64,000 nt of DNA from an uncultured Clostridia bacterium (lineage in GTDB: Bacteria; Bacillota; Clostridia; Oscillospirales; Acutalibacteraceae), in NCBI GenBank assembly GCA_947624285.1, contig CANQJS010000003.1, forward strand, positions 1 through 64,000, given 5' to 3'. Made by a program: the position numbers and the translations under genes. Below the pieces are notes generated by a model, which did no database searches, was not told the DNA's origin, and saw nothing but the letters and a program-made list of their open reading frames with translations. Positions 1 through 64,000 of this stretch are shown here, in pieces. Positions within the stretch are counted from its first letter, which is position 1, and every line of letters starts with the position of its first letter.

Positions 1-334
1 TCGCAAACGAATCAGTTAACAGCGATGCGGCTGTTAACACGCCGGCAAAACAAAAAGGTCCGTATTTCTACGGACCTTTCTTTGGCTCCCCAAGTTGGAC
101 TCGAACCAACGACCCTATCGGATTGCGGTGCCCAAAATTTTCAATCGCGCCTAAAGGCGCTCAAAAATTTTGACCGCTGCAAATTCTTATTGCTCCCTTC
201 ATCCCGCACTGCGGGCGGTCGCAAACGAATCAGTTAACAGCGATGCGGCTGTTAACACGCCGGCAAAACAAAAAGGTCCGTATTTCTACGGACCTCTTTT
301 TGGCTCCCCAAGTTGGACTCGAACCAACGACCCT
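1..334. repeat. Tandem 218-bp repeat carrying a tRNA-Asn 3' end and a terminator hairpin
   Basis: Bases 1-116 recur at 219-334 with an exact 218-base offset and only a few changes near the end of the hairpin T-run. Each copy holds, left to right, an inverted repeat GTTAACAG/CTGTTAAC, a hairpin with stem AGGTCCGT/ACGGACCT, and the 3' portion of a tRNA on the minus strand. The hairpin would be the tRNA terminator. The bases between the copies (117-218) are not part of the repeat and resemble no gene. The layout is what repeated insertion at, or duplication of, a tRNA-end attachment site would leave. Confidence 0.8.
83..116 (-). pseudogene. tRNA 3'-end remnant (T-arm, acceptor strand and CCA)
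   Basis: Read on the minus strand this holds the T-arm with the GGTTCGAGTCC loop consensus, then TTGGGGA, a G discriminator and an encoded CCA. It matches the fuller tRNA-Asn remnant at 301-356 base for base but stops before the anticodon arm; the sequence beyond 116 is unrelated. It cannot make a tRNA and is best read as an attachment-site scar. Confidence 0.75.
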
Positions 335-356
335 GCGGTTAACAGCCGCATGCTCT
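301..356 (-). pseudogene. tRNA-Asn(GTT) remnant lacking its 5' third; likely att site
   Basis: On the minus strand this reads from the end of the D arm (AGAGC) through a complete anticodon arm, with stem GCGG/CCGC and loop CTGTTAA giving anticodon GTT, then variable loop, T-arm, acceptor strand and CCA. The 5' acceptor strand and D arm are missing: the sequence beyond 356 is a GCATGC-GAGA-GCATGC hairpin (348-363) and then unrelated DNA. A tRNA 3' end cut off beside a recombinase gene is the usual look of an integration end. The nearest recombinase (stop at 409) is a serine enzyme, which less often uses tRNA genes, so an earlier tyrosine-integrase element is also possible. Confidence 0.75.
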
Positions 357-408
357 CGCATGCGTATACTTAAACACCGGAAAATGATAAATGACTCACA
401 AAAAATCA

Positions 409-2019
409 TTAGCCTGCGAGCTTTTCCACGCTGTATTGTGTTTGAGCGCCTTGTATGAATTGATGGTAGTTCATATCAAAAATTATGTCAATCGAATATC
501 CATTTCCAATACGAACTTCTTTAATCAAATTACAGGCAATCATCTTTTTTTGCTCTTTTGAAGCGCTCTGATATTCATCAGCCCAGCTTATGAAAGTGTC
601 ATAGTAATAATCAAGGTTATCAAGTGCGCCCTGCCGGTCTCCTATTTGAAGTTCATACTGTGCTATTAAATCCGCATTCTCTGCTATCTTTTCTTTTGTG
701 CTGTCGATCGCGTTAGATAACATATCGGGAGTGAATTTGCTTTCACCCATAAGCGCATTTGCGATCTCGCTTGATAATTCAATAAGCTGTTTTTTGTAAT
801 TTTCATTGTCTGCTTTCAGTTCTCTCACTTTTCGGCGCAGACTCTGCAATTCTGCTTGATAGCGTTGTTCGATTGCGATGTCCTTTGGCGTTTGCTTTAT
901 CTTTGATAAATATTCAAGGATTATTGACTCAACGACTTTGTCTACTCGTTCTGCCGAATAAACGGATTGTGCGTCATGACAAACACCTTTGCGTACTCTG
1001 TTACAACACATATATCGTGATCTCCGTGATTCATAAACCGAACCGTCTTTACGGATATGTTTATCAACATGACTCGTTGATATCATTTTACCGCCGCAAT
1101 GTGCGCAGTAAACATTTCCTGACAACAAAGTACTGCCTCTTGTTGTTTTTGCAATTTGCTGTCTGCCGTCATATTTGAGCGATCTTTGCTGAAGTATCCG
1201 CTGAACTTGATTATACATATTTTCGTCTACTATCTGTATTCGCGGCAAATGAGGTGATACCGTTTCACCAGATATAAAGTAACCGCAGTACATACGGTTC
1301 TTTAATATGCGGTTTATCGTATTGGATTGAAATTTACTTCCGTTATGTGTCCGTAAATTCTTATTATTCAAAAGTGATGCCATTTGATGTGATCCGATTC
1401 CTTCTTTTAGTGTTTTTTCAAAAATCAATTGAACAATTTTGGCTTCATCTTCATCAATAATAATCTCCATAAGCTCCTTGCCGCGCTTGTTAAAGTTTCC
1501 GCTTGGTATGAGCTTATATCCATACGGTGTTGGACCGCCGGTATAGACTCCCTCAGATGTTAATTGACTCAAACGCGTTTTTACACGAGTAGAGGTCTTG
1601 CGGCTCTCTCCGTTTGCCTGCCAATAACGCATAAAGTTAATGAGATAATCGGCCTCGCTTTCAAATCTTTGCTGACCTTCCTGCGTGCTCCATACTTCAA
1701 TGCCCTGCTGATTGAACCACTCAACAACAAACGGTGTTTCGTTTTGGCGTCTGCCGAGTCGGTCAAACATAAAGACGAGGAGTATATCAAATTCATCTCG
1801 TTCCGCTGCCGCTTTAATATCCTGAATAGCATCTCTGTCATCAGCCGATACCTTAAAGCCGGAAACGCCTTTTTCGTAGAACTCTTTTACGATCACCCAA
1901 TCCCTTTGTCTTTCGGCAAACTCATGGCATGCAGTTTTCTGCATTGGTATATCGTCTTTGTCAACTTGTCCTTTTGTAGAAACTCTGTATAAGCAATAAA
2001 CTCTTTTAGCTCCGTTCAT
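409..2019 (-). CDS. Large serine recombinase (site-specific integrase/transposase)
   Basis: A 536-residue large serine recombinase that would cut and rejoin element ends through a covalent serine-DNA intermediate. The resolvase-type catalytic domain covers roughly residues 5-150 with nucleophile Ser14 in YRVST and the FMFDRLGR segment. The recombinase domain follows at about 170-290, then a zinc ribbon (CAHCGGKM ... CCNRVRKGVC) and a long Lys/Glu-rich coiled coil near 390-470, all in the order usual for the family. The ATG at 2019 is preceded by a GGAG/GAGG site; an upstream TTG at 2079 is in frame but has no ribosome site. Its 3' end lies about 50 bp from the tRNA-Asn remnant, suggesting it sits at an element end. 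TnpX-like transposases of clostridial mobilizable elements are the closest class I can name. Confidence 0.92.
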   Translation of the reverse strand: MNGAKRVYCLYRVSTKGQVDKDDIPMQKTACHEFAERQRDWVIVKEFYEKGVSGFKVSADDRDAIQDIKAAAERDEFDILLVFMFDRLGRRQNETPFVVEWFNQQGIEVWSTQEGQQRFESEADYLINFMRYWQANGESRKTSTRVKTRLSQLTSEGVYTGGPTPYGYKLIPSGNFNKRGKELMEIIIDEDEAKIVQLIFEKTLKEGIGSHQMASLLNNKNLRTHNGSKFQSNTINRILKNRMYCGYFISGETVSPHLPRIQIVDENMYNQVQRILQQRSLKYDGRQQIAKTTRGSTLLSGNVYCAHCGGKMISTSHVDKHIRKDGSVYESRRSRYMCCNRVRKGVCHDAQSVYSAERVDKVVESIILEYLSKIKQTPKDIAIEQRYQAELQSLRRKVRELKADNENYKKQLIELSSEIANALMGESKFTPDMLSNAIDSTKEKIAENADLIAQYELQIGDRQGALDNLDYYYDTFISWADEYQSASKEQKKMIACNLIKEVRIGNGYSIDIIFDMNYHQFIQGAQTQYSVEKLAG

Positions 2020-2151
2020 TTTATCATCCTCACATTCTCCGTTGTTTAAAATGTGGGACTTTACATATTCACTTTTCAAGGTGCATAGGATTTTGCTCTA
2101 TACCAATTATATATAATATGTATACCCAAATCCAGCGAATATGCGAATTTT

Positions 2152-2316
2152 TTATAATATCCCACATAAATTATGACGCTTTTCAAAGGCTTCAAGTAGG
2201 TTGCTTAATACATAGTTTTCTACATCATTGTTCTTTTCTTTAGAAAAAAGCAAACGAACATGGCAGCCGGATATTGATCTTGTTTCTATATGTTCGTCAG
2301 AAATATCGTAGCTCAT
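2152..2316 (-). CDS. Small 54-residue protein upstream of the serine recombinase
   Basis: A short gene starting MSYDISDEHIETRSI, with a clear GAAGGAG ribosome site 8 bases before ATG 2316 and a TAA at 2152. It is cotranscribed with the serine recombinase 130 bp downstream. The middle reads as a short beta strand then an amphipathic helix (NYVLSNLLEAFEKR). The size and position recall the small TnpW-type proteins that accompany serine-recombinase elements in Clostridia, but the sequence match is only by general pattern, so no function is assigned. Confidence 0.65.
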   Translation of the reverse strand: MSYDISDEHIETRSISGCHVRLLFSKEKNNDVENYVLSNLLEAFEKRHNLCGIL

Positions 2317-2343
2317 ACTATTACTCCTTCATTTAATATTGAA

Positions 2344-2383
2344 AGAGCAACGCCGTCTGTAAAATAACAGGCAGCGTTGCTCT
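2344..2383 (-). promoter_or_regulatory. Leader hairpin upstream of the 54-residue gene
   Basis: An inverted repeat AGAGCAACGC/GCGTTGCTCT with further pairing (GCCTGT/ACAG) inside lies directly upstream of the ribosome site of the small gene. The run of T after it is weak on either strand, so it is a structured leader or a poor terminator. Confidence 0.45.
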
Positions 2384-2780
2384 GTTATGTTTTCGCGTGT
2401 AATTTATCATCCTCTATTTGTCCACGACTCCCCTCGGATTGTTGGGCATACAACAAACGGTCATGGTATTGACCATCATTGGAGTTTCACCAGTCCCTTC
2501 GCGCGACCTGCTTTGCAGAAGTATCATTATCTCTCAATGCGTCATCGCCTTTTGTCTTTCCCTTGACGGCTCGGCATGGTGTACATTTCAATACACACCT
2601 TGAGATATGTTTTTGTTGTACCGTATATCCAGTTTTCAAGGTTCAGTGAGGGAAATAGTTCCCTCACTATACCTTGCGGAATCAAAATACCGTTTGAGCC
2701 ATTCTGCAAATAATTTTTTTTAAAAAACAAAAAAGATTATCAAATATTGAAAATAATATCTGATAATCTCTTATATCTAA
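2384..2780. other. Gene-poor stretch between the recombinase module and the DUF3800 gene
   Basis: I see no convincing gene in this roughly 400 bp. The minus-strand segment ACCTTGAAAACTGGATAT near 2625-2643 resembles the segment ACCTTGAAAAGTGAATAT just upstream of the serine recombinase (about 2065-2083), hinting at duplicated leader sequence. A run of about 60 open codons on the minus strand (2542-2730) has no plausible ribosome site. The base composition suggests decayed mobile-element DNA. Confidence 0.4.
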
Positions 2781-3464
2781 TTAATTATTAAATTGTTTTT
2801 TCAGAATTGGTTTTAAATAGTTTTTATTTAAATCACGAGCTGATTTAAAAAATATCAATTCAGAATTACTTAATGAGTTAGATTCTCGCTTTATATTAAG
2901 TAATTCAAGTGTACAAATCAAATCTGCAGCTTGAAATAACTTGTAATCTTTGGGAAGTACTTTCCTTACATCAACATTTGATAATAGTGAATTGAAAACT
3001 GAAACTAAAATATTTGTTAACTCCGTTTGCCCGTTATCATAATATAAAACGATTTTATCAAAATCTAAAAAGAATTTTATGTTCTGTTTTATAAATGCCG
3101 ATAACTGCTTCGATACTCTTGCATTCAGATCAAACTGATTATTTAAATCTTTTTTGTTAACCATCATGGATTTATACTTAATATTAGTTGTTCGTGTAAA
3201 ATTAAATATACAATTGAATAAATACCTTCTTTGATCTAAATCTAAATTTATATAGTCAGTTTCTCGTCTTATTAAAGGTCCGGTATGAATTGAATGGTTC
3301 GTTCCAAAGTCAGTGTGTGATACAGCTGTATTCAGTCTTGCGATGTTTTCAGTTATATCAATTGACTGATTATGTAAAATCAAAGTGACGATATAATATT
3401 GAGATGATTTGCCATATGCACCGAAATTTCCGGATTCATCTATAAATACACTCAGTTCTTTCAT
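2781..3464 (-). CDS. DUF3800 domain protein
   Basis: A 227-residue protein starting MKELSVFIDESGNFG. The N-terminal IDESG (Asp9, Glu10) and a later QAADLIC segment are the acidic signatures of the DUF3800 family, an RNase H-like fold of unknown substrate common on mobile elements. The ATG at 3464 follows AGGGGAG with a short spacer; in-frame codons upstream run through a terminator hairpin and are unlikely to be translated. It is a single-gene unit and the terminator hairpin at 3478-3504 lies just before its ribosome site, so expression may depend on read-through. Confidence 0.75.
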   Translation of the reverse strand: MKELSVFIDESGNFGAYGKSSQYYIVTLILHNQSIDITENIARLNTAVSHTDFGTNHSIHTGPLIRRETDYINLDLDQRRYLFNCIFNFTRTTNIKYKSMMVNKKDLNNQFDLNARVSKQLSAFIKQNIKFFLDFDKIVLYYDNGQTELTNILVSVFNSLLSNVDVRKVLPKDYKLFQAADLICTLELLNIKRESNSLSNSELIFFKSARDLNKNYLKPILKKQFNN

Positions 3465-3477
3465 ATGCTCCCCTAAT

Positions 3478-3504
3478 AAAAAACGGCGGGGAATTTCCCC
3501 GCCG
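3478..3504 (-). terminator. Intrinsic terminator directly upstream of the DUF3800 gene
   Basis: A 21-base near-perfect palindrome (CGGCGGGG/CCCCGCCG) followed on the minus strand by six T, ending about 14 bases before the DUF3800 start codon. It would end transcription arriving from the tRNA-like remnant, or act as an attenuator for DUF3800. Confidence 0.75.
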
Positions 3505-3506
3505 AA

Positions 3507-3535
3507 TGGTGGACCAGGGTCGTTCGACCAGTCCA
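3507..3535 (-). pseudogene. tRNA-like 3'-end remnant (GGTCCACCA end)
   Basis: On the minus strand this reads toward GGTCCACCA, the acceptor end typical of clostridial tRNA-Met, and is followed at once by a terminator hairpin, as tRNA genes often are. The T-arm is degraded: a GGTCG/CGACC stem replaces the GGTTCGANTCC consensus. It could be an old attachment scar or a chance hairpin; the match is short. Confidence 0.4.
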
Positions 3536-3681
3536 AGTGACAATTTTCATTGCCACTCTTAGTATTTATATATTACATTACTTTATAACAAAAATCAAGT
3601 ATATATTTTTTGGCTTTTGTCTTTCTATATTTATTATATGATAATATCCATAATTTTGCAATACATAAATATTAATGATAA

Positions 3682-4227
3682 CTAATCCTCAAAGATTCCT
3701 TTTAAAAACTTCAACAGTTTTCTTTTTCTGTTGTTTATGGTTTTTTGAGGAATTTTTGTTTCTGTTTCAAGCTTTCTTTCAGATATTGTGTTTTCTGACA
3801 GCACTAACTTGTTTAGTAAAAACAATTCATCTTCAGACATATTATTTACTGCCTGTTCAAAAGCCAATTTGTTTATGAGTTCATATGTAAAATCATATTC
3901 GTCCATTAACATTTCTTCTCCAAATTCTTCATCGTCAGAAACGAAGGCATTATATGATTCTACATTATATCCTATATCTTTTTTGGCTTTTAATATGTAC
4001 TGCTTATGCCATTTCTCTGAAAGCCACTTTTTATATTCCTCCTTTGTACATTCACAGACAATTCTTGGACATTCTTTAGCAATATCATCTTCAATATGTA
4101 TAAAATATCGGTCTTTTGCTAAATCAGTCTTGAGAAAATCTAAAAACTCTTTTTGGTTCATTGTTATCCAATCAATATCTTTAGTGTTGCTATGTGGATT
4201 TCTTTTTACTAAGTATATTCTTTGCAT
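3682..4227 (-). CDS. Sigma-region-4-like DNA-binding protein
   Basis: A 181-residue acidic protein. The last 55 residues (MSEDELFLLNKLVLSENTI onward, then PQKTINNRKRKLLKFLKG) have the look of a sigma-70 region 4 helix-turn-helix, as in small sigma-like regulators carried by Firmicutes conjugative elements. The N-terminal half contains CPRIVCECTKEEYKKW and no domain I recognise. ATG 4227 has an AAGGAG ribosome site 7 bases upstream. No sigma region 2 is visible, so it is more likely an activator-like DNA binder than a complete sigma factor. Confidence 0.6.
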   Translation of the reverse strand: MQRIYLVKRNPHSNTKDIDWITMNQKEFLDFLKTDLAKDRYFIHIEDDIAKECPRIVCECTKEEYKKWLSEKWHKQYILKAKKDIGYNVESYNAFVSDDEEFGEEMLMDEYDFTYELINKLAFEQAVNNMSEDELFLLNKLVLSENTISERKLETETKIPQKTINNRKRKLLKFLKGIFED

Positions 4228-4340
4228 TTTAAATCTCCTTTGTTTTTGAATTCCTTAATTTCAAAAACAGGAGATTATGGATATTTTGCTATATAGGGTT
4301 GCCAAAAAGAGATAGTTATATCGTCCTTTCAAAAAAGAAC

Positions 4341-4386
4341 AAAAGAGATAGAAGCCGGATTGCTCCGACTTCTATCTCTTTTTTAA
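4341..4386. terminator. Bidirectional terminator after the agr-linked minus operon
   Basis: A 13-bp stem AAAGAGATAGAAG/CTTCTATCTCTTT with inner pairing and T-rich runs on both strands. On the minus strand it would end the agrD-agrB-XRE transcript about 120 bp after the XRE stop codon. Confidence 0.75.
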
Positions 4387-4509
4387 CTATTCTTTTGTTC
4401 TTTCAGTTGTTTTTATATGTTAAGCATAATATGCATTATTAACAAATTCAAATGTTCCCCGACGAGTAACAGTAGTTTTAAAAAATATATCCCCAGGGGG
4501 GACATATTT

Positions 4510-4893
4510 TTATTCATCTAATTTTTGCAATATTATATTCCAAAATTCATTTGTGCATCCAAGCTTATCCGCTTTGCGAATAACCTTTTTTGCACTGTCT
4601 GTGTTGCACAAATACTTTGATATATCAGCCGGCAAACTGAAATTTTTATGATTTTTCAGCCTTTTAACCTTTGAAGCAAGATCAAAGAATAACGCTTTTG
4701 ATTCATCATCAAGAAATAATGCGTTTGACAGTTTGATAAGTATTTCATCGCTCGGAGGAGGTTTAATACCGTTTTCAATATTGAGTAAATATGTATGCGC
4801 CATACCTGTTTTGTCTGCCAGTTCTCTTAAAGACATATCCTTTTGTTGCCGCTTTTCTTTCAGAAAAATGCCAAACAAATTATGTTCATTCAT
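4510..4893 (-). CDS. XRE-family helix-turn-helix regulator coupled to agrB
   Basis: A 127-residue regulator. The HTH_XRE domain occupies residues 7-65 (FGIFLKEKRQQKDMSLREL, then AHTYLLNIENG); the C-terminal half is charged with no recognised domain. Its ATG overlaps the agrB stop as TAATG, so it should be translationally coupled to agrB and made with the signal peptide machinery. An XRE regulator in this position is not part of the classical agr operon; it may control the divergent agr receptor genes or the RHS array, but that is inference. Confidence 0.85.
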   Translation of the reverse strand: MNEHNLFGIFLKEKRQQKDMSLRELADKTGMAHTYLLNIENGIKPPPSDEILIKLSNALFLDDESKALFFDLASKVKRLKNHKNFSLPADISKYLCNTDSAKKVIRKADKLGCTNEFWNIILQKLDE

Positions 4894-5486
4894 TATACCA
4901 CTCTTTTTGCTATGGCAGTTTTCTTTATTTTTCCGGCAATCAATAAAAGGCTTTCTAAAATTAGGCTCAGACTCAACGGAACAAACAAGAATTTTACTTT
5001 AAATACATATGAAACGATAATTGCTACTGAAATTATAAGCAATATCAGCCAAGAAACTTTGCGAAAATATTTATATTCTTTATCCGACAATGGTTTTTCA
5101 GGGGTATCAAGCGGACAAAGAAAGAATATGCAAATTGCCGATACTGCACTTATAATAAGCAGAATGGTTTGAATGCCATAAGTCTTTGAAAGCCTGATTA
5201 CTGCAACGCAAGCTAATATTGATAAAGTGGATAATATTTCGCATCTTGTTTCAGTTGCTGCGTGATAACCTCCGGCATGCCGTCTTATAAATTGAAATGC
5301 AATATAGAAAATGATACTTTCAAATGCACACCCAAAAATCAATCCAAAGATGCAAGCAAGAATTAAATACATTAGTTGAGATAGTAACATGAAGAAACCA
5401 TAAATATATAATTCTTGCTGCTCTTCAGTAATTGCGCCATTTACAAGCAATTTATCAGTAAAAACTTTTGATAGTTTATTAAGCAT
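4893..5486 (-). CDS. agrB: AgrB-family signal peptide processing membrane protease
   Basis: A 197-residue membrane cysteine peptidase that would cut the AgrD propeptide and form the thiolactone ring. The family's catalytic pair is visible as His75 in RRHAGGYH and Cys82 in TETRC, seven residues apart as in characterised AgrB proteins. About five or six hydrophobic segments span residues 30-190. It starts at ATG 5486, overlapping the 3' end of agrD by 8 bases, and its stop overlaps the XRE start, giving one tightly packed agrD-agrB-XRE operon. Unlike staphylococcal agr, the receptor and response regulator are divergent (plus strand, from 5856). Confidence 0.93.
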   Translation of the reverse strand: MLNKLSKVFTDKLLVNGAITEEQQELYIYGFFMLLSQLMYLILACIFGLIFGCAFESIIFYIAFQFIRRHAGGYHAATETRCEILSTLSILACVAVIRLSKTYGIQTILLIISAVSAICIFFLCPLDTPEKPLSDKEYKYFRKVSWLILLIISVAIIVSYVFKVKFLFVPLSLSLILESLLLIAGKIKKTAIAKRVV

Positions 5487-5631
5487 TATCTATTTTACTG
5501 AATCTTTTGAGAGCTGCTGGCGCTTTGGGTTGATGGTAAATCATACAGCTGGTACTGTTGGCATCACGAATAATTGATTTTTCAACAACCATTTTTATAG
5601 CTTTTGCAAATGTTTTTTTCTGAGATTTCAT
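5479..5631 (-). CDS. agrD: AgrD-type cyclic lactone autoinducer precursor
   Basis: A 50-residue propeptide with the three usual parts: an amphipathic N-terminal leader (residues 1-20), a core NSTSCMIYH around Cys29, and a proline-containing charged tail starting QPKAPAAL. By analogy with clostridial AgrD peptides the mature signal should be a thiolactone from Cys29, plausibly ring Cys-Met-Ile-Tyr-His with a short N-terminal tail; ring size is inferred. A strong GGAAGGGAGG ribosome site lies 8 bases before ATG 5631. The promoter at 5661-5689 drives it. The gene is short and easily missed. Confidence 0.93.
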   Translation of the reverse strand: MKSQKKTFAKAIKMVVEKSIIRDANSTSCMIYHQPKAPAALKRFSKIDNA

Positions 5632-5660
5632 GAATAATCCCTCCTTCCTTTGATAATTGA

Positions 5661-5689
5661 ATTTTATTTCATAGCAATACTCAAGTCAA
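5661..5689 (-). promoter_or_regulatory. Sigma-A-type promoter for agrDB
   Basis: On the minus strand: -35 TTGACT (5684-5689), 17-base spacer, -10 TAAAAT (5661-5666), about 30 bases before the agrD start codon. The remaining intergenic DNA up to 5855 (AT-rich, with AAGAATATTCT-type symmetric elements near 5747-5757) would also hold the divergent promoter and any AgrA/LytTR binding sites, which I could not assign. Confidence 0.7.
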
Positions 5690-5855
5690 TACAATGGACA
5701 AAAATATTAAAAAATTGGAATTTCTTATTGAAATTACCCATAGTATAAGAATATTCTAATTTAATTTGAACTATAATCTATTATAATAAGATTATTCTTG
5801 TTTTATGCGTGTGATTTGTTTTAATTAATTGATAAAGTTACCTTGAGGTGATTTT

Positions 5856-6230
5856 ATGACATATAAAATATTTCTTAAGGATTTAGGCAATAAGCTTAAA
5901 TATCAGAGAAAAAATCTAGGTCTTACTCAGGGCGCTCTCGTTGAAAAAATTAATAAAGGTTTAACCGAAAATGATGATGATTATTTGTCAGATAAACAAC
6001 TTTCCAGAGTAGAATGCGGCAAAAGTGTTACGAGATTAGATAAATTTGTAAAATGGTCACTTGCATTAGGAAAAACACCGGATTATTTTTTATTAGGTAT
6101 TGATTATAGTGATGACAGCAAGGATGGAAAAATACTTCAAATTTGCGGATGTCTTAAAAATTGCAGCAATGATGAAATAGATACCGTCTTGATGCTAGTG
6201 AAGGGAATGAATTCAAAGAATAGCAACTAA
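5856..6230 (+). CDS. XRE-family helix-turn-helix regulator
   Basis: A 124-residue protein with an N-terminal HTH_XRE domain (LKYQRKNLGLTQGALVEKI, then SDKQLSRVECGKS) at residues 12-75, then a short acidic and Cys-containing tail. Start ATG 5856 has a GAGGTG site 6 bases upstream. It is the first gene of the plus-strand unit leading into the AgrA- and AgrC-like genes and faces the agrD operon across a 225-bp intergenic region, so it is well placed to repress or activate both divergent transcripts. Confidence 0.85.
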   Translation: MTYKIFLKDLGNKLKYQRKNLGLTQGALVEKINKGLTENDDDYLSDKQLSRVECGKSVTRLDKFVKWSLALGKTPDYFLLGIDYSDDSKDGKILQICGCLKNCSNDEIDTVLMLVKGMNSKNSN

Positions 6231-6321
6231 AATTTGACAATTTTTTTTAAGTATGGTATATAAAACATATCTTACAGTTGGTGTGTTTTATATACTTTTT
6301 ATTTTTAGAAAGGCATTATTT

Positions 6322-7047
6322 ATGAATATAGCGATATGCGATGATGATAAATCTTTCAGAGATTTATTGGAAAAACATCTAAGAAATTATTTTAATGAAA
6401 GAAGCATTTCTCTTAACTTTTTTCAGTTCGGTTCAGGAGAAGAACTGCTTGACAATCAATTATTGTTTGATTTGGTGTTTCTTGATGTAGAAATGGACCA
6501 TATCAATGGAATTGATGCCGGAAGAGAATTAAAAAGGCGGAATCCACATTGTATTATTTTTGTCATTACCTCCTATGACGGATATCTTGATGATGCTTTT
6601 AAAATCCGTGCTTTCAGATTCTTGTCTAAGCCCTTAAATGTTGTAAGGCTTTATAAAGCCCTTGATGATGCGGCTGAACTTATTAACAATGAAATGATAG
6701 TTTTCTACGATGTTAAAACAGGCTCCGATGTTCGCATATATACAAATGATATTATATATCTTGAGATAGATAAAAGGAAAACAAAAATAGTTACTGTTAA
6801 TGGTATATATTGCTCTAATGAGAAAATTAATGTATGGAAAAAAAGATTAAATGGTATTTCCTTTGTATGCCCACATTCAAGCTATATTGCTAATTTGGAT
6901 TATTCAATAAAACATACACGCACTCTTCTTGTATTAGCTAAGAAAGATCTTGATGGGAATATTATTGAACGATATGAAATCAATATTGCACCCAAAAGGC
7001 AAGCCGAAATTAAAAGATTATTCTTTTATGTTTTAGAAAGGAGATAA
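6322..7047 (+). CDS. agrA: LytTR-family response regulator (AgrA-like)
   Basis: A 241-residue two-component regulator. The receiver domain covers residues 1-120, with acidic residues at CDDD (7-9), the phosphoacceptor Asp55 in LVFLDVEMD and Lys in FLSKPLN. The C-terminal LytTR DNA-binding domain covers about 140-235 (IIYLEIDKRKTKIVTVNG, then CPHSSYIANLDY). ATG 6322 with an AGAAAGG site is chosen; an in-frame upstream start would add 23 residues that do not resemble the domain. It precedes the sensor gene by 2 bases, and the sensor's ribosome site lies in its last codons. Expected to read out the AgrD-derived peptide; its target promoters are not identified here. Confidence 0.9.
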   Translation: MNIAICDDDKSFRDLLEKHLRNYFNERSISLNFFQFGSGEELLDNQLLFDLVFLDVEMDHINGIDAGRELKRRNPHCIIFVITSYDGYLDDAFKIRAFRFLSKPLNVVRLYKALDDAAELINNEMIVFYDVKTGSDVRIYTNDIIYLEIDKRKTKIVTVNGIYCSNEKINVWKKRLNGISFVCPHSSYIANLDYSIKHTRTLLVLAKKDLDGNIIERYEINIAPKRQAEIKRLFFYVLERR

Positions 7048-7049
7048 CT

Positions 7050-8348
7050 TTGTCTACTTTACCATTCTTATTTTTTACATATTTTGTTGAAGCATTAATT
7101 GTATATTTTTATGCAAGAGATTTATACAAAGAAAAAACAAGCGATCTTATATCTTTCGGGATTGTTTTATTGGCATATTCGGTATTACTAATAATTTTTA
7201 AATTTATCTATAGCAATGAAATATTTAATGTGTTTTCGATCATTATTGTAAATATAGTTATTATTTATTTCCTTTATAAGAGTTCATTAAAATCTGCCAT
7301 TTTCCATGGTTTTGCGCTGGGAATATGTCAATTTCTTTCGGAGTTTCTTACGGCTTATATAACTGCAATGATTTTAAATGTGACAACACAAGAAAGCGTT
7401 AATTCTTATTTTGAAGTAGGAACAATATCAAGTATGATAATATACTTTTTTTTAACACGCATATTATCAAAACTTTCCGTAAGAGAAAACGATTCTCGTT
7501 TTTGGGGCAAATGGTTTTCCTTGTCTCTTTTGCCGATAGGAAGCTTTTCAGTTTTGATTTTATTTAGAGTTATCACTAAAAATATATCATTAAGTCCATC
7601 AGAAAATACATTCCTAATTATAGCTGTTTCATTTTTATTATTGGTTAATATAATCATATATATGATTTATGAACAGGCAGAAAAAAACAATCAAAAACTT
7701 ATTGAATTAGAATTGATTAATCAAAAAAATGATATTGATTTACAATATCTTACATTGCTTGAGAAGAAAAACGAAACAATGAATATTATGGCTCATGATT
7801 ATAAAAACAATATTTTAACAATCGCAGGCATGACTGATTTGGAAAAAATAAAAGAATATATTGATAATATGCTGGGTGAAATTTCTAAGTATAATCAAAT
7901 GGCAAAAACTCAAAACAGGCTGTTAGATGTTATATTAAGTAAATATACTGACATCTGTTGCAACAAAGGGATAAAATTTGAAACAAATATTATCACGGAT
8001 AATTTGAATTTTATCGGTAATTACGACATATCCTCCCTATTTACCAATATTCTTGATAATGCTGTGGAAGCCGCATCAAATTCAACAGAAAAATACATAA
8101 ATCTTGAAATATCTGACTGTTTAAACTCATATCATAAAATCCTTGCGGTAAACAGCTGCGATAATGAACCGCTTAGCGAAAGGGGTAAATTGATTACTAC
8201 AAAGAAAAATAAAGCTGCACACGGATTCGGCACAAAAAGCATAAGCAGGATTGTAAAAAAATACTCTGGTGAAATGGATTGGGAGTATGATAAAGAAGAA
8301 AAAAAATTCAAATTGATTATTCTGTTTCCTGAAAATATAACTAAATAA
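7050..8348 (+). CDS. agrC: GHKL-type sensor histidine kinase (AgrC-like)
   Basis: A 432-residue membrane sensor kinase. Six or so hydrophobic segments fill residues 1-210, followed by a cytoplasmic dimerisation helix with the H-box His249 in MAHDYKNN and a GHKL ATPase domain (NILDNAVEAA, then HGFGTKSI) to residue 425. This is the architecture of AgrC peptide receptors. It starts with TTG at 7050 preceded by AAAGGAG at an ideal 6-base spacing, coupled to the response regulator. A terminator follows at once, so the receptor unit ends before the RHS array. Confidence 0.9.
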   Translation: MSTLPFLFFTYFVEALIVYFYARDLYKEKTSDLISFGIVLLAYSVLLIIFKFIYSNEIFNVFSIIIVNIVIIYFLYKSSLKSAIFHGFALGICQFLSEFLTAYITAMILNVTTQESVNSYFEVGTISSMIIYFFLTRILSKLSVRENDSRFWGKWFSLSLLPIGSFSVLILFRVITKNISLSPSENTFLIIAVSFLLLVNIIIYMIYEQAEKNNQKLIELELINQKNDIDLQYLTLLEKKNETMNIMAHDYKNNILTIAGMTDLEKIKEYIDNMLGEISKYNQMAKTQNRLLDVILSKYTDICCNKGIKFETNIITDNLNFIGNYDISSLFTNILDNAVEAASNSTEKYINLEISDCLNSYHKILAVNSCDNEPLSERGKLITTKKNKAAHGFGTKSISRIVKKYSGEMDWEYDKEEKKFKLIILFPENITK

Positions 8349-8354
8349 ATATTA

Positions 8355-8389
8355 TCTCTTTTGTTGAAAATCAGCAAAAGAGATTTTTT
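8355..8389 (+). terminator. Intrinsic terminator after the sensor kinase gene
   Basis: Stem TCTCTTTTGTTGA/TCAGCAAAAGAGA with one wobble pair, followed by six T. It separates the agr receptor genes from the RHS array. Confidence 0.8.
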
Positions 8390-8718
8390 ATGCCTTTAAA
8401 TAATTCTAATCTTATTAGAATTTCGATAATTTTGCTCTTATTTTTAATTAGTTGGACATTTATATTGTTTAATTTTTGCATCCATATAAAATTTAATATG
8501 AAAGAATAATATTTTGTGTACTTAGCTTAATATGAAGGTGAATCATATGTTTTGATAAATTAATGGGTTTTCTTTTGTCGTAAATCCATTTTGCTTTTGT
8601 TGTAGTCGGGCCGCCTTATTATACATTTGGTAGTTTAATTTCTTGTTATGCTTGTGTATCGGTGTTTTGGAAAACTGAAATTAGACAACATCTTATCGTA
8701 ATATATTAAAAACTAACC
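8390..8718. other. AT-rich intergenic region, no gene seen
   Basis: About 330 bp with no open frame of note and no clear promoter pair. It joins the agr receptor unit to the decayed RHS fragment and is presumably the place where an RHS promoter once lay. Confidence 0.4.
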
Positions 8719-9008
8719 GACCTTGAGGGCGTAAAGTTGGTCGATATTGAAAAAATAATTGAAAATGAGTTGTATTTTAATATGACGGATGATTCAACTA
8801 ATGTTTACACATTTTCAGAAACAGTTACTTTTTACTGATGATGAACACAATCTAAAATGTAAAAATTATGATATCATTGAGAAAAGGGATGATGAGAAAA
8901 AGGATGGATATAATTGCAACAACGAACGAAATGACTATTACATAAAACTGTTGCCAAATTCTTGGAAGAAAAATTTTTTTAAAGCGACAAGAACCTGTAC
9001 CAAGCCGT
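8719..9008 (+). pseudogene. Decayed N-terminal fragment of an RHS-array protein
   Basis: Translation of this stretch matches the N-terminal region of the 2086-residue RHS protein next door. LEGVKLVDIEKIIENELYF corresponds to LDGVKSIDTEKSTDTELYL, and NVYTFSETVTF to TVYTFSEPVTY. After a frame change near 8836, DDEHNLKCKNYDII corresponds to DENGDLKCKGNDII, and NCNNERNDYYI to NYSNNQNDYRI. The start codon and signal peptide are gone and the frame is broken. It is a relic of an earlier copy of the same gene family, showing that the array has gained and lost members before. Confidence 0.8.
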
Positions 9009-9136
9009 AAATCATAATTAAAGAGGGGGTTGTTTTGTTGATTAAGGTGAATTGAGGTGGAAAGTAAAAAAGTTAACATTACAAATTCAGGGATTACAGG
9101 AATAAAATAGTAAATTTGTAAGAAAAGGAGAAAATA

Positions 9137-12100
9137 ATGAAATTTTTATTTGATAGACAAAGAAATAAATACAAAATACTGATGAAATATATATCAGTTT
9201 TTCTTGCGTTCATTATGGCATTCAATGGAGGAATAATATCCTGCTATGCCATGGGTGCAGGAGTCCCTGAAAAACTTGAGATGGAGAGTATTCTGTCAGA
9301 CTACATCAAAGATGTTATTAATTTAGATGGTGTAAAGTCCATCGACACGGAGAAGTCAACTGATACGGAACTCTATCTCAATATGAAAGATGATTCTACA
9401 ACAGTTTATACTTTCTCTGAACCGGTTACATATATAGATGAAAACGGCGATTTGAAGTGCAAAGGCAATGATATCATTAAGCAAACCAATAAAGAGAATA
9501 AAGATTTAGGGTATAACTACAGCAACAATCAAAACGATTATCGTATAAACATATCAACAGATTCTTCAAAAGGAATTCTTGTTGAATATGGCGATAATTC
9601 TTTCTCTCTTGCTCCAATTAGTGATAGTTCTGTAAACGGAAGTGTTTCCAATGGCAAAACTGAATTCGAATATGCTGATTTGCTTGGTGAAAACACATTA
9701 ATGAAGTATTTTCTTCAAATCAACGGAATTAAAGAGGAAATAATTCTTGACGATAAAACCGATACAAACATATTTAAATCAATTCTTAAAACAAAGGACT
9801 GCGCTCCATTTATTAATGAAGACGGAAGTATATCATTGATAAGTTCCCAAACCGGTAAAGAAGTGCAGCGTTTTGTTGCGCCATTTGCTTATGATAATGC
9901 ATATGTTGCTGGCATAGCTGATGAACATTTTTGTTCGGAATGTAAGTATATTCTTGAAGAAAATGCCGAAAATGAATATACCATTTCGGTTGTAGTTTCT
10001 AAAAATTGGCTTAATAGTAGCAATACCATATACCCTGTAACTATAGACCCGTCAACAAGCAATATATATAATTACTATGATGCAAGTGTTTATTCGCTTA
10101 AACCAACGACTTCATATGGTAGCAGTACCACATGCAGTATAGGGTATAATCCTGAATATGGTGCGGGAAGAATATACACCCAATTTACTTTACCTAACGA
10201 TATATCAAAATATGCAACCATTAATAGTGCGCGGCTTTGGGAAAGTGAACTCACTGGTGGGACTACTTCACTTATAGTTACTCCATATATTGTTACGAGT
10301 ACTTGGTCTGAATCTTCTATAACTTGGGATAAACAACCATCATATGATGAAAATGTACCTCTTGAATCTAAAACTCTTAATGGGGATAGCATGGATGATC
10401 CATATGATTGTAATATATATAGTTTTAATATTAAAAATGCAGTTGAAGAATGGATTAAAGGAACTGCTAATTACGGACTTGTTTTTATAAGCAGCGCTGA
10501 GGACAATAGCAGAAGCATTTGGAAGACATTAGCTGCAAAAAACTACATTTCTACTGATTATCGGCCCTATACAGTTATAAACTATGTTAATGATGTTAGA
10601 GCGCCTCGGATTACAAATGTTACTGGTAATCCGACAGAATGGACTAATGAAGATGTTACTTTAACTATAAATGCAACGGACGATGTTTATTCAGCAGTGT
10701 CAGGAATTGCTTCTTATAGTTTTTCAAAATCGGAAGAGGGGTATTCTGCTCAAAGCTCACCTTCGCTTACAGTTTCCTCTAATGGCAAATACTATGCGCG
10801 TGTTTGTGATAACGCCGGCAATATTTCAACGGCTACGGTTATAAATGTAGATAAGATAGATAAAGTTAAGCCTTTAATTTCTAGTGTTACCGGGAATCCA
10901 ACCAGCAGGACAAAAGACGATGCTGTTTTAGTAGCGTCAGCAACAGATGAACTTTCGGGAATTGCTGAGTATAGTTTCTCTGAAACAGAGGGAGAATATA
11001 GCTGGCAAAGCGATAGTAAAAAAAGCTTAAGTGAAAATGGTGTAGTGTATGTTTCTGTGAAAGATAAAGCAGGCAATATTTCAAATGAAACCACTGTAAA
11101 TGTAAATAAAATAGACAAAAGCAAACCCTCCGACCCTGTTATTACAGGAAATGCCAATGAGTGGACAAAAGAAGATGTAACTTTAACCGCTGTTTCGGTG
11201 GATGAAGAATCAAAGGTGGTTGAATACAGCTTCTCCACAAGTTCAAGTACATATTCTTGGCAAGCAGAACCATATAAAACATTTTCATCCAACTGTACAG
11301 TATACCCTTCATTTAAAGATAGTGATGGAGAGATTTCATCAGCTGAACCTGTAAAAATCAGTAAAATAGATAAGACATGCCCCAGTAAACCATCTGTCTC
11401 GGCAGAATATGGAGATGAAAAAGTAATACTAACGGTTACTTCTGCTGACTCTGACTCGGGTTTGTCAGAATATAGTTTCTCTGAAACAGAGGGAGTATAC
11501 AACTGGCAAAAAAATAATAATATGGAATTTTCAGAAAACACTTTAGTGTATATTTATGCTAAAGATGTGGTTGGAAATATTTCTCCCGTATGCACTAAAA
11601 AAATATATATTGGTGACAAAACAGCGCCTACAATCCAAGGAATAACGGGTAACGCTACAAAATGGACTAATTCCAGTGTTACTTTAAATGTAGTTGGTGC
11701 GTCAGATGATGAAACCGGTCTTAGTTCAACAGCATACAGTTTCAGCTCATCTGAAAATGCATATAGTTGGCAAGGTTCAAATTCTAAATCTTTTTCATCT
11801 AACCAAACAGTCTATATTTATGTTAGAGATGATGCCGGGAATATTGCAAATGTAGGAACGGTCGTTATTGACAAGATAGATAAAACTTCTCCAACTATAA
11901 ACAGAATAACACGCAATGATAAAAATGGGATTACGACTCTAACAATAGAGGCGAGTGATTCTCAATCAGGTGTTACTAATTATAGTTTAAGTGACAGACC
12001 GTATAATCAAAACGGAAATTCCGTGTCATTTCCTACCGATAAATATAATTATGTATATATTCAAGTAAAAGATGGAGCGGGAAATACAACAACGAGGCTT

Positions 12101-15100
12101 TATACATTTTATTATCCACAATGTTATAAAGAAAACGGCAGGGTATATGCGTATAATCCAAACCCCAGCACAAATGATACGATTTATTACAGAACTTCGC
12201 GAGTTATATTCACTTCCTGGGAGACATATTCAAAAAGCGGTTTTGTTTCACCAAACGAAAAAACTTATTTGACTTATATTAAGCCATGGATAATGTTGAG
12301 TAGAGATGTAGATAATGCCAAAACATTCTATACAGACGACATCCCCACACTAAGAGATACATATGTTGCCGGAAAATACGAAGAATCAGAGATTGATGCT
12401 ACATTTACTTATAAAGATGTTAGTTTTGATTTTATGAGAACATTCGACAATAAAGAAAATAGCTGGTTCTTCTCTGTGAATAGTTCGTTGAAGCATGATA
12501 TATCTGCAAACCGAATAGATGCAGTTTTTCCTGATAATACAAAGATATCATTTTTACCTAAAACACTGACATCTTATTATGATCTTCATGGAGATTATAT
12601 AATTAATGCAAACAAAGATCCCGATGGAAAAATTCTTTCTTATGATTTAGAACTGAATGGGCAGAAATACATATATAATAGTGAAGGAACACTTGTAGCC
12701 GTTGAAAGCAAAAACGGTGCAAAAATTGCTTTCAACAGATATGATGATAAAATTGTTGCTTTTGACGGAGCGGGAAGAGAATATATATTAAATCTCTTTG
12801 CCGAGAAAAACATTACATCAATAACTGATCCGTCTGGTGGGAATATAAAATATACCTATAATTCTAACAGTAGACTTTCAAAAATAGTTGATCAGGCCGG
12901 AATAACTTTAAATACATATAATTATGATTCAAAAGGCAGAGTGATAAAATGTAACGATAAATCCTTTACCTACGATTCAAGCAACAGAGTAACAAGTCAA
13001 GTATCAGACAGTGGTGCTTATATCAATTATACTTATTCGGGCAACACAGTTAATTCTGTTACATCAACAGAGCAAACAACTGTTGTAACTTATAATGAGT
13101 ATGGGGATATAACATACACAGAGGATGAATATGGAAACTCTGTGACTTTCACATATGACGATAAGCGGCATTTAATAAAAAAAGAAACAAGCGGCGGGGA
13201 AACTACAAACTACGCTTATGGTTCAAATGGGATGTTGCAAAGTGAATCGAGTGATAATCTTGTAGTGAATTACAGTTATGATGAGTCTGATAATTGCGTA
13301 CGAAAAGAAACAATAACTCCTGATTATAATAAATATGAATATTATGAATATGACGACATGGGGAATGTCACTACTTTTGCAAAACTCAAAACAGATTTTA
13401 ACGGAGAAGCCCCATTGAAATATGATAAATCTTTGAACTGTTTTGATGTATTTGAATATGTATATGCTGATGGCTTGGTTTCAAGTTATTATAACAAAAC
13501 AGATGATGAAACGGGGGCGTATTCATATGATTTATATGGGAACAGAATAAAGTCAGAAGTTATAAAAAATGGAATGACGAAAACAGAAACAAGTATTTAT
13601 GATGTGAACGGAAATTTATTGTCTCTTACAAAAGATGAGAAAACCTGTGTCTATATATATGATGATGCAGGAAGAATACTTCTGAAAAATGATAATGGAA
13701 AATGTACAAGAATGCTCTATGACGAAGTCGGAAGAATGATTCAAAAAATCAACCCCGAAGACTATGATGCATCTAAAGATGGATTACCCGAAAGCAATAC
13801 TTATTCTGATGTTAAAGCAGGACATACTTATGTTTATGCTGATAATGGAACATTAACAAGTGAGACAAATCATCTTGGAAGGACAACAAAATATTTTTAT
13901 AACGATATTGGCTCAAAAATTCGTGAAGAGTTTGATATTTATAAAATGTATTATCTTAATCACGGAGAACTTTATCAAATAAAAATTGCAAATACAACCA
14001 TTGTTTCTTATGACTATGACGACAATTATAATTTAATGTCAGAAAGTTATGCCAATGATGATGTTATCCGTTATGTTTATAATGAAAACGGTAATTTAAT
14101 TGAACAGTATCACAACAGTAATGCATTGCCATATGTTACCTATACTTATGATGATAACGACAGGGTAATTGAAAAAATAAACACAGATGTTTCGTTGAAA
14201 TATATATATGGAGCTGATGGCAAAATTAGTGTATATAATACTGATAATGATTCTCTTGTGCAGTCATATTTTGAAAGCGAGGAGGACAACAACTCAAAAA
14301 TGTTGACTGTGTTCGAAAATCATTTCGGCTCGGATTATAATTCCGTCATAAAAACGAATTCCATTTCATACAACTTTGCAGATAAAGGTTTTGAGTACAA
14401 TTTCACTGGAAGCACAGACACAATTACATCGGCTGTTATTAAGAATATAAGTGGAAGTAAAATCATTTTATTAGATTACACTTATGATGATAGTGGAAAT
14501 ATCATTAACAAGTTATATTCATATGGCAATGACTCACTTAATTTTTCTGCCCAGTATGATTCTGAAAGCAGAATTATTTCAAGTAGCAATGGTTCTATAA
14601 GTAGAAATTATACTTATGATGCAAATGGTCAACTGATTGGTGTAAGAGGTAGTGATTATTCAGCCTCATATGAGTACGATTCAAGAGGTAACATAACTTC
14701 AAAAACTGTAAACGGAGTAAAAACCTCTTTCGGCTATTCAAATACAGGTTGGAAAGATGTACTTTACGCTGTTGACGATGTTGAACTCACATATGACGCA
14801 AACGGAAATTTGTTGACATATGGAGAAAAAGAACACACATGGAACAGCGGCAGGCTACTTCAGAGTGTTTCTGATGGAAATAATGCTTATACATATAAAT
14901 ATGATGAAAAGGGTGCCAGAATCTCAAAGACGGTAAATGGGGAAAACACATATTTTAATTACTGTAACGGCAGGCTTGTCGCTCAATCTGACGGTAATAA
15001 TAAAATATATTTTCAGTATGATTTTTCAGGGCTTCCGATAGGATTTATATATAACGATACTCAGTATTATTACATCACAAATCAGATGAACGATGTAATC

Positions 15101-15397
15101 GGAATAACAAATGAAAGCGGATCGCTGCTTGCTAAGTATTCCTATGACGAATGGGGAAATTTACTTTCCATAACAGCCGATTCATCTAATATTGCTTTAG
15201 CAAATGCAAATCCATTAAGATATAGAGGATATTATTTTGATGCCGAAACAGGGTATTATTGCATAAATTCACGGTATTATAATCCCAAACTATGCAGATT
15301 TATCAGTCCCGATTACACAACCAATCAGGATAAAGAATCTGTATATGGTTTAAACACATTTGCGTATGCCAAAAATAATCCAGTAAACAAAGCATAA
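9137..15397 (+). CDS. Large secreted DNRLRE / Ig-like / RHS-YD repeat protein ending without a toxin tip
   Basis: A 2086-residue protein with a good AAGGAG ribosome site. Order of parts: signal peptide (hydrophobic about 17-36, ending near CYAMGAG); a lead region; a DNRLRE-like beta domain at about 300-490; six or so Ig-like modules at about 495-990, each with YSFS, a Trp-Gln segment and VKDxAGNIS motifs; a YVAGKYEE conserved segment near 1075; YD/RHS repeats at about 1180-2000; and the RHS core signature NPLRYRGYYFDAETGYY at about 2030. It stops at NPVNKA, where related proteins continue into a variable toxin. It was therefore probably truncated when the neighbouring core was inserted, and may act as a tip-less shell. 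RHS shells enclose and deliver C-terminal toxins to neighbouring cells. Confidence 0.88.
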   Translation: MKFLFDRQRNKYKILMKYISVFLAFIMAFNGGIISCYAMGAGVPEKLEMESILSDYIKDVINLDGVKSIDTEKSTDTELYLNMKDDSTTVYTFSEPVTYIDENGDLKCKGNDIIKQTNKENKDLGYNYSNNQNDYRINISTDSSKGILVEYGDNSFSLAPISDSSVNGSVSNGKTEFEYADLLGENTLMKYFLQINGIKEEIILDDKTDTNIFKSILKTKDCAPFINEDGSISLISSQTGKEVQRFVAPFAYDNAYVAGIADEHFCSECKYILEENAENEYTISVVVSKNWLNSSNTIYPVTIDPSTSNIYNYYDASVYSLKPTTSYGSSTTCSIGYNPEYGAGRIYTQFTLPNDISKYATINSARLWESELTGGTTSLIVTPYIVTSTWSESSITWDKQPSYDENVPLESKTLNGDSMDDPYDCNIYSFNIKNAVEEWIKGTANYGLVFISSAEDNSRSIWKTLAAKNYISTDYRPYTVINYVNDVRAPRITNVTGNPTEWTNEDVTLTINATDDVYSAVSGIASYSFSKSEEGYSAQSSPSLTVSSNGKYYARVCDNAGNISTATVINVDKIDKVKPLISSVTGNPTSRTKDDAVLVASATDELSGIAEYSFSETEGEYSWQSDSKKSLSENGVVYVSVKDKAGNISNETTVNVNKIDKSKPSDPVITGNANEWTKEDVTLTAVSVDEESKVVEYSFSTSSSTYSWQAEPYKTFSSNCTVYPSFKDSDGEISSAEPVKISKIDKTCPSKPSVSAEYGDEKVILTVTSADSDSGLSEYSFSETEGVYNWQKNNNMEFSENTLVYIYAKDVVGNISPVCTKKIYIGDKTAPTIQGITGNATKWTNSSVTLNVVGASDDETGLSSTAYSFSSSENAYSWQGSNSKSFSSNQTVYIYVRDDAGNIANVGTVVIDKIDKTSPTINRITRNDKNGITTLTIEASDSQSGVTNYSLSDRPYNQNGNSVSFPTDKYNYVYIQVKDGAGNTTTRLYTFYYPQCYKENGRVYAYNPNPSTNDTIYYRTSRVIFTSWETYSKSGFVSPNEKTYLTYIKPWIMLSRDVDNAKTFYTDDIPTLRDTYVAGKYEESEIDATFTYKDVSFDFMRTFDNKENSWFFSVNSSLKHDISANRIDAVFPDNTKISFLPKTLTSYYDLHGDYIINANKDPDGKILSYDLELNGQKYIYNSEGTLVAVESKNGAKIAFNRYDDKIVAFDGAGREYILNLFAEKNITSITDPSGGNIKYTYNSNSRLSKIVDQAGITLNTYNYDSKGRVIKCNDKSFTYDSSNRVTSQVSDSGAYINYTYSGNTVNSVTSTEQTTVVTYNEYGDITYTEDEYGNSVTFTYDDKRHLIKKETSGGETTNYAYGSNGMLQSESSDNLVVNYSYDESDNCVRKETITPDYNKYEYYEYDDMGNVTTFAKLKTDFNGEAPLKYDKSLNCFDVFEYVYADGLVSSYYNKTDDETGAYSYDLYGNRIKSEVIKNGMTKTETSIYDVNGNLLSLTKDEKTCVYIYDDAGRILLKNDNGKCTRMLYDEVGRMIQKINPEDYDASKDGLPESNTYSDVKAGHTYVYADNGTLTSETNHLGRTTKYFYNDIGSKIREEFDIYKMYYLNHGELYQIKIANTTIVSYDYDDNYNLMSESYANDDVIRYVYNENGNLIEQYHNSNALPYVTYTYDDNDRVIEKINTDVSLKYIYGADGKISVYNTDNDSLVQSYFESEEDNNSKMLTVFENHFGSDYNSVIKTNSISYNFADKGFEYNFTGSTDTITSAVIKNISGSKIILLDYTYDDSGNIINKLYSYGNDSLNFSAQYDSESRIISSSNGSISRNYTYDANGQLIGVRGSDYSASYEYDSRGNITSKTVNGVKTSFGYSNTGWKDVLYAVDDVELTYDANGNLLTYGEKEHTWNSGRLLQSVSDGNNAYTYKYDEKGARISKTVNGENTYFNYCNGRLVAQSDGNNKIYFQYDFSGLPIGFIYNDTQYYYITNQMNDVIGITNESGSLLAKYSYDEWGNLLSITADSSNIALANANPLRYRGYYFDAETGYYCINSRYYNPKLCRFISPDYTTNQDKESVYGLNTFAYAKNNPVNKA

Positions 15398-18300
15398 GAA
15401 AAAGACATTTTGATAAGAAAGTGAAGGAGAGATAAAATGAAATACTTGTATGATAGGGAAAAGAACAAATATAGATTGCCGACAAAAATATTATCAGTAT
15501 TTTTGGCAATGATTATGGCATTTAGCCTGGAAACAATAGCCTGTTATGCGATGGGGACAGGAATGGTCAAAGCATACGCAGCTGATGAATACTTAGGGAT
15601 TACTGCAAGTGATTCATATGTTGCGGGTAAATACGAAGAAACTAATACGGAAGCTTCATTTACATATAGGGGAGTTACCTTTGATTTTGTCCGTTCATTC
15701 AACAATAAAGACAACGAGTGGTTTTACTCGGTAAACAGTAAAGCGGTATATAATAAAAACAATGATTGTATAAATGCGGTTCTGCCTGACGGAGATAGTG
15801 CTGCATTTGAGGCGGTTTCATCGAAAACATATGAAGATCCTCACAGTGACAATAAAATAAATGTTGAGAGAGATGCAAGCGGCGCCGTCATATCGTGCAG
15901 TTTAGATTTGGGTGGAACGATATATAATTATGGAACGGATGGCAGTCTTGTCTCAGTGTCAGATAAAAACGGTTCCGCCATCATGTTTGCAAGATATTCA
16001 GATAGAATCGTTGTTTCCGACGGAGCAGACAGGGCATATACAGTTGCTTTGAATTCTGATAAGAATATAGCATCAATAACAGATCCTGCCGGAGGTGTAA
16101 TTGGTTATGCATATGATGCAAACGGCAGACTCGCCGAAGTAACGGATCAGAGCGGAGTGGTTTTAGATACATACAGTTACGATACTTATGGTCGGATCGT
16201 AAGGAATAATGATATTTCAATAGTATATGATACCGATAGCAGAATCACAAAAGAGACATATGACAGCGGCGCATACAATGCATATACTTACGACGGAAAC
16301 ACGGTTGATACCGTTACCTCTACTGAGCGCTCTTCATCCGCTACATATAACGAATACGGGGATGTATTGATTTCCACAGACGATGAGGGCAATACGACCT
16401 CATATACCTATGACAGTAAAAGAAGAGTAGTCAAAGAGGAAAACTCAGACGGAGATACTGTTAACAACACTTATGATGAAAACGGTAATCTTTTGAAATC
16501 GGAAAACGGGGAAGATGATTATACAAATTATCTTTATGACGCAAACGGTAACTGCATACGGGAAGAAGTCTTCAATGATTCCAAAACAAGCTACAGGTAC
16601 TATGTATATGATAATAAAGGCAATGTACTTGTAAGTGCAGAGCTTAAAGAAGATTACAAGGGCGATGTTCCTTCTGAGTATGATGAGAATCTGACATGCT
16701 TCGATTTTATCAAAAACGAATATTCAAACGGATTGCTCGCAAGTTCTTTTGACAGCAAAGAAAACGAAACTGTCAGCTATACTTATGATGAATACGGAAA
16801 TGAAATCAAATCCGAAACCACATCCGTAAAGGATGAAGAAACAACCGTCACCACAGTTATCAATACATATGACAAACTGGGCAATATGCTTTTCTCACAA
16901 AAAGGCGATGAGAAATCGGCATATGTATATGATGCTGCAGGCAGGACATTGCTTGCAAATGAAAATGGTAAATATACAAGGACCTTGTATGATAATCTCG
17001 GCAGAGTAGTTCAGGAAATCTCTCCCGAGGACTATGACGCGTCTAAAGACGGATTGCCGGAAAGCAATTCATATTCAGATTCAAAAGCGGGTCATACATA
17101 CAAGTATGCCGCAAACAGAACTTTGACAAGCGAAACAAACCGATTGGGCAAAACCACAAAATATATTTACAATGATATCGGCTCAAAAGTACGGGAAGAA
17201 TTTGATATATACAAGTTCTATTATCTCAACCACGGGGAGCTTTATCAGGTAAAGGTAGCAAATGCAACAACTGTGTCATACAATTATGACAACAAGTTCA
17301 AGTTAACATCCGAAAGCTATGCAAACGATGATGTTATCCGCTATGCATACAATGAGCACGGAGATATTGCGGCGCAGTATCATAACAGTAACGCAAAGCC
17401 CTATGTAACATATACCTACAACGAGGATAATGAGTTAATTGAAAAGGTAAATACCGATTCCGGGTTAAAGTATGTGTATGGAGAAAATAATCAGGTAAGC
17501 GTTTACAAAACGACCGATGATTCACTTGTACAGTCATATGTTGAAACAGAGACTGAGGCTGATGAAGAAACAAATACCGCAGCATATACTACTGTAGAAG
17601 AAAAGCATTTCGGCACAAACTATACATCGGTCATAAAAGAAAATGATCTTACTTTTAAAGCGGGAAGCAAGAGCGTTGAATGTGTGTATTCAACGGATGA
17701 TGAAGGTTTGACCGCATCAGCTCTAATAAAGAGCAGCAACGGGACAGCGCTTTCTCTGACATATTCTTATGATGACGACGGTAATATCACAAGCAAGCTA
17801 TATTCATATGACAACAAGACGCTTGACTTTGTAAACGAATATGACGAAGACGGAAAAATCATTGCAAGCGGGAAAGGCAGTGTTTCTCTGCATTACACAT
17901 ATGATGATAATGATCAGCTCATCGGAGTGCAGGGAGAAGATTACGCGGCAAGCTATTCCTACGACAGTCGAGGCAATCTGACAGCAAAGAATATCAACGG
18001 AGAGGAAACAACTTACACTTATGCAAGTTTCGGCTGGAAGGACCTTCTTGTTGCAGTTGATGATGTCGAACTCACATATGACGCAAACGGGAATGTGCTC
18101 ACTTACGGTGATAAGGAATACACCTGGAACAGCGGCAGACAGCTTGAAAGCATCACGGACGGGGCAAATACCTATTCCTACAAATACAATGAAGACGGAA
18201 TCAGAGCGTCAAAGACCGTAAACGGAAAGACAACATATTTCAATACTTCGGGAGGAGTAATATCCTCACAGTATGACGGAAGCAACAGGCTTTATTTCCA

Positions 18301-18610
18301 GTATGGTAACTCCGGAGAACCTGTAGGCTTTGTATATAACGGGACGCCTTATCTTTACATCACAAACCAGATGAACGATGTAATCGGGATAACAAATGAA
18401 AGCGGAACACTGCTTGCCGAATATTTCTATGATGAATGGGGCAGGCTGCTGTCCATAAAGGCTTCCGGCTTTAACAAAACCTTGGCAGAGATAAATCCGA
18501 TAAGATACCGCGGTTATTACTACGATAATGAAAGCGGCTACTATTATCTGCAAAGCCGTTATTATGACCCTGTTATTTGTAGGTTCATTAATGCGGATGA
18601 TGTTGAAATA
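15342..18610 (+). repeat. 3,269-bp direct repeat, copy 1 (RHS core)
   Basis: Identical at every position I compared to 20498-23766 (constant offset 5,156), and the two encoded proteins are identical over 1058 residues. It includes the last 17 codons and stop of the upstream RHS gene, the ribosome site, and the whole RHS gene from start codon to the end of the RHS core signature. Lack of divergence means a very recent duplication or gene conversion. Confidence 0.93.
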
Positions 18611-19147
18611 GTCAGTGTTTCGAAAGATAATTTAGCTGGCATTAATCTTTTTGCGTATTGCAATAGTAATCCTGTTAATAATGTGGATTATTTTGGCGAA
18701 TGGCTTGCAAGGGTTATTTGCGCTCTTGCAGGGGCGGCTATTTTAGGAACATTAGCTGTATTAATTTGTAATATTTTAAAACTATTTGTGAATGTAAGTG
18801 ACAAAACAGCAAAAATTATTGCGATTGCTTGCGCGGCACTGGGTGGGGTTATTGGAGCGATATTAGGTGTAAGGTTTTTAACAAAATATGCTCCTAACTT
18901 AGCAAAAGCAATTAATAAAATTGAAAAAGAAAAATTTTCGATTAAAGCAATAGGACCCAATGCTTCTGGGAATATATTTGGCATTGTTATATCTAAAACA
19001 TTAATAATTATGCTACACGCACCACATCCAAATAAGGGGGAAAATTATTTTCACATACAAGTTGAAGTGAAAATTGGTAAAACCCAAAAAACAATCTATA
19101 AAAAGGCAATACTGAATGTTAGTAAAAATTGGCGTTGGAAGAAGTGA
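15437..19147 (+). CDS. RHS-repeat polymorphic toxin, tip variant 1
   Basis: A 1236-residue secreted RHS/YD-repeat protein. It has a signal peptide (about 15-48, CYAMGTGMVKAYAA), a conserved YVAGKYEE segment at about 60, YD repeats to about 1010, and the core signature (RYRGYYYDNESGYYY, then CRFINADD) ending at residue 1058. After that comes a 178-residue tip not shared with the second copy. The tip starts with NLFAYCNSNPVNN, has two hydrophobic segments (about 1090-1115 and 1125-1145) and a basic, beta-rich end (HAPHPNKGENYFHIQVEV, ending NWRWKK). I do not recognise the tip; by position it should be the toxin, with the next gene its immunity factor. GAAGGAG lies 7 bases before ATG. Confidence 0.88.
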   Translation: MKYLYDREKNKYRLPTKILSVFLAMIMAFSLETIACYAMGTGMVKAYAADEYLGITASDSYVAGKYEETNTEASFTYRGVTFDFVRSFNNKDNEWFYSVNSKAVYNKNNDCINAVLPDGDSAAFEAVSSKTYEDPHSDNKINVERDASGAVISCSLDLGGTIYNYGTDGSLVSVSDKNGSAIMFARYSDRIVVSDGADRAYTVALNSDKNIASITDPAGGVIGYAYDANGRLAEVTDQSGVVLDTYSYDTYGRIVRNNDISIVYDTDSRITKETYDSGAYNAYTYDGNTVDTVTSTERSSSATYNEYGDVLISTDDEGNTTSYTYDSKRRVVKEENSDGDTVNNTYDENGNLLKSENGEDDYTNYLYDANGNCIREEVFNDSKTSYRYYVYDNKGNVLVSAELKEDYKGDVPSEYDENLTCFDFIKNEYSNGLLASSFDSKENETVSYTYDEYGNEIKSETTSVKDEETTVTTVINTYDKLGNMLFSQKGDEKSAYVYDAAGRTLLANENGKYTRTLYDNLGRVVQEISPEDYDASKDGLPESNSYSDSKAGHTYKYAANRTLTSETNRLGKTTKYIYNDIGSKVREEFDIYKFYYLNHGELYQVKVANATTVSYNYDNKFKLTSESYANDDVIRYAYNEHGDIAAQYHNSNAKPYVTYTYNEDNELIEKVNTDSGLKYVYGENNQVSVYKTTDDSLVQSYVETETEADEETNTAAYTTVEEKHFGTNYTSVIKENDLTFKAGSKSVECVYSTDDEGLTASALIKSSNGTALSLTYSYDDDGNITSKLYSYDNKTLDFVNEYDEDGKIIASGKGSVSLHYTYDDNDQLIGVQGEDYAASYSYDSRGNLTAKNINGEETTYTYASFGWKDLLVAVDDVELTYDANGNVLTYGDKEYTWNSGRQLESITDGANTYSYKYNEDGIRASKTVNGKTTYFNTSGGVISSQYDGSNRLYFQYGNSGEPVGFVYNGTPYLYITNQMNDVIGITNESGTLLAEYFYDEWGRLLSIKASGFNKTLAEINPIRYRGYYYDNESGYYYLQSRYYDPVICRFINADDVEIVSVSKDNLAGINLFAYCNSNPVNNVDYFGEWLARVICALAGAAILGTLAVLICNILKLFVNVSDKTAKIIAIACAALGGVIGAILGVRFLTKYAPNLAKAINKIEKEKFSIKAIGPNASGNIFGIVISKTLIIMLHAPHPNKGENYFHIQVEVKIGKTQKTIYKKAILNVSKNWRWKK

Positions 19148-19155
19148 AATTAAAA

Positions 19156-19749
19156 ATGGCTGATAATTTGAAAATATTTATAGATGAACATAAGAATAAA
19201 ATCGTATTTTCTTCTGTTGATAATTTCAGCTGTAAATTTGTGCTTTATTTAATCAAAAAAACCTTTATTGGAGAACGCGTATTATTTATTGCTTCAGGTT
19301 TATTAGATACAATTAAAGAAATACAAAGTCATCTTAATGCAAATTCAACTTTTCTGAATATAAATGACGGGAAAAAGTTATTTGTTAAAAAAATGCCGAA
19401 ATTGTATTCATTTATTGAAAACGATTCTTTGCTGCAATATGCCGCTAATGAATGGGTCTCTACCATATATGAGCAAAGGACATTACTTTTTTTGGACGAT
19501 AAAATTGTATTTGAAATCAATTCAATATTAAACCAAGATGAATTTAGCGATGAACTTATCAGCGAAATTATTAAAAAAAATTATAAATGCAAAATAGAGA
19601 GCGTTCCCGAATCAGACTATCATTATACATTTATGATAAAATCTGATAATATTTATTTTCCAAAAATAATGAAAAATATAATAAAAAATCCATTGGCATC
19701 CGATTGCAAAATAGTATATGTTAACAATGAGTCCGAATGTTATAAATAA
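19156..19749 (+). CDS. Candidate immunity protein for RHS tip 1
   Basis: A 197-residue soluble-looking protein starting 8 bases after the RHS stop codon, with a GGAAGAAG site before ATG 19156. No domain recognised; it alternates predicted strands and helices and has a Lys-rich N-terminus (NLKIFIDEHKNK). Immunity is inferred only from its place immediately behind a variable RHS tip, the standard polymorphic-toxin arrangement. It could instead be a second toxin or an accessory protein. Confidence 0.6.
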   Translation: MADNLKIFIDEHKNKIVFSSVDNFSCKFVLYLIKKTFIGERVLFIASGLLDTIKEIQSHLNANSTFLNINDGKKLFVKKMPKLYSFIENDSLLQYAANEWVSTIYEQRTLLFLDDKIVFEINSILNQDEFSDELISEIIKKNYKCKIESVPESDYHYTFMIKSDNIYFPKIMKNIIKNPLASDCKIVYVNNESECYK

Positions 19750-19863
19750 ACTCAATAAACCAAACATTGATATAATCTTGTCTCTCGGAGGCTTAATTTT
19801 TCTTAAACACCCCACTGCAAATTTGACTTTTCCCCGCAGCAATATTAAGAAAAAGGTGTGATA

Positions 19864-20355
19864 ATGGTGTTATACAAATTTTTATCTATTAATAATTTTC
19901 TTCCTGTTATAATGGGCTTTATTTTTATTTTGCTATTCCTTTTAATCGGTTTGATTTGTATACGCACATTGATTAAAGAAAAATCTCCGTTTAAAACTCA
20001 TTTCCTATTATATATCTTTTTTGCATTGTTGATATTTGTGTCCTTTAATAGGATTGTTGGAGCTGTAAGCGACTTTGTTTACCAGTATAACAGTTTTATA
20101 AAACCATATAACGAAGGGGAATATTTAACTGTTGAGGGCAGCATCGACAATTATTATTCTGTTGCTATGGATACCTCATTTACTGTAAATGATATTTATT
20201 TTGAATATAATCCATATTATCCGTTTGATCTTGGCTTTAATAATAGAAGTGAATACATAAAAAACGGAAACAAGGTAAGAATTGAATATGTTTATGTGGA
20301 AGAAACGGACGAAGGAACAGAAAGAAATGTTATTATGAAAATCGAAAAATTATGA
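19864..20355 (+). CDS. Small membrane protein, second candidate immunity gene of tip 1
   Basis: A 163-residue protein with two hydrophobic segments (about 12-35 and 48-68) and a C-terminal acidic, beta-rich domain probably outside the membrane (NDIYFEYNPYYPF, then NKVRIEYVYVEE). ATG 19864 follows AAAAAGGTG. A membrane immunity protein would fit a tip with hydrophobic segments. No family recognised. It is separated from the previous gene by 114 bp that hold no gene. Confidence 0.55.
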   Translation: MVLYKFLSINNFLPVIMGFIFILLFLLIGLICIRTLIKEKSPFKTHFLLYIFFALLIFVSFNRIVGAVSDFVYQYNSFIKPYNEGEYLTVEGSIDNYYSVAMDTSFTVNDIYFEYNPYYPFDLGFNNRSEYIKNGNKVRIEYVYVEETDEGTERNVIMKIEKL

Positions 20356-20374
20356 TAATTGAAACATAAACATA

Positions 20375-20479
20375 GGGACTATTCTTTGTGTTGTTGACGA
20401 CTTTATATCTTTTGATAACGCATCGGATGAGTTCAATGAATATTTCAAGTCACTGTATGCCAACAGCCATCCCGTCTGA
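20375..20479 (+). pseudogene. Orphan C-terminal fragment of an immunity-like protein
   Basis: A 34-codon open stretch ending in TGA that reads VVDDFISFDNASDEFNEYF and has no start codon or ribosome site. The strong amphipathic helix composition looks like the end of a real protein. It lies between the tip-1 immunity genes and the second RHS core, where polymorphic-toxin loci keep displaced tip/immunity remnants. The family is not identified. Confidence 0.5.
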
Positions 20480-20497
20480 TTTATCGGTAAATAAAAT

Positions 20498-23400
20498 TAT
20501 ATGGTTTAAACACATTTGCGTATGCCAAAAATAATCCAGTAAACAAAGCATAAGAAAAAGACATTTTGATAAGAAAGTGAAGGAGAGATAAAATGAAATA
20601 CTTGTATGATAGGGAAAAGAACAAATATAGATTGCCGACAAAAATATTATCAGTATTTTTGGCAATGATTATGGCATTTAGCCTGGAAACAATAGCCTGT
20701 TATGCGATGGGGACAGGAATGGTCAAAGCATACGCAGCTGATGAATACTTAGGGATTACTGCAAGTGATTCATATGTTGCGGGTAAATACGAAGAAACTA
20801 ATACGGAAGCTTCATTTACATATAGGGGAGTTACCTTTGATTTTGTCCGTTCATTCAACAATAAAGACAACGAGTGGTTTTACTCGGTAAACAGTAAAGC
20901 GGTATATAATAAAAACAATGATTGTATAAATGCGGTTCTGCCTGACGGAGATAGTGCTGCATTTGAGGCGGTTTCATCGAAAACATATGAAGATCCTCAC
21001 AGTGACAATAAAATAAATGTTGAGAGAGATGCAAGCGGCGCCGTCATATCGTGCAGTTTAGATTTGGGTGGAACGATATATAATTATGGAACGGATGGCA
21101 GTCTTGTCTCAGTGTCAGATAAAAACGGTTCCGCCATCATGTTTGCAAGATATTCAGATAGAATCGTTGTTTCCGACGGAGCAGACAGGGCATATACAGT
21201 TGCTTTGAATTCTGATAAGAATATAGCATCAATAACAGATCCTGCCGGAGGTGTAATTGGTTATGCATATGATGCAAACGGCAGACTCGCCGAAGTAACG
21301 GATCAGAGCGGAGTGGTTTTAGATACATACAGTTACGATACTTATGGTCGGATCGTAAGGAATAATGATATTTCAATAGTATATGATACCGATAGCAGAA
21401 TCACAAAAGAGACATATGACAGCGGCGCATACAATGCATATACTTACGACGGAAACACGGTTGATACCGTTACCTCTACTGAGCGCTCTTCATCCGCTAC
21501 ATATAACGAATACGGGGATGTATTGATTTCCACAGACGATGAGGGCAATACGACCTCATATACCTATGACAGTAAAAGAAGAGTAGTCAAAGAGGAAAAC
21601 TCAGACGGAGATACTGTTAACAACACTTATGATGAAAACGGTAATCTTTTGAAATCGGAAAACGGGGAAGATGATTATACAAATTATCTTTATGACGCAA
21701 ACGGTAACTGCATACGGGAAGAAGTCTTCAATGATTCCAAAACAAGCTACAGGTACTATGTATATGATAATAAAGGCAATGTACTTGTAAGTGCAGAGCT
21801 TAAAGAAGATTACAAGGGCGATGTTCCTTCTGAGTATGATGAGAATCTGACATGCTTCGATTTTATCAAAAACGAATATTCAAACGGATTGCTCGCAAGT
21901 TCTTTTGACAGCAAAGAAAACGAAACTGTCAGCTATACTTATGATGAATACGGAAATGAAATCAAATCCGAAACCACATCCGTAAAGGATGAAGAAACAA
22001 CCGTCACCACAGTTATCAATACATATGACAAACTGGGCAATATGCTTTTCTCACAAAAAGGCGATGAGAAATCGGCATATGTATATGATGCTGCAGGCAG
22101 GACATTGCTTGCAAATGAAAATGGTAAATATACAAGGACCTTGTATGATAATCTCGGCAGAGTAGTTCAGGAAATCTCTCCCGAGGACTATGACGCGTCT
22201 AAAGACGGATTGCCGGAAAGCAATTCATATTCAGATTCAAAAGCGGGTCATACATACAAGTATGCCGCAAACAGAACTTTGACAAGCGAAACAAACCGAT
22301 TGGGCAAAACCACAAAATATATTTACAATGATATCGGCTCAAAAGTACGGGAAGAATTTGATATATACAAGTTCTATTATCTCAACCACGGGGAGCTTTA
22401 TCAGGTAAAGGTAGCAAATGCAACAACTGTGTCATACAATTATGACAACAAGTTCAAGTTAACATCCGAAAGCTATGCAAACGATGATGTTATCCGCTAT
22501 GCATACAATGAGCACGGAGATATTGCGGCGCAGTATCATAACAGTAACGCAAAGCCCTATGTAACATATACCTACAACGAGGATAATGAGTTAATTGAAA
22601 AGGTAAATACCGATTCCGGGTTAAAGTATGTGTATGGAGAAAATAATCAGGTAAGCGTTTACAAAACGACCGATGATTCACTTGTACAGTCATATGTTGA
22701 AACAGAGACTGAGGCTGATGAAGAAACAAATACCGCAGCATATACTACTGTAGAAGAAAAGCATTTCGGCACAAACTATACATCGGTCATAAAAGAAAAT
22801 GATCTTACTTTTAAAGCGGGAAGCAAGAGCGTTGAATGTGTGTATTCAACGGATGATGAAGGTTTGACCGCATCAGCTCTAATAAAGAGCAGCAACGGGA
22901 CAGCGCTTTCTCTGACATATTCTTATGATGACGACGGTAATATCACAAGCAAGCTATATTCATATGACAACAAGACGCTTGACTTTGTAAACGAATATGA
23001 CGAAGACGGAAAAATCATTGCAAGCGGGAAAGGCAGTGTTTCTCTGCATTACACATATGATGATAATGATCAGCTCATCGGAGTGCAGGGAGAAGATTAC
23101 GCGGCAAGCTATTCCTACGACAGTCGAGGCAATCTGACAGCAAAGAATATCAACGGAGAGGAAACAACTTACACTTATGCAAGTTTCGGCTGGAAGGACC
23201 TTCTTGTTGCAGTTGATGATGTCGAACTCACATATGACGCAAACGGGAATGTGCTCACTTACGGTGATAAGGAATACACCTGGAACAGCGGCAGACAGCT
23301 TGAAAGCATCACGGACGGGGCAAATACCTATTCCTACAAATACAATGAAGACGGAATCAGAGCGTCAAAGACCGTAAACGGAAAGACAACATATTTCAAT

Positions 23401-23766
23401 ACTTCGGGAGGAGTAATATCCTCACAGTATGACGGAAGCAACAGGCTTTATTTCCAGTATGGTAACTCCGGAGAACCTGTAGGCTTTGTATATAACGGGA
23501 CGCCTTATCTTTACATCACAAACCAGATGAACGATGTAATCGGGATAACAAATGAAAGCGGAACACTGCTTGCCGAATATTTCTATGATGAATGGGGCAG
23601 GCTGCTGTCCATAAAGGCTTCCGGCTTTAACAAAACCTTGGCAGAGATAAATCCGATAAGATACCGCGGTTATTACTACGATAATGAAAGCGGCTACTAT
23701 TATCTGCAAAGCCGTTATTATGACCCTGTTATTTGTAGGTTCATTAATGCGGATGATGTTGAAATA
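20498..23766 (+). repeat. 3,269-bp direct repeat, copy 2 (RHS core)
   Basis: Second copy of 15342-18610. It begins abruptly inside a stranded copy of the last codons of the first RHS gene (YGLNTFAYAKNNPVNKA and stop) and ends after the codons for NADDVEI, where the two tips diverge. Confidence 0.93.
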
Positions 23767-24384
23767 ACAAATTCATCAAAGGATTTAAAAAAAGGATTAA
23801 ATCTATTTTGTTACTGTAATAATAATTCGGTAAATAATGAGGATATTTTAGGAAACTTTTCTTCAAACTCAATTATTCAAATGTTTAATAACTTTGTAAT
23901 ATTTATTAAGGAAAAAATCAACTATATTATCAAAGAAAAACTTGGTATAACAAAGAAAGGTAATTATATATATATTAAAAGAAGCACGGTGGCTAATGCA
24001 ATAAATTTTGTTTTAACTATAGGAAATGTAATTAAGTCAGCTATTAAGAACGCAGCAATTAAAACTGGGTGTAAAATAATATATAATTATGCTAAAAGTA
24101 ACTCAAAAAAATTTGCGGAATTTTTAACAAAGAAACACATTGATAAGATAGCCGCATTGTTAGAAAAAATACTGACAGTCACAACAAAATCATTTGCAAT
24201 TTGTGTGGGAAGAAAATTGGCAATGAGTTTCGGTACTAATTATATTAAGAATGCTATTTTAAAGAATTTTCCTGTACTGGAATGGATAAATGCTTTATTA
24301 TCTCCAGGAGCATTGATAGCTTTTGTATTGGATATAATTACTGATAAAAAGATAGATCAAAAAATTACTATTAAAGTGAGGTAA
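20593..24384 (+). CDS. RHS-repeat polymorphic toxin, tip variant 2
   Basis: A 1263-residue protein whose first 1058 residues are the same as those of the preceding RHS protein. The remaining 205 residues form a different tip: after NLFCYCNNNSVNNEDILG come several amphipathic or hydrophobic helices (NFVIFIKEKINYIIKEKLG, AINFVLTIGNVIKSAIKNAA) and a hydrophobic hairpin near the end (LLSPGALIAFVLDII). The Lys-rich helical character could suit membrane activity, but I recognise no toxin family. The gene 9 bases downstream encodes a membrane protein and is the likely immunity partner. Confidence 0.88.
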   Translation: MKYLYDREKNKYRLPTKILSVFLAMIMAFSLETIACYAMGTGMVKAYAADEYLGITASDSYVAGKYEETNTEASFTYRGVTFDFVRSFNNKDNEWFYSVNSKAVYNKNNDCINAVLPDGDSAAFEAVSSKTYEDPHSDNKINVERDASGAVISCSLDLGGTIYNYGTDGSLVSVSDKNGSAIMFARYSDRIVVSDGADRAYTVALNSDKNIASITDPAGGVIGYAYDANGRLAEVTDQSGVVLDTYSYDTYGRIVRNNDISIVYDTDSRITKETYDSGAYNAYTYDGNTVDTVTSTERSSSATYNEYGDVLISTDDEGNTTSYTYDSKRRVVKEENSDGDTVNNTYDENGNLLKSENGEDDYTNYLYDANGNCIREEVFNDSKTSYRYYVYDNKGNVLVSAELKEDYKGDVPSEYDENLTCFDFIKNEYSNGLLASSFDSKENETVSYTYDEYGNEIKSETTSVKDEETTVTTVINTYDKLGNMLFSQKGDEKSAYVYDAAGRTLLANENGKYTRTLYDNLGRVVQEISPEDYDASKDGLPESNSYSDSKAGHTYKYAANRTLTSETNRLGKTTKYIYNDIGSKVREEFDIYKFYYLNHGELYQVKVANATTVSYNYDNKFKLTSESYANDDVIRYAYNEHGDIAAQYHNSNAKPYVTYTYNEDNELIEKVNTDSGLKYVYGENNQVSVYKTTDDSLVQSYVETETEADEETNTAAYTTVEEKHFGTNYTSVIKENDLTFKAGSKSVECVYSTDDEGLTASALIKSSNGTALSLTYSYDDDGNITSKLYSYDNKTLDFVNEYDEDGKIIASGKGSVSLHYTYDDNDQLIGVQGEDYAASYSYDSRGNLTAKNINGEETTYTYASFGWKDLLVAVDDVELTYDANGNVLTYGDKEYTWNSGRQLESITDGANTYSYKYNEDGIRASKTVNGKTTYFNTSGGVISSQYDGSNRLYFQYGNSGEPVGFVYNGTPYLYITNQMNDVIGITNESGTLLAEYFYDEWGRLLSIKASGFNKTLAEINPIRYRGYYYDNESGYYYLQSRYYDPVICRFINADDVEITNSSKDLKKGLNLFCYCNNNSVNNEDILGNFSSNSIIQMFNNFVIFIKEKINYIIKEKLGITKKGNYIYIKRSTVANAINFVLTIGNVIKSAIKNAAIKTGCKIIYNYAKSNSKKFAEFLTKKHIDKIAALLEKILTVTTKSFAICVGRKLAMSFGTNYIKNAILKNFPVLEWINALLSPGALIAFVLDIITDKKIDQKITIKVR

Positions 24385-24392
24385 ATATACAA

Positions 24393-25115
24393 ATGGCGAA
24401 AATATGTATCAAAAATAATTCCGTTGATAAAAATCTCATTGTTTGTATAAGCGGCAAAACAATTTTTGTCAAGCCCGATGAGACGGAATATTTTGAAACG
24501 GACAATACAAATTTACATATTATTGCGGAATACGACATTAAAACTAAAATCAAGGTCAATTTTCTGTCCGTTTGGCTTTCGACAGCGCTGAACACAGACG
24601 CGAAATGCAAAATAAACTGCGTTTGTGAGTTTGATTATCTTTGCACCGAAGGTGAAAATCGGCTTGATTTTTGCGATAAAGAGCGCAGAATCAATAATTC
24701 AAATATTTGTTTATGCTTCGCGGAAACGGACGCTTCGCGAAATGATATCAAAAACATAAATTACAATTATAAAAAAGCGGACAAACCGATACTGAAACAC
24801 AGTTTGACGCAATTAGTATTTTTATCGGCTTTGCCTTTCATAATTGCCGGAATAATCTATGAAATCTTGGATTTTAAAATAGGCATGCTGTTGGCGATCT
24901 TGATTTTGGTATTCGTGGGCTTTATTCCGTCGCTGAAATCAATCAAGGCATTCAATAAAATCTGCAAAGACTGTGACTCAAATATAAAATCATACGCTCA
25001 AAACGAGAATGACACGGAAGAGCTTGAAGATATACTTACGGATATCGCAAACGATAAGGAAACCTCGGGAACAACAAAATTCTTTGCAAAATTGATTAAG
25101 AAAATAATAGATTAA
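24393..25115 (+). CDS. Membrane protein, candidate immunity for RHS tip 2
   Basis: A 240-residue protein. Residues 1-130 form a Cys-containing cytoplasmic-type domain (KIKVNFLSVWLSTALNTDA, CKINCVCEFDYLC). Two adjacent transmembrane segments (about 140-180, LSALPFIIAGIIYEI and GMLLAILILVFVGFI) follow, then an acidic tail. ATG 24393 lies 8 bases after the RHS stop. No family recognised; the assignment rests on position and on the fit between a membrane protein and a hydrophobic tip. Confidence 0.55.
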   Translation: MAKICIKNNSVDKNLIVCISGKTIFVKPDETEYFETDNTNLHIIAEYDIKTKIKVNFLSVWLSTALNTDAKCKINCVCEFDYLCTEGENRLDFCDKERRINNSNICLCFAETDASRNDIKNINYNYKKADKPILKHSLTQLVFLSALPFIIAGIIYEILDFKIGMLLAILILVFVGFIPSLKSIKAFNKICKDCDSNIKSYAQNENDTEELEDILTDIANDKETSGTTKFFAKLIKKIID

Positions 25116-25176
25116 GGAAATCGCACGGGCAGTGCGGCAAGCAGATTAAAACCTTGACTTTTACAGGAGGTAAGTT

Positions 25177-25959
25177 ATGAAAATTCGTAAATTTTTCAAG
25201 ATTTTTAAAAAGGAAATGGAAAAGGGCTATAAAGAAGAAAAGGAAAGGCAGGATCAAAACAAAGCCGCATTTATTGCCGAAAACGAAAAATCAATAAGCG
25301 ATTTTCTCGCGCGGCACAAATTCTTAACAGTGCTTATAGTTTTGATTCCCATTATCTTAATTATCGGAATAATCAATTCCTTTCTTCCCATCGATGTTTA
25401 TGATGATATAAACGGAATGTCTCCTGTAAGCAATATTGAATATTACAGCGAGAAATACAAGGTCGGAAATCATACGGTTGCCGTTTACGCCTGCCTCGAC
25501 GCCGATGGCTCAGAAAACGATACCGAGCAATTCGTTATAAATGTTGCGGAAATCAAAGGTCCTTTAAAAAACAAGTATTACTTATACGCTAACGATTATA
25601 TATCCGATGAAGAAATTTTTAATCCTGATTACAGCTACATTGTTGATTACCCTTCGTATGAGGTAAAAAGCGGTTCAAAATATTACGGATCGGTTTACGC
25701 GGGAATTGCGCCGCCCGATTGCGAATCAATCACCATTGGCGGGGTAAAAGCCGAAATGGAAAAGATGACATTTGATTTTAAAGGGAAAACCGTCGATTTC
25801 TACTTATACTATTGCATAATTGAGCAAGATGAATATCCGGAACATATATCTGTTATTTGTCAAAAAACAGACGGAGAGTCGCTTTCCGTGTCGTCCGATT
25901 TTGAATCGGATTCAGATATTGCATCCAAAGGTAATTCTAAAGTCACGGTAATCGGTTAA
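25177..25959 (+). CDS. Single-pass membrane protein of the RHS locus
   Basis: A 260-residue protein with an AGGAGG site before ATG 25177. A Lys/Glu-rich cytoplasmic N-terminus (1-45) is followed by one transmembrane helix (LTVLIVLIPIILIIGIINSF, about 49-68) and a roughly 190-residue extracellular beta-rich domain with a Ser/Asp-rich end. It may be a further immunity or accessory protein of the second RHS unit; no family is recognised. Confidence 0.55.
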   Translation: MKIRKFFKIFKKEMEKGYKEEKERQDQNKAAFIAENEKSISDFLARHKFLTVLIVLIPIILIIGIINSFLPIDVYDDINGMSPVSNIEYYSEKYKVGNHTVAVYACLDADGSENDTEQFVINVAEIKGPLKNKYYLYANDYISDEEIFNPDYSYIVDYPSYEVKSGSKYYGSVYAGIAPPDCESITIGGVKAEMEKMTFDFKGKTVDFYLYYCIIEQDEYPEHISVICQKTDGESLSVSSDFESDSDIASKGNSKVTVIG

Positions 25960-26028
25960 GCGCAAAAAACACAAGGACGATTTTTGTGTTGCCAAAAATA
26001 AATTACTATCAAAAAGGCGGTGAGCCGA

Positions 26029-26483
26029 TTGCTTAAATTTAGTTTGGGCTTGTTAAAAATCATAGATTATTTATCTTTGCTATTATTTATACCTGTTTTA
26101 GTTACAGATAAAATATTATTTATGCCAATTGATCTTTATAATGCATCAATAGAATATTTGTGTGGTATTCAAGCAATTGTTGCTATTTTAGTTACATTTA
26201 TATTTTTAATAATAGCAAGATTAAAAAGATTGAATTATATGATAATAATTCATTAAATCAAGTATTTCACAACATTATATTTATCATAAAACAAAATGGA
26301 AAATTTACTGTTATACTTGTTTCCATAACGCTGATAATTTGTATAATTATCGGATTAACGCGATTTAAAGATTATGCAACCGGATATATTATTGTATGTA
26401 TCATAAATTCAATTTCAGTTCTTTACTGTAATGCTATACAAAAACATAATAAAATTATTCTGATATGGCAAAATAGAACATAG
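26029..26483 (+). pseudogene. Frameshifted small membrane protein gene
   Basis: Reading from TTG 26029 (after AGGCGGTGAG) gives two hydrophobic segments and then a stop at 26256. The next frame, open to 26483, continues with two more hydrophobic segments (FTVILVSITLIICIIIGL and YIIVCIINSISVLYC). Joining them across the A-rich stretch around 26221-26245 gives a roughly 150-residue four-helix membrane protein. It is either a recently broken immunity-type gene or a sequencing or biological slippage case. Confidence 0.5.
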
Positions 26484-26576
26484 AAGTATTAATTTAATAT
26501 TGTATTTACAAAACTTGAGGACTATTTAACCTTATCCATTGAGTATAAAAAATTATTAGTTCTATTTTAAACATCC

Positions 26577-26612
26577 ATAACGGCAAGGACAATATATTCT
26601 TGCCGTTATACA
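26577..26612 (+). terminator. Terminator at the end of the RHS locus
   Basis: Stem ATAACGGCAAG/CTTGCCGTTAT with an 11-base loop, followed by a modest T-run. It lies about 90 bp after the last open frame of the RHS locus. The remaining DNA to 26858 has no gene that I can see. Confidence 0.65.
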
Positions 26613-26858
26613 TTTTAAACTGTTGGGGTTTCCATTCTCCCAGCCCCAAGCAAAGCCGTTGAAGTTGGCGAAAAAGCAAAGAAAAACAGATATAATTTTA
26701 ATTTACTATTATGAATTTTGAAATATCACGGCAGCCTTAAATGAAATATTAACAAATAATATGTTATAATTGCATACTATTGTCCTTTTTCTGTATTAAA
26801 TATAAATAATTCATTTGGGATGTTCACTTTCTAAGTTCATCATGAACCTATTCTATGT

Positions 26859-27119
26859 TCACCTGAAAAACAAACGGTATTGACACGATGACAGCGCCCC
26901 GTTAGGACGGAGACGCTGTTCTTTTGATATAAATCCTGATTGAACTAAATCATTAATTGCTCTTTTAACCGTACTTTTAGACAGACCGCTCCCTTGGGCT
27001 ATGGTCTTTAAGGACGGAAAGCAATACCCTTCCTTATTTGCATATTCGTTCAACACAAGGTAAACCGCAACTGCTCTTGCCGGCAGTTCGGAGTCTAATA
27101 ATACAGACAGTCTGCTCAT
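26859..27119 (-). CDS. Helix-turn-helix (HTH_36-type) protein of the transfer module
   Basis: An 86-residue winged-helix-like protein with AVAVYLVLNEYANKEGYCFP and SLKTIAQGSGLSKSTVKRAI, the pattern of HTH_36 replication/regulatory proteins. GAGGTG precedes ATG 27119. It is the last gene of the minus-strand cluster with VirD4 and the DUF3991 protein, 11 bp after VirD4, and probably regulates that cluster. It is short compared with plasmid Rep-type HTH_36 proteins. Confidence 0.75.
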   Translation of the reverse strand: MSRLSVLLDSELPARAVAVYLVLNEYANKEGYCFPSLKTIAQGSGLSKSTVKRAINDLVQSGFISKEQRLRPNGALSSCQYRLFFR

Positions 27120-27130
27120 ATGTTTTCACC

Positions 27131-29047
27131 TCACTTTATGTTATCAATGCGCGGCGCGGGAATATTGCTTTCTTTCATGCCTTGACCGCCGCCGTTGGAA
27201 TTGGAACTGTCATCTTTTCTTTTGGCTTTTTCGTCCACTGTTTTATCATTTGTTTGACCGTTGTATAGAGCTTTTGACTCGCGATAAGGTATAGCGCGCC
27301 TGGTCATAAGCCTCTTTATTTCCTCATCGGATATTCCACAGTTGTATTCGTCACTGATTTGAGATTCCAATTCATCCTTGTTCAGATATTTGACAGTTCG
27401 ATTTCCCCGTTCTTTAAGGCTGAACGGTTCTTCAAATTCAATACCCCATTTAAAGAATAGCTTGAGTTTAACTTTCATAGGATTGTGTCCTGTTTTCATT
27501 ACAATGAATTGACCTTTCGGCATAGACTTGAGTTCATCCGGTGTCATAAGGGCTCTTTCAATCATTTGGAGTGATTGACTCGGATCGTTTTTTCCTCTGC
27601 TTACAGATCCGCTCATTACGGTTTTGCTGCCCAAGGCTTTAGACAGTACTTCTGCTGATTTTGAATTCGGTGCAAAACCGCCGAATATCGTGAGTTGCGT
27701 GTTATCGGTTATAATTTCCGCTCCCTCTGCGCCGTAATTTTTGTTGAGTTGCGCAAAGGACTGAATAATCGGTACTATACTGACTCGTCTTGAGCGTGAC
27801 GCGCTAAACATCATTTCGGCAGACTCAATTTTTGGCAGCGTGCCGAATTCATCATAGAACATCATTACTCTGTTCTTGAGCTTGCCGCCGTTTTCATCTG
27901 CTACTGCAAGTATTTCCCTGTATAACTGTTGAATTATTAGCGATACCATAAAATATTTGGAGTTATCTTCCTCCGGCATAACAATGAAAATAGCGGATTT
28001 CTCGTTGCAGAATTTTTCGGCGTCTATCTCTGTATCAAAACACAAAATCTGCTCCAACTCGGTGTCGAGAAATGTGTTAAGTCTTGACATAGCCGTTGAC
28101 ATAACAGACATCATCGACTGTTCGCCTGAGTTCAGAGCTGCCCCGGCAAACCATCTTGCTTTGTGTTCGGGCGGTAATTTATCAAGCAACTGTTTAAACT
28201 GTGTCTGTCCTTTAACCTTTGACGGAGCCAATAAATCTTGAATTATTTTGAAAACAGAAACAATGTGGCGTTTTTCTTTCGGCGCAAATTCCGCAACAAG
28301 TAAAATAGCAGAGGTTAATAGTCCCTCTGCCGCGTCATAGAAAAATGCGTTTTGCCCGAAACTTGCACCATCCATTCCGTTAAGAATAATAGTTTTTGAA
28401 ATAATCTTAGCATATTTTTCAGCCTTTGCTTTATATGAAATGTTTTCTTTTTTCTGATTAACACTCTCTTTGTATAAATCCATATACTTGTTGACAAGAT
28501 GGAGCATATTGTTACCGTGTGATTTTGTCGGATTACGCAGATCAAGTACGGATATATTATAGCCGTAGTATTTCTTTGCAATGCCGCCGTAGTTTCTGTA
28601 TATATCGCCCTTGGTATCTGTTGATATAAATGACATGCCCGATGCACAGGCGTACTCGATATTCGGATAAAGGAAATATGCGGTTTTGCCGACTCCGGCT
28701 GCTCCTATCATTAAAGCATGGACATCCTGATCGTCAACAAGTGCGGTTGTGGCAGTTTTACCTACACACCCGACTACAATTCCCTGTGGAAGAGGTTTGC
28801 CGTCAAAGGCGGTTGGTTCGATTCCTGATTTAGCCTGCTGCCGCCATCGCTTAGGATCAAATGGTATGTGCTTATATGTTTTTTTGATTTCTTCTCTTGA
28901 TGCAAATCTCGCCGTTCCATGCTGCCCGTCCCCAACAGTTTTTGATTTGATATTATTAAGATTGTAAATATGGGCAAGCAATGATATTAATCCGAGCACA
29001 GTAAACATAATAATGGAAGCGACAATTAAGCCTGTTGGATTGCCCAT
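27131..29047 (-). CDS. virD4: VirD4/TraG-family type IV coupling protein
   Basis: A 638-residue membrane ATPase that would bring the relaxase-DNA complex to the conjugation channel. One N-terminal transmembrane segment (about 7-25), Walker A GAAGVGKTAYFL near residue 97, Walker B VMMFYDEFGTLP near 400, and the TraG C-terminal region are all present. The tail is Lys/Asp/Asn-rich. It starts at ATG 29047, overlapping the upstream DUF3991 gene by 22 bases. In many Firmicutes elements virD4 sits directly before the DUF3852/VirB6 genes; here it is about 20 kb away. Confidence 0.95.
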   Translation of the reverse strand: MGNPTGLIVASIIMFTVLGLISLLAHIYNLNNIKSKTVGDGQHGTARFASREEIKKTYKHIPFDPKRWRQQAKSGIEPTAFDGKPLPQGIVVGCVGKTATTALVDDQDVHALMIGAAGVGKTAYFLYPNIEYACASGMSFISTDTKGDIYRNYGGIAKKYYGYNISVLDLRNPTKSHGNNMLHLVNKYMDLYKESVNQKKENISYKAKAEKYAKIISKTIILNGMDGASFGQNAFFYDAAEGLLTSAILLVAEFAPKEKRHIVSVFKIIQDLLAPSKVKGQTQFKQLLDKLPPEHKARWFAGAALNSGEQSMMSVMSTAMSRLNTFLDTELEQILCFDTEIDAEKFCNEKSAIFIVMPEEDNSKYFMVSLIIQQLYREILAVADENGGKLKNRVMMFYDEFGTLPKIESAEMMFSASRSRRVSIVPIIQSFAQLNKNYGAEGAEIITDNTQLTIFGGFAPNSKSAEVLSKALGSKTVMSGSVSRGKNDPSQSLQMIERALMTPDELKSMPKGQFIVMKTGHNPMKVKLKLFFKWGIEFEEPFSLKERGNRTVKYLNKDELESQISDEYNCGISDEEIKRLMTRRAIPYRESKALYNGQTNDKTVDEKAKRKDDSSNSNGGGQGMKESNIPAPRIDNIK

Positions 29048-30450
29048 TGATTATCCCACCTTTCCTGTTCGACCGTAAAATTTACATTTTGTTCCTGTAA
29101 ATCAAGTTTTATATGCAATTCCATACGCAAGCTGTCACATGCTAAACTGAATAAGTTCTTTACATCCTGTTTGAGCACGCTTGATATTCGTATCTGATTT
29201 GTTCCGAATAGTTTTTCAACCGCTTGCATATCGTTTTGAATATCTTGTTGTTTACTTTGAAATTCAGTGTCATCTCTGTGAGGCAGATATTGTTCAATCA
29301 AACCCTGTATGAGCGCTTTTTCGTCTGCATTAAGTAAACCCTTTGCCATTCGCAACGCGTCTATTGCAAGGCGGTTGGAGTTTATCATTATTTCTTCGGG
29401 TGTTTTTGAAGCCATAAGCCTTGCGTAATCCGCGCAAAGCGTTTTATACGGATATAAAAGAGAATTGCTGTTAAAAGCAGAGGTTACTGTATTCGTAAAG
29501 AGTTCCCGCATTTTATTTAATGTCGGATGGGGTACTGCCGGGAGCGGCTCGAGCCCGTTCCTTTCTCTGAGTATCTCATTCCAATCCTTGTATTTCGGTC
29601 TGAGGAATGTTACATCCGTATAACCGAGTTCCTTAAGGTGCTGTTTTATTCTGTATTCCGCATTTATTCCCGCCGGATCATTATCAAGACAGAGATAAAT
29701 CTTGTTGAGCTGAGAATAATCTTTCAGCATGCGTATCAACGCATGATCCGCTACAGAGCAGAGCGAAACATAGGAATGCTCCTTCCAATTACCCGGGTGC
29801 AGAGTTAAGAATGAAAGCATATCTATCGGTGCTTCAAATACATACAGCGTATCGCTTGTGCCTGTATAATGAAAGCTATACTCCGCGTCGCAGCTATCAA
29901 CATTTCCCTTAAAGGAATCACCGAGAGTATATGTTCCACGCTTGTGAGCGTGCTTTGCAACACCATTACTATCTCTGCCTACAAATACGCAGTTATGATA
30001 TTCCTTGCTTTCATACAGCAAATCTTCATGTGCAAAATATTCTATAATGCTACGAGCGATAAAGCGTGTACGCAGAAGGTATGCAAAGACCTGACGCATA
30101 TTCTCGTTCTTTTCGGGCAGTTGAAACGGTTTCTTTTCCTTTTGTTGTTTAGTCACTTGCAGAGGTTCAATGCGTTCATCCAATATCATTTGTATTGCGT
30201 CCTGATAACTGAGGTTATAGAACTTACGCACAAAATCAATCGTGTTCCCGCCCTTATGTTCATAATGGCTGTACCACATATTATCACGGATTGTTACTCT
30301 GCCACCGGCTTTCCATAACATTTCCGATCCGCAACGCTTTAAGCTCTCACCCTGAGAAATTAAAAAAGCAGCCAAGTCTGTGTTGGCTGCTTCCTGCTTT
30401 TGTTCTTCCGTGAACGGAATGTATTCTGTTTGATAATGTCTTTGCGTGAT
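29026..30450 (-). CDS. DUF3991 and Toprim domain protein (primase-like), probable AUC start
   Basis: The zinc-finger-like/DUF3991 part occupies the N-terminal 100 residues (IPFTEEQKQEAANTDL, GGNTIDFVRKFYNLSYQDA). A Toprim domain follows (IYLCLDNDPAGINAEYRI, then PKYKDWNEIL). Such proteins are probably primase-like and common in Firmicutes conjugative elements. The first ATG/GTG/TTG in frame is TTG 30375, which would cut off the conserved TEEQ segment. The frame stays open upstream to an in-frame TGA and contains ATC at 30450 with AAAAGGA 6 bases before it; I take ATC as the likely start. A terminator-like hairpin (30362-30391) lies inside codons 20-30. VirD4 overlaps the 3' end. Confidence 0.82.
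   Translation of the reverse strand: MTQRHYQTEYIPFTEEQKQEAANTDLAAFLISQGESLKRCGSEMLWKAGGRVTIRDNMWYSHYEHKGGNTIDFVRKFYNLSYQDAIQMILDERIEPLQVTKQQKEKKPFQLPEKNENMRQVFAYLLRTRFIARSIIEYFAHEDLLYESKEYHNCVFVGRDSNGVAKHAHKRGTYTLGDSFKGNVDSCDAEYSFHYTGTSDTLYVFEAPIDMLSFLTLHPGNWKEHSYVSLCSVADHALIRMLKDYSQLNKIYLCLDNDPAGINAEYRIKQHLKELGYTDVTFLRPKYKDWNEILRERNGLEPLPAVPHPTLNKMRELFTNTVTSAFNSNSLLYPYKTLCADYARLMASKTPEEIMINSNRLAIDALRMAKGLLNADEKALIQGLIEQYLPHRDDTEFQSKQQDIQNDMQAVEKLFGTNQIRISSVLKQDVKNLFSLACDSLRMELHIKLDLQEQNVNFTVEQERWDNQWAIQQA
30362..30391 (-). terminator. Terminator-like hairpin inside the start of the DUF3991 coding region
   Basis: Perfect 9-bp stem AGCAGCCAA/TTGGCTGCT with a 7-base loop and a six-T run on the coding strand. 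It falls within the first 30 codons of the DUF3991 gene, so active translation would disrupt it and lack of translation would let it terminate. Confidence 0.7.
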
Positions 30451-30490
30451 ATCACATCCTTTTAAATTAAATTTCTTGTCTTCTCAGACA

Positions 30491-31408
30491 CTATAAATTA
30501 TGTAAGGACAAATTCATTTTATTTCTTGGGTGTTTAGACTCTAATATTTCACGGGTTTTGCTTGTGCTGATATGCGTATAAATTTGTGTTGTTGCTATTG
30601 AGCTATGTCCGAGAAACTGCTGAATATATCGTATATCCACATCTACATTGTGGAGTTCAGTTGCGAAAGTATGTCTGAACATATGCGGCGTAATGTGTAG
30701 TGGCGCGTCAACGGCATTCGCATAATCATTAACCATAAATCGTATGGACTGCTCCGATAAGCGGTTACCAAATCGATTTACAAAAAGATAATCTAATTTG
30801 TATGATCTGATAGCTAAATAGTCGTTTATCATTTTGCTTAAATCGTCACTAATACACATCATTCGTTCTTTTGAACCTTTGCCGAAAATGCGAATTGTGT
30901 TGTCACTAAAATTGATGGCGGAGGTTTTGAGATTTGAAATTTCCGAAACTCTCATACCGGTTGAAAATAACAGTTCAATAACCACAATGTTTCGCATTGT
31001 TATTTCTTTTTGATATTGAGTAACAGCAATAAAATTCTGTTTATAGGCATAAGATAACATTTCTTGAATGCAGTTTAGCGGTATAGTTCTGGGCAATTTT
31101 AAAGACTCTTTGTATTTAAGAATTATCTTATGAAACGGGTTGTAATCTATAATATCCTCAATTTCCATATACCTGTAAAATGCTTTGACACAAGCAATCT
31201 TTCGCTTTGCGCTTTTAGGTTTGTACTGATCGTGCAGCATATTGATATATGAATTAAGCTCGTTTTTGTCAAAGCAGTCGCGATGCCCCATAAAATTACA
31301 AAACTGCTTTAAATCAATTTTATATGCCTTGAGGGTTAGGTCGCTTAAGCCTTTCAAGGATTTACAAACAATTAAATACTTTTCCTTTTCGTCAACTAAA
31401 TTAAACAT
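30491..31408 (-). CDS. XerC/XerD-like tyrosine recombinase
   Basis: A 305-residue tyrosine recombinase. The N-terminal SAM-like core-binding domain covers 1-95 and the catalytic domain about 105-290, with Arg153 (STGMRVSE), His242 and Arg245 (HITPHMFRH), His268 (LGHSS) and nucleophile Tyr277 (TTQIYTHI) all in place. GGAGG precedes ATG 31408. It is shorter than Tn916-type integrases and lacks their N-terminal arm-binding domain, so it may be a resolvase or element-end recombinase. No excisionase-like gene is adjacent. A second, serine-type recombinase lies at 409-2019. Confidence 0.93.
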   Translation of the reverse strand: MFNLVDEKEKYLIVCKSLKGLSDLTLKAYKIDLKQFCNFMGHRDCFDKNELNSYINMLHDQYKPKSAKRKIACVKAFYRYMEIEDIIDYNPFHKIILKYKESLKLPRTIPLNCIQEMLSYAYKQNFIAVTQYQKEITMRNIVVIELLFSTGMRVSEISNLKTSAINFSDNTIRIFGKGSKERMMCISDDLSKMINDYLAIRSYKLDYLFVNRFGNRLSEQSIRFMVNDYANAVDAPLHITPHMFRHTFATELHNVDVDIRYIQQFLGHSSIATTQIYTHISTSKTREILESKHPRNKMNLSLHNL

Positions 31409-31910
31409 AATAAATCCTCCGTCAAATAATATTTTATTATGACGAAGAACGCATAAAAAGTCGATTGATTTTAATTAATATCTCGGGAAAATGTATAATT
31501 TTGTCGTAAAAATGAACAATTTTGCATTTTCAGTTGACAATTTAAGAGAAATTGCTAATTTAAAAATATAGAAATTATATTATTAAGTAAAGGATAACAT
31601 TAAGTTATCCTTTATTTATATTAGGTCTTATGATATAAGATAAGCCAGAGATAAAGCTCAACAATTACCACTTGCATATTTGCTTATTAAAAACATTATA
31701 AAGACACAAAAGCCTACAGAAATAATCTGCAGGCTTTTAATTAACTTTAAGAATATGTAAATAATGTTTGTTCAATTTCTTCAAAATATATATAAAGCTT
31801 GATTTTTCTATTTAAATTATGATTAAATATATTTTTTTATTATTTTCATTCCTGAAAAAATCAATAAAGTATATTCTAAAAAGCAGTTAAATTGTAATAA
31901 TAAATATAAC
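31409..31910. other. Intergenic region with two hairpins, no gene
   Basis: About 500 AT-rich bases between divergent genes. Two hairpins stand out: AAAGGATAAC/GTTATCCTTT (31589-31613) and AAAGCCTACAGA/TCTGCAGGCTTT (31709-31737). The second is a good bidirectional terminator and closely resembles the terminator after the AAA ATPase gene at 33212-33240. I see no other coding or tRNA signal. Confidence 0.5.
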
Positions 31911-31968
31911 TTGACTTAGATTCCATTTTCGAGTAAAATAAAGTAGTAATTTATTTTACTCGGAGGAG
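31911..31968 (+). promoter_or_regulatory. Promoter with a 13-bp inverted repeat covering the -10 and abutting the ribosome site
   Basis: -35 TTGACT (31911-31916), 17-base spacer, -10 TAAAAT (31934-31939). A perfect 13-bp inverted repeat CGAGTAAAATAAA/TTTATTTTACTCG (31930-31942 and 31950-31962) includes the -10 in its left arm and its right arm meets the GGAGGAG ribosome site. It could be an operator for a dimeric repressor, or an RNA hairpin at the transcript start. Confidence 0.75.
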
Positions 31969-31977
31969 CAAATAAAA

Positions 31978-33204
31978 ATGTATATTAAAAGACATTTAGA
32001 GGATGAAATATTAAACGCATCAAAATATTATCCTGTAGTAATGGTATGCGGTCAGCGTCAGGTTGGCAAATCTACAATGTTAAATCATATAAAAGAAGAA
32101 AACAGAAAATATGTTTCTCTTGATGATATGAATGCAAGAAGACTCGCGGAAATCGATCCCGAACTTTTTTTTGAGACATATGGTTTGCCTATTCTTATTG
32201 ATGAATTTCAAAGAGTCCCTTCAATTCTTTTGGAAATCAAAAAAATTGCTGATGAAAAAGCACTAAATGGTGAAGAAAATAATGGACTGTTTTGGCTTAC
32301 AGGCTCTCAAAAATTCAAAATGATGCAGAATGTATCCGAATCACTTGCGGGGAGAATAGCCGTTTTTGATTTAGCCGGACTGTCAACTTCTGAAATTGAA
32401 AACCGCCCAAGAGATTTATTTAAGCCTAATCTTGATGATATAAAAAATCGTATTAAAACTTCAAAAAATAAGAACATTCACAATATATTTGATATTATTT
32501 TTAAAGGTAGTATGCCTAAAATAATAACCACAGATATAGAAAGAGACAGATATTATTCAGACTATGTTAATACCTATCTTGAAAGGGATATCAAGGAGCT
32601 TGCTCAAGTCGGTAAATTAAATGAATTCTATGATTTCCTTGTTTTTATGGCAGCCAGAACAGCACAGGAACTCAAATACAGTGAAATTTCAAGTGCAATA
32701 GGTATTTCTGCTCCTACGGCAAAAGCTTGGGTATCTATTCTTGAGCGTTCGGGGGTAATATACATTCTGCACCCCTACTTCACAAATATTACAAAAAGAC
32801 TTGTTAAAACCCCAAAAGTTTATTTTATGGATACAGGTTTAGCAGCCTATCTTTGCCGCTGGCCCAACGCCGAGACTCTTGAAAACGGAGCGATGGACGG
32901 TGCTTTTTTTGAAACCTATATTGTAACCGAAATAGTAAAAAGTTATTATAATGCAGGCAAACATCCCGATTTATATTATTATCGTGATATTGATGGCAAA
33001 GAGATTGATTTACTTATTGTTGAAGGTAATAATATTTATCCCATTGAAATAAAAAAGAGTAAAAATCCATTAAATCCTGATAAAAATTTCAGTGCTTTGA
33101 ATAAATTAAAAATGAATATTAAGACCGGTCTTGTCATTTGTATGACAGAGGAATTGTTGCCGTTTAAACGAGATATATGGTTGTGCCCTGTAAAAATATT
33201 ATAG
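31978..33204 (+). CDS. AAA ATPase with DUF4143 (AAA_14 family)
   Basis: A 408-residue P-loop ATPase. Walker A VCGQRQVGKSTML (about 24-36), a Walker-B-like ILIDEFQRVP near 74-83, a sensor segment LTGSQKF, a DUF4143 winged-helix-like middle (YSEISSAIGISAPTAKAWVS), and a C-terminal nuclease-fold-like part (YYRDIDGKEIDLLIVEGN, then IYPIEIKKSK). This two-part family is frequent in gut bacteria, often as single mobile genes, and its role is not established. GGAGGAG precedes ATG. It is a stand-alone transcript between the tyrosine recombinase and the relaxase, with its own regulated-looking promoter and terminator. Confidence 0.9.
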   Translation: MYIKRHLEDEILNASKYYPVVMVCGQRQVGKSTMLNHIKEENRKYVSLDDMNARRLAEIDPELFFETYGLPILIDEFQRVPSILLEIKKIADEKALNGEENNGLFWLTGSQKFKMMQNVSESLAGRIAVFDLAGLSTSEIENRPRDLFKPNLDDIKNRIKTSKNKNIHNIFDIIFKGSMPKIITTDIERDRYYSDYVNTYLERDIKELAQVGKLNEFYDFLVFMAARTAQELKYSEISSAIGISAPTAKAWVSILERSGVIYILHPYFTNITKRLVKTPKVYFMDTGLAAYLCRWPNAETLENGAMDGAFFETYIVTEIVKSYYNAGKHPDLYYYRDIDGKEIDLLIVEGNNIYPIEIKKSKNPLNPDKNFSALNKLKMNIKTGLVICMTEELLPFKRDIWLCPVKIL

Positions 33205-33211
33205 TAAATTT

Positions 33212-33240
33212 AGCCTGTAGATATATCTCTGCAGGCTTTT
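33212..33240. terminator. Terminator between convergent ATPase and relaxase genes
   Basis: Stem AGCCTGTAGA/TCTGCAGGCT with one wobble and a T-run on the plus strand. It lies in the 37 bp between the convergent stop codons. Confidence 0.7.
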
Positions 33241-33241
33241 G

Positions 33242-35422
33242 CTATGCCCTAAGACCTTGAGCCATTTTCTTTTCTTCAATCTGTCTGCGTTGTTTCCTAT
33301 CAATCCTAAATCCTGTTTTTGAGTTATACGCATTGAATTTCTTTGAAAACAGATTACCCATATATCCAAACAATCTCATAGCGGATATAGCCATTAAATA
33401 TTTCAAATAATTCTCTCTGTTCTGCAAAATAACGGTAGCGTATATGTTCCATTGTTCTGCTGCCGACTGCAAAAGTTCAATCCCTTTTTCTTCGTCCTTT
33501 GGAATATCAATGCCGAACAAAAGCATTTTTCCAAGCAAAACTTTTGCCCATTCGTTATTCTGTTCGATTGCAGACTGCAATAATTCAACTGTTCTTGCAA
33601 TATCTTTCGGTATAACATCACTCCTGAGTAATAATTTTGCAAGTGCATACTGTGCTTTGTCATCACCGAGGGATACGCTGCGCAGAAGCAAATTGTATGC
33701 CCGTTTTTCATCTTTGGGCAGTAATTCTCCCTTGAGGATTATAAACGCAAGCATTTTTTCAGCAGGCACAAACTGATTCTCTGCCGATCGTTCAAGCAAT
33801 TTCAATCCGTCTTTTGTTTTGTTTTTGAATTCATCAGAAAACAAATATTGACACGCAAGTGTGTACTGCGCATACTTGTTGCCTTGTTCCGCTGATTCAG
33901 ATAAAAGGAATATAGCTATTTTGAAATTCCTGCTCATATCACTGTTACCAAGATATTGTTTACCGAGATAGTATTCGGCCCATTGATTTCCTTGTCTGAC
34001 GGATTGCTCCAACCAATAAGTTCCCGATCTGATATCTTTGTCACACATATTTCCTTTTATCATCATTTTGCCAAGCATGTATTGTGCATATGGATTTCCT
34101 TCTTCGGCAGACTCTTTGAGAAGAACAAAACCTTTGCCGAAATCAAATTGTTCTGATTTTTTATCAAGTAATCGCTTTGCTCTCCAATATTTTTCAGATG
34201 ATGTCAGTATATATAAATCGTCATCGATTTCCTCATCATCGGGTTCGGGTTCTGTTTCGTCAATGGAAAGCAGTATCGGTTCATCCGTTGCTTCATAATC
34301 AAATATTGCAATCATATCATCAATACCTAACGCTTCTCTGATCACCATATTACGAACACTTTTGAATTCCTTGTTCTGCGACAAAGGAATTCTTTTTAAT
34401 TTCTCGTTGGTATAGGTGCTTGTGATTTTGTCTTTCTGCTCATACCACAATGCATAAAGCGCTTTGATGCGTTCATCCTTTTCGAGTTCATCTACAATCA
34501 AATTGACTACGGCTTTTATTTCGGGACTCAGATATCCGTAAACCTTTTTACCCTTTGTATGATAAAGCATATTATTAAGTTTAAATAAAAGTTGCGCGAT
34601 GTTTTCATTATTAAAATCACCATGCCGAAGTTCATTAACAAGCCGCTCGGCGAGCGATTTGCTGTCAGCCTTGAGCTCGTTACGATAATCGGTTTGCTTT
34701 TTGTAAATCTGAATCAACTCGTCTTTGAATATTTCTTTTGCAAGACAGGATTTGATATTTCTTAGTCCTTTCCTTGCTAAGAACGCTTCAGTCGGTTGCG
34801 TCGAATATGCTATCATATGAATGTGCGGATGGTGTCCTTCGTTATGAAAAGCTGCATACCATCTGAAATTTTTTGGATCGATATTCATGTTTGCCGCAAT
34901 TTCATTTCGCTTTGCCCACAATAATTTTTGCCACGCCTTAACATTATCAAAGCCTAGCCGTGCCGCATCCTCACGCCGAAGTGAGATAATATGAGTCCAG
35001 ACATTACCCTGATATGAGTTTAGTTCTTCTTCAACCTTGTTGAGAATTACGGGAACGCCCTTGTCCGAAAACAAACCGTGCTCGGCTATTCGCTCTGCAC
35101 CGGGCCTTGTTCCAATGTATTTGAGATATTTACCCATACCAAAGATTTGCAGATTCGATTCAAGAACTCTTGAAATAAATTCGCTTGCGTTACCGATTGT
35201 CTGCTCTTCTTTATAGTCCGCATACTCGTGGAGGTCTCTGCTTTCAGGAAAATCATTCAGCATTTTTTCAATTAAGGCCGTCTGTTTTTTCGTGACCGGA
35301 AGATTTAATTTTGTATTCTCCGGAAGCTGAACACCATCTCTTGTCGCAAGATAACGGGCATAACCACCCATGTTATTGTCTTTTGCTTTATAGAACGGAC
35401 TAAACAGAATAAGTTTGGACAT
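33242..35422 (-). CDS. MobP-type relaxase with C-terminal Sel1 repeats
   Basis: A 726-residue relaxase. The N-terminal 230 residues carry the opening FSPFYKAKDNNMGGYARYL and the three-histidine metal site FHNEGHHPHIHMIAYS near 190-205, as in MobP3-like relaxases. A middle linker (about 230-400) is followed by seven or so Sel1/TPR-like repeats (about 410-660; NPYAQYMLGKMMIKGN, NKYAQYTLACQYLFS). These helical repeats usually bind proteins and may dock the relaxase to VirD4 or the channel. The start overlaps the upstream accessory gene as TAATG. Confidence 0.92.
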   Translation of the reverse strand: MSKLILFSPFYKAKDNNMGGYARYLATRDGVQLPENTKLNLPVTKKQTALIEKMLNDFPESRDLHEYADYKEEQTIGNASEFISRVLESNLQIFGMGKYLKYIGTRPGAERIAEHGLFSDKGVPVILNKVEEELNSYQGNVWTHIISLRREDAARLGFDNVKAWQKLLWAKRNEIAANMNIDPKNFRWYAAFHNEGHHPHIHMIAYSTQPTEAFLARKGLRNIKSCLAKEIFKDELIQIYKKQTDYRNELKADSKSLAERLVNELRHGDFNNENIAQLLFKLNNMLYHTKGKKVYGYLSPEIKAVVNLIVDELEKDERIKALYALWYEQKDKITSTYTNEKLKRIPLSQNKEFKSVRNMVIREALGIDDMIAIFDYEATDEPILLSIDETEPEPDDEEIDDDLYILTSSEKYWRAKRLLDKKSEQFDFGKGFVLLKESAEEGNPYAQYMLGKMMIKGNMCDKDIRSGTYWLEQSVRQGNQWAEYYLGKQYLGNSDMSRNFKIAIFLLSESAEQGNKYAQYTLACQYLFSDEFKNKTKDGLKLLERSAENQFVPAEKMLAFIILKGELLPKDEKRAYNLLLRSVSLGDDKAQYALAKLLLRSDVIPKDIARTVELLQSAIEQNNEWAKVLLGKMLLFGIDIPKDEEKGIELLQSAAEQWNIYATVILQNRENYLKYLMAISAMRLFGYMGNLFSKKFNAYNSKTGFRIDRKQRRQIEEKKMAQGLRA

Positions 35423-35832
35423 TACGATTCACCGTTCTGATACTTGACTATCTTTTCCAAATCAAATTCACCGTTTAACTCTTTTACTTCGTTAATGACT
35501 CGGTGCTTCATGGATTGCACTTGGCTTGGATCGAGTTTAAATGATGCGGCAAGGAGATTTATTTCCGTTGCTATTTCTACAGCAAGTTTGAATAGTGAGC
35601 GTGACAGTCTGTATTCCGTGAGGTCAAGTCTTGCGTCTATAACCGATTCAAAAGCCGGAGTAAGCACCTCTGTGAGTTCCTCTTTATTCAGATAAGCGTC
35701 ATAGAACTTAACTGCTTTAACTAAAAATTGATTACGGCTCCTGACATTTGCTCTTTCTAAATTACGGTCGCATATGCTTAAAATTTCTGTCGGAAGATAA
35801 AATGATAATTTTTTCATCTGATTTTCATCCAT
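35422..35832 (-). CDS. Relaxase accessory protein (MobC-like, ribbon-helix-helix)
   Basis: A 136-residue protein. The N-terminus (KKLSFYLPTEILSICDRNLE, then RSRNQFLVKAVKFYDAYL) has the strand-helix-helix look of ribbon-helix-helix DNA binders that help relaxases open oriT. The rest is helical. AGGAG lies 11 bases before ATG 35832. Translationally coupled to the relaxase, and the iteron-like repeats just upstream are natural binding sites. Confidence 0.8.
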   Translation of the reverse strand: MDENQMKKLSFYLPTEILSICDRNLERANVRSRNQFLVKAVKFYDAYLNKEELTEVLTPAFESVIDARLDLTEYRLSRSLFKLAVEIATEINLLAASFKLDPSQVQSMKHRVINEVKELNGEFDLEKIVKYQNGES

Positions 35833-35846
35833 AATTCATCAACTCC

Positions 35847-36050
35847 TTTTGGGCGTAAATTTTGGGCATAAAACAGAACTTAAAATTCCTTTGCGGTTAC
35901 GCGAAATTTTGAAAGCATTGGGCATAATTTTTATCGTTTTTTGGGCGTAAAAATTTTGGGCAAAAGTTAATTTTGGGCGCAAAGCGAAAGTCCCGCTCGG
36001 CGTTGCCGCGCGGTGTTTTTTCGGTTGGGAGCACCGAAAGTGCGCCCAAC
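35847..36050. other. Candidate oriT: six TTTTGGGC-type iterons and a stem-loop
   Basis: The octamer TTTTGGGC (once ATTGGGC) occurs at 35847, 35860, 35917, 35939, 35954 and 35971, all in the same direction and mostly followed by G/A and TAA. Beyond them a stem-loop GTTGGG-A-GCAC / GTGC-G-CCCAAC with loop CGAAA lies at 36024-36050. Iterons plus a hairpin directly upstream of an accessory protein-relaxase operon is how oriT regions look. The nick site is not identified. The remaining DNA to 36194 shows no gene. Confidence 0.6.
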
Positions 36051-36194
36051 CTTTATCCTGCTTAGACTTAAAACTCGCACCCGAACATTGATTTACGCCT
36101 TAAAATGCCTTGAATTTCCGTTTTTCAGTATTTTGGGACTTTCCCGAATGAGATTTAATCTCTTGACATAGGGCAGAAACCTGCGCGACAGGCT

Positions 36195-36464
36195 TTACAT
36201 TTGCATAGTCGGAGTATCGGTTTTGGATTGCTCGTCTGTGATTTCATCATAGAGCAGTTTCAGATTCGGAGAAACAATATTATTCAAATCCCGTTCGCAT
36301 TCAACGCCGATAACAACAAGTTCTTTTTGATTATCTGTAAGCAGAGAGCAGACATATGACGGCTTGTAGAAATCGCATAGTGTTTCCGCAATAGAAAGAT
36401 CAAACGAGTTAGGATATTTTTGTGCTTCTATGAGTTCTTTAAGTAAATTATCAAGACTCGTTAT
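36195..36464 (-). CDS. Hypothetical 89-residue protein with probable AUA start
   Basis: A clean open frame beginning ITSLDNLLKELIEAQKY and ending TPTMQM, with coding-like composition, that has no ATG, GTG or TTG near its N-terminus. The best start is ATA at 36464, which overlaps the DUF6103 stop codon in an ATAA arrangement analogous to the common ATGA coupling; AAAGGA lies 9 bases before it. The protein is acidic with conserved-looking segments FYKPSYVCSLLTDNQ and VVIGVECERDL. No family recognised. It lies between the oriT region and the DUF6103 gene on the same strand. Confidence 0.6.
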   Translation of the reverse strand: MTSLDNLLKELIEAQKYPNSFDLSIAETLCDFYKPSYVCSLLTDNQKELVVIGVECERDLNNIVSPNLKLLYDEITDEQSKTDTPTMQM

Positions 36465-36691
36465 TTCTTATTTTCCTTTAATTGCATATTCGGTTTTACT
36501 GAAGTCTTTCTTTCCGATTCAGCCTTTATATCAAAAAAGTCCCTGACCTGAGCGGGGACTTGCTTTGTATATTGGCTGTCAATAAATTTAATAATTTCAT
36601 CATTTATATTCAGCCCTTTCTTCTCCATAAAAATTTTTATGGTAGATAGTTTTTCCTCATCGTACTGAACAGTCACTGATACTTTTTTCAT
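36461..36691 (-). CDS. DUF6103-like small protein
   Basis: A 76-residue protein starting MKKVSVTVQYDEEKLSTIKI, with a helix-rich middle (FMEKKGLNINDEIIKFIDSQ) and a Lys-rich tail. It resembles the DUF6103 family found next to relaxase genes in Firmicutes elements. GAGGTGAT lies before ATG 36691, and the stop overlaps the next gene's putative AUA start. A role in DNA processing or regulation is possible but unproven. Confidence 0.65.
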   Translation of the reverse strand: MKKVSVTVQYDEEKLSTIKIFMEKKGLNINDEIIKFIDSQYTKQVPAQVRDFFDIKAESERKTSVKPNMQLKENKK

Positions 36692-36702
36692 TAATTATCA
36701 CC

Positions 36703-37785
36703 TCACATGTTTTGAACAGGATTCGTGTCTTGACTTTGTTCACTCAACCAGTATGATTCAAAATAGCTTACATTTGACAAGTCGGCTTTCGTGAGGTCGC
36801 AGTTAAAAATCCATGATTCGATGCAGCAGTTCTTTAAACTTGTTCCGTGAGTAATACAGTCAAGCATTTTTGAATTTGTAAAGTTACTGTGCGTGAAATA
36901 TGCGTTTTTCAAATCGCAGTTATCAAAATACGAGCCTTTGAAATCTGCTTCTTCCGCCGTTAAATTTTCAAGGCTGCAATTTTTGAATTTTGCATTCTGA
37001 AAATCACAGAAACACATTGACGCCTCATTAAATTTACAGCTTATGAATTCAGCGCCGTTGAAATTTGCGCTGCATAAATTCCGATCGGAAAAATCCACAT
37101 TATTCAATCGGCAGTTTGAAAAATCTGCCTGCTCGCCGCCGTTTTCGCCATAAATCCAAAGTGCGTGTTTGGCACAGATAATTTCAAGTTCTGCTGATGA
37201 ATTTGCATCATAAATTTCACGGTATTGAGCACTGACAGCCTGTTCTGTCAACATTAATTCCATATGATCTTCGTGCAGTCTTGAATCCTCAATCATTCCG
37301 CTGTCCGTCAGCATATTGTAAAGCAATGCCGCGTTAATAACCGGTTCGCCGGATTTGTTGTATTCATCAATATTGACTTCATATGTTCTTTTCCCTTTTG
37401 CCGACTGTTCGATTGCCTTTTTGAGCACATCATCGGCAACCTCTGACATTCTTTCCATATAGTTATTTAACACCGGGTATTTGTCGAGTATGACAAGCTG
37501 CCTTGCGTTCGGAATAACAGAGTAATATCTTGCGTAATCATAGCCTTCACTGTTTACGAGAATGCCGTCGTCGTAATTTTCTCCAAGAACAAGAAGGCAG
37601 TGAGCAACGCCGTTCTTATCCTCGTACATCCAATCTTTATTATCAGTTATATAATCCCTGTTCAGCATTAAATCTTCACATAGAGCTTCATATTCCTCAT
37701 CGGACAATTCAATAATCTTTTCCGCGACACAGCTTTTAACCTTTGTTTCTTCATCCTTGTAATGAAGTCTTGTGTTAATTTTCAT
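36703..37785 (-). CDS. Pentapeptide-repeat protein of the mobile element
   Basis: A 360-residue protein. The N-terminal domain (1-190; EYEALCEDLMLNRDYITD, DYARYYSVIPNARQLV) resembles element-encoded DUF6329-type proteins. Residues 215-345 form pentapeptide repeats (ADFSNCRLNNVDFSDRNL, ADFKGSYFDNCDLKN) that fold as a right-handed square helix. Pentapeptide proteins sometimes mimic DNA, as in Qnr-type gyrase protection, but the sequence does not show that here. It is first in the minus-strand unit with DUF6103 and the 89-residue gene. Confidence 0.75.
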   Translation of the reverse strand: MKINTRLHYKDEETKVKSCVAEKIIELSDEEYEALCEDLMLNRDYITDNKDWMYEDKNGVAHCLLVLGENYDDGILVNSEGYDYARYYSVIPNARQLVILDKYPVLNNYMERMSEVADDVLKKAIEQSAKGKRTYEVNIDEYNKSGEPVINAALLYNMLTDSGMIEDSRLHEDHMELMLTEQAVSAQYREIYDANSSAELEIICAKHALWIYGENGGEQADFSNCRLNNVDFSDRNLCSANFNGAEFISCKFNEASMCFCDFQNAKFKNCSLENLTAEEADFKGSYFDNCDLKNAYFTHSNFTNSKMLDCITHGTSLKNCCIESWIFNCDLTKADLSNVSYFESYWLSEQSQDTNPVQNM

Positions 37786-37923
37786 TTGTCCACCTCCATA
37801 AGATTAAGGCTGTCGGTATGACAGCCCGCTTAATTTTAAATTGTTTAATTAAAAATCATTTCAGCCATATTTGATTTAACCCCTGCTATATGATAAAATA
37901 TTCATAAAAGCGGGAGGTGCATT

Positions 37924-39138
37924 ATGGCAAAGCGGATTGTATTTCATATTGATGTCAACAGTGCTTTTCTGTCCTGGACCGCAACGCAGATGGTTAAAGA
38001 GGGGAAAGACGATATCCGACTTGTCCCGTCTGTCATAAGCGGCGATCCAAATAAACGCACAAGCGTTGTGCTTGCAAAATCCATACCTGCTAAAATGTAT
38101 AAAATCAACACAGGCGAACCGATCTCAATGGCACTTCGCAAGTGCAAAGACCTTGTTATCGCTCCGCCTGATTTTAAGCTGTATTCCAAATTCTCAAAAG
38201 CCTTTAAGGATATTTGCCGAGAGTATACACCTGTTGTCGAGGAATTTTCCATAGATGAGTGTTTCCTTGATATGAGCGGTATGGAGAATATCTATCCTGA
38301 TATAATTGCAACGGCTTATGAAATCAAAGACAGAATAAAATCTGAACTCGGCTTTACCGTAAATGTCGGTATAGGCTCTAACAAGCTACTTGCTAAAATG
38401 GCAAGTGATTTTGAGAAGCCCGACAAGGTTCATACGCTTTTTGATTATGAAGTTGAGCGCAAGATGTGGATTCTTCCGATAAGAGATTTGCTCTTTTTGG
38501 GCAAAGCCACGGCAGAAAAATTAAACAACATCGGCATTAAAACAATAGGCGAACTTGCTCATACCAATATAACCACATTAAAATCCCTTGTCGGCAACAA
38601 GGCAAGCGAGCAGTTGCATAATCACGCTAACGGTATTGATAACGATCCAGTTGATGATTCACCGGAAGAAGTTAAAAGCTACGGTCATTCCATAACCGTT
38701 GAGGAGAATGTGACCGATAAGGATACGGCATACAAGCTGCTTCTGTCTTTGACTGATGCATCGGCTTCCCGAATGAGGGCGTCCGGCGTAAAAGCGTATT
38801 GTGTTTCGGTTAATATCCGAGATAATAATTTCAATAACAAATCTCACCAAAGGCGTTTTAACACTCCTACCGATATCACTTATGATATCTACGAAGAAGT
38901 GAAAAGGTTGTTTGACGAGGTTTGGAACGGAGACACTCCGTTGCGTTTGCTCGGTGTAACATTATCCGAAATTACGAAAGAAAGCGGAGAACAGCTGACT
39001 TTGTTTGAACCCGATTCTTCACATATAGAGAAGAAGCATAAGGTTGATGCCGCCGTGGATGCAATCAGAAACAGATTCGGCGACTCAAAAATCATTCTCG
39101 GTTCAACGATGAATACTCAACGCCCAAAGAAAAAATAG
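37924..39138 (+). CDS. Y-family DNA polymerase (DinB/UmuC-like)
   Basis: A 404-residue translesion polymerase. Catalytic acidic residues are present in FHIDVNSAFLSW (Asp10) and FSIDECFLDMSG. The thumb helix-hairpin-helix (FLGKATAEKLNNIGIKTIG) and little-finger domain follow, and a beta-clamp motif QLTLFE lies near the C-terminus. GGGAGGTG precedes ATG. The only plus-strand gene between the relaxase unit and the T4SS operon. Such polymerases are common passengers of Firmicutes conjugative elements. No LexA-type box was recognised in the short upstream region. Confidence 0.93.
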   Translation: MAKRIVFHIDVNSAFLSWTATQMVKEGKDDIRLVPSVISGDPNKRTSVVLAKSIPAKMYKINTGEPISMALRKCKDLVIAPPDFKLYSKFSKAFKDICREYTPVVEEFSIDECFLDMSGMENIYPDIIATAYEIKDRIKSELGFTVNVGIGSNKLLAKMASDFEKPDKVHTLFDYEVERKMWILPIRDLLFLGKATAEKLNNIGIKTIGELAHTNITTLKSLVGNKASEQLHNHANGIDNDPVDDSPEEVKSYGHSITVEENVTDKDTAYKLLLSLTDASASRMRASGVKAYCVSVNIRDNNFNNKSHQRRFNTPTDITYDIYEEVKRLFDEVWNGDTPLRLLGVTLSEITKESGEQLTLFEPDSSHIEKKHKVDAAVDAIRNRFGDSKIILGSTMNTQRPKKK

Positions 39139-39165
39139 CACGGTAGCAGGCTGTGCTGTTTTTTT
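39139..39165 (+). terminator. Terminator after the polymerase gene
   Basis: Short stem AGCAC/GTGCT around GGTAGCAGGCT, followed by seven T, directly after the stop codon. Confidence 0.65.
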
Positions 39166-39178
39166 ATAACAGAAAAGA

Positions 39179-39727
39179 CTACATCGTTATTTCAACAGCA
39201 TTTTCTGATTTGCTTTCCTGTTCCTTGAGTTCGTTTATCAGTTCATCGGTTATAAAGCCGTAGTAATTGGCAGGACGGGAAATGCCGTATTGTGCATAGA
39301 TTTTGTTAAGGTCATCTGCAACATCACGGAGTCCCTCTTTTGAATTGTTTGCATGAAAGTATTTCCACTCATTGTTTTCAGTGAAGATATATACATATTC
39401 CGTCCAGTTTTCGGGACTGTCAAGATCGGATAATGTCATTGTATGAGCTTCCACATTTCTATCGCCTCTATCCCTGGCATACGCAACGGTCACTCCGTCT
39501 TGGCGCTCTCTATAATCAAAACTGTGCGGTTTTGTGGGATCGGGATCAAGCCTTAAATCGAGTGATGACAGATCACCGAGATCAAGCAATTTATCAACGA
39601 TTTCAGGTGTGTTGTAATGATCAATAAGCAAAGCCCCGTTATATGACAGATAACCGTCATTATGGCAATAGATGGTTCGGAATTTATCTTCACCTATCTG
39701 TTTTGCAATAAAACTTCTTGTACTCAT
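39179..39727 (-). CDS. Hypothetical element protein, MSTRSFIA type
   Basis: A 182-residue acidic protein. The start MSTRSFIAKQIGEDKFRTIY, then CHNDGYLSYNGALLIDHY, is typical of a small family of uncharacterised proteins on clostridial conjugative elements and phages. The C-terminal third includes YGISRPANYYGFITDELI. No catalytic motif recognised. It is the last gene of the T4SS-region minus operon. Confidence 0.6.
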   Translation of the reverse strand: MSTRSFIAKQIGEDKFRTIYCHNDGYLSYNGALLIDHYNTPEIVDKLLDLGDLSSLDLRLDPDPTKPHSFDYRERQDGVTVAYARDRGDRNVEAHTMTLSDLDSPENWTEYVYIFTENNEWKYFHANNSKEGLRDVADDLNKIYAQYGISRPANYYGFITDELINELKEQESKSENAVEITM

Positions 39728-39762
39728 TTTTCTCCTATTCTTAATTAAATTTTACAAATAAA

Positions 39763-39792
39763 AAAGCCCTACATTTCTAATGCAGGGCTTTC
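39763..39792 (-). terminator. Terminator overlapping the 3' end of the 102-residue gene
   Basis: Stem AAAGCCCTGCAT/ATGTAGGGCTTT followed by T-rich sequence. The last six codons and stop of the upstream gene form the hairpin. Confidence 0.75.
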
Positions 39793-40077
39793 GTCATCGT
39801 CCGCAGTATCAAATACTGCTTTCTCAATACTCATTTGCATGGGTACGAGGATCGTGAGCAGTTCCTCACGGTATTCCATATCAGCTATTCTGTTGAGATA
39901 CATTCCAAAAGTGCTTATAAACGGCATATCGTTGGGTAGTGTGATTGTAACATCACCTGATAGTCCTTTTTCGCATATAAATTCCGCGACTTCCTGAATG
40001 TTATGAAGTTCTTTGACTTCATTACCTGAATAGCCGAATAATAATGGATATTTTGCTGATGCGCTTCCATTACTCAT
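39769..40077 (-). CDS. Hypothetical 102-residue protein after NlpC/P60
   Basis: An acidic protein with segments LLFGYSGNEVKELHNIQEV and MPFISTFGMYLNRI; no domain recognised. Its start overlaps the end of the NlpC/P60 gene by 8 bases, so the two are coupled, and its own 3' end forms the terminator. Probably a small transfer-operon accessory protein. Confidence 0.6.
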   Translation of the reverse strand: MSNGSASAKYPLLFGYSGNEVKELHNIQEVAEFICEKGLSGDVTITLPNDMPFISTFGMYLNRIADMEYREELLTILVPMQMSIEKAVFDTADDDESPALEM

Positions 40078-41110
40078 TAATGATTTCTCCTTTCTCTAAA
40101 TAAGTTATATAAGGCACTTTAAGCCAATTAGTCCAACTGCCTGAATAGACAGAGGTTTTTATAACACCGTCAATGGTGTTGGCCGCATGGATGACATATC
40201 CGTTTCCAACATATATCCCTATATGACCTTCACGATATATTGCAATGCCTGGGACATCTGGCATTGTGCTTAACGGGCCTTTTTCTACCGCGGCCGCATA
40301 CATACCGTTTGCGGTAACATCATTCATTCCGTTAGAACGGTAATCGAATGTACCGCTGTAATCATCGTACCAACCGTAGCCTTTAATTAGCCCTACGCAG
40401 TCTGCGGTTCGTTTGCCGATCCAATTTGAACGGATATATTCCTCGTTTCCGGAAACATTATCCCCAAATACGCTTATTAGCCTGTTGAGCTCCTGATCGT
40501 CAAGGACTTTTCCGTATGATCCCCATACATAGCCCCAACCGCTTTCATATGCCATTTCAGCCCATTTGACTAAGTCGATATTATTCTTGATACCGGGATA
40601 ATCGAAATCGACAGAAATAACGGTGTTGCGAATCAGACTCATTAGGTTATCAAATTCCTCGGCATCAATTTGGATTCCAAATGCAGAAAGAACGGCGTTT
40701 CTCAGTTCGCTGTCCGTACTTGAATTTTCATAGCAGTCTGCTAACTTGGATACAAAATTAGAATCGGATTGTTCGGTATTATATAAGGCACAGACATATA
40801 ACGCCTGTGCCTTTCTTGATTTGGCTTTCATATTCCTTTGATCAAATTCCGTTGCTATATCATTCATCACAGATTCAAGGTGGGACAGTTTTCTTTTCTC
40901 TGCCGTTGAAAGATTATCAACGACTATCTGTTGTGCTTGTTCAACATCTATCTCGGTTTCTCCGAGATTAGCCATAACTCCCATATATACGATGATCGGA
41001 ATAAAAAATATCATCAAGATAGAAGCAATGATGGTGGCGAGAAGCGTTCTCCCGCGCTTGTCGGTAGTCAATGCGCCGATAGCTTTTGCAACAACAACTT
41101 CCGCACTCAT
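40070..41110 (-). CDS. NlpC/P60 peptidoglycan hydrolase of the conjugation operon
   Basis: A 346-residue membrane-anchored cell-wall hydrolase, the VirB1/CwlT-like part that would open the wall for the channel. N-terminal cytoplasmic stretch, transmembrane anchor (about 22-46, LLATIIASILMIFFIPIIVYM), a helical middle to about 170, and a C-terminal NlpC/P60 domain with nucleophile Cys in KRTADCVGLIKGY and catalytic His in YREGHIGIYVGN. The usual N-terminal lysozyme domain of CwlT proteins is not obvious. GGAGGTG precedes ATG 41110. A terminator (41127-41157) lies just 16 bases upstream of the start, from the preceding cargo gene. Confidence 0.9.
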   Translation of the reverse strand: MSAEVVVAKAIGALTTDKRGRTLLATIIASILMIFFIPIIVYMGVMANLGETEIDVEQAQQIVVDNLSTAEKRKLSHLESVMNDIATEFDQRNMKAKSRKAQALYVCALYNTEQSDSNFVSKLADCYENSSTDSELRNAVLSAFGIQIDAEEFDNLMSLIRNTVISVDFDYPGIKNNIDLVKWAEMAYESGWGYVWGSYGKVLDDQELNRLISVFGDNVSGNEEYIRSNWIGKRTADCVGLIKGYGWYDDYSGTFDYRSNGMNDVTANGMYAAAVEKGPLSTMPDVPGIAIYREGHIGIYVGNGYVIHAANTIDGVIKTSVYSGSWTNWLKVPYITYLEKGEIINE

Positions 41111-41126
41111 AGATTCACCTCCGAAT

Positions 41127-41157
41127 AAAAAACAACAAGGAATAGATCCTTGCTGTT
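41127..41157 (-). terminator. Terminator of the membrane cargo gene, just before NlpC/P60
   Basis: Stem AACAGCAAGGA/TCCTTGTTGTT (one wobble) with six T on the minus strand. It ends 16 bases before the NlpC/P60 ATG, leaving no room for a promoter between them. Confidence 0.8.
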
Positions 41158-41177
41158 TTCAACATAATAAATTGAAC

Positions 41178-42227
41178 TTAATCCTGATTGCTCTTTTGTT
41201 TATTAAGGTACATCTTGTCAAATGAAAGCAATAAGTCTCTATATTGCTCATCCATCGAATAACTCTTTACAGCAGTACCACAATTTAGTGCAATCGAAAT
41301 AAGTAATAAAACTAACGGGAATATAAATACAAATCTGATATTATTTAGTTGTTTATCAATTATGATTTCTATTAAGCCGTTTAAATCTAATAGAATTATT
41401 GCTATTGTTATAAATAAAGCAGGAATTCCACTCGTTTTTTTGATTTTGTGCAAATCATAATCAACACGCTCGAATAAATCGAATTTGGGAAGAGAAGACA
41501 AGATAAAAGATAATGTAAAGATCATTATCACTAAAAATGTATTTGATAACATTCGTTCAGATTCACTGGTTAAATAGATATAACCGGTGGCAAATACTAC
41601 TGATAAAACAAAAATTAATCTAGCATAAATTACTTGACGATCGGTTAAAATCTCAGCCTTAGATCTCTCCCAATCATATTTTAATAGATAAGATAAGTAT
41701 TCGATTAGTATTGAAATATCTTTTTTATTAACTTTATTATTTGACTCGATTTTATGAATTTGTTTCCATATATGTCCATCAGTTTTGAAATACTTAGTGA
41801 GCTGTATCATTGGATCTTTATTTTTGTGTAATTTTATTTGTACAAAGCGTAAAAATTTTTTAAAATACTTGGATAATTGACGCATAAGACGCTTGAATGA
41901 AGAACAAGAAGGTATATCTTTTGAATTTTCATCTGGAGTCTTAGGAGTCTTATATGTATTATAAAATTCGTCATAATAGTCAGTGTTTCCAAAAGCATTA
42001 ATTTTGACCTTTAATTCTACTAAGCATGCTTGAAGGTCTTCCTTATTTTTAACGCAATTTAACTTTTCACAAATGTTTCGTATTTCTTTTCGCCAATTTT
42101 GGCGTTCTTCTGTAATGTATTTATTTTTGCTGTTATGTTTTTGCTCAGTATATTTCAATATTATAGACAATATCCCTGTCACAAACGCAGCAATAACACC
42201 TGAAGCCAATATGTTTTGCCAATCCAT
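41178..42227 (-). CDS. Membrane protein cargo gene within the T4SS operon
   Basis: A 349-residue protein of unknown function. One N-terminal transmembrane segment (about 7-25, ILASGVIAAFVTGILSIIL), a Lys-rich cytoplasmic region to about 195, then four hydrophobic segments near the C-terminus (VIYARLIFVLSVVFATGYI, FLVIMIFTLSFILS, and two more). More AT-rich than its neighbours. It has its own promoter (42248-42276), GGAGGTGAT ribosome site and terminator, as a self-contained insert between virB4 and NlpC/P60. The neighbouring inserts have RNase-like and kinase-like signatures, so a defence or exclusion role is possible; nothing in the sequence proves it. Confidence 0.65.
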   Translation of the reverse strand: MDWQNILASGVIAAFVTGILSIILKYTEQKHNSKNKYITEERQNWRKEIRNICEKLNCVKNKEDLQACLVELKVKINAFGNTDYYDEFYNTYKTPKTPDENSKDIPSCSSFKRLMRQLSKYFKKFLRFVQIKLHKNKDPMIQLTKYFKTDGHIWKQIHKIESNNKVNKKDISILIEYLSYLLKYDWERSKAEILTDRQVIYARLIFVLSVVFATGYIYLTSESERMLSNTFLVIMIFTLSFILSSLPKFDLFERVDYDLHKIKKTSGIPALFITIAIILLDLNGLIEIIIDKQLNNIRFVFIFPLVLLLISIALNCGTAVKSYSMDEQYRDLLLSFDKMYLNKQKSNQD

Positions 42228-42247
42228 TTAGTATCACCTCCTCATCA

Positions 42248-42276
42248 ATAATACCTGAATATTCGACTTTTTTCAA
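42248..42276 (-). promoter_or_regulatory. Promoter of the membrane cargo gene
   Basis: Minus strand: -35 TTGAAA (42271-42276), 17-base spacer, -10 TATTAT (42248-42253), about 20 bases before the start codon. It begins immediately after the virB4 stop. Confidence 0.7.
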
Positions 42277-42288
42277 CTGTTATATTTA

Positions 42289-44124
42289 TTATCTCCCTCC
42301 AGCCTTGCCAAACATTTTCTGCTTAAAATCGGGCGCGATTACTTGAAGCAGATACCTCTCGTTGCCGCATTTATACAGACAAGTACCTCTTTCGGGATAT
42401 TTGATCAGTTCATATTCTGACGCTTCAAGCTGTAAGATATCCATAAACGCTCTTGGTTCAACGCTTCCGGGGTTGAAAAGGAATTGATGTGTGGGGATAG
42501 AGAACAGGGGCTTTGTGTATTCCTTGATTCCGTCAATCATAAAGTCCTCGGTATTTTGACTTGCCAACAGTACTAAACTGTCTTGCTTACGAGCCCTCTT
42601 TGACAGATTGCGGATATACTGTATCGCCGTGAGATTTGTGAGAAAGAGATACAGTTCATCGATTGAAGCGACAGTATTTCCTTTCGTAATCAGTGCATTT
42701 GTCATATAGGAAAGAATGTTGAATAAAAGGGCGTCTTTCAGTCTTTCATTCGTTTCCATTAAGCCTTTTACGCCGAAGCAAAGAAATTTATCATCAACGA
42801 TATTCGTGTGTCCGTTGAAGTATCGGCTTTCAGAGCCTATGCACATTGAATGCAGCCCGAGGCAAAGTTCACGCAGAGTTTCCTCGGTATAAATGTTTTT
42901 AACATCACGCCTATATCCTTTGTATTCTTTCTCAATCAGCCTGTAAAGATCTGTCATGATCGGATAATTTCTCGGCTTAAGTTTCCTGAAATTCGTGTGA
43001 TCCGAAATGCCAAATTGCTTGTATAGTTTTACAAGCATGATTTCAAGCGTATCAAGCTGAACATCCGTAAAGCCCTTATACGCTTTGAAAAAGTCTTTAA
43101 GGTAGGCTATGTGCTGACTTAACCTCGTTGCTTTTCTGAATGCTTCGGGTTCGTCCTCATCGTACTCATTACTTGCTTCGCCTAATGATTTAGGCTCAAG
43201 CGGATTAATGATATATTTACCTGACATGAAATCTATATAGCAACCGCCGAGCGCCTTGGTGAGTTCCTCGTTTTCCGCTTCGGGATCGAGAATGATAATG
43301 CTTTTGCCAGATTCACGAAGATTTGTTAGGATAAGTTTCATAAGGAATGATTTGCCCTGCCCTGAGTTTCCGAGAATAAGGCAGTTCGCATTCGTTTTGT
43401 CTTCTGCTCTGCGATCGAAATCAACGAGAATATTCGTGCCGAATTTATCTCTGCCGATATAAAAGCCCTTGGGATCGGTTTTGCCTGAGTAGTTGAAAGG
43501 ATACAGATTGGCGACTGAGCTTGCAGGGAGTACGCGCTCAAACTGCTCTTTGAACATATTACTGCCAACGGGCAGGACAGAGAGAAAGCCCTCTTTTTGG
43601 CGGAGAGTCAATCTGTCCACGCTCATCTTTGAACGCGTCAGTTCCATAAGGATATCAGATTGTAATTCCTTAAGCTTATCCATGCTTTCAGCTTTCAATT
43701 CGAGATAGACCGCACAATGAAGGAGCGGTTCTTTGTTCTTTCTCAGTTCTGCGATAAGGGTAACCACATCTTGTAAATTTTCCTCTGCCGTGATGTTTTC
43801 TTGAACATCGTTAGAACCCGTATTCAGCTTGTTTTTGCGGGTAGCATTCTGAATGATTTTTCTTTGCTCTAACGCATCTACAAGTCGGTTATACATACGA
43901 ACCGTGAGGTTGTTCCTGTCCGCAAGCTGCGAGAATAAGGCGAGCTCTTCTGTGGTGGGCGGATACTCTTTGATTGCCCATACGCATCGGTAACTGTCAC
44001 CAATGATATAATGGTCGGTTGAGAATTTAATGGTTGACGGCAGAATACGGTCAAAGAAATCTTTAATACGGATTTCCTCTTTTTGTTCTTCCGTCAGCTC
44101 AATCTGTTTTTTCTCTTTAAACAT
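42289..44124 (-). CDS. virB4: VirB4-family conjugation ATPase
   Basis: A 611-residue ATPase that powers the conjugation channel. The N-terminal VirB4/CagE-like part includes YPPTTEELALFSQLADRN. Walker A ILGNSGQGKSFLM lies near residue 255, and the Walker B-like VASIDELYLFL and SLVLLASQNTEDF motifs near 465-510. ATG 44124 with a GGAG site is preferred; an in-frame upstream start would run through a terminator. The usual extreme N-terminal part seems to be encoded separately by 46198-46788. The HipA-like cargo gene and its terminator lie directly upstream, only 18 bases from this start codon. Confidence 0.93.
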   Translation of the reverse strand: MFKEKKQIELTEEQKEEIRIKDFFDRILPSTIKFSTDHYIIGDSYRCVWAIKEYPPTTEELALFSQLADRNNLTVRMYNRLVDALEQRKIIQNATRKNKLNTGSNDVQENITAEENLQDVVTLIAELRKNKEPLLHCAVYLELKAESMDKLKELQSDILMELTRSKMSVDRLTLRQKEGFLSVLPVGSNMFKEQFERVLPASSVANLYPFNYSGKTDPKGFYIGRDKFGTNILVDFDRRAEDKTNANCLILGNSGQGKSFLMKLILTNLRESGKSIIILDPEAENEELTKALGGCYIDFMSGKYIINPLEPKSLGEASNEYDEDEPEAFRKATRLSQHIAYLKDFFKAYKGFTDVQLDTLEIMLVKLYKQFGISDHTNFRKLKPRNYPIMTDLYRLIEKEYKGYRRDVKNIYTEETLRELCLGLHSMCIGSESRYFNGHTNIVDDKFLCFGVKGLMETNERLKDALLFNILSYMTNALITKGNTVASIDELYLFLTNLTAIQYIRNLSKRARKQDSLVLLASQNTEDFMIDGIKEYTKPLFSIPTHQFLFNPGSVEPRAFMDILQLEASEYELIKYPERGTCLYKCGNERYLLQVIAPDFKQKMFGKAGGR

Positions 44125-44142
44125 TTTTTCAGCTCCTATTAC

Positions 44143-44174
44143 AAAAAAAGAGCCTTGATAATCTATCAAGACTC
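44143..44174 (-). terminator. Terminator of the HipA-like gene, just before virB4
   Basis: Stem GAG-CTTGATA/TATCAAG-CTC (one mismatch) then seven T on the minus strand. It ends 18 bases before the virB4 ATG. Confidence 0.85.
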
Positions 44175-44197
44175 AGAAAAAAATTTTGATTTTAGTT

Positions 44198-45430
44198 TTA
44201 AAACATTGTTATGGAATTTGTATAATTTTCAGCAATATCTTCTTCTATATCTTCCTCAATGTTGTCTTGTGACTGAACGGTTGACATAGCAATTCCGTGA
44301 AGATATTCCAATCTTCTCTTAAACATTTTTGCGATTGCATTGGTACGAAAATCGTCTGAATATTCTTCTGCCGATGATAATATTTCTTTGATTTCTTTAT
44401 CGAAATCCTTTATAGTATCGAAATTGATCCATTCAAATGATTTTACCAATTTCAGTTGTTCTTTGTGAGATTTCTTGAAAGGTTTACATCCAACAGCTTT
44501 CTCATTTAGAATTTGAGACTCTATTTTGTCATAGCCCAACGATGAGCCGCTGTCAAATATCGGTGCAACGCCTATCCATTCAAGGGTTTCGGCATTTCGT
44601 ATAAGCCCGAAGTTGTTTTGATGCCTATCCTCATTTGCAAGCAGAAAATCAACAACTATCATTTGATCCATAGCAAGCTCAATGTTCTTTATACCCAATT
44701 CATTACAGCAGTTAATATAATGCTGATAAACCGAAGTGCTGTTATCTTTTTTGAAAGACTGCATAATTCGCCAAGCACTAATCAACTCAGTATCTCGTGT
44801 AATGAAATCCTCGCATACACTATACGGTAAGCCATCATCCCAAATAAGCGAATAATCAATATGTGGTATATCAAGTGCATCCATTAATTTTGATGCTATA
44901 ACCTCATTGAAAGGCTGCTGATTAAACGGAGCGCTTCCGCCTTTAATTAAACACCTTTTTGAATCAATGATCTTCCATCTCTTCTTTAAACAACCATCGG
45001 ATGTATTATCGGGTGAATTAAAATCAAATATACCGCTAAGCTTAACCTTGCCGAGAAGAACATCACCTATATCCTCTGAAAATGAATTATCGAAGAAATT
45101 TACATCTTCCCATGCTACTGCAATTCCTGACGGTTTCATCCAATACTGATCTGAAAGACTCAGTCCGAAACATTTTGTTAACAATGCTTGTGTCGAAGGC
45201 ACTTCCAAAACATCAAGTGCGTTTTTAATGCCGGAACGACTTGCGGGAATTGCTCTGTCACGCCACCATTCATTTAAAGCCGCCCTATCAACAATTCCTT
45301 TTTTACAGGCAATACCAAATGGAAGGTGGTTTGGATTACTTGCGTTATCAACTTTGAGAATATATCCCGTTAATGAATCTATTTCAAGTTCTGCAACAGG
45401 GATATTCTTATGCATTAAAACATATTCCAC
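44198..45430 (-). CDS. HipA-like kinase-fold protein, cargo gene in the T4SS operon
   Basis: A 410-residue protein with the C-terminal features of HipA-type kinases: LIKGGSAPFNQQPFNEVIA (nucleotide-binding and Glu region, about 180-200), the catalytic segment LLANEDRHQNNFGLIRN, and the metal-binding IFDSGSSLG. Members of this subfamily are sometimes labelled excisionase in databases, apparently wrongly. The GTG at 45430 follows AAAGGAGG at good spacing; in-frame upstream codons overlap the promoter. There is no HipB-type antitoxin next to it, unlike classical hipBA modules. Self-contained unit with its own promoter and terminator, inserted between the sortase and virB4. Confidence 0.8.
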   Translation of the reverse strand: MEYVLMHKNIPVAELEIDSLTGYILKVDNASNPNHLPFGIACKKGIVDRAALNEWWRDRAIPASRSGIKNALDVLEVPSTQALLTKCFGLSLSDQYWMKPSGIAVAWEDVNFFDNSFSEDIGDVLLGKVKLSGIFDFNSPDNTSDGCLKKRWKIIDSKRCLIKGGSAPFNQQPFNEVIASKLMDALDIPHIDYSLIWDDGLPYSVCEDFITRDTELISAWRIMQSFKKDNSTSVYQHYINCCNELGIKNIELAMDQMIVVDFLLANEDRHQNNFGLIRNAETLEWIGVAPIFDSGSSLGYDKIESQILNEKAVGCKPFKKSHKEQLKLVKSFEWINFDTIKDFDKEIKEILSSAEEYSDDFRTNAIAKMFKRRLEYLHGIAMSTVQSQDNIEEDIEEDIAENYTNSITMF

Positions 45431-45463
45431 GGTATCGCCTCCTTTTTTAATCTTGTTACCCAT

Positions 45464-45492
45464 ATTATACACATTCCTTTATCTAAAATCAA
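45464..45492 (-). promoter_or_regulatory. Promoter of the HipA-like gene
   Basis: Minus strand: -35 TTGATT (45487-45492), 17-base spacer, consensus -10 TATAAT (45464-45469). It starts 6 bases after the sortase stop codon. Confidence 0.8.
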
Positions 45493-45497
45493 CACAA

Positions 45498-46250
45498 TTA
45501 AGTCCTGACTCCGATTAAGATGAATCTTCCGTCTGTCTGCGAATAATCGCAAGTCGACAGAGTAATGAAATGATCCCCATATTCAGCTTCTATCTGGCTT
45601 TCATATAGGGATTTACTCTTGATATGGTATATTAAATTGTTAAAGTTATCCTCATTTGTCTGACTTGAATAACCGTACCATTCATCGTCCGATTTCACCT
45701 TGCATACAGCAAACAATTCATACTCAGTGGTTGTGCCGTTTACTGTGAGGTGTATTGTTCGATGCCCTTTGCAAAACGCGGTTTTCTTGTAATCTAATAA
45801 AACGGAAAACATTTTGCCGTTACGCATATTGTGTCCGTAAATGATAAGGTTATGACTTGTGCCGATAGCACATCTCGCATCGAGAAACGGCGTTCCCGAA
45901 TATGAATATTCACCCTTGTAGTTCCTGCGGAGATAGTATTCGGGGCTGCCATCTTTTTGCATTACGGGGTAACTGATATCCGTGTTGGGTATTCTCACCC
46001 ACGCAACGCAGTTTTCGATCTGAGGCGTTTCCGGATTTGTTGAGGATTTTGCTGATTCAGTAGTGCCGTTATCATCAGAAAATATAATGCTTTCAAGTTC
46101 GCTTATTTCTTTTTCTGCTGTCCTTGATTCAAAATGCCATTGATTCATTGCTAAAAGGCAAATGAATACGATTATAAAACTGACGGCTATTACCTTGTTA
46201 TGCCACGACTTTTTTGATTTTTTCTTCGTCGAAGCAGTCCTTTCCGTCAA
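45498..46250 (-). CDS. srtB: Class B sortase
   Basis: A 250-residue membrane-anchored transpeptidase that would attach the surface adhesin encoded at 50063-56494 to peptidoglycan or cross-link it. Basic N-terminus, transmembrane helix about 20-36, catalytic His140 (IIYGHNM), Cys234 (TLSTCDYS) and Arg242 (GRFILIGV). The arrangement and length fit class B. The only in-frame start is TTG 46250, without a clear ribosome site, inside the end of the upstream gene, so it probably depends on translational coupling. Confidence 0.92.
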   Translation of the reverse strand: MTERTASTKKKSKKSWHNKVIAVSFIIVFICLLAMNQWHFESRTAEKEISELESIIFSDDNGTTESAKSSTNPETPQIENCVAWVRIPNTDISYPVMQKDGSPEYYLRRNYKGEYSYSGTPFLDARCAIGTSHNLIIYGHNMRNGKMFSVLLDYKKTAFCKGHRTIHLTVNGTTTEYELFAVCKVKSDDEWYGYSSQTNEDNFNNLIYHIKSKSLYESQIEAEYGDHFITLSTCDYSQTDGRFILIGVRT

Positions 46251-46788
46251 TGTCGGGTATCAGTTCGCCCTGCATTGAGGCGTTGAAGTAAATGGCGAGA
46301 AATCTCTTAATATCATCTTTGCTTGCTCTCTTGACCTCGAAACCCTGTTCGGATATTGCCTTTTCAATACGGTTTGAAATGGTGAATATCTGTTCCTCTT
46401 TCTCACGCTTGAAACGCGCAATAAACATAAACTGTCGTGCGGTAGACATTTCAAGCTGAATATTGTCGAGATAATCTATATCTTTTGAGAGACATTCTCT
46501 GACATGTTCATTTTGTTCTTGTGAACGCCTTTCGGTCATATAACTCTTGTTGTTATCAAATCTCTCGCAAGAGTCGATGCATGTTATTTCAAGATTCGGC
46601 TGCGCGGAAAACACTTGCATTAAATGCCATATCTTGAGTGTGATATTTTCCTTTGAAAGCACCGATATATTTGTCGGGCTGACAAGATAATAAATGAGCT
46701 CACCGTTTCTCGTTTTAAGACCTCTTTTGGAAAAGGTTTCGATACCGATGAGTTCCTGAACGGAATTGATTTTTTTCTTCTTTTTCAT
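46198..46788 (-). CDS. Conjugation protein resembling a detached VirB4 N-terminal domain
   Basis: A 196-residue protein (SVQELIGIETFSKRGLKTRN, then MSTARQFMFIARFKREKEEQ) placed between PrgI and the ATPase genes. Position, size and the ARQFMFIARF-type segment suggest the N-terminal domain that in other systems is fused to VirB4. ATG 46788 after GAGAGGTGAT is preferred over GTG 46797. Its 3' end overlaps the sortase start by 53 bases. The domain assignment is by pattern only. Confidence 0.6.
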   Translation of the reverse strand: MKKKKKINSVQELIGIETFSKRGLKTRNGELIYYLVSPTNISVLSKENITLKIWHLMQVFSAQPNLEITCIDSCERFDNNKSYMTERRSQEQNEHVRECLSKDIDYLDNIQLEMSTARQFMFIARFKREKEEQIFTISNRIEKAISEQGFEVKRASKDDIKRFLAIYFNASMQGELIPDIDGKDCFDEEKIKKVVA

Positions 46789-46789
46789 G

Positions 46790-47065
46790 TCAATCACCTC
46801 TCAGCTTCCATTCAAAGTATTGTTGCGTAGAAATGAAATACCGCACGGCGTACTTGATATAGTCACGGATAGTGATCTCATCCGACTGTATCGTCAAAAA
46901 TGCGTAGGCCGCCGTAAGGGCGGCAGGGATTACGAATGCTGTTGCGGCGAAAATGATTGCGGAGAGAAGGGCGGCAATCATAATAATTGCAAAGTCTTTC
47001 AAACTCCACAACCACAGCGTTGCGTGGGATTTCATATTCTGCGGATAGATATATAGTTTGTTCAT
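46790..47065 (-). CDS. PrgI family inner-membrane channel protein
   Basis: A 91-residue protein with two adjacent transmembrane segments (about 25-60, FAIIMIAALLSAIIFAATAF) and a short C-terminus with YFISTQQYFEWK. It matches the PrgI/VirB3-like family that precedes VirB4 in Gram-positive T4SS operons. Overlaps the preceding gene by 4 bases (ATGA) and ends at the start of the VirB4-N-like gene. Confidence 0.85.
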   Translation of the reverse strand: MNKLYIYPQNMKSHATLWLWSLKDFAIIMIAALLSAIIFAATAFVIPAALTAAYAFLTIQSDEITIRDYIKYAVRYFISTQQYFEWKLRGD

Positions 47066-47658
47066 TGTGATATGCCTCCGATATCTTCGTTTAGCTCTGC
47101 GTTGAATTCTTCAAGAAGATTCATTATCGTTGTATTATATTCTTTTTGACAGAACTCTTCCATCAGCGAAATTATGAGATTTTTCTCTTTCTCTGTCGGA
47201 AAATACTCCATTGTTTCGCTCTGACTGTTTTCTTTGTTAATGAAATAGTAGCACGATAACTCATTCGATTCGGGCGCATATCTTGCATAGAAATTTACCC
47301 ATGAACCGTCTTCCGCGCAGACATTAACGGCAAACTTTTTATTCACATCAAAGAATGTTCCGATGTATGAGGTTACGGAAGTTCCGTCATCCTCGATTTC
47401 AAGATCCTCAACATCAAGCTGATTTGCCGTAAATCCCTCTGCCATATCAAGCATCTCCTTTGATACTATCCTTGCCGAATACGGCTTGATAAAGAAATTG
47501 TTGGTATTGCCGATATAATCAAAATCGGTAGTCACCTTGAAACCGTCAATCACTTCGTTCTCTTGAAGGCATAACGCATTGAGCATTTGTTCTTTGGTAA
47601 AAATCGGGTTGCCGTCGTTATTTTCCATTTCAAGTTCGATTTCAATTTTAACTTTCAT
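47062..47658 (-). CDS. Hypothetical conjugation-operon protein
   Basis: A 198-residue acidic soluble protein beginning MKVKIEIELEMENNDGNPIF. The first half is beta-rich (TDFDYIGNTNNFFIKPYSAR) and the last 60 residues are helical (TEKEKNLIISLMEEFCQKE). It lies between the VirB6-like and PrgI genes, 4 bp after the former and overlapping the latter, so it belongs to the transfer operon. No family that I can name with confidence. Confidence 0.6.
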   Translation of the reverse strand: MKVKIEIELEMENNDGNPIFTKEQMLNALCLQENEVIDGFKVTTDFDYIGNTNNFFIKPYSARIVSKEMLDMAEGFTANQLDVEDLEIEDDGTSVTSYIGTFFDVNKKFAVNVCAEDGSWVNFYARYAPESNELSCYYFINKENSQSETMEYFPTEKEKNLIISLMEEFCQKEYNTTIMNLLEEFNAELNEDIGGISQ

Positions 47659-47662
47659 ATCG

Positions 47663-48589
47663 TCACTTCCCTATAGCTTTAGCAAGATGAACAGCCGTTG
47701 ATGTCATGTGTACAGCGCTCATCATATTAAATTTAACGCTTGTATCAAGTCCGAAACGCTCGGCAATCCTCGGCACTTCGGATGCGGACATCATAATGCC
47801 GATAGCAAGGAGAGCATTTTCTTTCCATGTCAACAGTCCGAGAAAGAGCAGGGTGGTTTGCAAAAAAGCAGTTAAGCATAACGCTATGACTTGCTTTATC
47901 CATTGCGTAAAACCGTCACCGTAACCTCTCGGAATAGAGAACATATACAGAGATCCGACTGCGATTTGAATGAGAAGTATCCCGCCGCGCTTGATATTGT
48001 CAAAGAATACTTTGACAGTACAATAAGCCAGTGCAATCAACATAAGCAGATTCGCCAGTGAAAACCTCACCAATACTATTGAGGGATCCAACTCAGATTG
48101 CAGGATGAATAAAGCGACTTCACCGAGATTCGTTCCTCGTGTTGAAGCGAACAGCGTTGTTAGACCGCCTGATAAAGTATTTTGCAGCGAAATACAGAAT
48201 TTATATAATTCTATCGGTATAACGGTAAACAGCGATGAAGCCAAAAAACCTTTGATCCAGTTCAGAGCAGTTCCTTTTATGCTTGCTCTGCCGTTTTGAT
48301 ATTCGATTGCCAAATCAAAAGCGGATACAGCGATACCGACCAAGAACATTGTAACGCCGAAATAGCCGAATAGCCTTACAACTGCTTGCACCCAACTCAA
48401 ATTGAACATTTGCACACCATAACCGCTTATGAGTGTGAAAAAACTTGCGATACCATCGAAAAATATGGTATAAAGCCATTGGATGAAACGGTTTAATATC
48501 CCGTCAATAACGACATTTGATATCGTTGATAACGCATCTCCGATTGCGCTTCCCATGCCTGAGATTATATCTCCTAACCAATCAAACAA
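47663..48589 (-). CDS. virB6: VirB6/TrbL-like polytopic conjugation protein
   Basis: A 308-residue membrane protein with about six hydrophobic segments (for example LFGYFGVTMFLVGIAVSAF and LANLLMLIALAYCTVKVFF) and a C-terminal cytoplasmic tail. It corresponds to the VirB6-like protein of Firmicutes elements. It starts with TTG 48589 after an ideal AGGAGGTG site. A strong terminator (48605-48642), belonging to the HEPN gene, ends only about 15 bases upstream. Confidence 0.88.
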   Translation of the reverse strand: MFDWLGDIISGMGSAIGDALSTISNVVIDGILNRFIQWLYTIFFDGIASFFTLISGYGVQMFNLSWVQAVVRLFGYFGVTMFLVGIAVSAFDLAIEYQNGRASIKGTALNWIKGFLASSLFTVIPIELYKFCISLQNTLSGGLTTLFASTRGTNLGEVALFILQSELDPSIVLVRFSLANLLMLIALAYCTVKVFFDNIKRGGILLIQIAVGSLYMFSIPRGYGDGFTQWIKQVIALCLTAFLQTTLLFLGLLTWKENALLAIGIMMSASEVPRIAERFGLDTSVKFNMMSAVHMTSTAVHLAKAIGK

Positions 48590-48604
48590 TTGGTTTCACC
48601 TCCT

Positions 48605-48642
48605 AATCAAAAAGGAGAATGCTATGCTGCATTCTCCTTTTT
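48605..48642 (-). terminator. Terminator of the HEPN-motif gene, just before virB6
   Basis: Perfect 14-bp stem AAAAAGGAGAATGC/GCATTCTCCTTTTT around a 6-base loop. The stop codon of the HEPN gene lies within the hairpin and the virB6 ribosome site begins a few bases after it. Confidence 0.85.
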
Positions 48643-49110
48643 ATATTCTTTATTGGCATATGATTTAGTTTTCTTAATCTGGTTAACTGCTTCTTGATAG
48701 TATTTAAAAATACTTTTAAAATTATTTTCGTCTAAGCATATATAAGATGATTGATTTCCATTTTTGTTAAAATCCTTAAAAACGAAATATACATTGCCTT
48801 TCGTATTCTTAACTTTAGTTCTACCATGGAAAATAGAGTTTCTAATATGCCTCAAAAGATCCTCACACCAAGAACTACTTTTTGTCATTTTAATTATGTT
48901 TTTGCATCCACTCGGATTAAATGAAGCCAATTCTTTGGATTTCATATAATTTATATCATCGCTGTTTAAGTTTTCTAATCGTTTCAGTTTTTTTGAAAAC
49001 TTCGCTTTATCGAATCTTTCAAATTGCGAAAAACGATTTTCATCAGCTAAGATTTTCAGACACTCATAACAATCACGGTTTCTAATATAATCAAAAAAAC
49101 TCATAATCAT
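48622..49110 (-). CDS. HEPN-motif protein, cargo gene in the T4SS operon
   Basis: A 162-residue Lys-rich protein, predicted mostly helical. Residues 86-97 (LLRHIRNSIFHG) carry the R-X4-H signature (Arg90, His95) of HEPN-domain ribonucleases, in the usual RN-x-x-x-HG form. HEPN nucleases act in toxin-antitoxin and phage-defence systems; no MNT-type antitoxin neighbour is present. Two ATG codons (49110 and 49104) fit the AAAGGGG site. The gene has its own extended -10 promoter and a terminator containing its stop codon, as a self-contained insert between DUF3852 and virB6. Clearly more AT-rich than the transfer genes. Confidence 0.68.
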   Translation of the reverse strand: MIMSFFDYIRNRDCYECLKILADENRFSQFERFDKAKFSKKLKRLENLNSDDINYMKSKELASFNPSGCKNIIKMTKSSSWCEDLLRHIRNSIFHGRTKVKNTKGNVYFVFKDFNKNGNQSSYICLDENNFKSIFKYYQEAVNQIKKTKSYANKEYKKENAA

Positions 49111-49130
49111 ATTCCCCTTTCTGTAGTTAT

Positions 49131-49139
49131 ATTATAACA
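49131..49139 (-). promoter_or_regulatory. Extended -10 promoter of the HEPN-motif gene
   Basis: Minus strand TGTTATAAT: a TG-N extension and consensus TATAAT (49131-49136) about 20 bases upstream of the start codon, with no good -35 box. Confidence 0.65.
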
Positions 49140-49193
49140 TATTAAAAATATAAATTGGGGAGCAATCCGCCAACTGTACTATTTTTGGGACTA

Positions 49194-49538
49194 TTACATT
49201 CCGACTACCGACCAAATGTAAAGTGGTGCAGTCAGCGTAAAGATAAGACAGGCGAAAAGAATTGCGGGAGCGGAAAACTCAAACTGTCCGTGCTTTTTGT
49301 AGTCAAAGTATGCCGTACCGACTTTAACAAAAAACAGAACAGCGAGGATCATATCTACCACGGGGAAGACAACATTATTTACCACTGTTTTGATCTGCGA
49401 CTTTGCGGCATTCCATGTTGATTCGATTGCCCCTGCGACATCGCCGGAGCCGGCGGCATATGCCGTCATAGCCGTGAATGCACATACGAGTAAAAGCACT
49501 ATCATAAAGATAGCAATGTGTTTCTTTTTAATCTTCAT
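49194..49538 (-). CDS. DUF3852 / Maff2-family membrane protein
   Basis: A 114-residue protein with a signal or first transmembrane segment (about 6-27, HIAIFMIVLLLVCAFTAMTA), a hydrophilic link, a second hydrophobic segment (VVFPVVDMILAVLFFVKVG), and a third near the C-terminus. It is the small pilin-like or channel protein that precedes virB6 in many Firmicutes conjugative elements. ATG 49538 follows AAGGAGG at 6 bases. The gene is preceded by two related stem-loops (49560-49594 and 49641-49678). Confidence 0.85.
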   Translation of the reverse strand: MKIKKKHIAIFMIVLLLVCAFTAMTAYAAGSGDVAGAIESTWNAAKSQIKTVVNNVVFPVVDMILAVLFFVKVGTAYFDYKKHGQFEFSAPAILFACLIFTLTAPLYIWSVVGM

Positions 49539-49559
49539 AAATACCTCCTTGAATGTTTT

Positions 49560-49678
49560 GGGCAGGAGGTATCTCTTTGAAAGCCATCCTGCCCATGCGA
49601 AACAGTTTTTTAAAATAGATTTTTTTGATTCGACTGTTGCGTGCAGGAGGCTGTATTGTTCTAACAACCATCCTGCAC
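49560..49678 (-). promoter_or_regulatory. Two tandem related stem-loops in the leader of the DUF3852 gene
   Basis: Read on the minus strand, two similar units each have a hairpin with an AGGATGG 5' arm and a CCTCCT 3' arm, flanked by CTGTTT(T/C)GC. Stems are GTGCAGGA/TCCTGCAC (49641-49678) and GGGCAGGA/TCCTGCCC (49560-49594). The second base pair changes from T-A to G-C between units, a compensatory change that supports a selected RNA structure. The lower hairpin ends 10 bases before the ribosome site. Confidence 0.65.
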
Positions 49679-49721
49679 ACGCAAAACAGCCATTAAAGCA
49701 TTGTTGCTTGAATATTAAATT

Positions 49722-50063
49722 TTAGGTCGCATATTCTCTCAGTATTTTCTCGCACTCGTCATCTTTGATGTAATGGATTACCCGTTTGAATTGGAGCGCT
49801 GTTTTCAATTCAGCTTGCATTCCTTGGGTTAAAATATTTCCAAATACCCACACATCACTTGCTGTGAGTAATTGGTCTAATCCGAGTGATCTGCCTAAAT
49901 CTCTTTGCGCGGGATCGTTATCGTCAAGCACTAATGCGTAGAGATGCGGTACAAGGGGAATCATACCGCATCTTTCATATACATACTTTGAATACGCAAT
50001 AGCGTTTTTTATGTTTTGTTTGATATTACCTTTCAGCGGACTGCAAATATACGCTCTTTTCAT
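49722..50063 (-). CDS. DUF4406/nucleoside deoxyribosyltransferase-like protein
   Basis: A 113-residue Rossmann-like protein: RAYICSPLKGNIKQNIKNAI at the N-terminus, PLVPHLYALVLDD in the middle and SDVWVFGNILTQGMQAEL near the C-terminus follow the pattern of DUF4406/DUF7768 proteins related to nucleoside 2-deoxyribosyltransferases. Such small proteins are common passengers on phages and conjugative elements. The start overlaps the adhesin stop codon as TAATG, so it is coupled to the adhesin gene. Confidence 0.75.
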   Translation of the reverse strand: MKRAYICSPLKGNIKQNIKNAIAYSKYVYERCGMIPLVPHLYALVLDDNDPAQRDLGRSLGLDQLLTASDVWVFGNILTQGMQAELKTALQFKRVIHYIKDDECEKILREYAT

Positions 50064-53000
50064 TATTCCTCATCTTCATATTTCTTAGACTTGATTTTGA
50101 GGATTGCGGCTGATACGGCTGCACCGATTGCAATCATGCAGAGACCGATCACAACACCATAATTACGATTATCGCCAGTGTACGGAGTATCTACCTTTGG
50201 TGTATCAACGATAATTTTATCATTCTCTATGGTAATTTCGAGAATCTGCCCGTCCTCGGTGATTTCGATATCGTGCTTTTGGTTGTCAAGTACATATCCG
50301 TCTATGGTTGACTTCTCATAAAGAACATATTTGCCGTAGGGGAGTCCAATTTCGGCTATGCCGTTCTCATTGGTGGTGAGCTCGGCAACGATGTTTCCGT
50401 TCTCATCTTCGATTATAAACACAACGCCTACAAGAACCGTTTTCTTGTCTTTGCCGTCTACCTTAGTAATGATAAGTTTTCCTGCTTTCTTCCTGTTCGT
50501 TATTTCAGCTTTAACAGTTACGCCGTCCTCGGTAATGCTGAACGGATAGAGTGTATCGTCAAGAACATAGGATTCATCGCAAGAGAATTCCTGATAGAAA
50601 TAGTTGCCGTAAATAAGACCTTCAAAGGTGGCTACGCCGTTTTTATCGGTGTATCCCTCTGCGATAATGTTGCCGTCCTCATCATAAATGCGGAAACCGA
50701 CATTGGGAAGGACTTCACCACTGGAAACATCAATCTTGGTAATCTCAAAATTGCCTTCTTTCTTACTGTTCGTCATTTCAGCTTTAACAGTCACGCTGTC
50801 TTCTCTGATGCTGAACGGGTAGAGAGTATCGTCAAGAACATAGGATTCATCGCAAGAAAATTCCTGATAGAAATAATCGCCGTAGATGAGGCTTTCAAAG
50901 GTGGCTACGCCGTTTTCATCTGTGTATCCTTCTGCGATAATGTTGCCGTCCTCATCATAAATGCGGAAACCTACATTGGTAAGAACCTCGCCGGTAGAAA
51001 TGTCAGTTTTGGTAATCTCGAAGTTACCCTCTTTCTTCCTGTTTGTCATCTCTGCCTTAACGGTTACGCCATCCTCGGTAATACTGAACGGATAGAGTGT
51101 ATCATCAAGCACATAAGACTCATCGCAAGAAAATTCCTGATAGAAATAATCGCCATAGATGAAGTTCTCAAAGGTGGCTACGCCGTTTTCATCGGTGTAT
51201 CCCTCCGCGATAGCATTGCCGCCCTCGTCATAGATTCTAAAACCTACATTGGTAAGAACCTCGCCGGTAGAAATATCAGTTTTGGTAATCTCAAAATTAC
51301 CCTCTTTCTTCCTGTTCGTCATTTCAGCTTTAACAGTCACGCCATCCTCGGTAATACTGAACGGATAGAGTGTATCATCAAGCACATAAGACTCATCGCA
51401 AGAGAATTCCTGATAGAAATAATCGCCGTAGATGAGGCTTTCAAAGGTGGCTACGCCGTTTTCATCGGTGTATCCCTCTGCGATAACATTGCCGCCCTCA
51501 TCATAAATGCGGAAACCAACATTGGTAAGAACCTCGCCGGTAGAAATGTCAGTTTTGGTGATCTCAAAGTTACCCTCTTTCTTCCTGTTCGTCATTTCAG
51601 CTTTAACAGTCACGCCGTCTTCTCTGATGCTGAACGGGTAGAGTGTATCATCAAGCACATAAGACTCATCGCAATAGAATTCCTGATAGAAATAATCGCC
51701 ATAAACGAGATTCTCCACATAATATCTTCCGTTCTTGTCGGTATAGCCCTCCGTTACGAGATTCATATCCTTATCGTAGATATGGAAGCCGACGCCGGGG
51801 ATTGCTTCGCCGGTGTCACTATCAACCTTTTTGATCTTAGCATTGCCGTAAATATGCCTGTTGTCAATGCGGATATTGATGGTTACGCCATCATCGGTAA
51901 TATAAACATGATGCTGAGTGGCATCAAGTATATAGGATTCAGGCGGAGCAATTTCCTTAACTATCCATTCACCGTATGGAACATTTTCAAATGCGAAGCT
52001 ACCGTCCTCTGTTGAGATAACGGTTGCAATTGCGTTTCCCTCGGTGAATTCAATAGTACCGGGGGCGAATATGCCTATAAGCGCACCCGCAAGAGCTTCC
52101 TGCTTCTCGCCAACCTTTATGCCCTTAACTGTTCCGCGCTTTAGAGTGTTTTCAATGGCTTCGTCGTTATTGATTTTGATTTCATATACAGAAGTATCCG
52201 ATCCTCTGTATTCAGTTTCGAATTCATACTTAGTGTCAGATATGAAATAATGGTTATCAACATTGATTTCTTTTGCGTACCATTTGAAGCCTATCGGCAG
52301 ATCGCAGTCAAAGGCGATATTGCCGTTTTTATCGCAGTTCGCAATGGTAACAAGACCGTCCTTTGGAATTACGGAGCCGTCCGCAGACTTGATATTTTCG
52401 GCCGCAAATATACCGAACTGCACTGAGATAATTTCGCCGTTCATTCCGATTTTGTAAGCAATGTCATTTTCCAGAATCTTTGAAAGAGAAACGCAGACTT
52501 TCTGTCTTTCGTTATATACCGAAAGATCGGTTGAGGTGACTTTCATGTTCTGTCCGGCGTAAGTAAGTTCTACGATGAACTCATTTGAATTTAGCACAAA
52601 GGTGTTCGGAGCGGTTTTCTCTTTTACGATATACTTTCCGAGATATAACTGCTTTGATTCCGCTGTACCGTTTTTGCCTGTAGTTACGGTGTCAACGAGC
52701 TGTCCTTTCTTGTACCTTACCGTACCTTCGGGAGTGATGATGTCCTCATATGCGTAGATTTCAAATACAGCGTTTGCAAGTGCCTGATCTGAATATATCG
52801 GAGAATAGATATCGTTAGATTCCGTAACGGATGTGAATACTTCACCTGTCTTGGTGATCTCTATTACGCCTTTCTGCGGCACATTCGGTCTGTTGATAGT
52901 GATAATGGTTAATTCATTCTCTTTTGTGCTGTCTTCCTGTTTAACATCAAAAAGTATCGGCGTAGAATCAAGGATGTAACCGTATGGAGCCTGCACCTCA

Positions 53001-56000
53001 ACTAATTTGTATCCCGAACCGAACGGGAGTTTTTCGGGTGTTACGAGGTAGCCCTCGGAATTCGTATAGAATGTATCTATCGTTGTGGGAGTGGGGTAGG
53101 TGAATGTCTGTTCTATCAGCGTTCCATCGGGTGCATATATTTGGAAAGCAGCTCCCGCATACAGAATTGCCTTTCCTGTTTCCGCATCGGTTTTTACAAT
53201 CTTGATATATGACTCAAAATTAGAGTCATTAATGATATAGCGGTAAACATAGCCGTCCTTTGAAATAAATACATCAAAGTCGGCTATTTTTTCTCTGCCG
53301 TCCCAACCTTTGGTTTGATGAACGGTATATACACCGTAGGGAAGATCTTTGGTTTGAGCAAAACCGAACTCATCGCATACGATAACATCACGCTCAGTTG
53401 TTTTTGCCTTGGCATAACTTCCGGCAGACTTGAGATATACCTCAAACTCAGCACCTTCTTCGGGTGTTTCGATTTGCGTTGAGCCGTCATCGGTATGCTT
53501 GATGATTGCGATGCTTCCTCTTTTAACATCTTCCTCTACATCGCTTGAAATTGTGTTGAGTTCGACCGTATAAAGTTTTGGCTCAGAGCCAATCTTGTGA
53601 ACGGAGTCATCGAGTAAATAACCTTCACTTGGGCTGATCTCCTTTATTGTCCAATCATCGCCGCAGACATAATACTTGGTGGTGAACTGACCGTTGATAT
53701 CGGTGGTGTAGGCATCTATGAGTTTGCCGTTTTTATAGATGCCGTAAACCGCACCCGCAAGAGTAGCATCGCCCTGCGGTAAGCCTTTTTCGGAATCGGA
53801 CTTTGTAACCTGAACTCTGAATTTCTTTAAAATATTTTCAAAATGAACAGTCGTTATTTTATTCCATTCAATAGTCGCAGTTTTTAGGTTGGGAACAACA
53901 TAACGGATCGGAGTATCAACTTCCTCAATAACATAATTTCTGCCAATGAGGATATTCTTGAACATTGCAACGCCGTCTGCATTGGTAGTTGCGTACTCGT
54001 CTACATAGATATCTGCGATGGAATTTCCGTAAAGGTGGAATTTAATTCCCTCTACAAAATCGTCTTCCGAAGTCTTGATCACTTTGAGATCGCCGCGCTT
54101 AAGTTTATTGTGAAATTTAACTTCGTTGGTTTTATTCCATTCAACGGCAGCAGTCTGACTGTCGGGAACAATATATTTTTCGGGAACATCCATTTCCTCA
54201 ATTACATAACCTGTGCCGATGAGGATATCTTCGAATATGGCAACGCCTTGTGCGTTGGTAGTAGCATATTCATTTACCCTTGTGCCCGAATCCGAAGTGC
54301 CAAATAGGTGGAATCTAACGCCTTCAACTAAATTATCTTCAGAGGTTTTAATTACTTTAAGATTTCCGCGCTTGAGATTGTTTTCAAATGAAACAGACGA
54401 AACCTTATTTTCAGAAATGGTAACGGTCTGCTTTTCGGGAGTAATGTAATATGAGGGAATATCTACCTCTTCAATGGTATATGTTCCAACATATATGTTC
54501 TTGAAATTTACTTTTCCCTGCCCATTGGAAGTACCGTATTCATCGACTTTAATGCCGATAGTTGATGTACCGTAAAGATGAAATTTAAAGCCTTCGATCT
54601 TACCGTCTTCAGACGCTTTCTTGACCGATAAATCTCCTTCTGAGGGCTTATTTTTTACGGTAAAGTAAAACATCATATTGTTTTCATCACTGTTGGTATC
54701 GAAAGTGAATATACCGTCTGAGGTAATATCATTATTTGAAGATGAAAATGTAGCTGCCTTTGAGTATCCGGTCGGTACACCGGTTTCTACGAGCTTGAAT
54801 TTTCCGCCGTTGTCTTCTGTGATAACGAGATCATTTGCAACATATTTTCTTGTTGAGGCGCTTCCTGTAGCGGTCAGTGTTTTGTAATCTACAAAAGCAT
54901 TTGCCGATGCACTCCACTTCTGAACCTTGAACGCGGCTCCGTCAAGAATTTCGTCGGTTAAGCTGCTCTTTTTTTCAACAGAAATATTGAAATGTTTGAG
55001 ATGGTTGTCAAAATACACGGTTGCTATATCATCTTTGGTGACTTTAACGGTCTGTTTTTCGGGTTTTACATAGCGACCGTCGACTTCGATTTCCTCAACT
55101 GTGTATGTTCCAATGTAAAGGTTATTGAATTTCAATTCTCCTTTTGCATTGGTGACACCCGTCTGATCTACCTTAACGCCAATATCGGAAGTTCCGTAAA
55201 GATGAATTTTTACACCCTCAATCTTGCCGTCTTCCGAAGTTTTCTTAATCGCAACGCTTCCTTCCGATGGATTATCTTTAGCAGTTAAAGTAAATGTTTT
55301 TCCGCTGTCATCATCGCTATACATAAATCTAAAGCGTCCGTCAGAATATGTGTTGCTGTTACTTGAACTGTATGTCGGATTATTATCATATCCGGTCGGG
55401 GATTTCGTTTCGACAATTTTGAACCAACCGCCGTTGTCGTCGGACACGAGGAGATTTGTGGCAGTATATACTCTTGAGCCGTTAGAAGTGGTCGCAGTCA
55501 AAGTTTTATAATTGCTCCATGTTTTTGTTGAAACATTATACTGCTGAACTTTAAATTCTGCGCCGTCAAGAGTTGCGCCTGTTAGACTGCTCTGCTTTTT
55601 AACTGTTACATTGCAAGTCTTTTCGGCTTCAACATTTATATTGATGCGTGTTGTAACAGGATCTGCAATAGTTCCGTAAAACAGAGTTTGTCCCGCACCT
55701 GTAAGGGCAAATGCGGTATCGGTATAAGTTTTCTTTTTAGAAAGCGTTACGGAACCACTGTAGCTCGTTACGCCTGTTGCCCATATTTTGAGATTATTGC
55801 CTGATGAATTTAGCGTAATATGTTTGTCGGTAGAGGTTCTTTCAAATTGGTTTAATACGCCGTTACTATCTTTAAGCGTTACCGCGTTCGTTTCACCTGT
55901 ACCTTTTAGAGTGACAGTCGTATTTCTAAAACTCGGATATGCAGAATGCTTTTGGCAAGCTTTTAAAATTTCATTATAGCAACTTAATGCATCGGAGTAG

Positions 56001-56494
56001 TTTGTAAAAATTGATTTAGCCCACGATGAACATCCTGTTGAGTAATTTGTTCTTGCACCCGTTTCTGCTTCCCATATCAGAACCTGTGTGGCAAGCTGGG
56101 CGTTTGTCTTGGAATACCCATAATTATAGTTTGGGTATCCCCAAATCGAAACAAGCGTAATAATTGATTTTGCTGTATCCGTTAATTCGTATTTCCAGAT
56201 ATCTGTATCTTTAATGCTTTTGGCGGTAGCCGCCGAAGCGTCAACACCGTTGTAAATCTGAATACAGTAAATTGGTTCGCCGTTCGACTTTAGGTTATAC
56301 TGAGCAACCTGTCCGTAATTATCATGATAATCACCGTTTGCGGTTCTCCACTGTCCTGTTTCATAATAAGCATTAAGATAAGTTTTTTCAAAAGTATATG
56401 AATTTCCTGCCGTTAAAGCCTCGGCAGGAACACATGAGAAAATTGTGAGAAAAGACAGTATGACTGCCAATATCTTTGAAATCTTCTTTTTCAT
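50063..56494 (-). CDS. Giant thioester / CnaB-repeat surface adhesin with sorting signal
   Basis: A 2143-residue wall-anchored adhesin. Signal peptide 1-27. Residues 30-300 form a thioester domain with Cys77 (EPIYCIQ) and Gln137 (LATQVLIWE), the pair that makes an internal Cys-Gln thioester able to bind host or partner-cell proteins covalently. Over a dozen CnaB/SpaA-type domains follow, many with Lys near the start and closing Asn and Glu residues expected for isopeptide bonds (VEEIEV, YQEFSCDESYVLDD). Four near-identical 91-residue repeats lie near the end. It ends with TPYTGD, a hydrophobic helix and a charged tail, an LPXTG-like sorting signal. The element's class B sortase is the likely partner. 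ATG 56494 after GGAAAG is chosen over TTG 56536. Confidence 0.92.
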   Translation of the reverse strand: MKKKISKILAVILSFLTIFSCVPAEALTAGNSYTFEKTYLNAYYETGQWRTANGDYHDNYGQVAQYNLKSNGEPIYCIQIYNGVDASAATAKSIKDTDIWKYELTDTAKSIITLVSIWGYPNYNYGYSKTNAQLATQVLIWEAETGARTNYSTGCSSWAKSIFTNYSDALSCYNEILKACQKHSAYPSFRNTTVTLKGTGETNAVTLKDSNGVLNQFERTSTDKHITLNSSGNNLKIWATGVTSYSGSVTLSKKKTYTDTAFALTGAGQTLFYGTIADPVTTRININVEAEKTCNVTVKKQSSLTGATLDGAEFKVQQYNVSTKTWSNYKTLTATTSNGSRVYTATNLLVSDDNGGWFKIVETKSPTGYDNNPTYSSSNSNTYSDGRFRFMYSDDDSGKTFTLTAKDNPSEGSVAIKKTSEDGKIEGVKIHLYGTSDIGVKVDQTGVTNAKGELKFNNLYIGTYTVEEIEVDGRYVKPEKQTVKVTKDDIATVYFDNHLKHFNISVEKKSSLTDEILDGAAFKVQKWSASANAFVDYKTLTATGSASTRKYVANDLVITEDNGGKFKLVETGVPTGYSKAATFSSSNNDITSDGIFTFDTNSDENNMMFYFTVKNKPSEGDLSVKKASEDGKIEGFKFHLYGTSTIGIKVDEYGTSNGQGKVNFKNIYVGTYTIEEVDIPSYYITPEKQTVTISENKVSSVSFENNLKRGNLKVIKTSEDNLVEGVRFHLFGTSDSGTRVNEYATTNAQGVAIFEDILIGTGYVIEEMDVPEKYIVPDSQTAAVEWNKTNEVKFHNKLKRGDLKVIKTSEDDFVEGIKFHLYGNSIADIYVDEYATTNADGVAMFKNILIGRNYVIEEVDTPIRYVVPNLKTATIEWNKITTVHFENILKKFRVQVTKSDSEKGLPQGDATLAGAVYGIYKNGKLIDAYTTDINGQFTTKYYVCGDDWTIKEISPSEGYLLDDSVHKIGSEPKLYTVELNTISSDVEEDVKRGSIAIIKHTDDGSTQIETPEEGAEFEVYLKSAGSYAKAKTTERDVIVCDEFGFAQTKDLPYGVYTVHQTKGWDGREKIADFDVFISKDGYVYRYIINDSNFESYIKIVKTDAETGKAILYAGAAFQIYAPDGTLIEQTFTYPTPTTIDTFYTNSEGYLVTPEKLPFGSGYKLVEVQAPYGYILDSTPILFDVKQEDSTKENELTIITINRPNVPQKGVIEITKTGEVFTSVTESNDIYSPIYSDQALANAVFEIYAYEDIITPEGTVRYKKGQLVDTVTTGKNGTAESKQLYLGKYIVKEKTAPNTFVLNSNEFIVELTYAGQNMKVTSTDLSVYNERQKVCVSLSKILENDIAYKIGMNGEIISVQFGIFAAENIKSADGSVIPKDGLVTIANCDKNGNIAFDCDLPIGFKWYAKEINVDNHYFISDTKYEFETEYRGSDTSVYEIKINNDEAIENTLKRGTVKGIKVGEKQEALAGALIGIFAPGTIEFTEGNAIATVISTEDGSFAFENVPYGEWIVKEIAPPESYILDATQHHVYITDDGVTINIRIDNRHIYGNAKIKKVDSDTGEAIPGVGFHIYDKDMNLVTEGYTDKNGRYYVENLVYGDYFYQEFYCDESYVLDDTLYPFSIREDGVTVKAEMTNRKKEGNFEITKTDISTGEVLTNVGFRIYDEGGNVIAEGYTDENGVATFESLIYGDYFYQEFSCDESYVLDDTLYPFSITEDGVTVKAEMTNRKKEGNFEITKTDISTGEVLTNVGFRIYDEGGNAIAEGYTDENGVATFENFIYGDYFYQEFSCDESYVLDDTLYPFSITEDGVTVKAEMTNRKKEGNFEITKTDISTGEVLTNVGFRIYDEDGNIIAEGYTDENGVATFESLIYGDYFYQEFSCDESYVLDDTLYPFSIREDSVTVKAEMTNSKKEGNFEITKIDVSSGEVLPNVGFRIYDEDGNIIAEGYTDKNGVATFEGLIYGNYFYQEFSCDESYVLDDTLYPFSITEDGVTVKAEITNRKKAGKLIITKVDGKDKKTVLVGVVFIIEDENGNIVAELTTNENGIAEIGLPYGKYVLYEKSTIDGYVLDNQKHDIEITEDGQILEITIENDKIIVDTPKVDTPYTGDNRNYGVVIGLCMIAIGAAVSAAILKIKSKKYEDEE
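50486..51578 (-). repeat. Four near-identical 273-bp tandem repeats in the adhesin gene
   Basis: The 91-residue CnaB unit from KKEGNFEITK to VKAEMTNR occurs four times in register (period 273 bp, boundaries near 50486, 50759, 51032, 51305 and 51578) with only a few amino-acid changes. A fifth, more divergent unit lies at about 51578-51860. High DNA identity makes copy-number change by slippage or recombination likely. Confidence 0.88.
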
Positions 56495-56551
56495 GTCAAT
56501 CTTTCCTTTCTGAATATTTGATTTTGATTCAAGCAATTTGTTAATGGTAAA

Positions 56552-56576
56552 GAAAAAACCGCCTTGCTATGGCGGT
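56552..56576 (-). terminator. Leader terminator upstream of the adhesin gene
   Basis: Stem ACCGCC/GGCGGT with a 7-base loop and six T on the minus strand, ending about 57 bases before the adhesin ATG. It is the second terminator in a row after the lipoprotein gene. Either the adhesin has a promoter in the short AT-rich gap, which I could not identify, or this is an attenuator. Confidence 0.7.
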
Positions 56577-56605
56577 ATAAAACATTGTTTGAATGAGAGA
56601 ATAAA

Positions 56606-56638
56606 ACAAGAGCAATTAACGATTATTGTTAATTGCTC
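56606..56638 (-). terminator. Terminator after the lipoprotein gene
   Basis: Perfect 11-bp stem GAGCAATTAAC/GTTAATTGCTC with a 7-base loop, followed by a T-rich run on the minus strand, 25 bases after the lipoprotein stop codon. Confidence 0.8.
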
Positions 56639-56662
56639 CTGCTTTTTTGTATTTAATTTTGT

Positions 56663-57319
56663 TTACCAATAAAGAATATACAAATCATAGCTATCGGGAT
56701 AATTAGAACTTGTTCCGTAATAGCAGTACGCAATAGTATTTTCAATACCGACTTCACTAATCATTATATCTACGAAATTCTTGCAACTCTTTAAAGCACC
56801 ACCGTTGTTTAAATAATCTTGAGATGTTGATATGGCAGTTCTCCAACTTGCGTTTTCTGGCGTCATTGAAGTGTCAATCTTGACGCCCCTGCTCTTTATA
56901 TACTCGTTGACCTCTTTTTGAACCTCTTGGGCTGTAATGTTCTTTTGCGTTGTCGATGGCTTAGTGGTAGTTGTTAATTTCTGAGTAGTTGTCTGTTTTT
57001 GCGTTGTGGTTTCTTTTTTGGTAGTAGTCTGCTTTTGAGTTGTTGTTGGCTTAGTGGTTGACTTGGTGGCTTTTTCGGTAACCTTTTCGGTTTCTTTTTC
57101 CGTTGCCTTTTCAGTCGCTTTTCCAGTTGTTGAACTCTTCTTGGTTGCGTCCGTTGATGACTCGGATTCAAGGCTGCCGCTCACATTTTCAGAGACTGTA
57201 GGTCCTATCGAAGTGTTCGCCGCTTCATCGGTGTTGCCGTCACCGCCTGCCGAACAGGCCGCAAAGAAGATCGCCACGATTATCACGATGCTGATCAGTG
57301 CATATGTTTTCTTTTTCAT
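56663..57319 (-). CDS. Thr-rich lipoprotein of the transfer region
   Basis: A 218-residue lipoprotein. Signal peptide with lipobox FAAC (Cys21), a long Thr/Lys/Glu-rich low-complexity linker (about 55-125, with repeated KATEK and TTTQKQ units) likely spanning the wall, and a C-terminal domain of about 90 residues (VQKEVNEYIKSRGVKID, then SVIAYCYY-like end). GGAGG lies before ATG 57319. The C-terminal domain is not recognised. Position upstream of the adhesin suggests a surface role in mating. Confidence 0.75.
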   Translation of the reverse strand: MKKKTYALISIVIIVAIFFAACSAGGDGNTDEAANTSIGPTVSENVSGSLESESSTDATKKSSTTGKATEKATEKETEKVTEKATKSTTKPTTTQKQTTTKKETTTQKQTTTQKLTTTTKPSTTQKNITAQEVQKEVNEYIKSRGVKIDTSMTPENASWRTAISTSQDYLNNGGALKSCKNFVDIMISEVGIENTIAYCYYGTSSNYPDSYDLYILYW

Positions 57320-57375
57320 GGAAAAACCTCCGTACGACCACTTTAGCAGAAAGCGGAGCAAATGTCCAGACATTT

Positions 57376-57762
57376 TTACATTGTCTGAGTCATACCTTCA
57401 TATTCGTCAGGGATTTCTTCGAAATCCTCTCCGTCATCCTCAGATTGTCCATCATCCTCCGAATGATTTTCGCCCTCGGCATTTTCTTCGCCGTTTGCAA
57501 TTTCTTCGAGCTTATGCTCATATGCGCTGAGAATTGCGCTGTTAAGTTGATTCCTTGCGTCCTTGGTAATTGGATGAACTGTTGAAACATATTCACCATC
57601 ATCGTTCATTTTGCTCGGCATATTAACAAATAAGCCTTTTTTGCCATTCATAATAGTAAATCCGTGCGCTGCAAATTGACCGCCGAACGCTACCGATGCC
57701 GTTGCTTTAATATTACTTTTCGGGTTATCTAAAATATTGTGTACTGTTACTGTAAGTTTCAT
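57376..57762 (-). CDS. spoVG: SpoVG-family protein
   Basis: A 128-residue protein whose first 80 residues fit the SpoVG fold (KATASVAFGGQFAAHGFTIM, KGLFVNMPSKMNDDGEY, then HPITKDARNQL). The C-terminal 35 residues are a very acidic tail not found in chromosomal SpoVG. AGGAGG precedes ATG. SpoVG proteins are site-specific DNA/RNA-binding regulators; element-borne copies are common in clostridial conjugative elements, where the role is not established. First of a unit with the lipoprotein gene. Confidence 0.88.
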   Translation of the reverse strand: MKLTVTVHNILDNPKSNIKATASVAFGGQFAAHGFTIMNGKKGLFVNMPSKMNDDGEYVSTVHPITKDARNQLNSAILSAYEHKLEEIANGEENAEGENHSEDDGQSEDDGEDFEEIPDEYEGMTQTM

Positions 57763-57797
57763 TGTTTTTTCCTCCTGTAAAATATAAATTATATTAT

Positions 57798-58505
57798 TTA
57801 ATTAAATCCGTAAAAAACAAAGCCTATATCGGACTCTACTTCTTCCCGTGATATTTCTTCGGGCTGAGCAAATATATCTTTGTAGGCGTCAGCCTGATCT
57901 TGTGTTAAAGCAACAAAATACTCGCCGCCGTTATCTCCTACAATTAATATCGGCCCTGCATAAATGCTTGATCCTATTTTTCTGTTTCCTTCCATATTTA
58001 TGAGTTTTGCCTCATCGTTTCCGATTACAGCGGCATTATCAGAAAACGGGTGAGTGATTTCAATAGTCCCTTGTACCGCATCCTTTAAAACCTCATACTC
58101 ATTGACTTTAAGATTAAGCTCAAGGGGAGTATGGTGCGGAGTAATATATACGCATTTTAATCCTCTCATTTCCTCACACTTGCTTGTATCAAAATCAACA
58201 GTTCTGTAACCGTATGAGTCACAAAAGAAACATTTGCCGTTGAGTCTTTCGTTATCACTATCAATAATTTCAACTACATCGGATATGGACAGGCTGTGCC
58301 CCTGATGCGTCGGAATCCGCCGCGTGTTGAAAGCTGTATACACATCATCCAAATCCTCGCAATCAACATCACCGAAAAACACATTCTTATATATACTCGA
58401 ATCAATATCGGTATTGCCCTGTAATTTTTTCAGACTGCCAAAATCGGAGAACTTAACCTTGTTTGTGTCTCTATCCTGATCAATCTGATAGACTTTTATT
58501 CTCAA
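57798..58505 (-). CDS. YodL / DUF3846 two-domain element protein
   Basis: A 235-residue protein. Residues 1-95 match the YodL pattern (VYTAFNTRRIPTHQGHSLSI, CFFCDSYGYRTVDFD) and about 110-225 the DUF3846 pattern (LNLKVNEYEVLKDAVQGTIE, AGPILIVGDNGGEYFVALT). Both are frequent in Firmicutes conjugative elements and of unknown biochemical function. TTG 58505 following AAGGGGGTGAT at good spacing is preferred to the in-frame GTG 58514. It follows DUF3849 by 15 bp. Confidence 0.8.
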   Translation of the reverse strand: MRIKVYQIDQDRDTNKVKFSDFGSLKKLQGNTDIDSSIYKNVFFGDVDCEDLDDVYTAFNTRRIPTHQGHSLSISDVVEIIDSDNERLNGKCFFCDSYGYRTVDFDTSKCEEMRGLKCVYITPHHTPLELNLKVNEYEVLKDAVQGTIEITHPFSDNAAVIGNDEAKLINMEGNRKIGSSIYAGPILIVGDNGGEYFVALTQDQADAYKDIFAQPEEISREEVESDIGFVFYGFN

Positions 58506-58520
58506 AATTATCACCCCCTT

Positions 58521-59240
58521 TTACATGGAAATACCGCTGTTCTCTAAAGAACCGGCGGTATCTTCGGATATATTCAGTTTTTCTTTCACCCAATCGGGAA
58601 CATATTGTTCTTTTAAAATGCCGATAAAATCGTTTCTGTTCCAACAGTAACGCTCATCATCTTTGATGAAATATCCGAATACTGCTCTGCCTCTTGCATA
58701 TGGAAAACATCCGAAACCGCTTGTTGCCATAAAAAGCTGGTCTTCAGGCGTTTTGTACCTATCAACAAGGTTTTCGGAACTGATTACAAGTATTTTTCCT
58801 TCAAGCTCAACGCCTGTTATATCATCACAGTGAGTACTGTCAAAAAGATTCAGTTTATCCCATTCGTCCCTTGCCTCGTCAACAAAAGCGTTCAGCAATA
58901 CAGGATGTGAATTTACCAGATATTCACTTCGCTTGTTGCTGTCGGAAATGGCTGCTTGGTTGCCCCATACTCTGTTTTTCTCTGAATAACGCAGATCGTG
59001 CTGATTTTCTTTCAGATTGTAACGGAGAATAAAATTTACGCGGTCAAAGCCGAATTTTTCAATGATCGGCTTAACACATCCGGGTTGAAAATGATTGTTG
59101 TTGAAATTTTCGGCGATGGCATTTTCAATCGCTTTTGCACATTCCATATTTGCTTTATGGCTTTCCCGCCATAAGTCAACCTCATTGCAGTGACGGGCGT
59201 TATCAAGTGAATATTTGTAAAACGGAGTATATTCAGACAT
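58521..59240 (-). CDS. DUF3849 domain protein
   Basis: A 239-residue protein. The start SEYTPFYKYSLDNARHCNEV and the block AKAIENAIAENFNNNHFQPG, then FDRVNFILRYNL, are the DUF3849 pattern. The second half (LEGKILVISSENLVDRYK) is not assigned. ATG 59240, after GCGGTGAG inside the AbrB gene end, is chosen. DUF3849, DUF3846 and YodL genes often stand together on these elements, as here; their role is unknown. Confidence 0.78.
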   Translation of the reverse strand: MSEYTPFYKYSLDNARHCNEVDLWRESHKANMECAKAIENAIAENFNNNHFQPGCVKPIIEKFGFDRVNFILRYNLKENQHDLRYSEKNRVWGNQAAISDSNKRSEYLVNSHPVLLNAFVDEARDEWDKLNLFDSTHCDDITGVELEGKILVISSENLVDRYKTPEDQLFMATSGFGCFPYARGRAVFGYFIKDDERYCWNRNDFIGILKEQYVPDWVKEKLNISEDTAGSLENSGISM

Positions 59241-59631
59241 CGAACTCACCGCTTTGATTTGCCACCCGGCAGGATGAGTCTGAACCCGTTTTGCGCACCG
59301 ATGTCAAACTTCCTTGAGCACTTTTACCTGCGCCGACTGATTCTTTTTCTGCCCATTTTACCGAGAGATGAACAAGTGCATCTCTTTGTTCTTCCGCTGT
59401 CAAACTGTCAAGGTATTGGGTAAGCGTTGAGCTTGTTTTAGCCGGCTGTTTGTGTTCATTATACATTGGACAGCTTTCGTCACATATCTTTTCATGTCTG
59501 ACAATTACAGTATTGTTATCCGACTGAACAAAGGATAATACATCATTGTATTTAAAACCTACTTCTTTTCGGATTTCAAATGGAATAGTAATTCTTCCTT
59601 TCTTTCCGAGAATTCTTAAAATTTTATGCAT
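59233..59631 (-). CDS. AbrB/SpoVT-type DNA-binding protein
   Basis: A 132-residue protein with an N-terminal swapped-hairpin AbrB domain (LGKKGRITIPFEIRKEVGFK, DVLSFVQSDNNTVIVRHE) and a Cys pair (CDESCPMYNEHKQPAKTS). Its C-terminal half is Ser/Lys-rich. The ATG at 59631 is preceded by GAGG. It overlaps the genes on both sides by 8 bases. Likely an autoregulator of this leading-region operon. Confidence 0.82.
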   Translation of the reverse strand: MHKILRILGKKGRITIPFEIRKEVGFKYNDVLSFVQSDNNTVIVRHEKICDESCPMYNEHKQPAKTSSTLTQYLDSLTAEEQRDALVHLSVKWAEKESVGAGKSAQGSLTSVRKTGSDSSCRVANQSGEFDV

Positions 59632-59884
59632 TGCTGTCAACCTCACTTTCTTCATTATCGCATATGGTTATAAACTGTTCTGCAAGACATTCGCCGCAGT
59701 TCGGGCAGCAAAAGCAACAATCTTCGCAATCGACCTCCGATTCTTCAGGCAGAATACAATCCTTTGGCTGCGTTACAATGAGTTTACCGTCAGTAAACTC
59801 AACCTGAAACATTTTGCTTTCGTCAAATCCGATTTCTTCAAATACTTCATTTGGTACGGGTATGAACTTCGTTGAGTCTGTCAT
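59624..59884 (-). CDS. Cys-rich AbrB-like small protein
   Basis: An 86-residue protein. The N-terminal half (FIPVPNEVFEEIGFDESKMF, VEFTDGKLIVTQP) has an AbrB-like strand pattern. It is followed by a Cys-rich acidic segment (VDCEDCCFCCPNCGECLAEQ) with eight cysteines that could bind zinc. The ATG at 59884 lies inside the 3' end of the methylase gene with GGAGAAAGG before it; it overlaps the next AbrB gene by 8 bases. A pair of AbrB-like proteins in tandem suggests a heteromeric regulator. Confidence 0.7.
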   Translation of the reverse strand: MTDSTKFIPVPNEVFEEIGFDESKMFQVEFTDGKLIVTQPKDCILPEESEVDCEDCCFCCPNCGECLAEQFITICDNEESEVDSNA

Positions 59885-60731
59885 ATATGATTTTCCTTTC
59901 TCCAATAAGTTGATTTGTGTATTCTTTAAATAAAGACATCTGAACGCAAGAATTTAAAAATTCACTTGTATCATAATTCGAGATGAATAGTTCGGGATAC
60001 TCTTTGCCGTTATCATATCGTTGAGCGAGATTGGACAGGCGGGATATGCCCTCAATGAGAAGCCCGGACTTGTTGTACATTTCACGGATTTCTTCGCAGT
60101 CGTTATATGAAAGAAGAAATTTTCCGTTTATGCTGCACAGCGCATCTGCAAGGCGTTTATGGTCATCTCTGCCAAAACCTCCCATGTAGTAATTCTCGGC
60201 TTTGTAATATGGTGGATCACAGTAAAAAAAGGTCTCTTTCCGGTCATACTGCCGAATCAATTTTTCGAAATCTTTATTTTCGATAATGACTCGTTGCAGT
60301 CTGTTGCTTGCTGCGTCAATGAGAGGGAAATCACTCCAAATTGAATGCGGCTGACAGGCGAAGTCATCTGCACATGATCCGTAACTGTAGCGGACAAGCG
60401 CATAGAAGTTCGCGGCTCGCTTCACATCGGGCAATTCGCATTGACTGTTCAGAAGCTTTTTCATATTTTGAAAATCAATCCTTGAGTTGAGCATATATTT
60501 TAATTCCGATTTCAGTTCCTCGGGTGAATCCCGTACACAGCGATAAAGATTTGTAAGATGTCCGTTAAAATCATTGTACACCTCAAAATCTTTTCCGGGC
60601 GGTTTATGAAACAAAACCCAAGCTCCCCCGCCAAAGACTTCAACATACCGTGTGTAGTCAACAGGAAAACGGAGAAGTATTTCATCCCTCAGTGCTTTTT
60701 TACCGCCGATCCATGAAATAAAGCTGTTAAT
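59847..60731 (-). CDS. Dam-type (D12 class) adenine DNA methyltransferase, probable AUU start
   Basis: A 294-residue N6-adenine methylase. The FISWIGGKKALRDEIL start with the SAM-binding loop, VEVFGGGAWVLFHKP, and catalytic motif IV FYCDPPYYK are all present. The family normally begins a few residues before FISWIGGKK, which here coincides with ATT at 60731, 7 bases after a perfect AGGAGG. A GTG at 60815 is in frame but would translate through a terminator hairpin and add 28 residues unlike the family. The AGGAGG is itself paired in a 7-bp hairpin (60737-60755). No cognate restriction enzyme is seen. Likely protects transferred DNA or marks element sites. Confidence 0.85.
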   Translation of the reverse strand: MNSFISWIGGKKALRDEILLRFPVDYTRYVEVFGGGAWVLFHKPPGKDFEVYNDFNGHLTNLYRCVRDSPEELKSELKYMLNSRIDFQNMKKLLNSQCELPDVKRAANFYALVRYSYGSCADDFACQPHSIWSDFPLIDAASNRLQRVIIENKDFEKLIRQYDRKETFFYCDPPYYKAENYYMGGFGRDDHKRLADALCSINGKFLLSYNDCEEIREMYNKSGLLIEGISRLSNLAQRYDNGKEYPELFISNYDTSEFLNSCVQMSLFKEYTNQLIGERKIIYDRLNEVHTRTK

Positions 60732-60736
60732 TTTTC

Positions 60737-60755
60737 CACCTCCTTTTCGGAGGCG
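60737..60755 (-). promoter_or_regulatory. Hairpin sequestering the methylase ribosome site
   Basis: Stem CGCCTCC/GGAGGTG (one G-U pair) with loop GAAAA on the minus strand. The whole AGGAGG core of the methylase ribosome site lies in the 3' arm and loop edge. Confidence 0.75.
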
Positions 60756-60782
60756 TTTCGCGTGCAGAAAATACCTGATAAT

Positions 60783-60827
60783 AAAAAAGGTGTTTTTGTA
60801 TGTATTTTCATACACGCAAAAACACCT
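60783..60827 (-). terminator. Terminator between the DUF3789 gene and the methylase
   Basis: An 11-bp stem AGGTGTTTTTG/CAAAAACACCT with further inner pairing (GTATG/CATAC) and six T on the minus strand. It ends about 50 bases before the methylase start. Confidence 0.85.
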
Positions 60828-60852
60828 CTTGGTTTTAGTCTATTAATAAAGG

Positions 60853-61026
60853 TTAGTTCTGAGGCTTACCCTTATCATCTTGTTTGAACTTTTCAAGTTC
60901 TTTTTCTTCTGCTCTTGATGCTTTTCCCGATGCGGCCGCAAAGCACATTGTGGCGACACCAAAAAATCCGCCGATTACAAAGCCGACGGCAATTCCTGTC
61001 CAAAACATATTTTCATAACCTTTCAT
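60853..61026 (-). CDS. DUF3789-like small membrane protein
   Basis: A 57-residue protein beginning MKGYENMFWTGIAVGFVIGG, with one Gly/Ala-rich transmembrane segment (8-33) and a Lys/Glu-rich cytoplasmic tail (SRAEEKELEKFKQDDKG). The pattern fits the DUF3789 family of tiny membrane proteins of Firmicutes mobile elements. The ribosome site is weak (GAAAGA directly before ATG 61026). Confidence 0.72.
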   Translation of the reverse strand: MKGYENMFWTGIAVGFVIGGFFGVATMCFAAASGKASRAEEKELEKFKQDDKGKPQN

Positions 61027-61053
61027 TCTTTCGTATAATTTTTTCCGGTCAAC

Positions 61054-61389
61054 TTACATTGAATGTTCGATTGATTCTTCTGTTGGCAGAGCATAACTGT
61101 ATGCATCCTCACCGAGTGACTCCAATAATGCATTCAATTCTTCAATTGAATTGCAGTTACGGATTCCCCAATCGGCACATCGTTGCTCATAATACGATTT
61201 ATTTTCGACACTCTCCATCATCCGGTCTAATAAAGATAACCATGCTTTGCCCTTTTCCCAACATACATTTAATACTGTCGGACAGCCTCCTGTCTGATCG
61301 CATTGAAAATCTCCTGTTGTGTCAATGTCGATAATGCTGTAATCGCCGAATTCTTTTTCGATTGCTTCTTGAAACTCTTTAACGGTCAT
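61054..61389 (-). CDS. Hypothetical element protein, 111 residues
   Basis: An acidic protein starting MTVKEFQEAIEKEFGDYSII, with Cys residues in DFQCDQTGGCPTVLNVCWEK and an amphipathic C-terminal helix (SIEELNALLESLGED). Its ATG overlaps the stop of the preceding gene (ATGA). No family recognised; similar small acidic proteins are usual in the leading regions of conjugative elements, where some act as anti-defence factors. Confidence 0.62.
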   Translation of the reverse strand: MTVKEFQEAIEKEFGDYSIIDIDTTGDFQCDQTGGCPTVLNVCWEKGKAWLSLLDRMMESVENKSYYEQRCADWGIRNCNSIEELNALLESLGEDAYSYALPTEESIEHSM

Positions 61390-61955
61390 GGCTGTATATT
61401 CATCCCTTCATCTTCACTCATGTCATCATCTGGTCCTGTGATGTTTACATATTCGCCGATGATTCCGAGTGCCTTATAATAATCATCCGATGCCCTTATT
61501 CGGGAACACATTTCATTGGCTTCGTCAGTCATTCCGTTTCGGCGGAGTGTTCTTGAAGCAATACCCATAAGGTTAAATATATTGCCGTCCTGACCTATCA
61601 GTTCGCAATCGGGCTTTTGCTTTTCTTCCGCTATAAATCCACCGAGATAATTCGGCACATAATCTGACAGCCATGTCCCGTTAAACTGCGAATGCGTTAT
61701 CAATCTCCATATCGCAAATTTGCCGACATTTAGTTTAACATCATCAAATGGGAAAAGGAGGTTTGTGTGACCGTCTTTTTCAAATGAATATGCCGTTTCA
61801 AATTTTGTGCCGTCAAGAAGTATTTCTTCATCAGTGAGAATTTCGTTGATTCCGTCCAGCCATTCATTCAAATCACCGCCGCATCCCTGCAGAATAAGAC
61901 CTTCTTTATCATGCATTCTGCGTAAATCGTTGGTTGATATTTTTTTTATCAGCAT
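61386..61955 (-). CDS. Hypothetical element protein, 189 residues
   Basis: Starts MLIKKISTNDLRRMHDKEGL, then ILQGCGGDLNEWLDGINEIL; later GKFAIWRLITHSQFNGTWLS, and a helical segment (SRTLRRNGMTDEANEMCSRI). It overlaps the methylase fusion gene upstream and the 111-residue gene downstream, forming one coupled string. I recognise it as a type often found beside Dcm genes on clostridial elements but can give no function. Confidence 0.62.
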   Translation of the reverse strand: MLIKKISTNDLRRMHDKEGLILQGCGGDLNEWLDGINEILTDEEILLDGTKFETAYSFEKDGHTNLLFPFDDVKLNVGKFAIWRLITHSQFNGTWLSDYVPNYLGGFIAEEKQKPDCELIGQDGNIFNLMGIASRTLRRNGMTDEANEMCSRIRASDDYYKALGIIGEYVNITGPDDDMSEDEGMNIQP

Positions 61956-64000
61956 AAATTTATACCTCCTGATCCTTCTTCAGAAATATGCATATTAAAG
62001 TTTTTTGCCACATAATCGTCAATGGAGATTTTATCTCCACCGATAAAATTCGGCTCTGTTTCATCGGTAAATGAAATATATTCCTTATCGCCAAAGTCGA
62101 TATTTTCATTGGTTATAACAGACCCGCCGTGATTAACAGTAACTTTAGGCTCAATGCTTGCAAATCGGTCACCGTCATCGGAAATCCTTAAATGATACAA
62201 ATTCAGCCCTTGCGGTACTTCGGCGGCGGTTAGTCTTTGATTTGTGAAAAGAGCGGGTTTGCCAAACAATTCAACAAGTTCAAAATCATCATTAGCAGTA
62301 TAAACATAGTCTGTTCCCGTCTGATTAATATGAAGGCTGTAATTGTCAGGACCGGTATTCCAAACTTCCGCAAATAACTCTAAAGCCTCTTTGTTTGTTT
62401 CGGGTATCCGCATTGAAACAAGCTCGCCGCCCTTTAATATGAACTCTCCGCAGTTCTGCCCGATATCTTCATCGGCAAACTCTGTTTTGATTTCAATATT
62501 CGGGAACATTTCAGATAACTTCAACATTATGGGGAAAGGTGTTGACCATGCGGTCTGAAAGCTAATGGACTGTGCATCTTCGTTTACTTCATCGCAATGA
62601 CACGCATTCCATTTCGTTCCCCAGTGTTTACACGACCATTCATACCATGTTGGTGAGCCATATCTGTGAATATTATCCACTGCCGAAACACCGAGATTCC
62701 AAATTTCCTTTTCATCGTCATCCGATATGTCGTCACTGTGTTTCCTCAATCCTGCAATAAATTCTTCATATGATCCTTCATTGCTTTTTTGCTCGGGCAT
62801 ACTTTCAAAATGTTTTTTTACCATTTCCACACCTTTATCAGTTCGAGAACCGCACTCAATATTCAACGATTCGGGCATGGGAATGATTTTATTAAAGTCA
62901 ATAGAACCGTACCCGGTTTCATCATTCTTAATTTGTTCAAGCATTCTCTTTATTTCAGCGTTATCACCGCTGAAACTTACATTATTTTGCACCCAATTTG
63001 GCATATTTTCACCTCCGTAAAATATTCTCTTAAGTTGCTCGCCTAAAGCAGAAATGACAGGAACACTCACTGCGTTTCCCGCCATTTTATATAATCGGGA
63101 ATCGGACATTCCGATTTCCTTAACCTTATCAAATTGTTCGTCTGAAAATCCCTGCAGTCGAAAACATTCTCTCGGTGTCAATCTTCTGATATATCCTACA
63201 AAAAAATTGCCGTTTTCATCGGTTATAATTATTGCGGTTACAGTATCTTTATTTGGATTTTCTATAGTCCAGTGATTATTGAATATATCGCTGATTTCGA
63301 GTAATTCATCTGCCGAAAATTCCTTGAGTATCACCATAACGGCGGAATGTTCGCATTTATGGTTGCTGACACCTGAATTATGCCTCGCAGTTATGCATCT
63401 TGCAAGTTCTGTAATTTTTGTTCCGGGATTCATATCTATAAAATAAAAGGCTTGGGTACTGTTGGTCGTCAGGGTATGCGCAAGCTGTGCACCGATTCTG
63501 CCCCGTCTGGAATTCATAGTCAGATATGATATATCTATACTGTCATTTGGAAATGCAAACTGATATCCGCTTTTAGTATTGGATTTAATAGGCAGAGGAA
63601 TTAAATAGAGCCCGGTGCGTCCGCCGCCTCCGCCTCCGTGTGCGGTTAGTGTTATTCCTGCTCCGTTGCTTGCGTAAACTCTGCGACCTTCACTTCCCGG
63701 CACTCGTCTGACAACAGTCTTTGGATTTGTATAGGGGAAAGAGAATACTTCGCCGCGACATTTTCCTCTAAAAAATCCTGTAATATACACTCTTTTTCTA
63801 CTTTGGGGAACTCCAAAGTTTGCGCTGTTAAGCACTGCCCATGAGACATCATACCCGATGTCATCCAACGCATTGAGGATGGTCGCAAATGTCCTGCCTT
63901 TGTCATGGATAAGCAGTCCGGGAACATTTTCAAGGAACAAAAGAGCGGGTTTTTTAACGGCAGCAATTCGAGCAATCTCAAAGAACAGCGTTCCTCGTGT
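61949..64000 (-). CDS. C5-cytosine DNA methyltransferase fused to Api92-like and LPD28-like domains (5' end outside window)
   Basis: Open from the right edge of the window, so the N-terminus with the SAM and PC motifs is missing. Visible methylase motifs: ENVPGLL (motif IV), QSRKRVYITGFF (VIII), RRLTPRECFRLQGF (IX) and YKMAGNAVSVPVISALG (X). From MPNWVQNNVSFSGDN (ATG 63004) the same frame continues into an Api92/DUF1281-like domain (SPTWYEWSCKHWGTKWNACH) and then an LPD28-like C-terminus (EPKVTVNHGGSVITNENIDF). ATG 63004 has its own AGGTGAAAAT site with GGAGG, so the latter half may also be made separately. Expected role: anti-restriction methylation of the element. Confidence 0.85.
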   Translation of the reverse strand, partial: TRGTLFFEIARIAAVKKPALLFLENVPGLLIHDKGRTFATILNALDDIGYDVSWAVLNSANFGVPQSRKRVYITGFFRGKCRGEVFSFPYTNPKTVVRRVPGSEGRRVYASNGAGITLTAHGGGGGGRTGLYLIPLPIKSNTKSGYQFAFPNDSIDISYLTMNSRRGRIGAQLAHTLTTNSTQAFYFIDMNPGTKITELARCITARHNSGVSNHKCEHSAVMVILKEFSADELLEISDIFNNHWTIENPNKDTVTAIIITDENGNFFVGYIRRLTPRECFRLQGFSDEQFDKVKEIGMSDSRLYKMAGNAVSVPVISALGEQLKRIFYGGENMPNWVQNNVSFSGDNAEIKRMLEQIKNDETGYGSIDFNKIIPMPESLNIECGSRTDKGVEMVKKHFESMPEQKSNEGSYEEFIAGLRKHSDDISDDDEKEIWNLGVSAVDNIHRYGSPTWYEWSCKHWGTKWNACHCDEVNEDAQSISFQTAWSTPFPIMLKLSEMFPNIEIKTEFADEDIGQNCGEFILKGGELVSMRIPETNKEALELFAEVWNTGPDNYSLHINQTGTDYVYTANDDFELVELFGKPALFTNQRLTAAEVPQGLNLYHLRISDDGDRFASIEPKVTVNHGGSVITNENIDFGDKEYISFTDETEPNFIGGDKISIDDYVAKNFNMHISEEGSGGINLC

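What the first reader, a model, noticed from the sequence alone, without database searches (positions are those of the whole stretch)
15342..23766. RHS core duplicated as a 3,269-bp apparently identical direct repeat with two different toxin tips
15342-18610 and 20498-23766 agree at every place compared, including silent positions, and the encoded proteins agree over 1058 residues. Both copies break at the same codon after the RHS core signature, where two unrelated tips begin. The repeat's left edge lies inside the 3' end of the previous RHS gene, so copy 2 carries a stranded copy of that gene's last 17 codons. This is the footprint expected if a circle or donor with core, tip 1 and immunity genes (5,156 bp) recombined through the core. 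It is a tip-swapping array caught very soon after the event.
Basis: partly seen in the sequence, partly recalled or inferred. Interest (0 to 1): 0.82.

Follow-up and report, generated by a model that had tools for sequence, protein, structure and literature searches.

The report
Duplicated toxin-shell gene, two toxin ends
A gut bacterium carries two side-by-side copies of one complete secreted toxin-shell gene, letter-for-letter identical over 3,269 bases but ending in different toxin tips with different neighbouring protection genes; it looks like a clean natural example of a tip-exchange process already proposed for such toxins.

Summary
Each copy holds a ribosome-binding site, start codon, apparent signal peptide and the whole 1,058-residue RHS core, then switches to a different tip.

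The 56 bp before copy 2 are not a stranded gene-1 end from a fresh breakpoint. Sequence on both sides of that edge (3' end of an immunity-like gene, spacer, RHS tail) is collinear with a second place in the same contig, C3:115847-115677, 151 of 172 columns identical. So that junction looks older than the duplication, and both edges read as limits of homology, as expected for homologous recombination through the tail-plus-core block. Jackson 2009 proposed a circular intermediate; Poole 2011 and Koskiniemi 2014 proposed duplication then recombination.

A copied immunity pair in the contig differs at 29 of 1,637 sites, against 0 of 3,269 here: the event is comparatively recent, or the copies were homogenised. 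In 21 repeat pairs from relatives only short core ends are shared. The array lies beside conjugative-element genes. Known kind, unusually clean case; no read-level check was possible.

The parts
9137..15397 (+). gene 1: long RHS gene, 2,086 aa (DNRLRE domain, OmpL47-type repeats, RHS core); ends ...GLNTFAYAKNNPVNKA and stop, without a toxin tip
15342..18610 (+). repeat copy 1: 56-bp RHS tail, 39-bp intergenic stretch with ribosome-binding site, complete RHS core (1,058 codons)
15437..19147 (+). gene 2: short-form RHS gene, 1,236 aa, core plus tip 1
18611..19144 (+). tip 1 (178 residues): homologous linker, helical stretch, strand-rich end; no Pfam family at its cut-off and no PDB sequence match; AlphaFold model of low confidence (mean pLDDT 56.5)
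19129..19749 (+). presumed immunity gene for tip 1 (by position only)
19858..20355 (+). second presumed immunity gene for tip 1, hydrophobic N-terminus (by position only)
20391..20480 (+). 3' end of an immunity-like gene (imm3) whose complete 237-codon frame lies at G000:C3:115756-116466 (-); the join to the tip-1 module is inferred to lie in 20356-20390
20481..20497 (+). spacer between imm3 end and RHS tail, also present at C3:115.7 kb (-)
20498..23766 (+). repeat copy 2, identical to copy 1
20593..24384 (+). gene 3: short-form RHS gene, 1,263 aa, same core plus tip 2
23767..24381 (+). tip 2 (205 residues): homologous linker then unrelated sequence; no Pfam or PDB sequence match for the part after the linker
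24393..25115 (+). presumed immunity gene imm2a; second copy at G000:C3:118979-118260 (-)
25177..25959 (+). presumed immunity gene imm2b; second copy at G000:C3:118198-117416 (-)

Best explanation
This is an array of WapA/Rhs-type polymorphic toxin genes. A 3,269-bp block (RHS tail, ribosome-binding site, complete short-form RHS core) recombined homologously with an identical block that carried another tip and other immunity genes, most simply by a single crossover that brought in tip 1, its immunity genes and the older imm3-end/spacer/tail junction, or by unequal crossing-over between two versions of the locus. The identical stretch stops on the left where gene 1 and the imm3 flank differ, and on the right where the tips differ. 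The result is two complete RHS genes in tandem instead of one gene plus a silent fragment. Shown: the sequence anatomy, the zero differences, and the recurrence of the copy-2 left junction elsewhere in the contig. Inferred: the crossover route, the order of events, the toxin and immunity functions, and expression of both genes.
For: Exact 3,269-bp identity with maximal ends. Copy 2's left flank is collinear across the repeat's left edge with C3:115847-115677 (-), 151 of 172 columns, so no new illegitimate junction is needed at 20497/20498. The right edge lies in the RHS core end, in the same zone in which tips switch in relatives (for example the L041 pair switches after NADDYNYIDK, the window pair after NADDVEI). 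Tip-displacement arrays are common in the genus: TIGR03696 matches in 32 of 80 genomes searched (own included), two or more matches in 19 of these 32. Literature models of recombination through identical cores: PMC2935791, PMC3967940, PMC3150448, PMC4927057 (passages).
Against: No other strain of the species was available, so no single-copy parent was seen; in 80 congeneric genomes the best core match outside the own genome is 76% identical over part of it. Zero differences require a partner core from the same clone or a very close relative, or later homogenisation. The join of the tip-1 module to the imm3 end (within 20356-20390) still needs one illegitimate event at some time. The circle was not observed.
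Confidence: 0.6

Rival explanations
1. Duplication-recombination inside one chromosome: the core with one tip was first duplicated in tandem, and one duplicate then recombined with an orphan tip lying downstream (the model of Poole 2011 and Koskiniemi 2014).
For: Gives the same final order; zero differences fit an intra-clonal event. [quoted passage not shown]
Against: A duplication breakpoint at 20497/20498 is made unlikely by the older copy of that junction at C3:115.7 kb; the breakpoint would have to lie further left, in 20356-20390. Tip 1 and tip 2 were found nowhere else in the own genome, though that genome is 75% complete.
Confidence: 0.2
2. An old tandem pair whose cores are kept identical by repeated gene conversion.
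For: Gene conversion acts on long direct repeats (general knowledge); cannot tell a recent event from homogenisation.
Against: Identity runs to both limits of homology, including 56 bp of RHS tail in copy 2 that is no longer part of an RHS gene. A copied immunity pair in the same contig has 29 of 1,637 differences, so copies are not kept identical everywhere.
Confidence: 0.12
3. Assembly artefact: tip variation between cells, or a chromosome with core-tip 2 plus a separate circle with core-tip 1, drawn as a tandem.
For: The source reads are unknown; a 3,269-bp exact repeat cannot be crossed by short reads (general knowledge). RHS matches tend to sit at contig ends in relatives: 12 of 108 TIGR03696 matches start within 200 bases of a contig's low end, and at least 4 more lie within 200 bases of a known high end (counted by hand; no expectation was computed).
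Against: A false tandem would still need the junction imm3 end/RHS tail, which occurs independently, with differences, at C3:115.7 kb.
Confidence: 0.08

Closest known systems
Rhs tip-displacement arrays of Enterobacteriaceae (Jackson et al. 2009, PMC2935791; passages seen)
   Same: Near-identical core followed by dissimilar tips at one locus, large direct repeats, proposed homologous recombination with a circular intermediate
   Different: There the displaced downstream parts are described as gene fragments; here the downstream copy is a complete ORF with ribosome-binding site and apparent signal peptide. The core here is also a secreted Gram-positive type.
Salmonella rhs main/orphan rearrangement (Koskiniemi et al. 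2014, PMC3967940; passages seen) and the duplication-recombination model (Poole et al. 2011, PMC3150448; Ruhe et al. 2016, PMC4927057; passages seen)
   Same: Recombination through shared core sequence deploys a second tip while keeping the first immunity gene, after a proposed duplication
   Different: There a 522-bp region at 95% identity and a minor subpopulation; here 3,269 bp at 100% in an assembled genome
WapA of Bacillus (recalled, not compared here)
   Same: Secreted Gram-positive YD-repeat protein with variable C-terminus
   Different: No tandem identical shell recalled; not tested
Armatimonadetes bacterium Uphvl-Ar2 genome, CP021424.1 (locus L165)
   Same: Two RHS copies 11.9 kb apart, 4,291 aligned bp at 99.2%, different sequence after the core end
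   Different: Not identical; further RHS fragments lie between the copies; the second copy's core end is read in another frame than the rest of its core

Membership tests
Rhs/WapA polymorphic toxin (YD-repeat protein) | RHS/YD repeats | tested here: met
   PF05593 in all three proteins (E 2.4e-30, 1.3e-31, 2e-31); TIGR01643
Rhs/WapA polymorphic toxin (YD-repeat protein) | RHS-associated core domain just before a variable C-terminus | tested here: met
   TIGR03696 over its cut-off in genes 1, 2 and 3; tips differ after it
Rhs/WapA polymorphic toxin (YD-repeat protein) | secretion signal | not tested
   hydrophobic N-terminus seen by eye only
Rhs/WapA polymorphic toxin (YD-repeat protein) | toxic C-terminal domain | tested here: inconclusive
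   no family at its cut-off and no PDB sequence match; model of tip 1 of low confidence
Rhs/WapA polymorphic toxin (YD-repeat protein) | cognate immunity gene downstream | tested here: inconclusive
   different small genes follow each tip, by position only; no family found at its cut-off
Rhs tip-displacement array | near-identical core, dissimilar tips, at one locus | tested here: met
Rhs tip-displacement array | displaced copy is a core fragment without start | tested here: not met
   copy 2 is a complete 1,263-codon ORF with start codon and ribosome-binding site
Rhs tip-displacement array | recombination through the core by a circular intermediate | not testable with these tools
   needs reads or wet-lab junction assays

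The most novel reading that the evidence does not exclude
The 3,269-bp block is a working switch: through it a 5,156-bp circle with core, tip 1 and immunity genes leaves and re-enters, so that one population holds single-tip, two-tip and circle states. It could be spread by the neighbouring conjugative element and governed by the agr-like genes upstream. Cells with the tandem would deploy two toxins at once, unlike cells with silent orphan tips.
Probability: 0.15. Interest if true: 0.65.

Novelty: new member of a known kind. Interest (0 to 1): 0.42.

Why it matters
Models of how Rhs toxins change tips predict a stage in which two copies of the core lie in tandem with old and new tips. Here such an arrangement can be read base by base, with both ends of the shared block defined and an older version of its left flank held elsewhere in the same contig. 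It gives exact junctions that long reads or PCR can test, and suggests that a displaced copy can stay a complete gene. Identical core repeats may also be hidden by assembly breaks in other genomes (RHS matches at contig ends).

Tried and rejected
Origin of the intergenic stretch from a proC gene: a 27-bp, 92.6% match to a relative's proC end (L031 of G061) looked tempting, but the own genome's proC end is different; taken as chance.

Spacer before copy 2 as a decayed RHS core end (GATTTATCGGT against GATTTATCAGT): 108 of 2,000 simple base shuffles score as high; inconclusive, not used.

Naming the tips: Pfam, NCBIfam and PDB sequence searches gave nothing usable. Relatives of tip 1 in 300 family genomes (32 with a match, own included) align mostly through the linker and helical part; the longest match covers residues 2-177 of 184 at 31% (G034:C6). 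Tip 2 gave 6 of 300, own included, mostly the linker. The AlphaFold model of tip 1 from a single sequence has mean pLDDT 56.5 and pTM 0.32, so no fold search was made. The second structure job was not used.

First scan of genome contigs with the core alone: 19 stretches matched a pattern, none was a relative. The second, with alignment A1, gave 185 relatives of which the best 80 were kept; they served for names and for the repeat census.

A first version of the imm3-remnant query was in the wrong frame and found only itself; the right frame was searched.

Papers: six listings. Passages were read in PMC3967940, PMC4927057, PMC3150448 and PMC2935791; no paper was read whole. By title and start of abstract, none of the papers listed there describes an exact tandem of complete rhs genes with different tips. 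That is no proof of absence.
Full report
What is there. The window is the first 64 kb of a 185,404-bp contig (C3) of a 1.59-Mb, 27-contig, 75%-complete genome. Named relatives found with the RHS core are mostly uncultured gut Clostridia assemblies (best hits), so the host is taken to be such a bacterium; its own name was not given. Three RHS genes lie in a row: gene 1 (9137-15397, 2,086 aa), gene 2 (15437-19147, 1,236 aa) and gene 3 (20593-24384, 1,263 aa). All three have RHS repeats (PF05593) and the RHS-associated core domain (TIGR03696 over cut-off). Gene 1 ends two residues after NPVN, without a tip. Genes 2 and 3 are a short form: their core matches gene 1 at 54% over 1,026 residues, without gene 1's long N-terminal part.

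The repeat. 15342-18610 and 20498-23766 are identical at all 3,269 positions, and the match ends exactly there. The block contains 56 bp of RHS tail, a 39-bp intergenic stretch with a ribosome-binding site, and the first 1,058 codons. The only listed promoter-like site in the 95 bp before the start codon overlaps the start codon, so copy 2 probably depends on transcription from upstream; this is inference. The AT-richer tips (GC 0.27-0.32 against 0.39-0.40 in core bins) fit Rhs tips in general.

The right edge. After ...CRFINADDVEI the copies switch to VSVSKDNLAGINLFAYCNSNPVNN and TNSSKDLKKGLNLFCYCNNNSVNN: a homologous linker and then unrelated tips. In relatives, tips switch in the same zone or shortly after.

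The left edge. The 31-residue frame just left of copy 2 has a second copy in the own genome (92% over 26 residues, E 4.1e-12); besides the own genome, 1 of 80 congeneric genomes gave only a marginal hit, E 0.097. At DNA level 20391-20551 aligns with C3:115847-115677 (minus strand) in 151 of 172 columns, 12 of them gaps; a whole-genome search gives the same place. The alignment runs across the repeat's left edge at 20498. At the second place the 3' end of a complete 237-codon frame (imm3, C3:115756-116466, -) is followed by the same spacer and by a diverged RHS tail, but by no RHS core. So the arrangement imm3-end/spacer/RHS-tail exists twice with differences, whereas the core copies have none. 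If rates are alike, the junction is older than the core duplication. Copy 1's left flank (gene 1 running into the tail) and copy 2's left flank (imm3 running into the tail) are then two versions of one site. The real join between the tip-1 module and the older flank is inferred to lie in 20356-20390, between the stop of the second presumed immunity gene and the start of the alignment.

A relative clock. The pair imm2a-imm2b (24360-25996) has a copy at C3:119012-117376 (-) with 29 differences in 1,637 bp. At that divergence about 58 differences would be expected in 3,269 bp; there are 0. This supports a comparatively recent event but does not exclude gene conversion. It is a single comparison of different kinds of sequence.

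Census. TIGR03696 matches occur in 32 of 80 genomes of the genus set (own included), 108 matches in all; 19 of the 32 have two or more. In 27 fetched relative loci, 21 pairs of shared core ends (at least 100 bp, at least 85% identity, RHS motif inside) were found in 7 loci. They start 42 to 614 bp before the core-end motif, against 3,215 bp in the window; three of the 21 begin at a contig edge and are lower bounds. In a separate scan of 108 loci (relatives and one own stretch; some contigs occur twice; loci L001-L034 and L063-L090 left out), 19 had direct repeats of at least 250 bp at 90% or more. Only L165 (CP021424.1) had one longer than 3 kb: 4,291 bp at 99.2%, with different sequence after the core end and a change of frame in the second copy. 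Short-form RHS frames of about 1,310-1,460 codons also occur in relatives. Long tandem identity is thus rare in what could be seen, but identical repeats break assemblies: 12 of 108 matches begin within 200 bases of a contig's low end, and at least 4 more lie within 200 bases of a known high end (counted by hand; no expectation computed).

Neighbourhood. Upstream are AgrB (4893-5486, -), a LytTR response regulator (6253-7047) and a GHKL histidine kinase (7050-8348). A T4SS coupling protein, a DUF3991/Toprim protein, a tyrosine integrase, a MobL relaxase, TrbL, a VirB4/TraG-like ATPase, an NlpC/P60 protein and a sortase lie downstream, and a large serine recombinase lies at 409-2079. The array therefore probably rides on an integrative conjugative element; its ends were not determined. 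Related kinases lie before RHS genes in three relatives' loci (L058 68% over 427 aa, L059 33%, L055 45% over 114 aa), a related coupling protein (69%) near an RHS array in L106, and a related integrase (60%) in L059. The RHS gene itself is of a different type in L058 and L059 (about 24-26% to genes 2 and 3).

Mechanism. A single crossover between the resident block and an identical block that carried tip 1, its immunity genes and the older imm3/tail flank gives exactly the present order, with both edges at limits of homology. A circle, as in Jackson et al. 2009, or unequal crossing-over between two versions of the locus would both do. Duplication followed by recombination with an orphan tip (Poole 2011, Koskiniemi 2014) gives the same order but no longer needs, and is not helped by, a breakpoint at 20498. 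Zero differences mean that the partner core came from the same clone or a very near relative, or was homogenised later. What cannot be told here is whether one assembled tandem reflects one molecule; reads are needed.

Assessment. A known kind of process, unusually clean in sequence, with an informative older flank elsewhere in the genome. Tip and immunity functions are inferred from position and from the Rhs family; none was shown.

Noticed in passing
G000:C3:115756-120927 (-), beyond the window: Looks like an orphan immunity island: imm2a-imm2b copy (29 of 1,637 differences), imm3, further small genes, and an RHS tail without core; an integrase-like frame lies near at C3:113086-113946 (name from the look of its sequence, not from a search).
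   Followed up: partly
window 26020-26483; G000:C1:142976-143398 (-): A stretch read as two overlapping frames in the window has a 90% homologue on another contig that is one 141-codon frame, perhaps another stray immunity gene.
   Followed up: partly
window 4893-8348: AgrB, LytTR response regulator and GHKL kinase directly upstream of the RHS array; the kinase has relatives before RHS genes in three other loci (L055, L058, L059).
   Followed up: partly
window 27131-49667: Conjugative-element genes (coupling protein, relaxase, integrase, TrbL, VirB4-like, sortase); the RHS array appears to be cargo.
   Followed up: partly
window 50063-56536 (-): 2,157-aa surface protein with 17 SpaA-type stretches and a thioester domain; internal repeats of about 950 bp at 89%.
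   Followed up: no
G000:C3:120992-121270 and 142164-142441: A 279-bp direct repeat at 95% identity, 21 kb apart.
   Followed up: no
L061 (G074:C22): Dense RHS array in a relative: five core-end motifs in 14.2 kb with shared stretches of up to 1,932 bp at 99.4%, cut by the contig end.
   Followed up: partly
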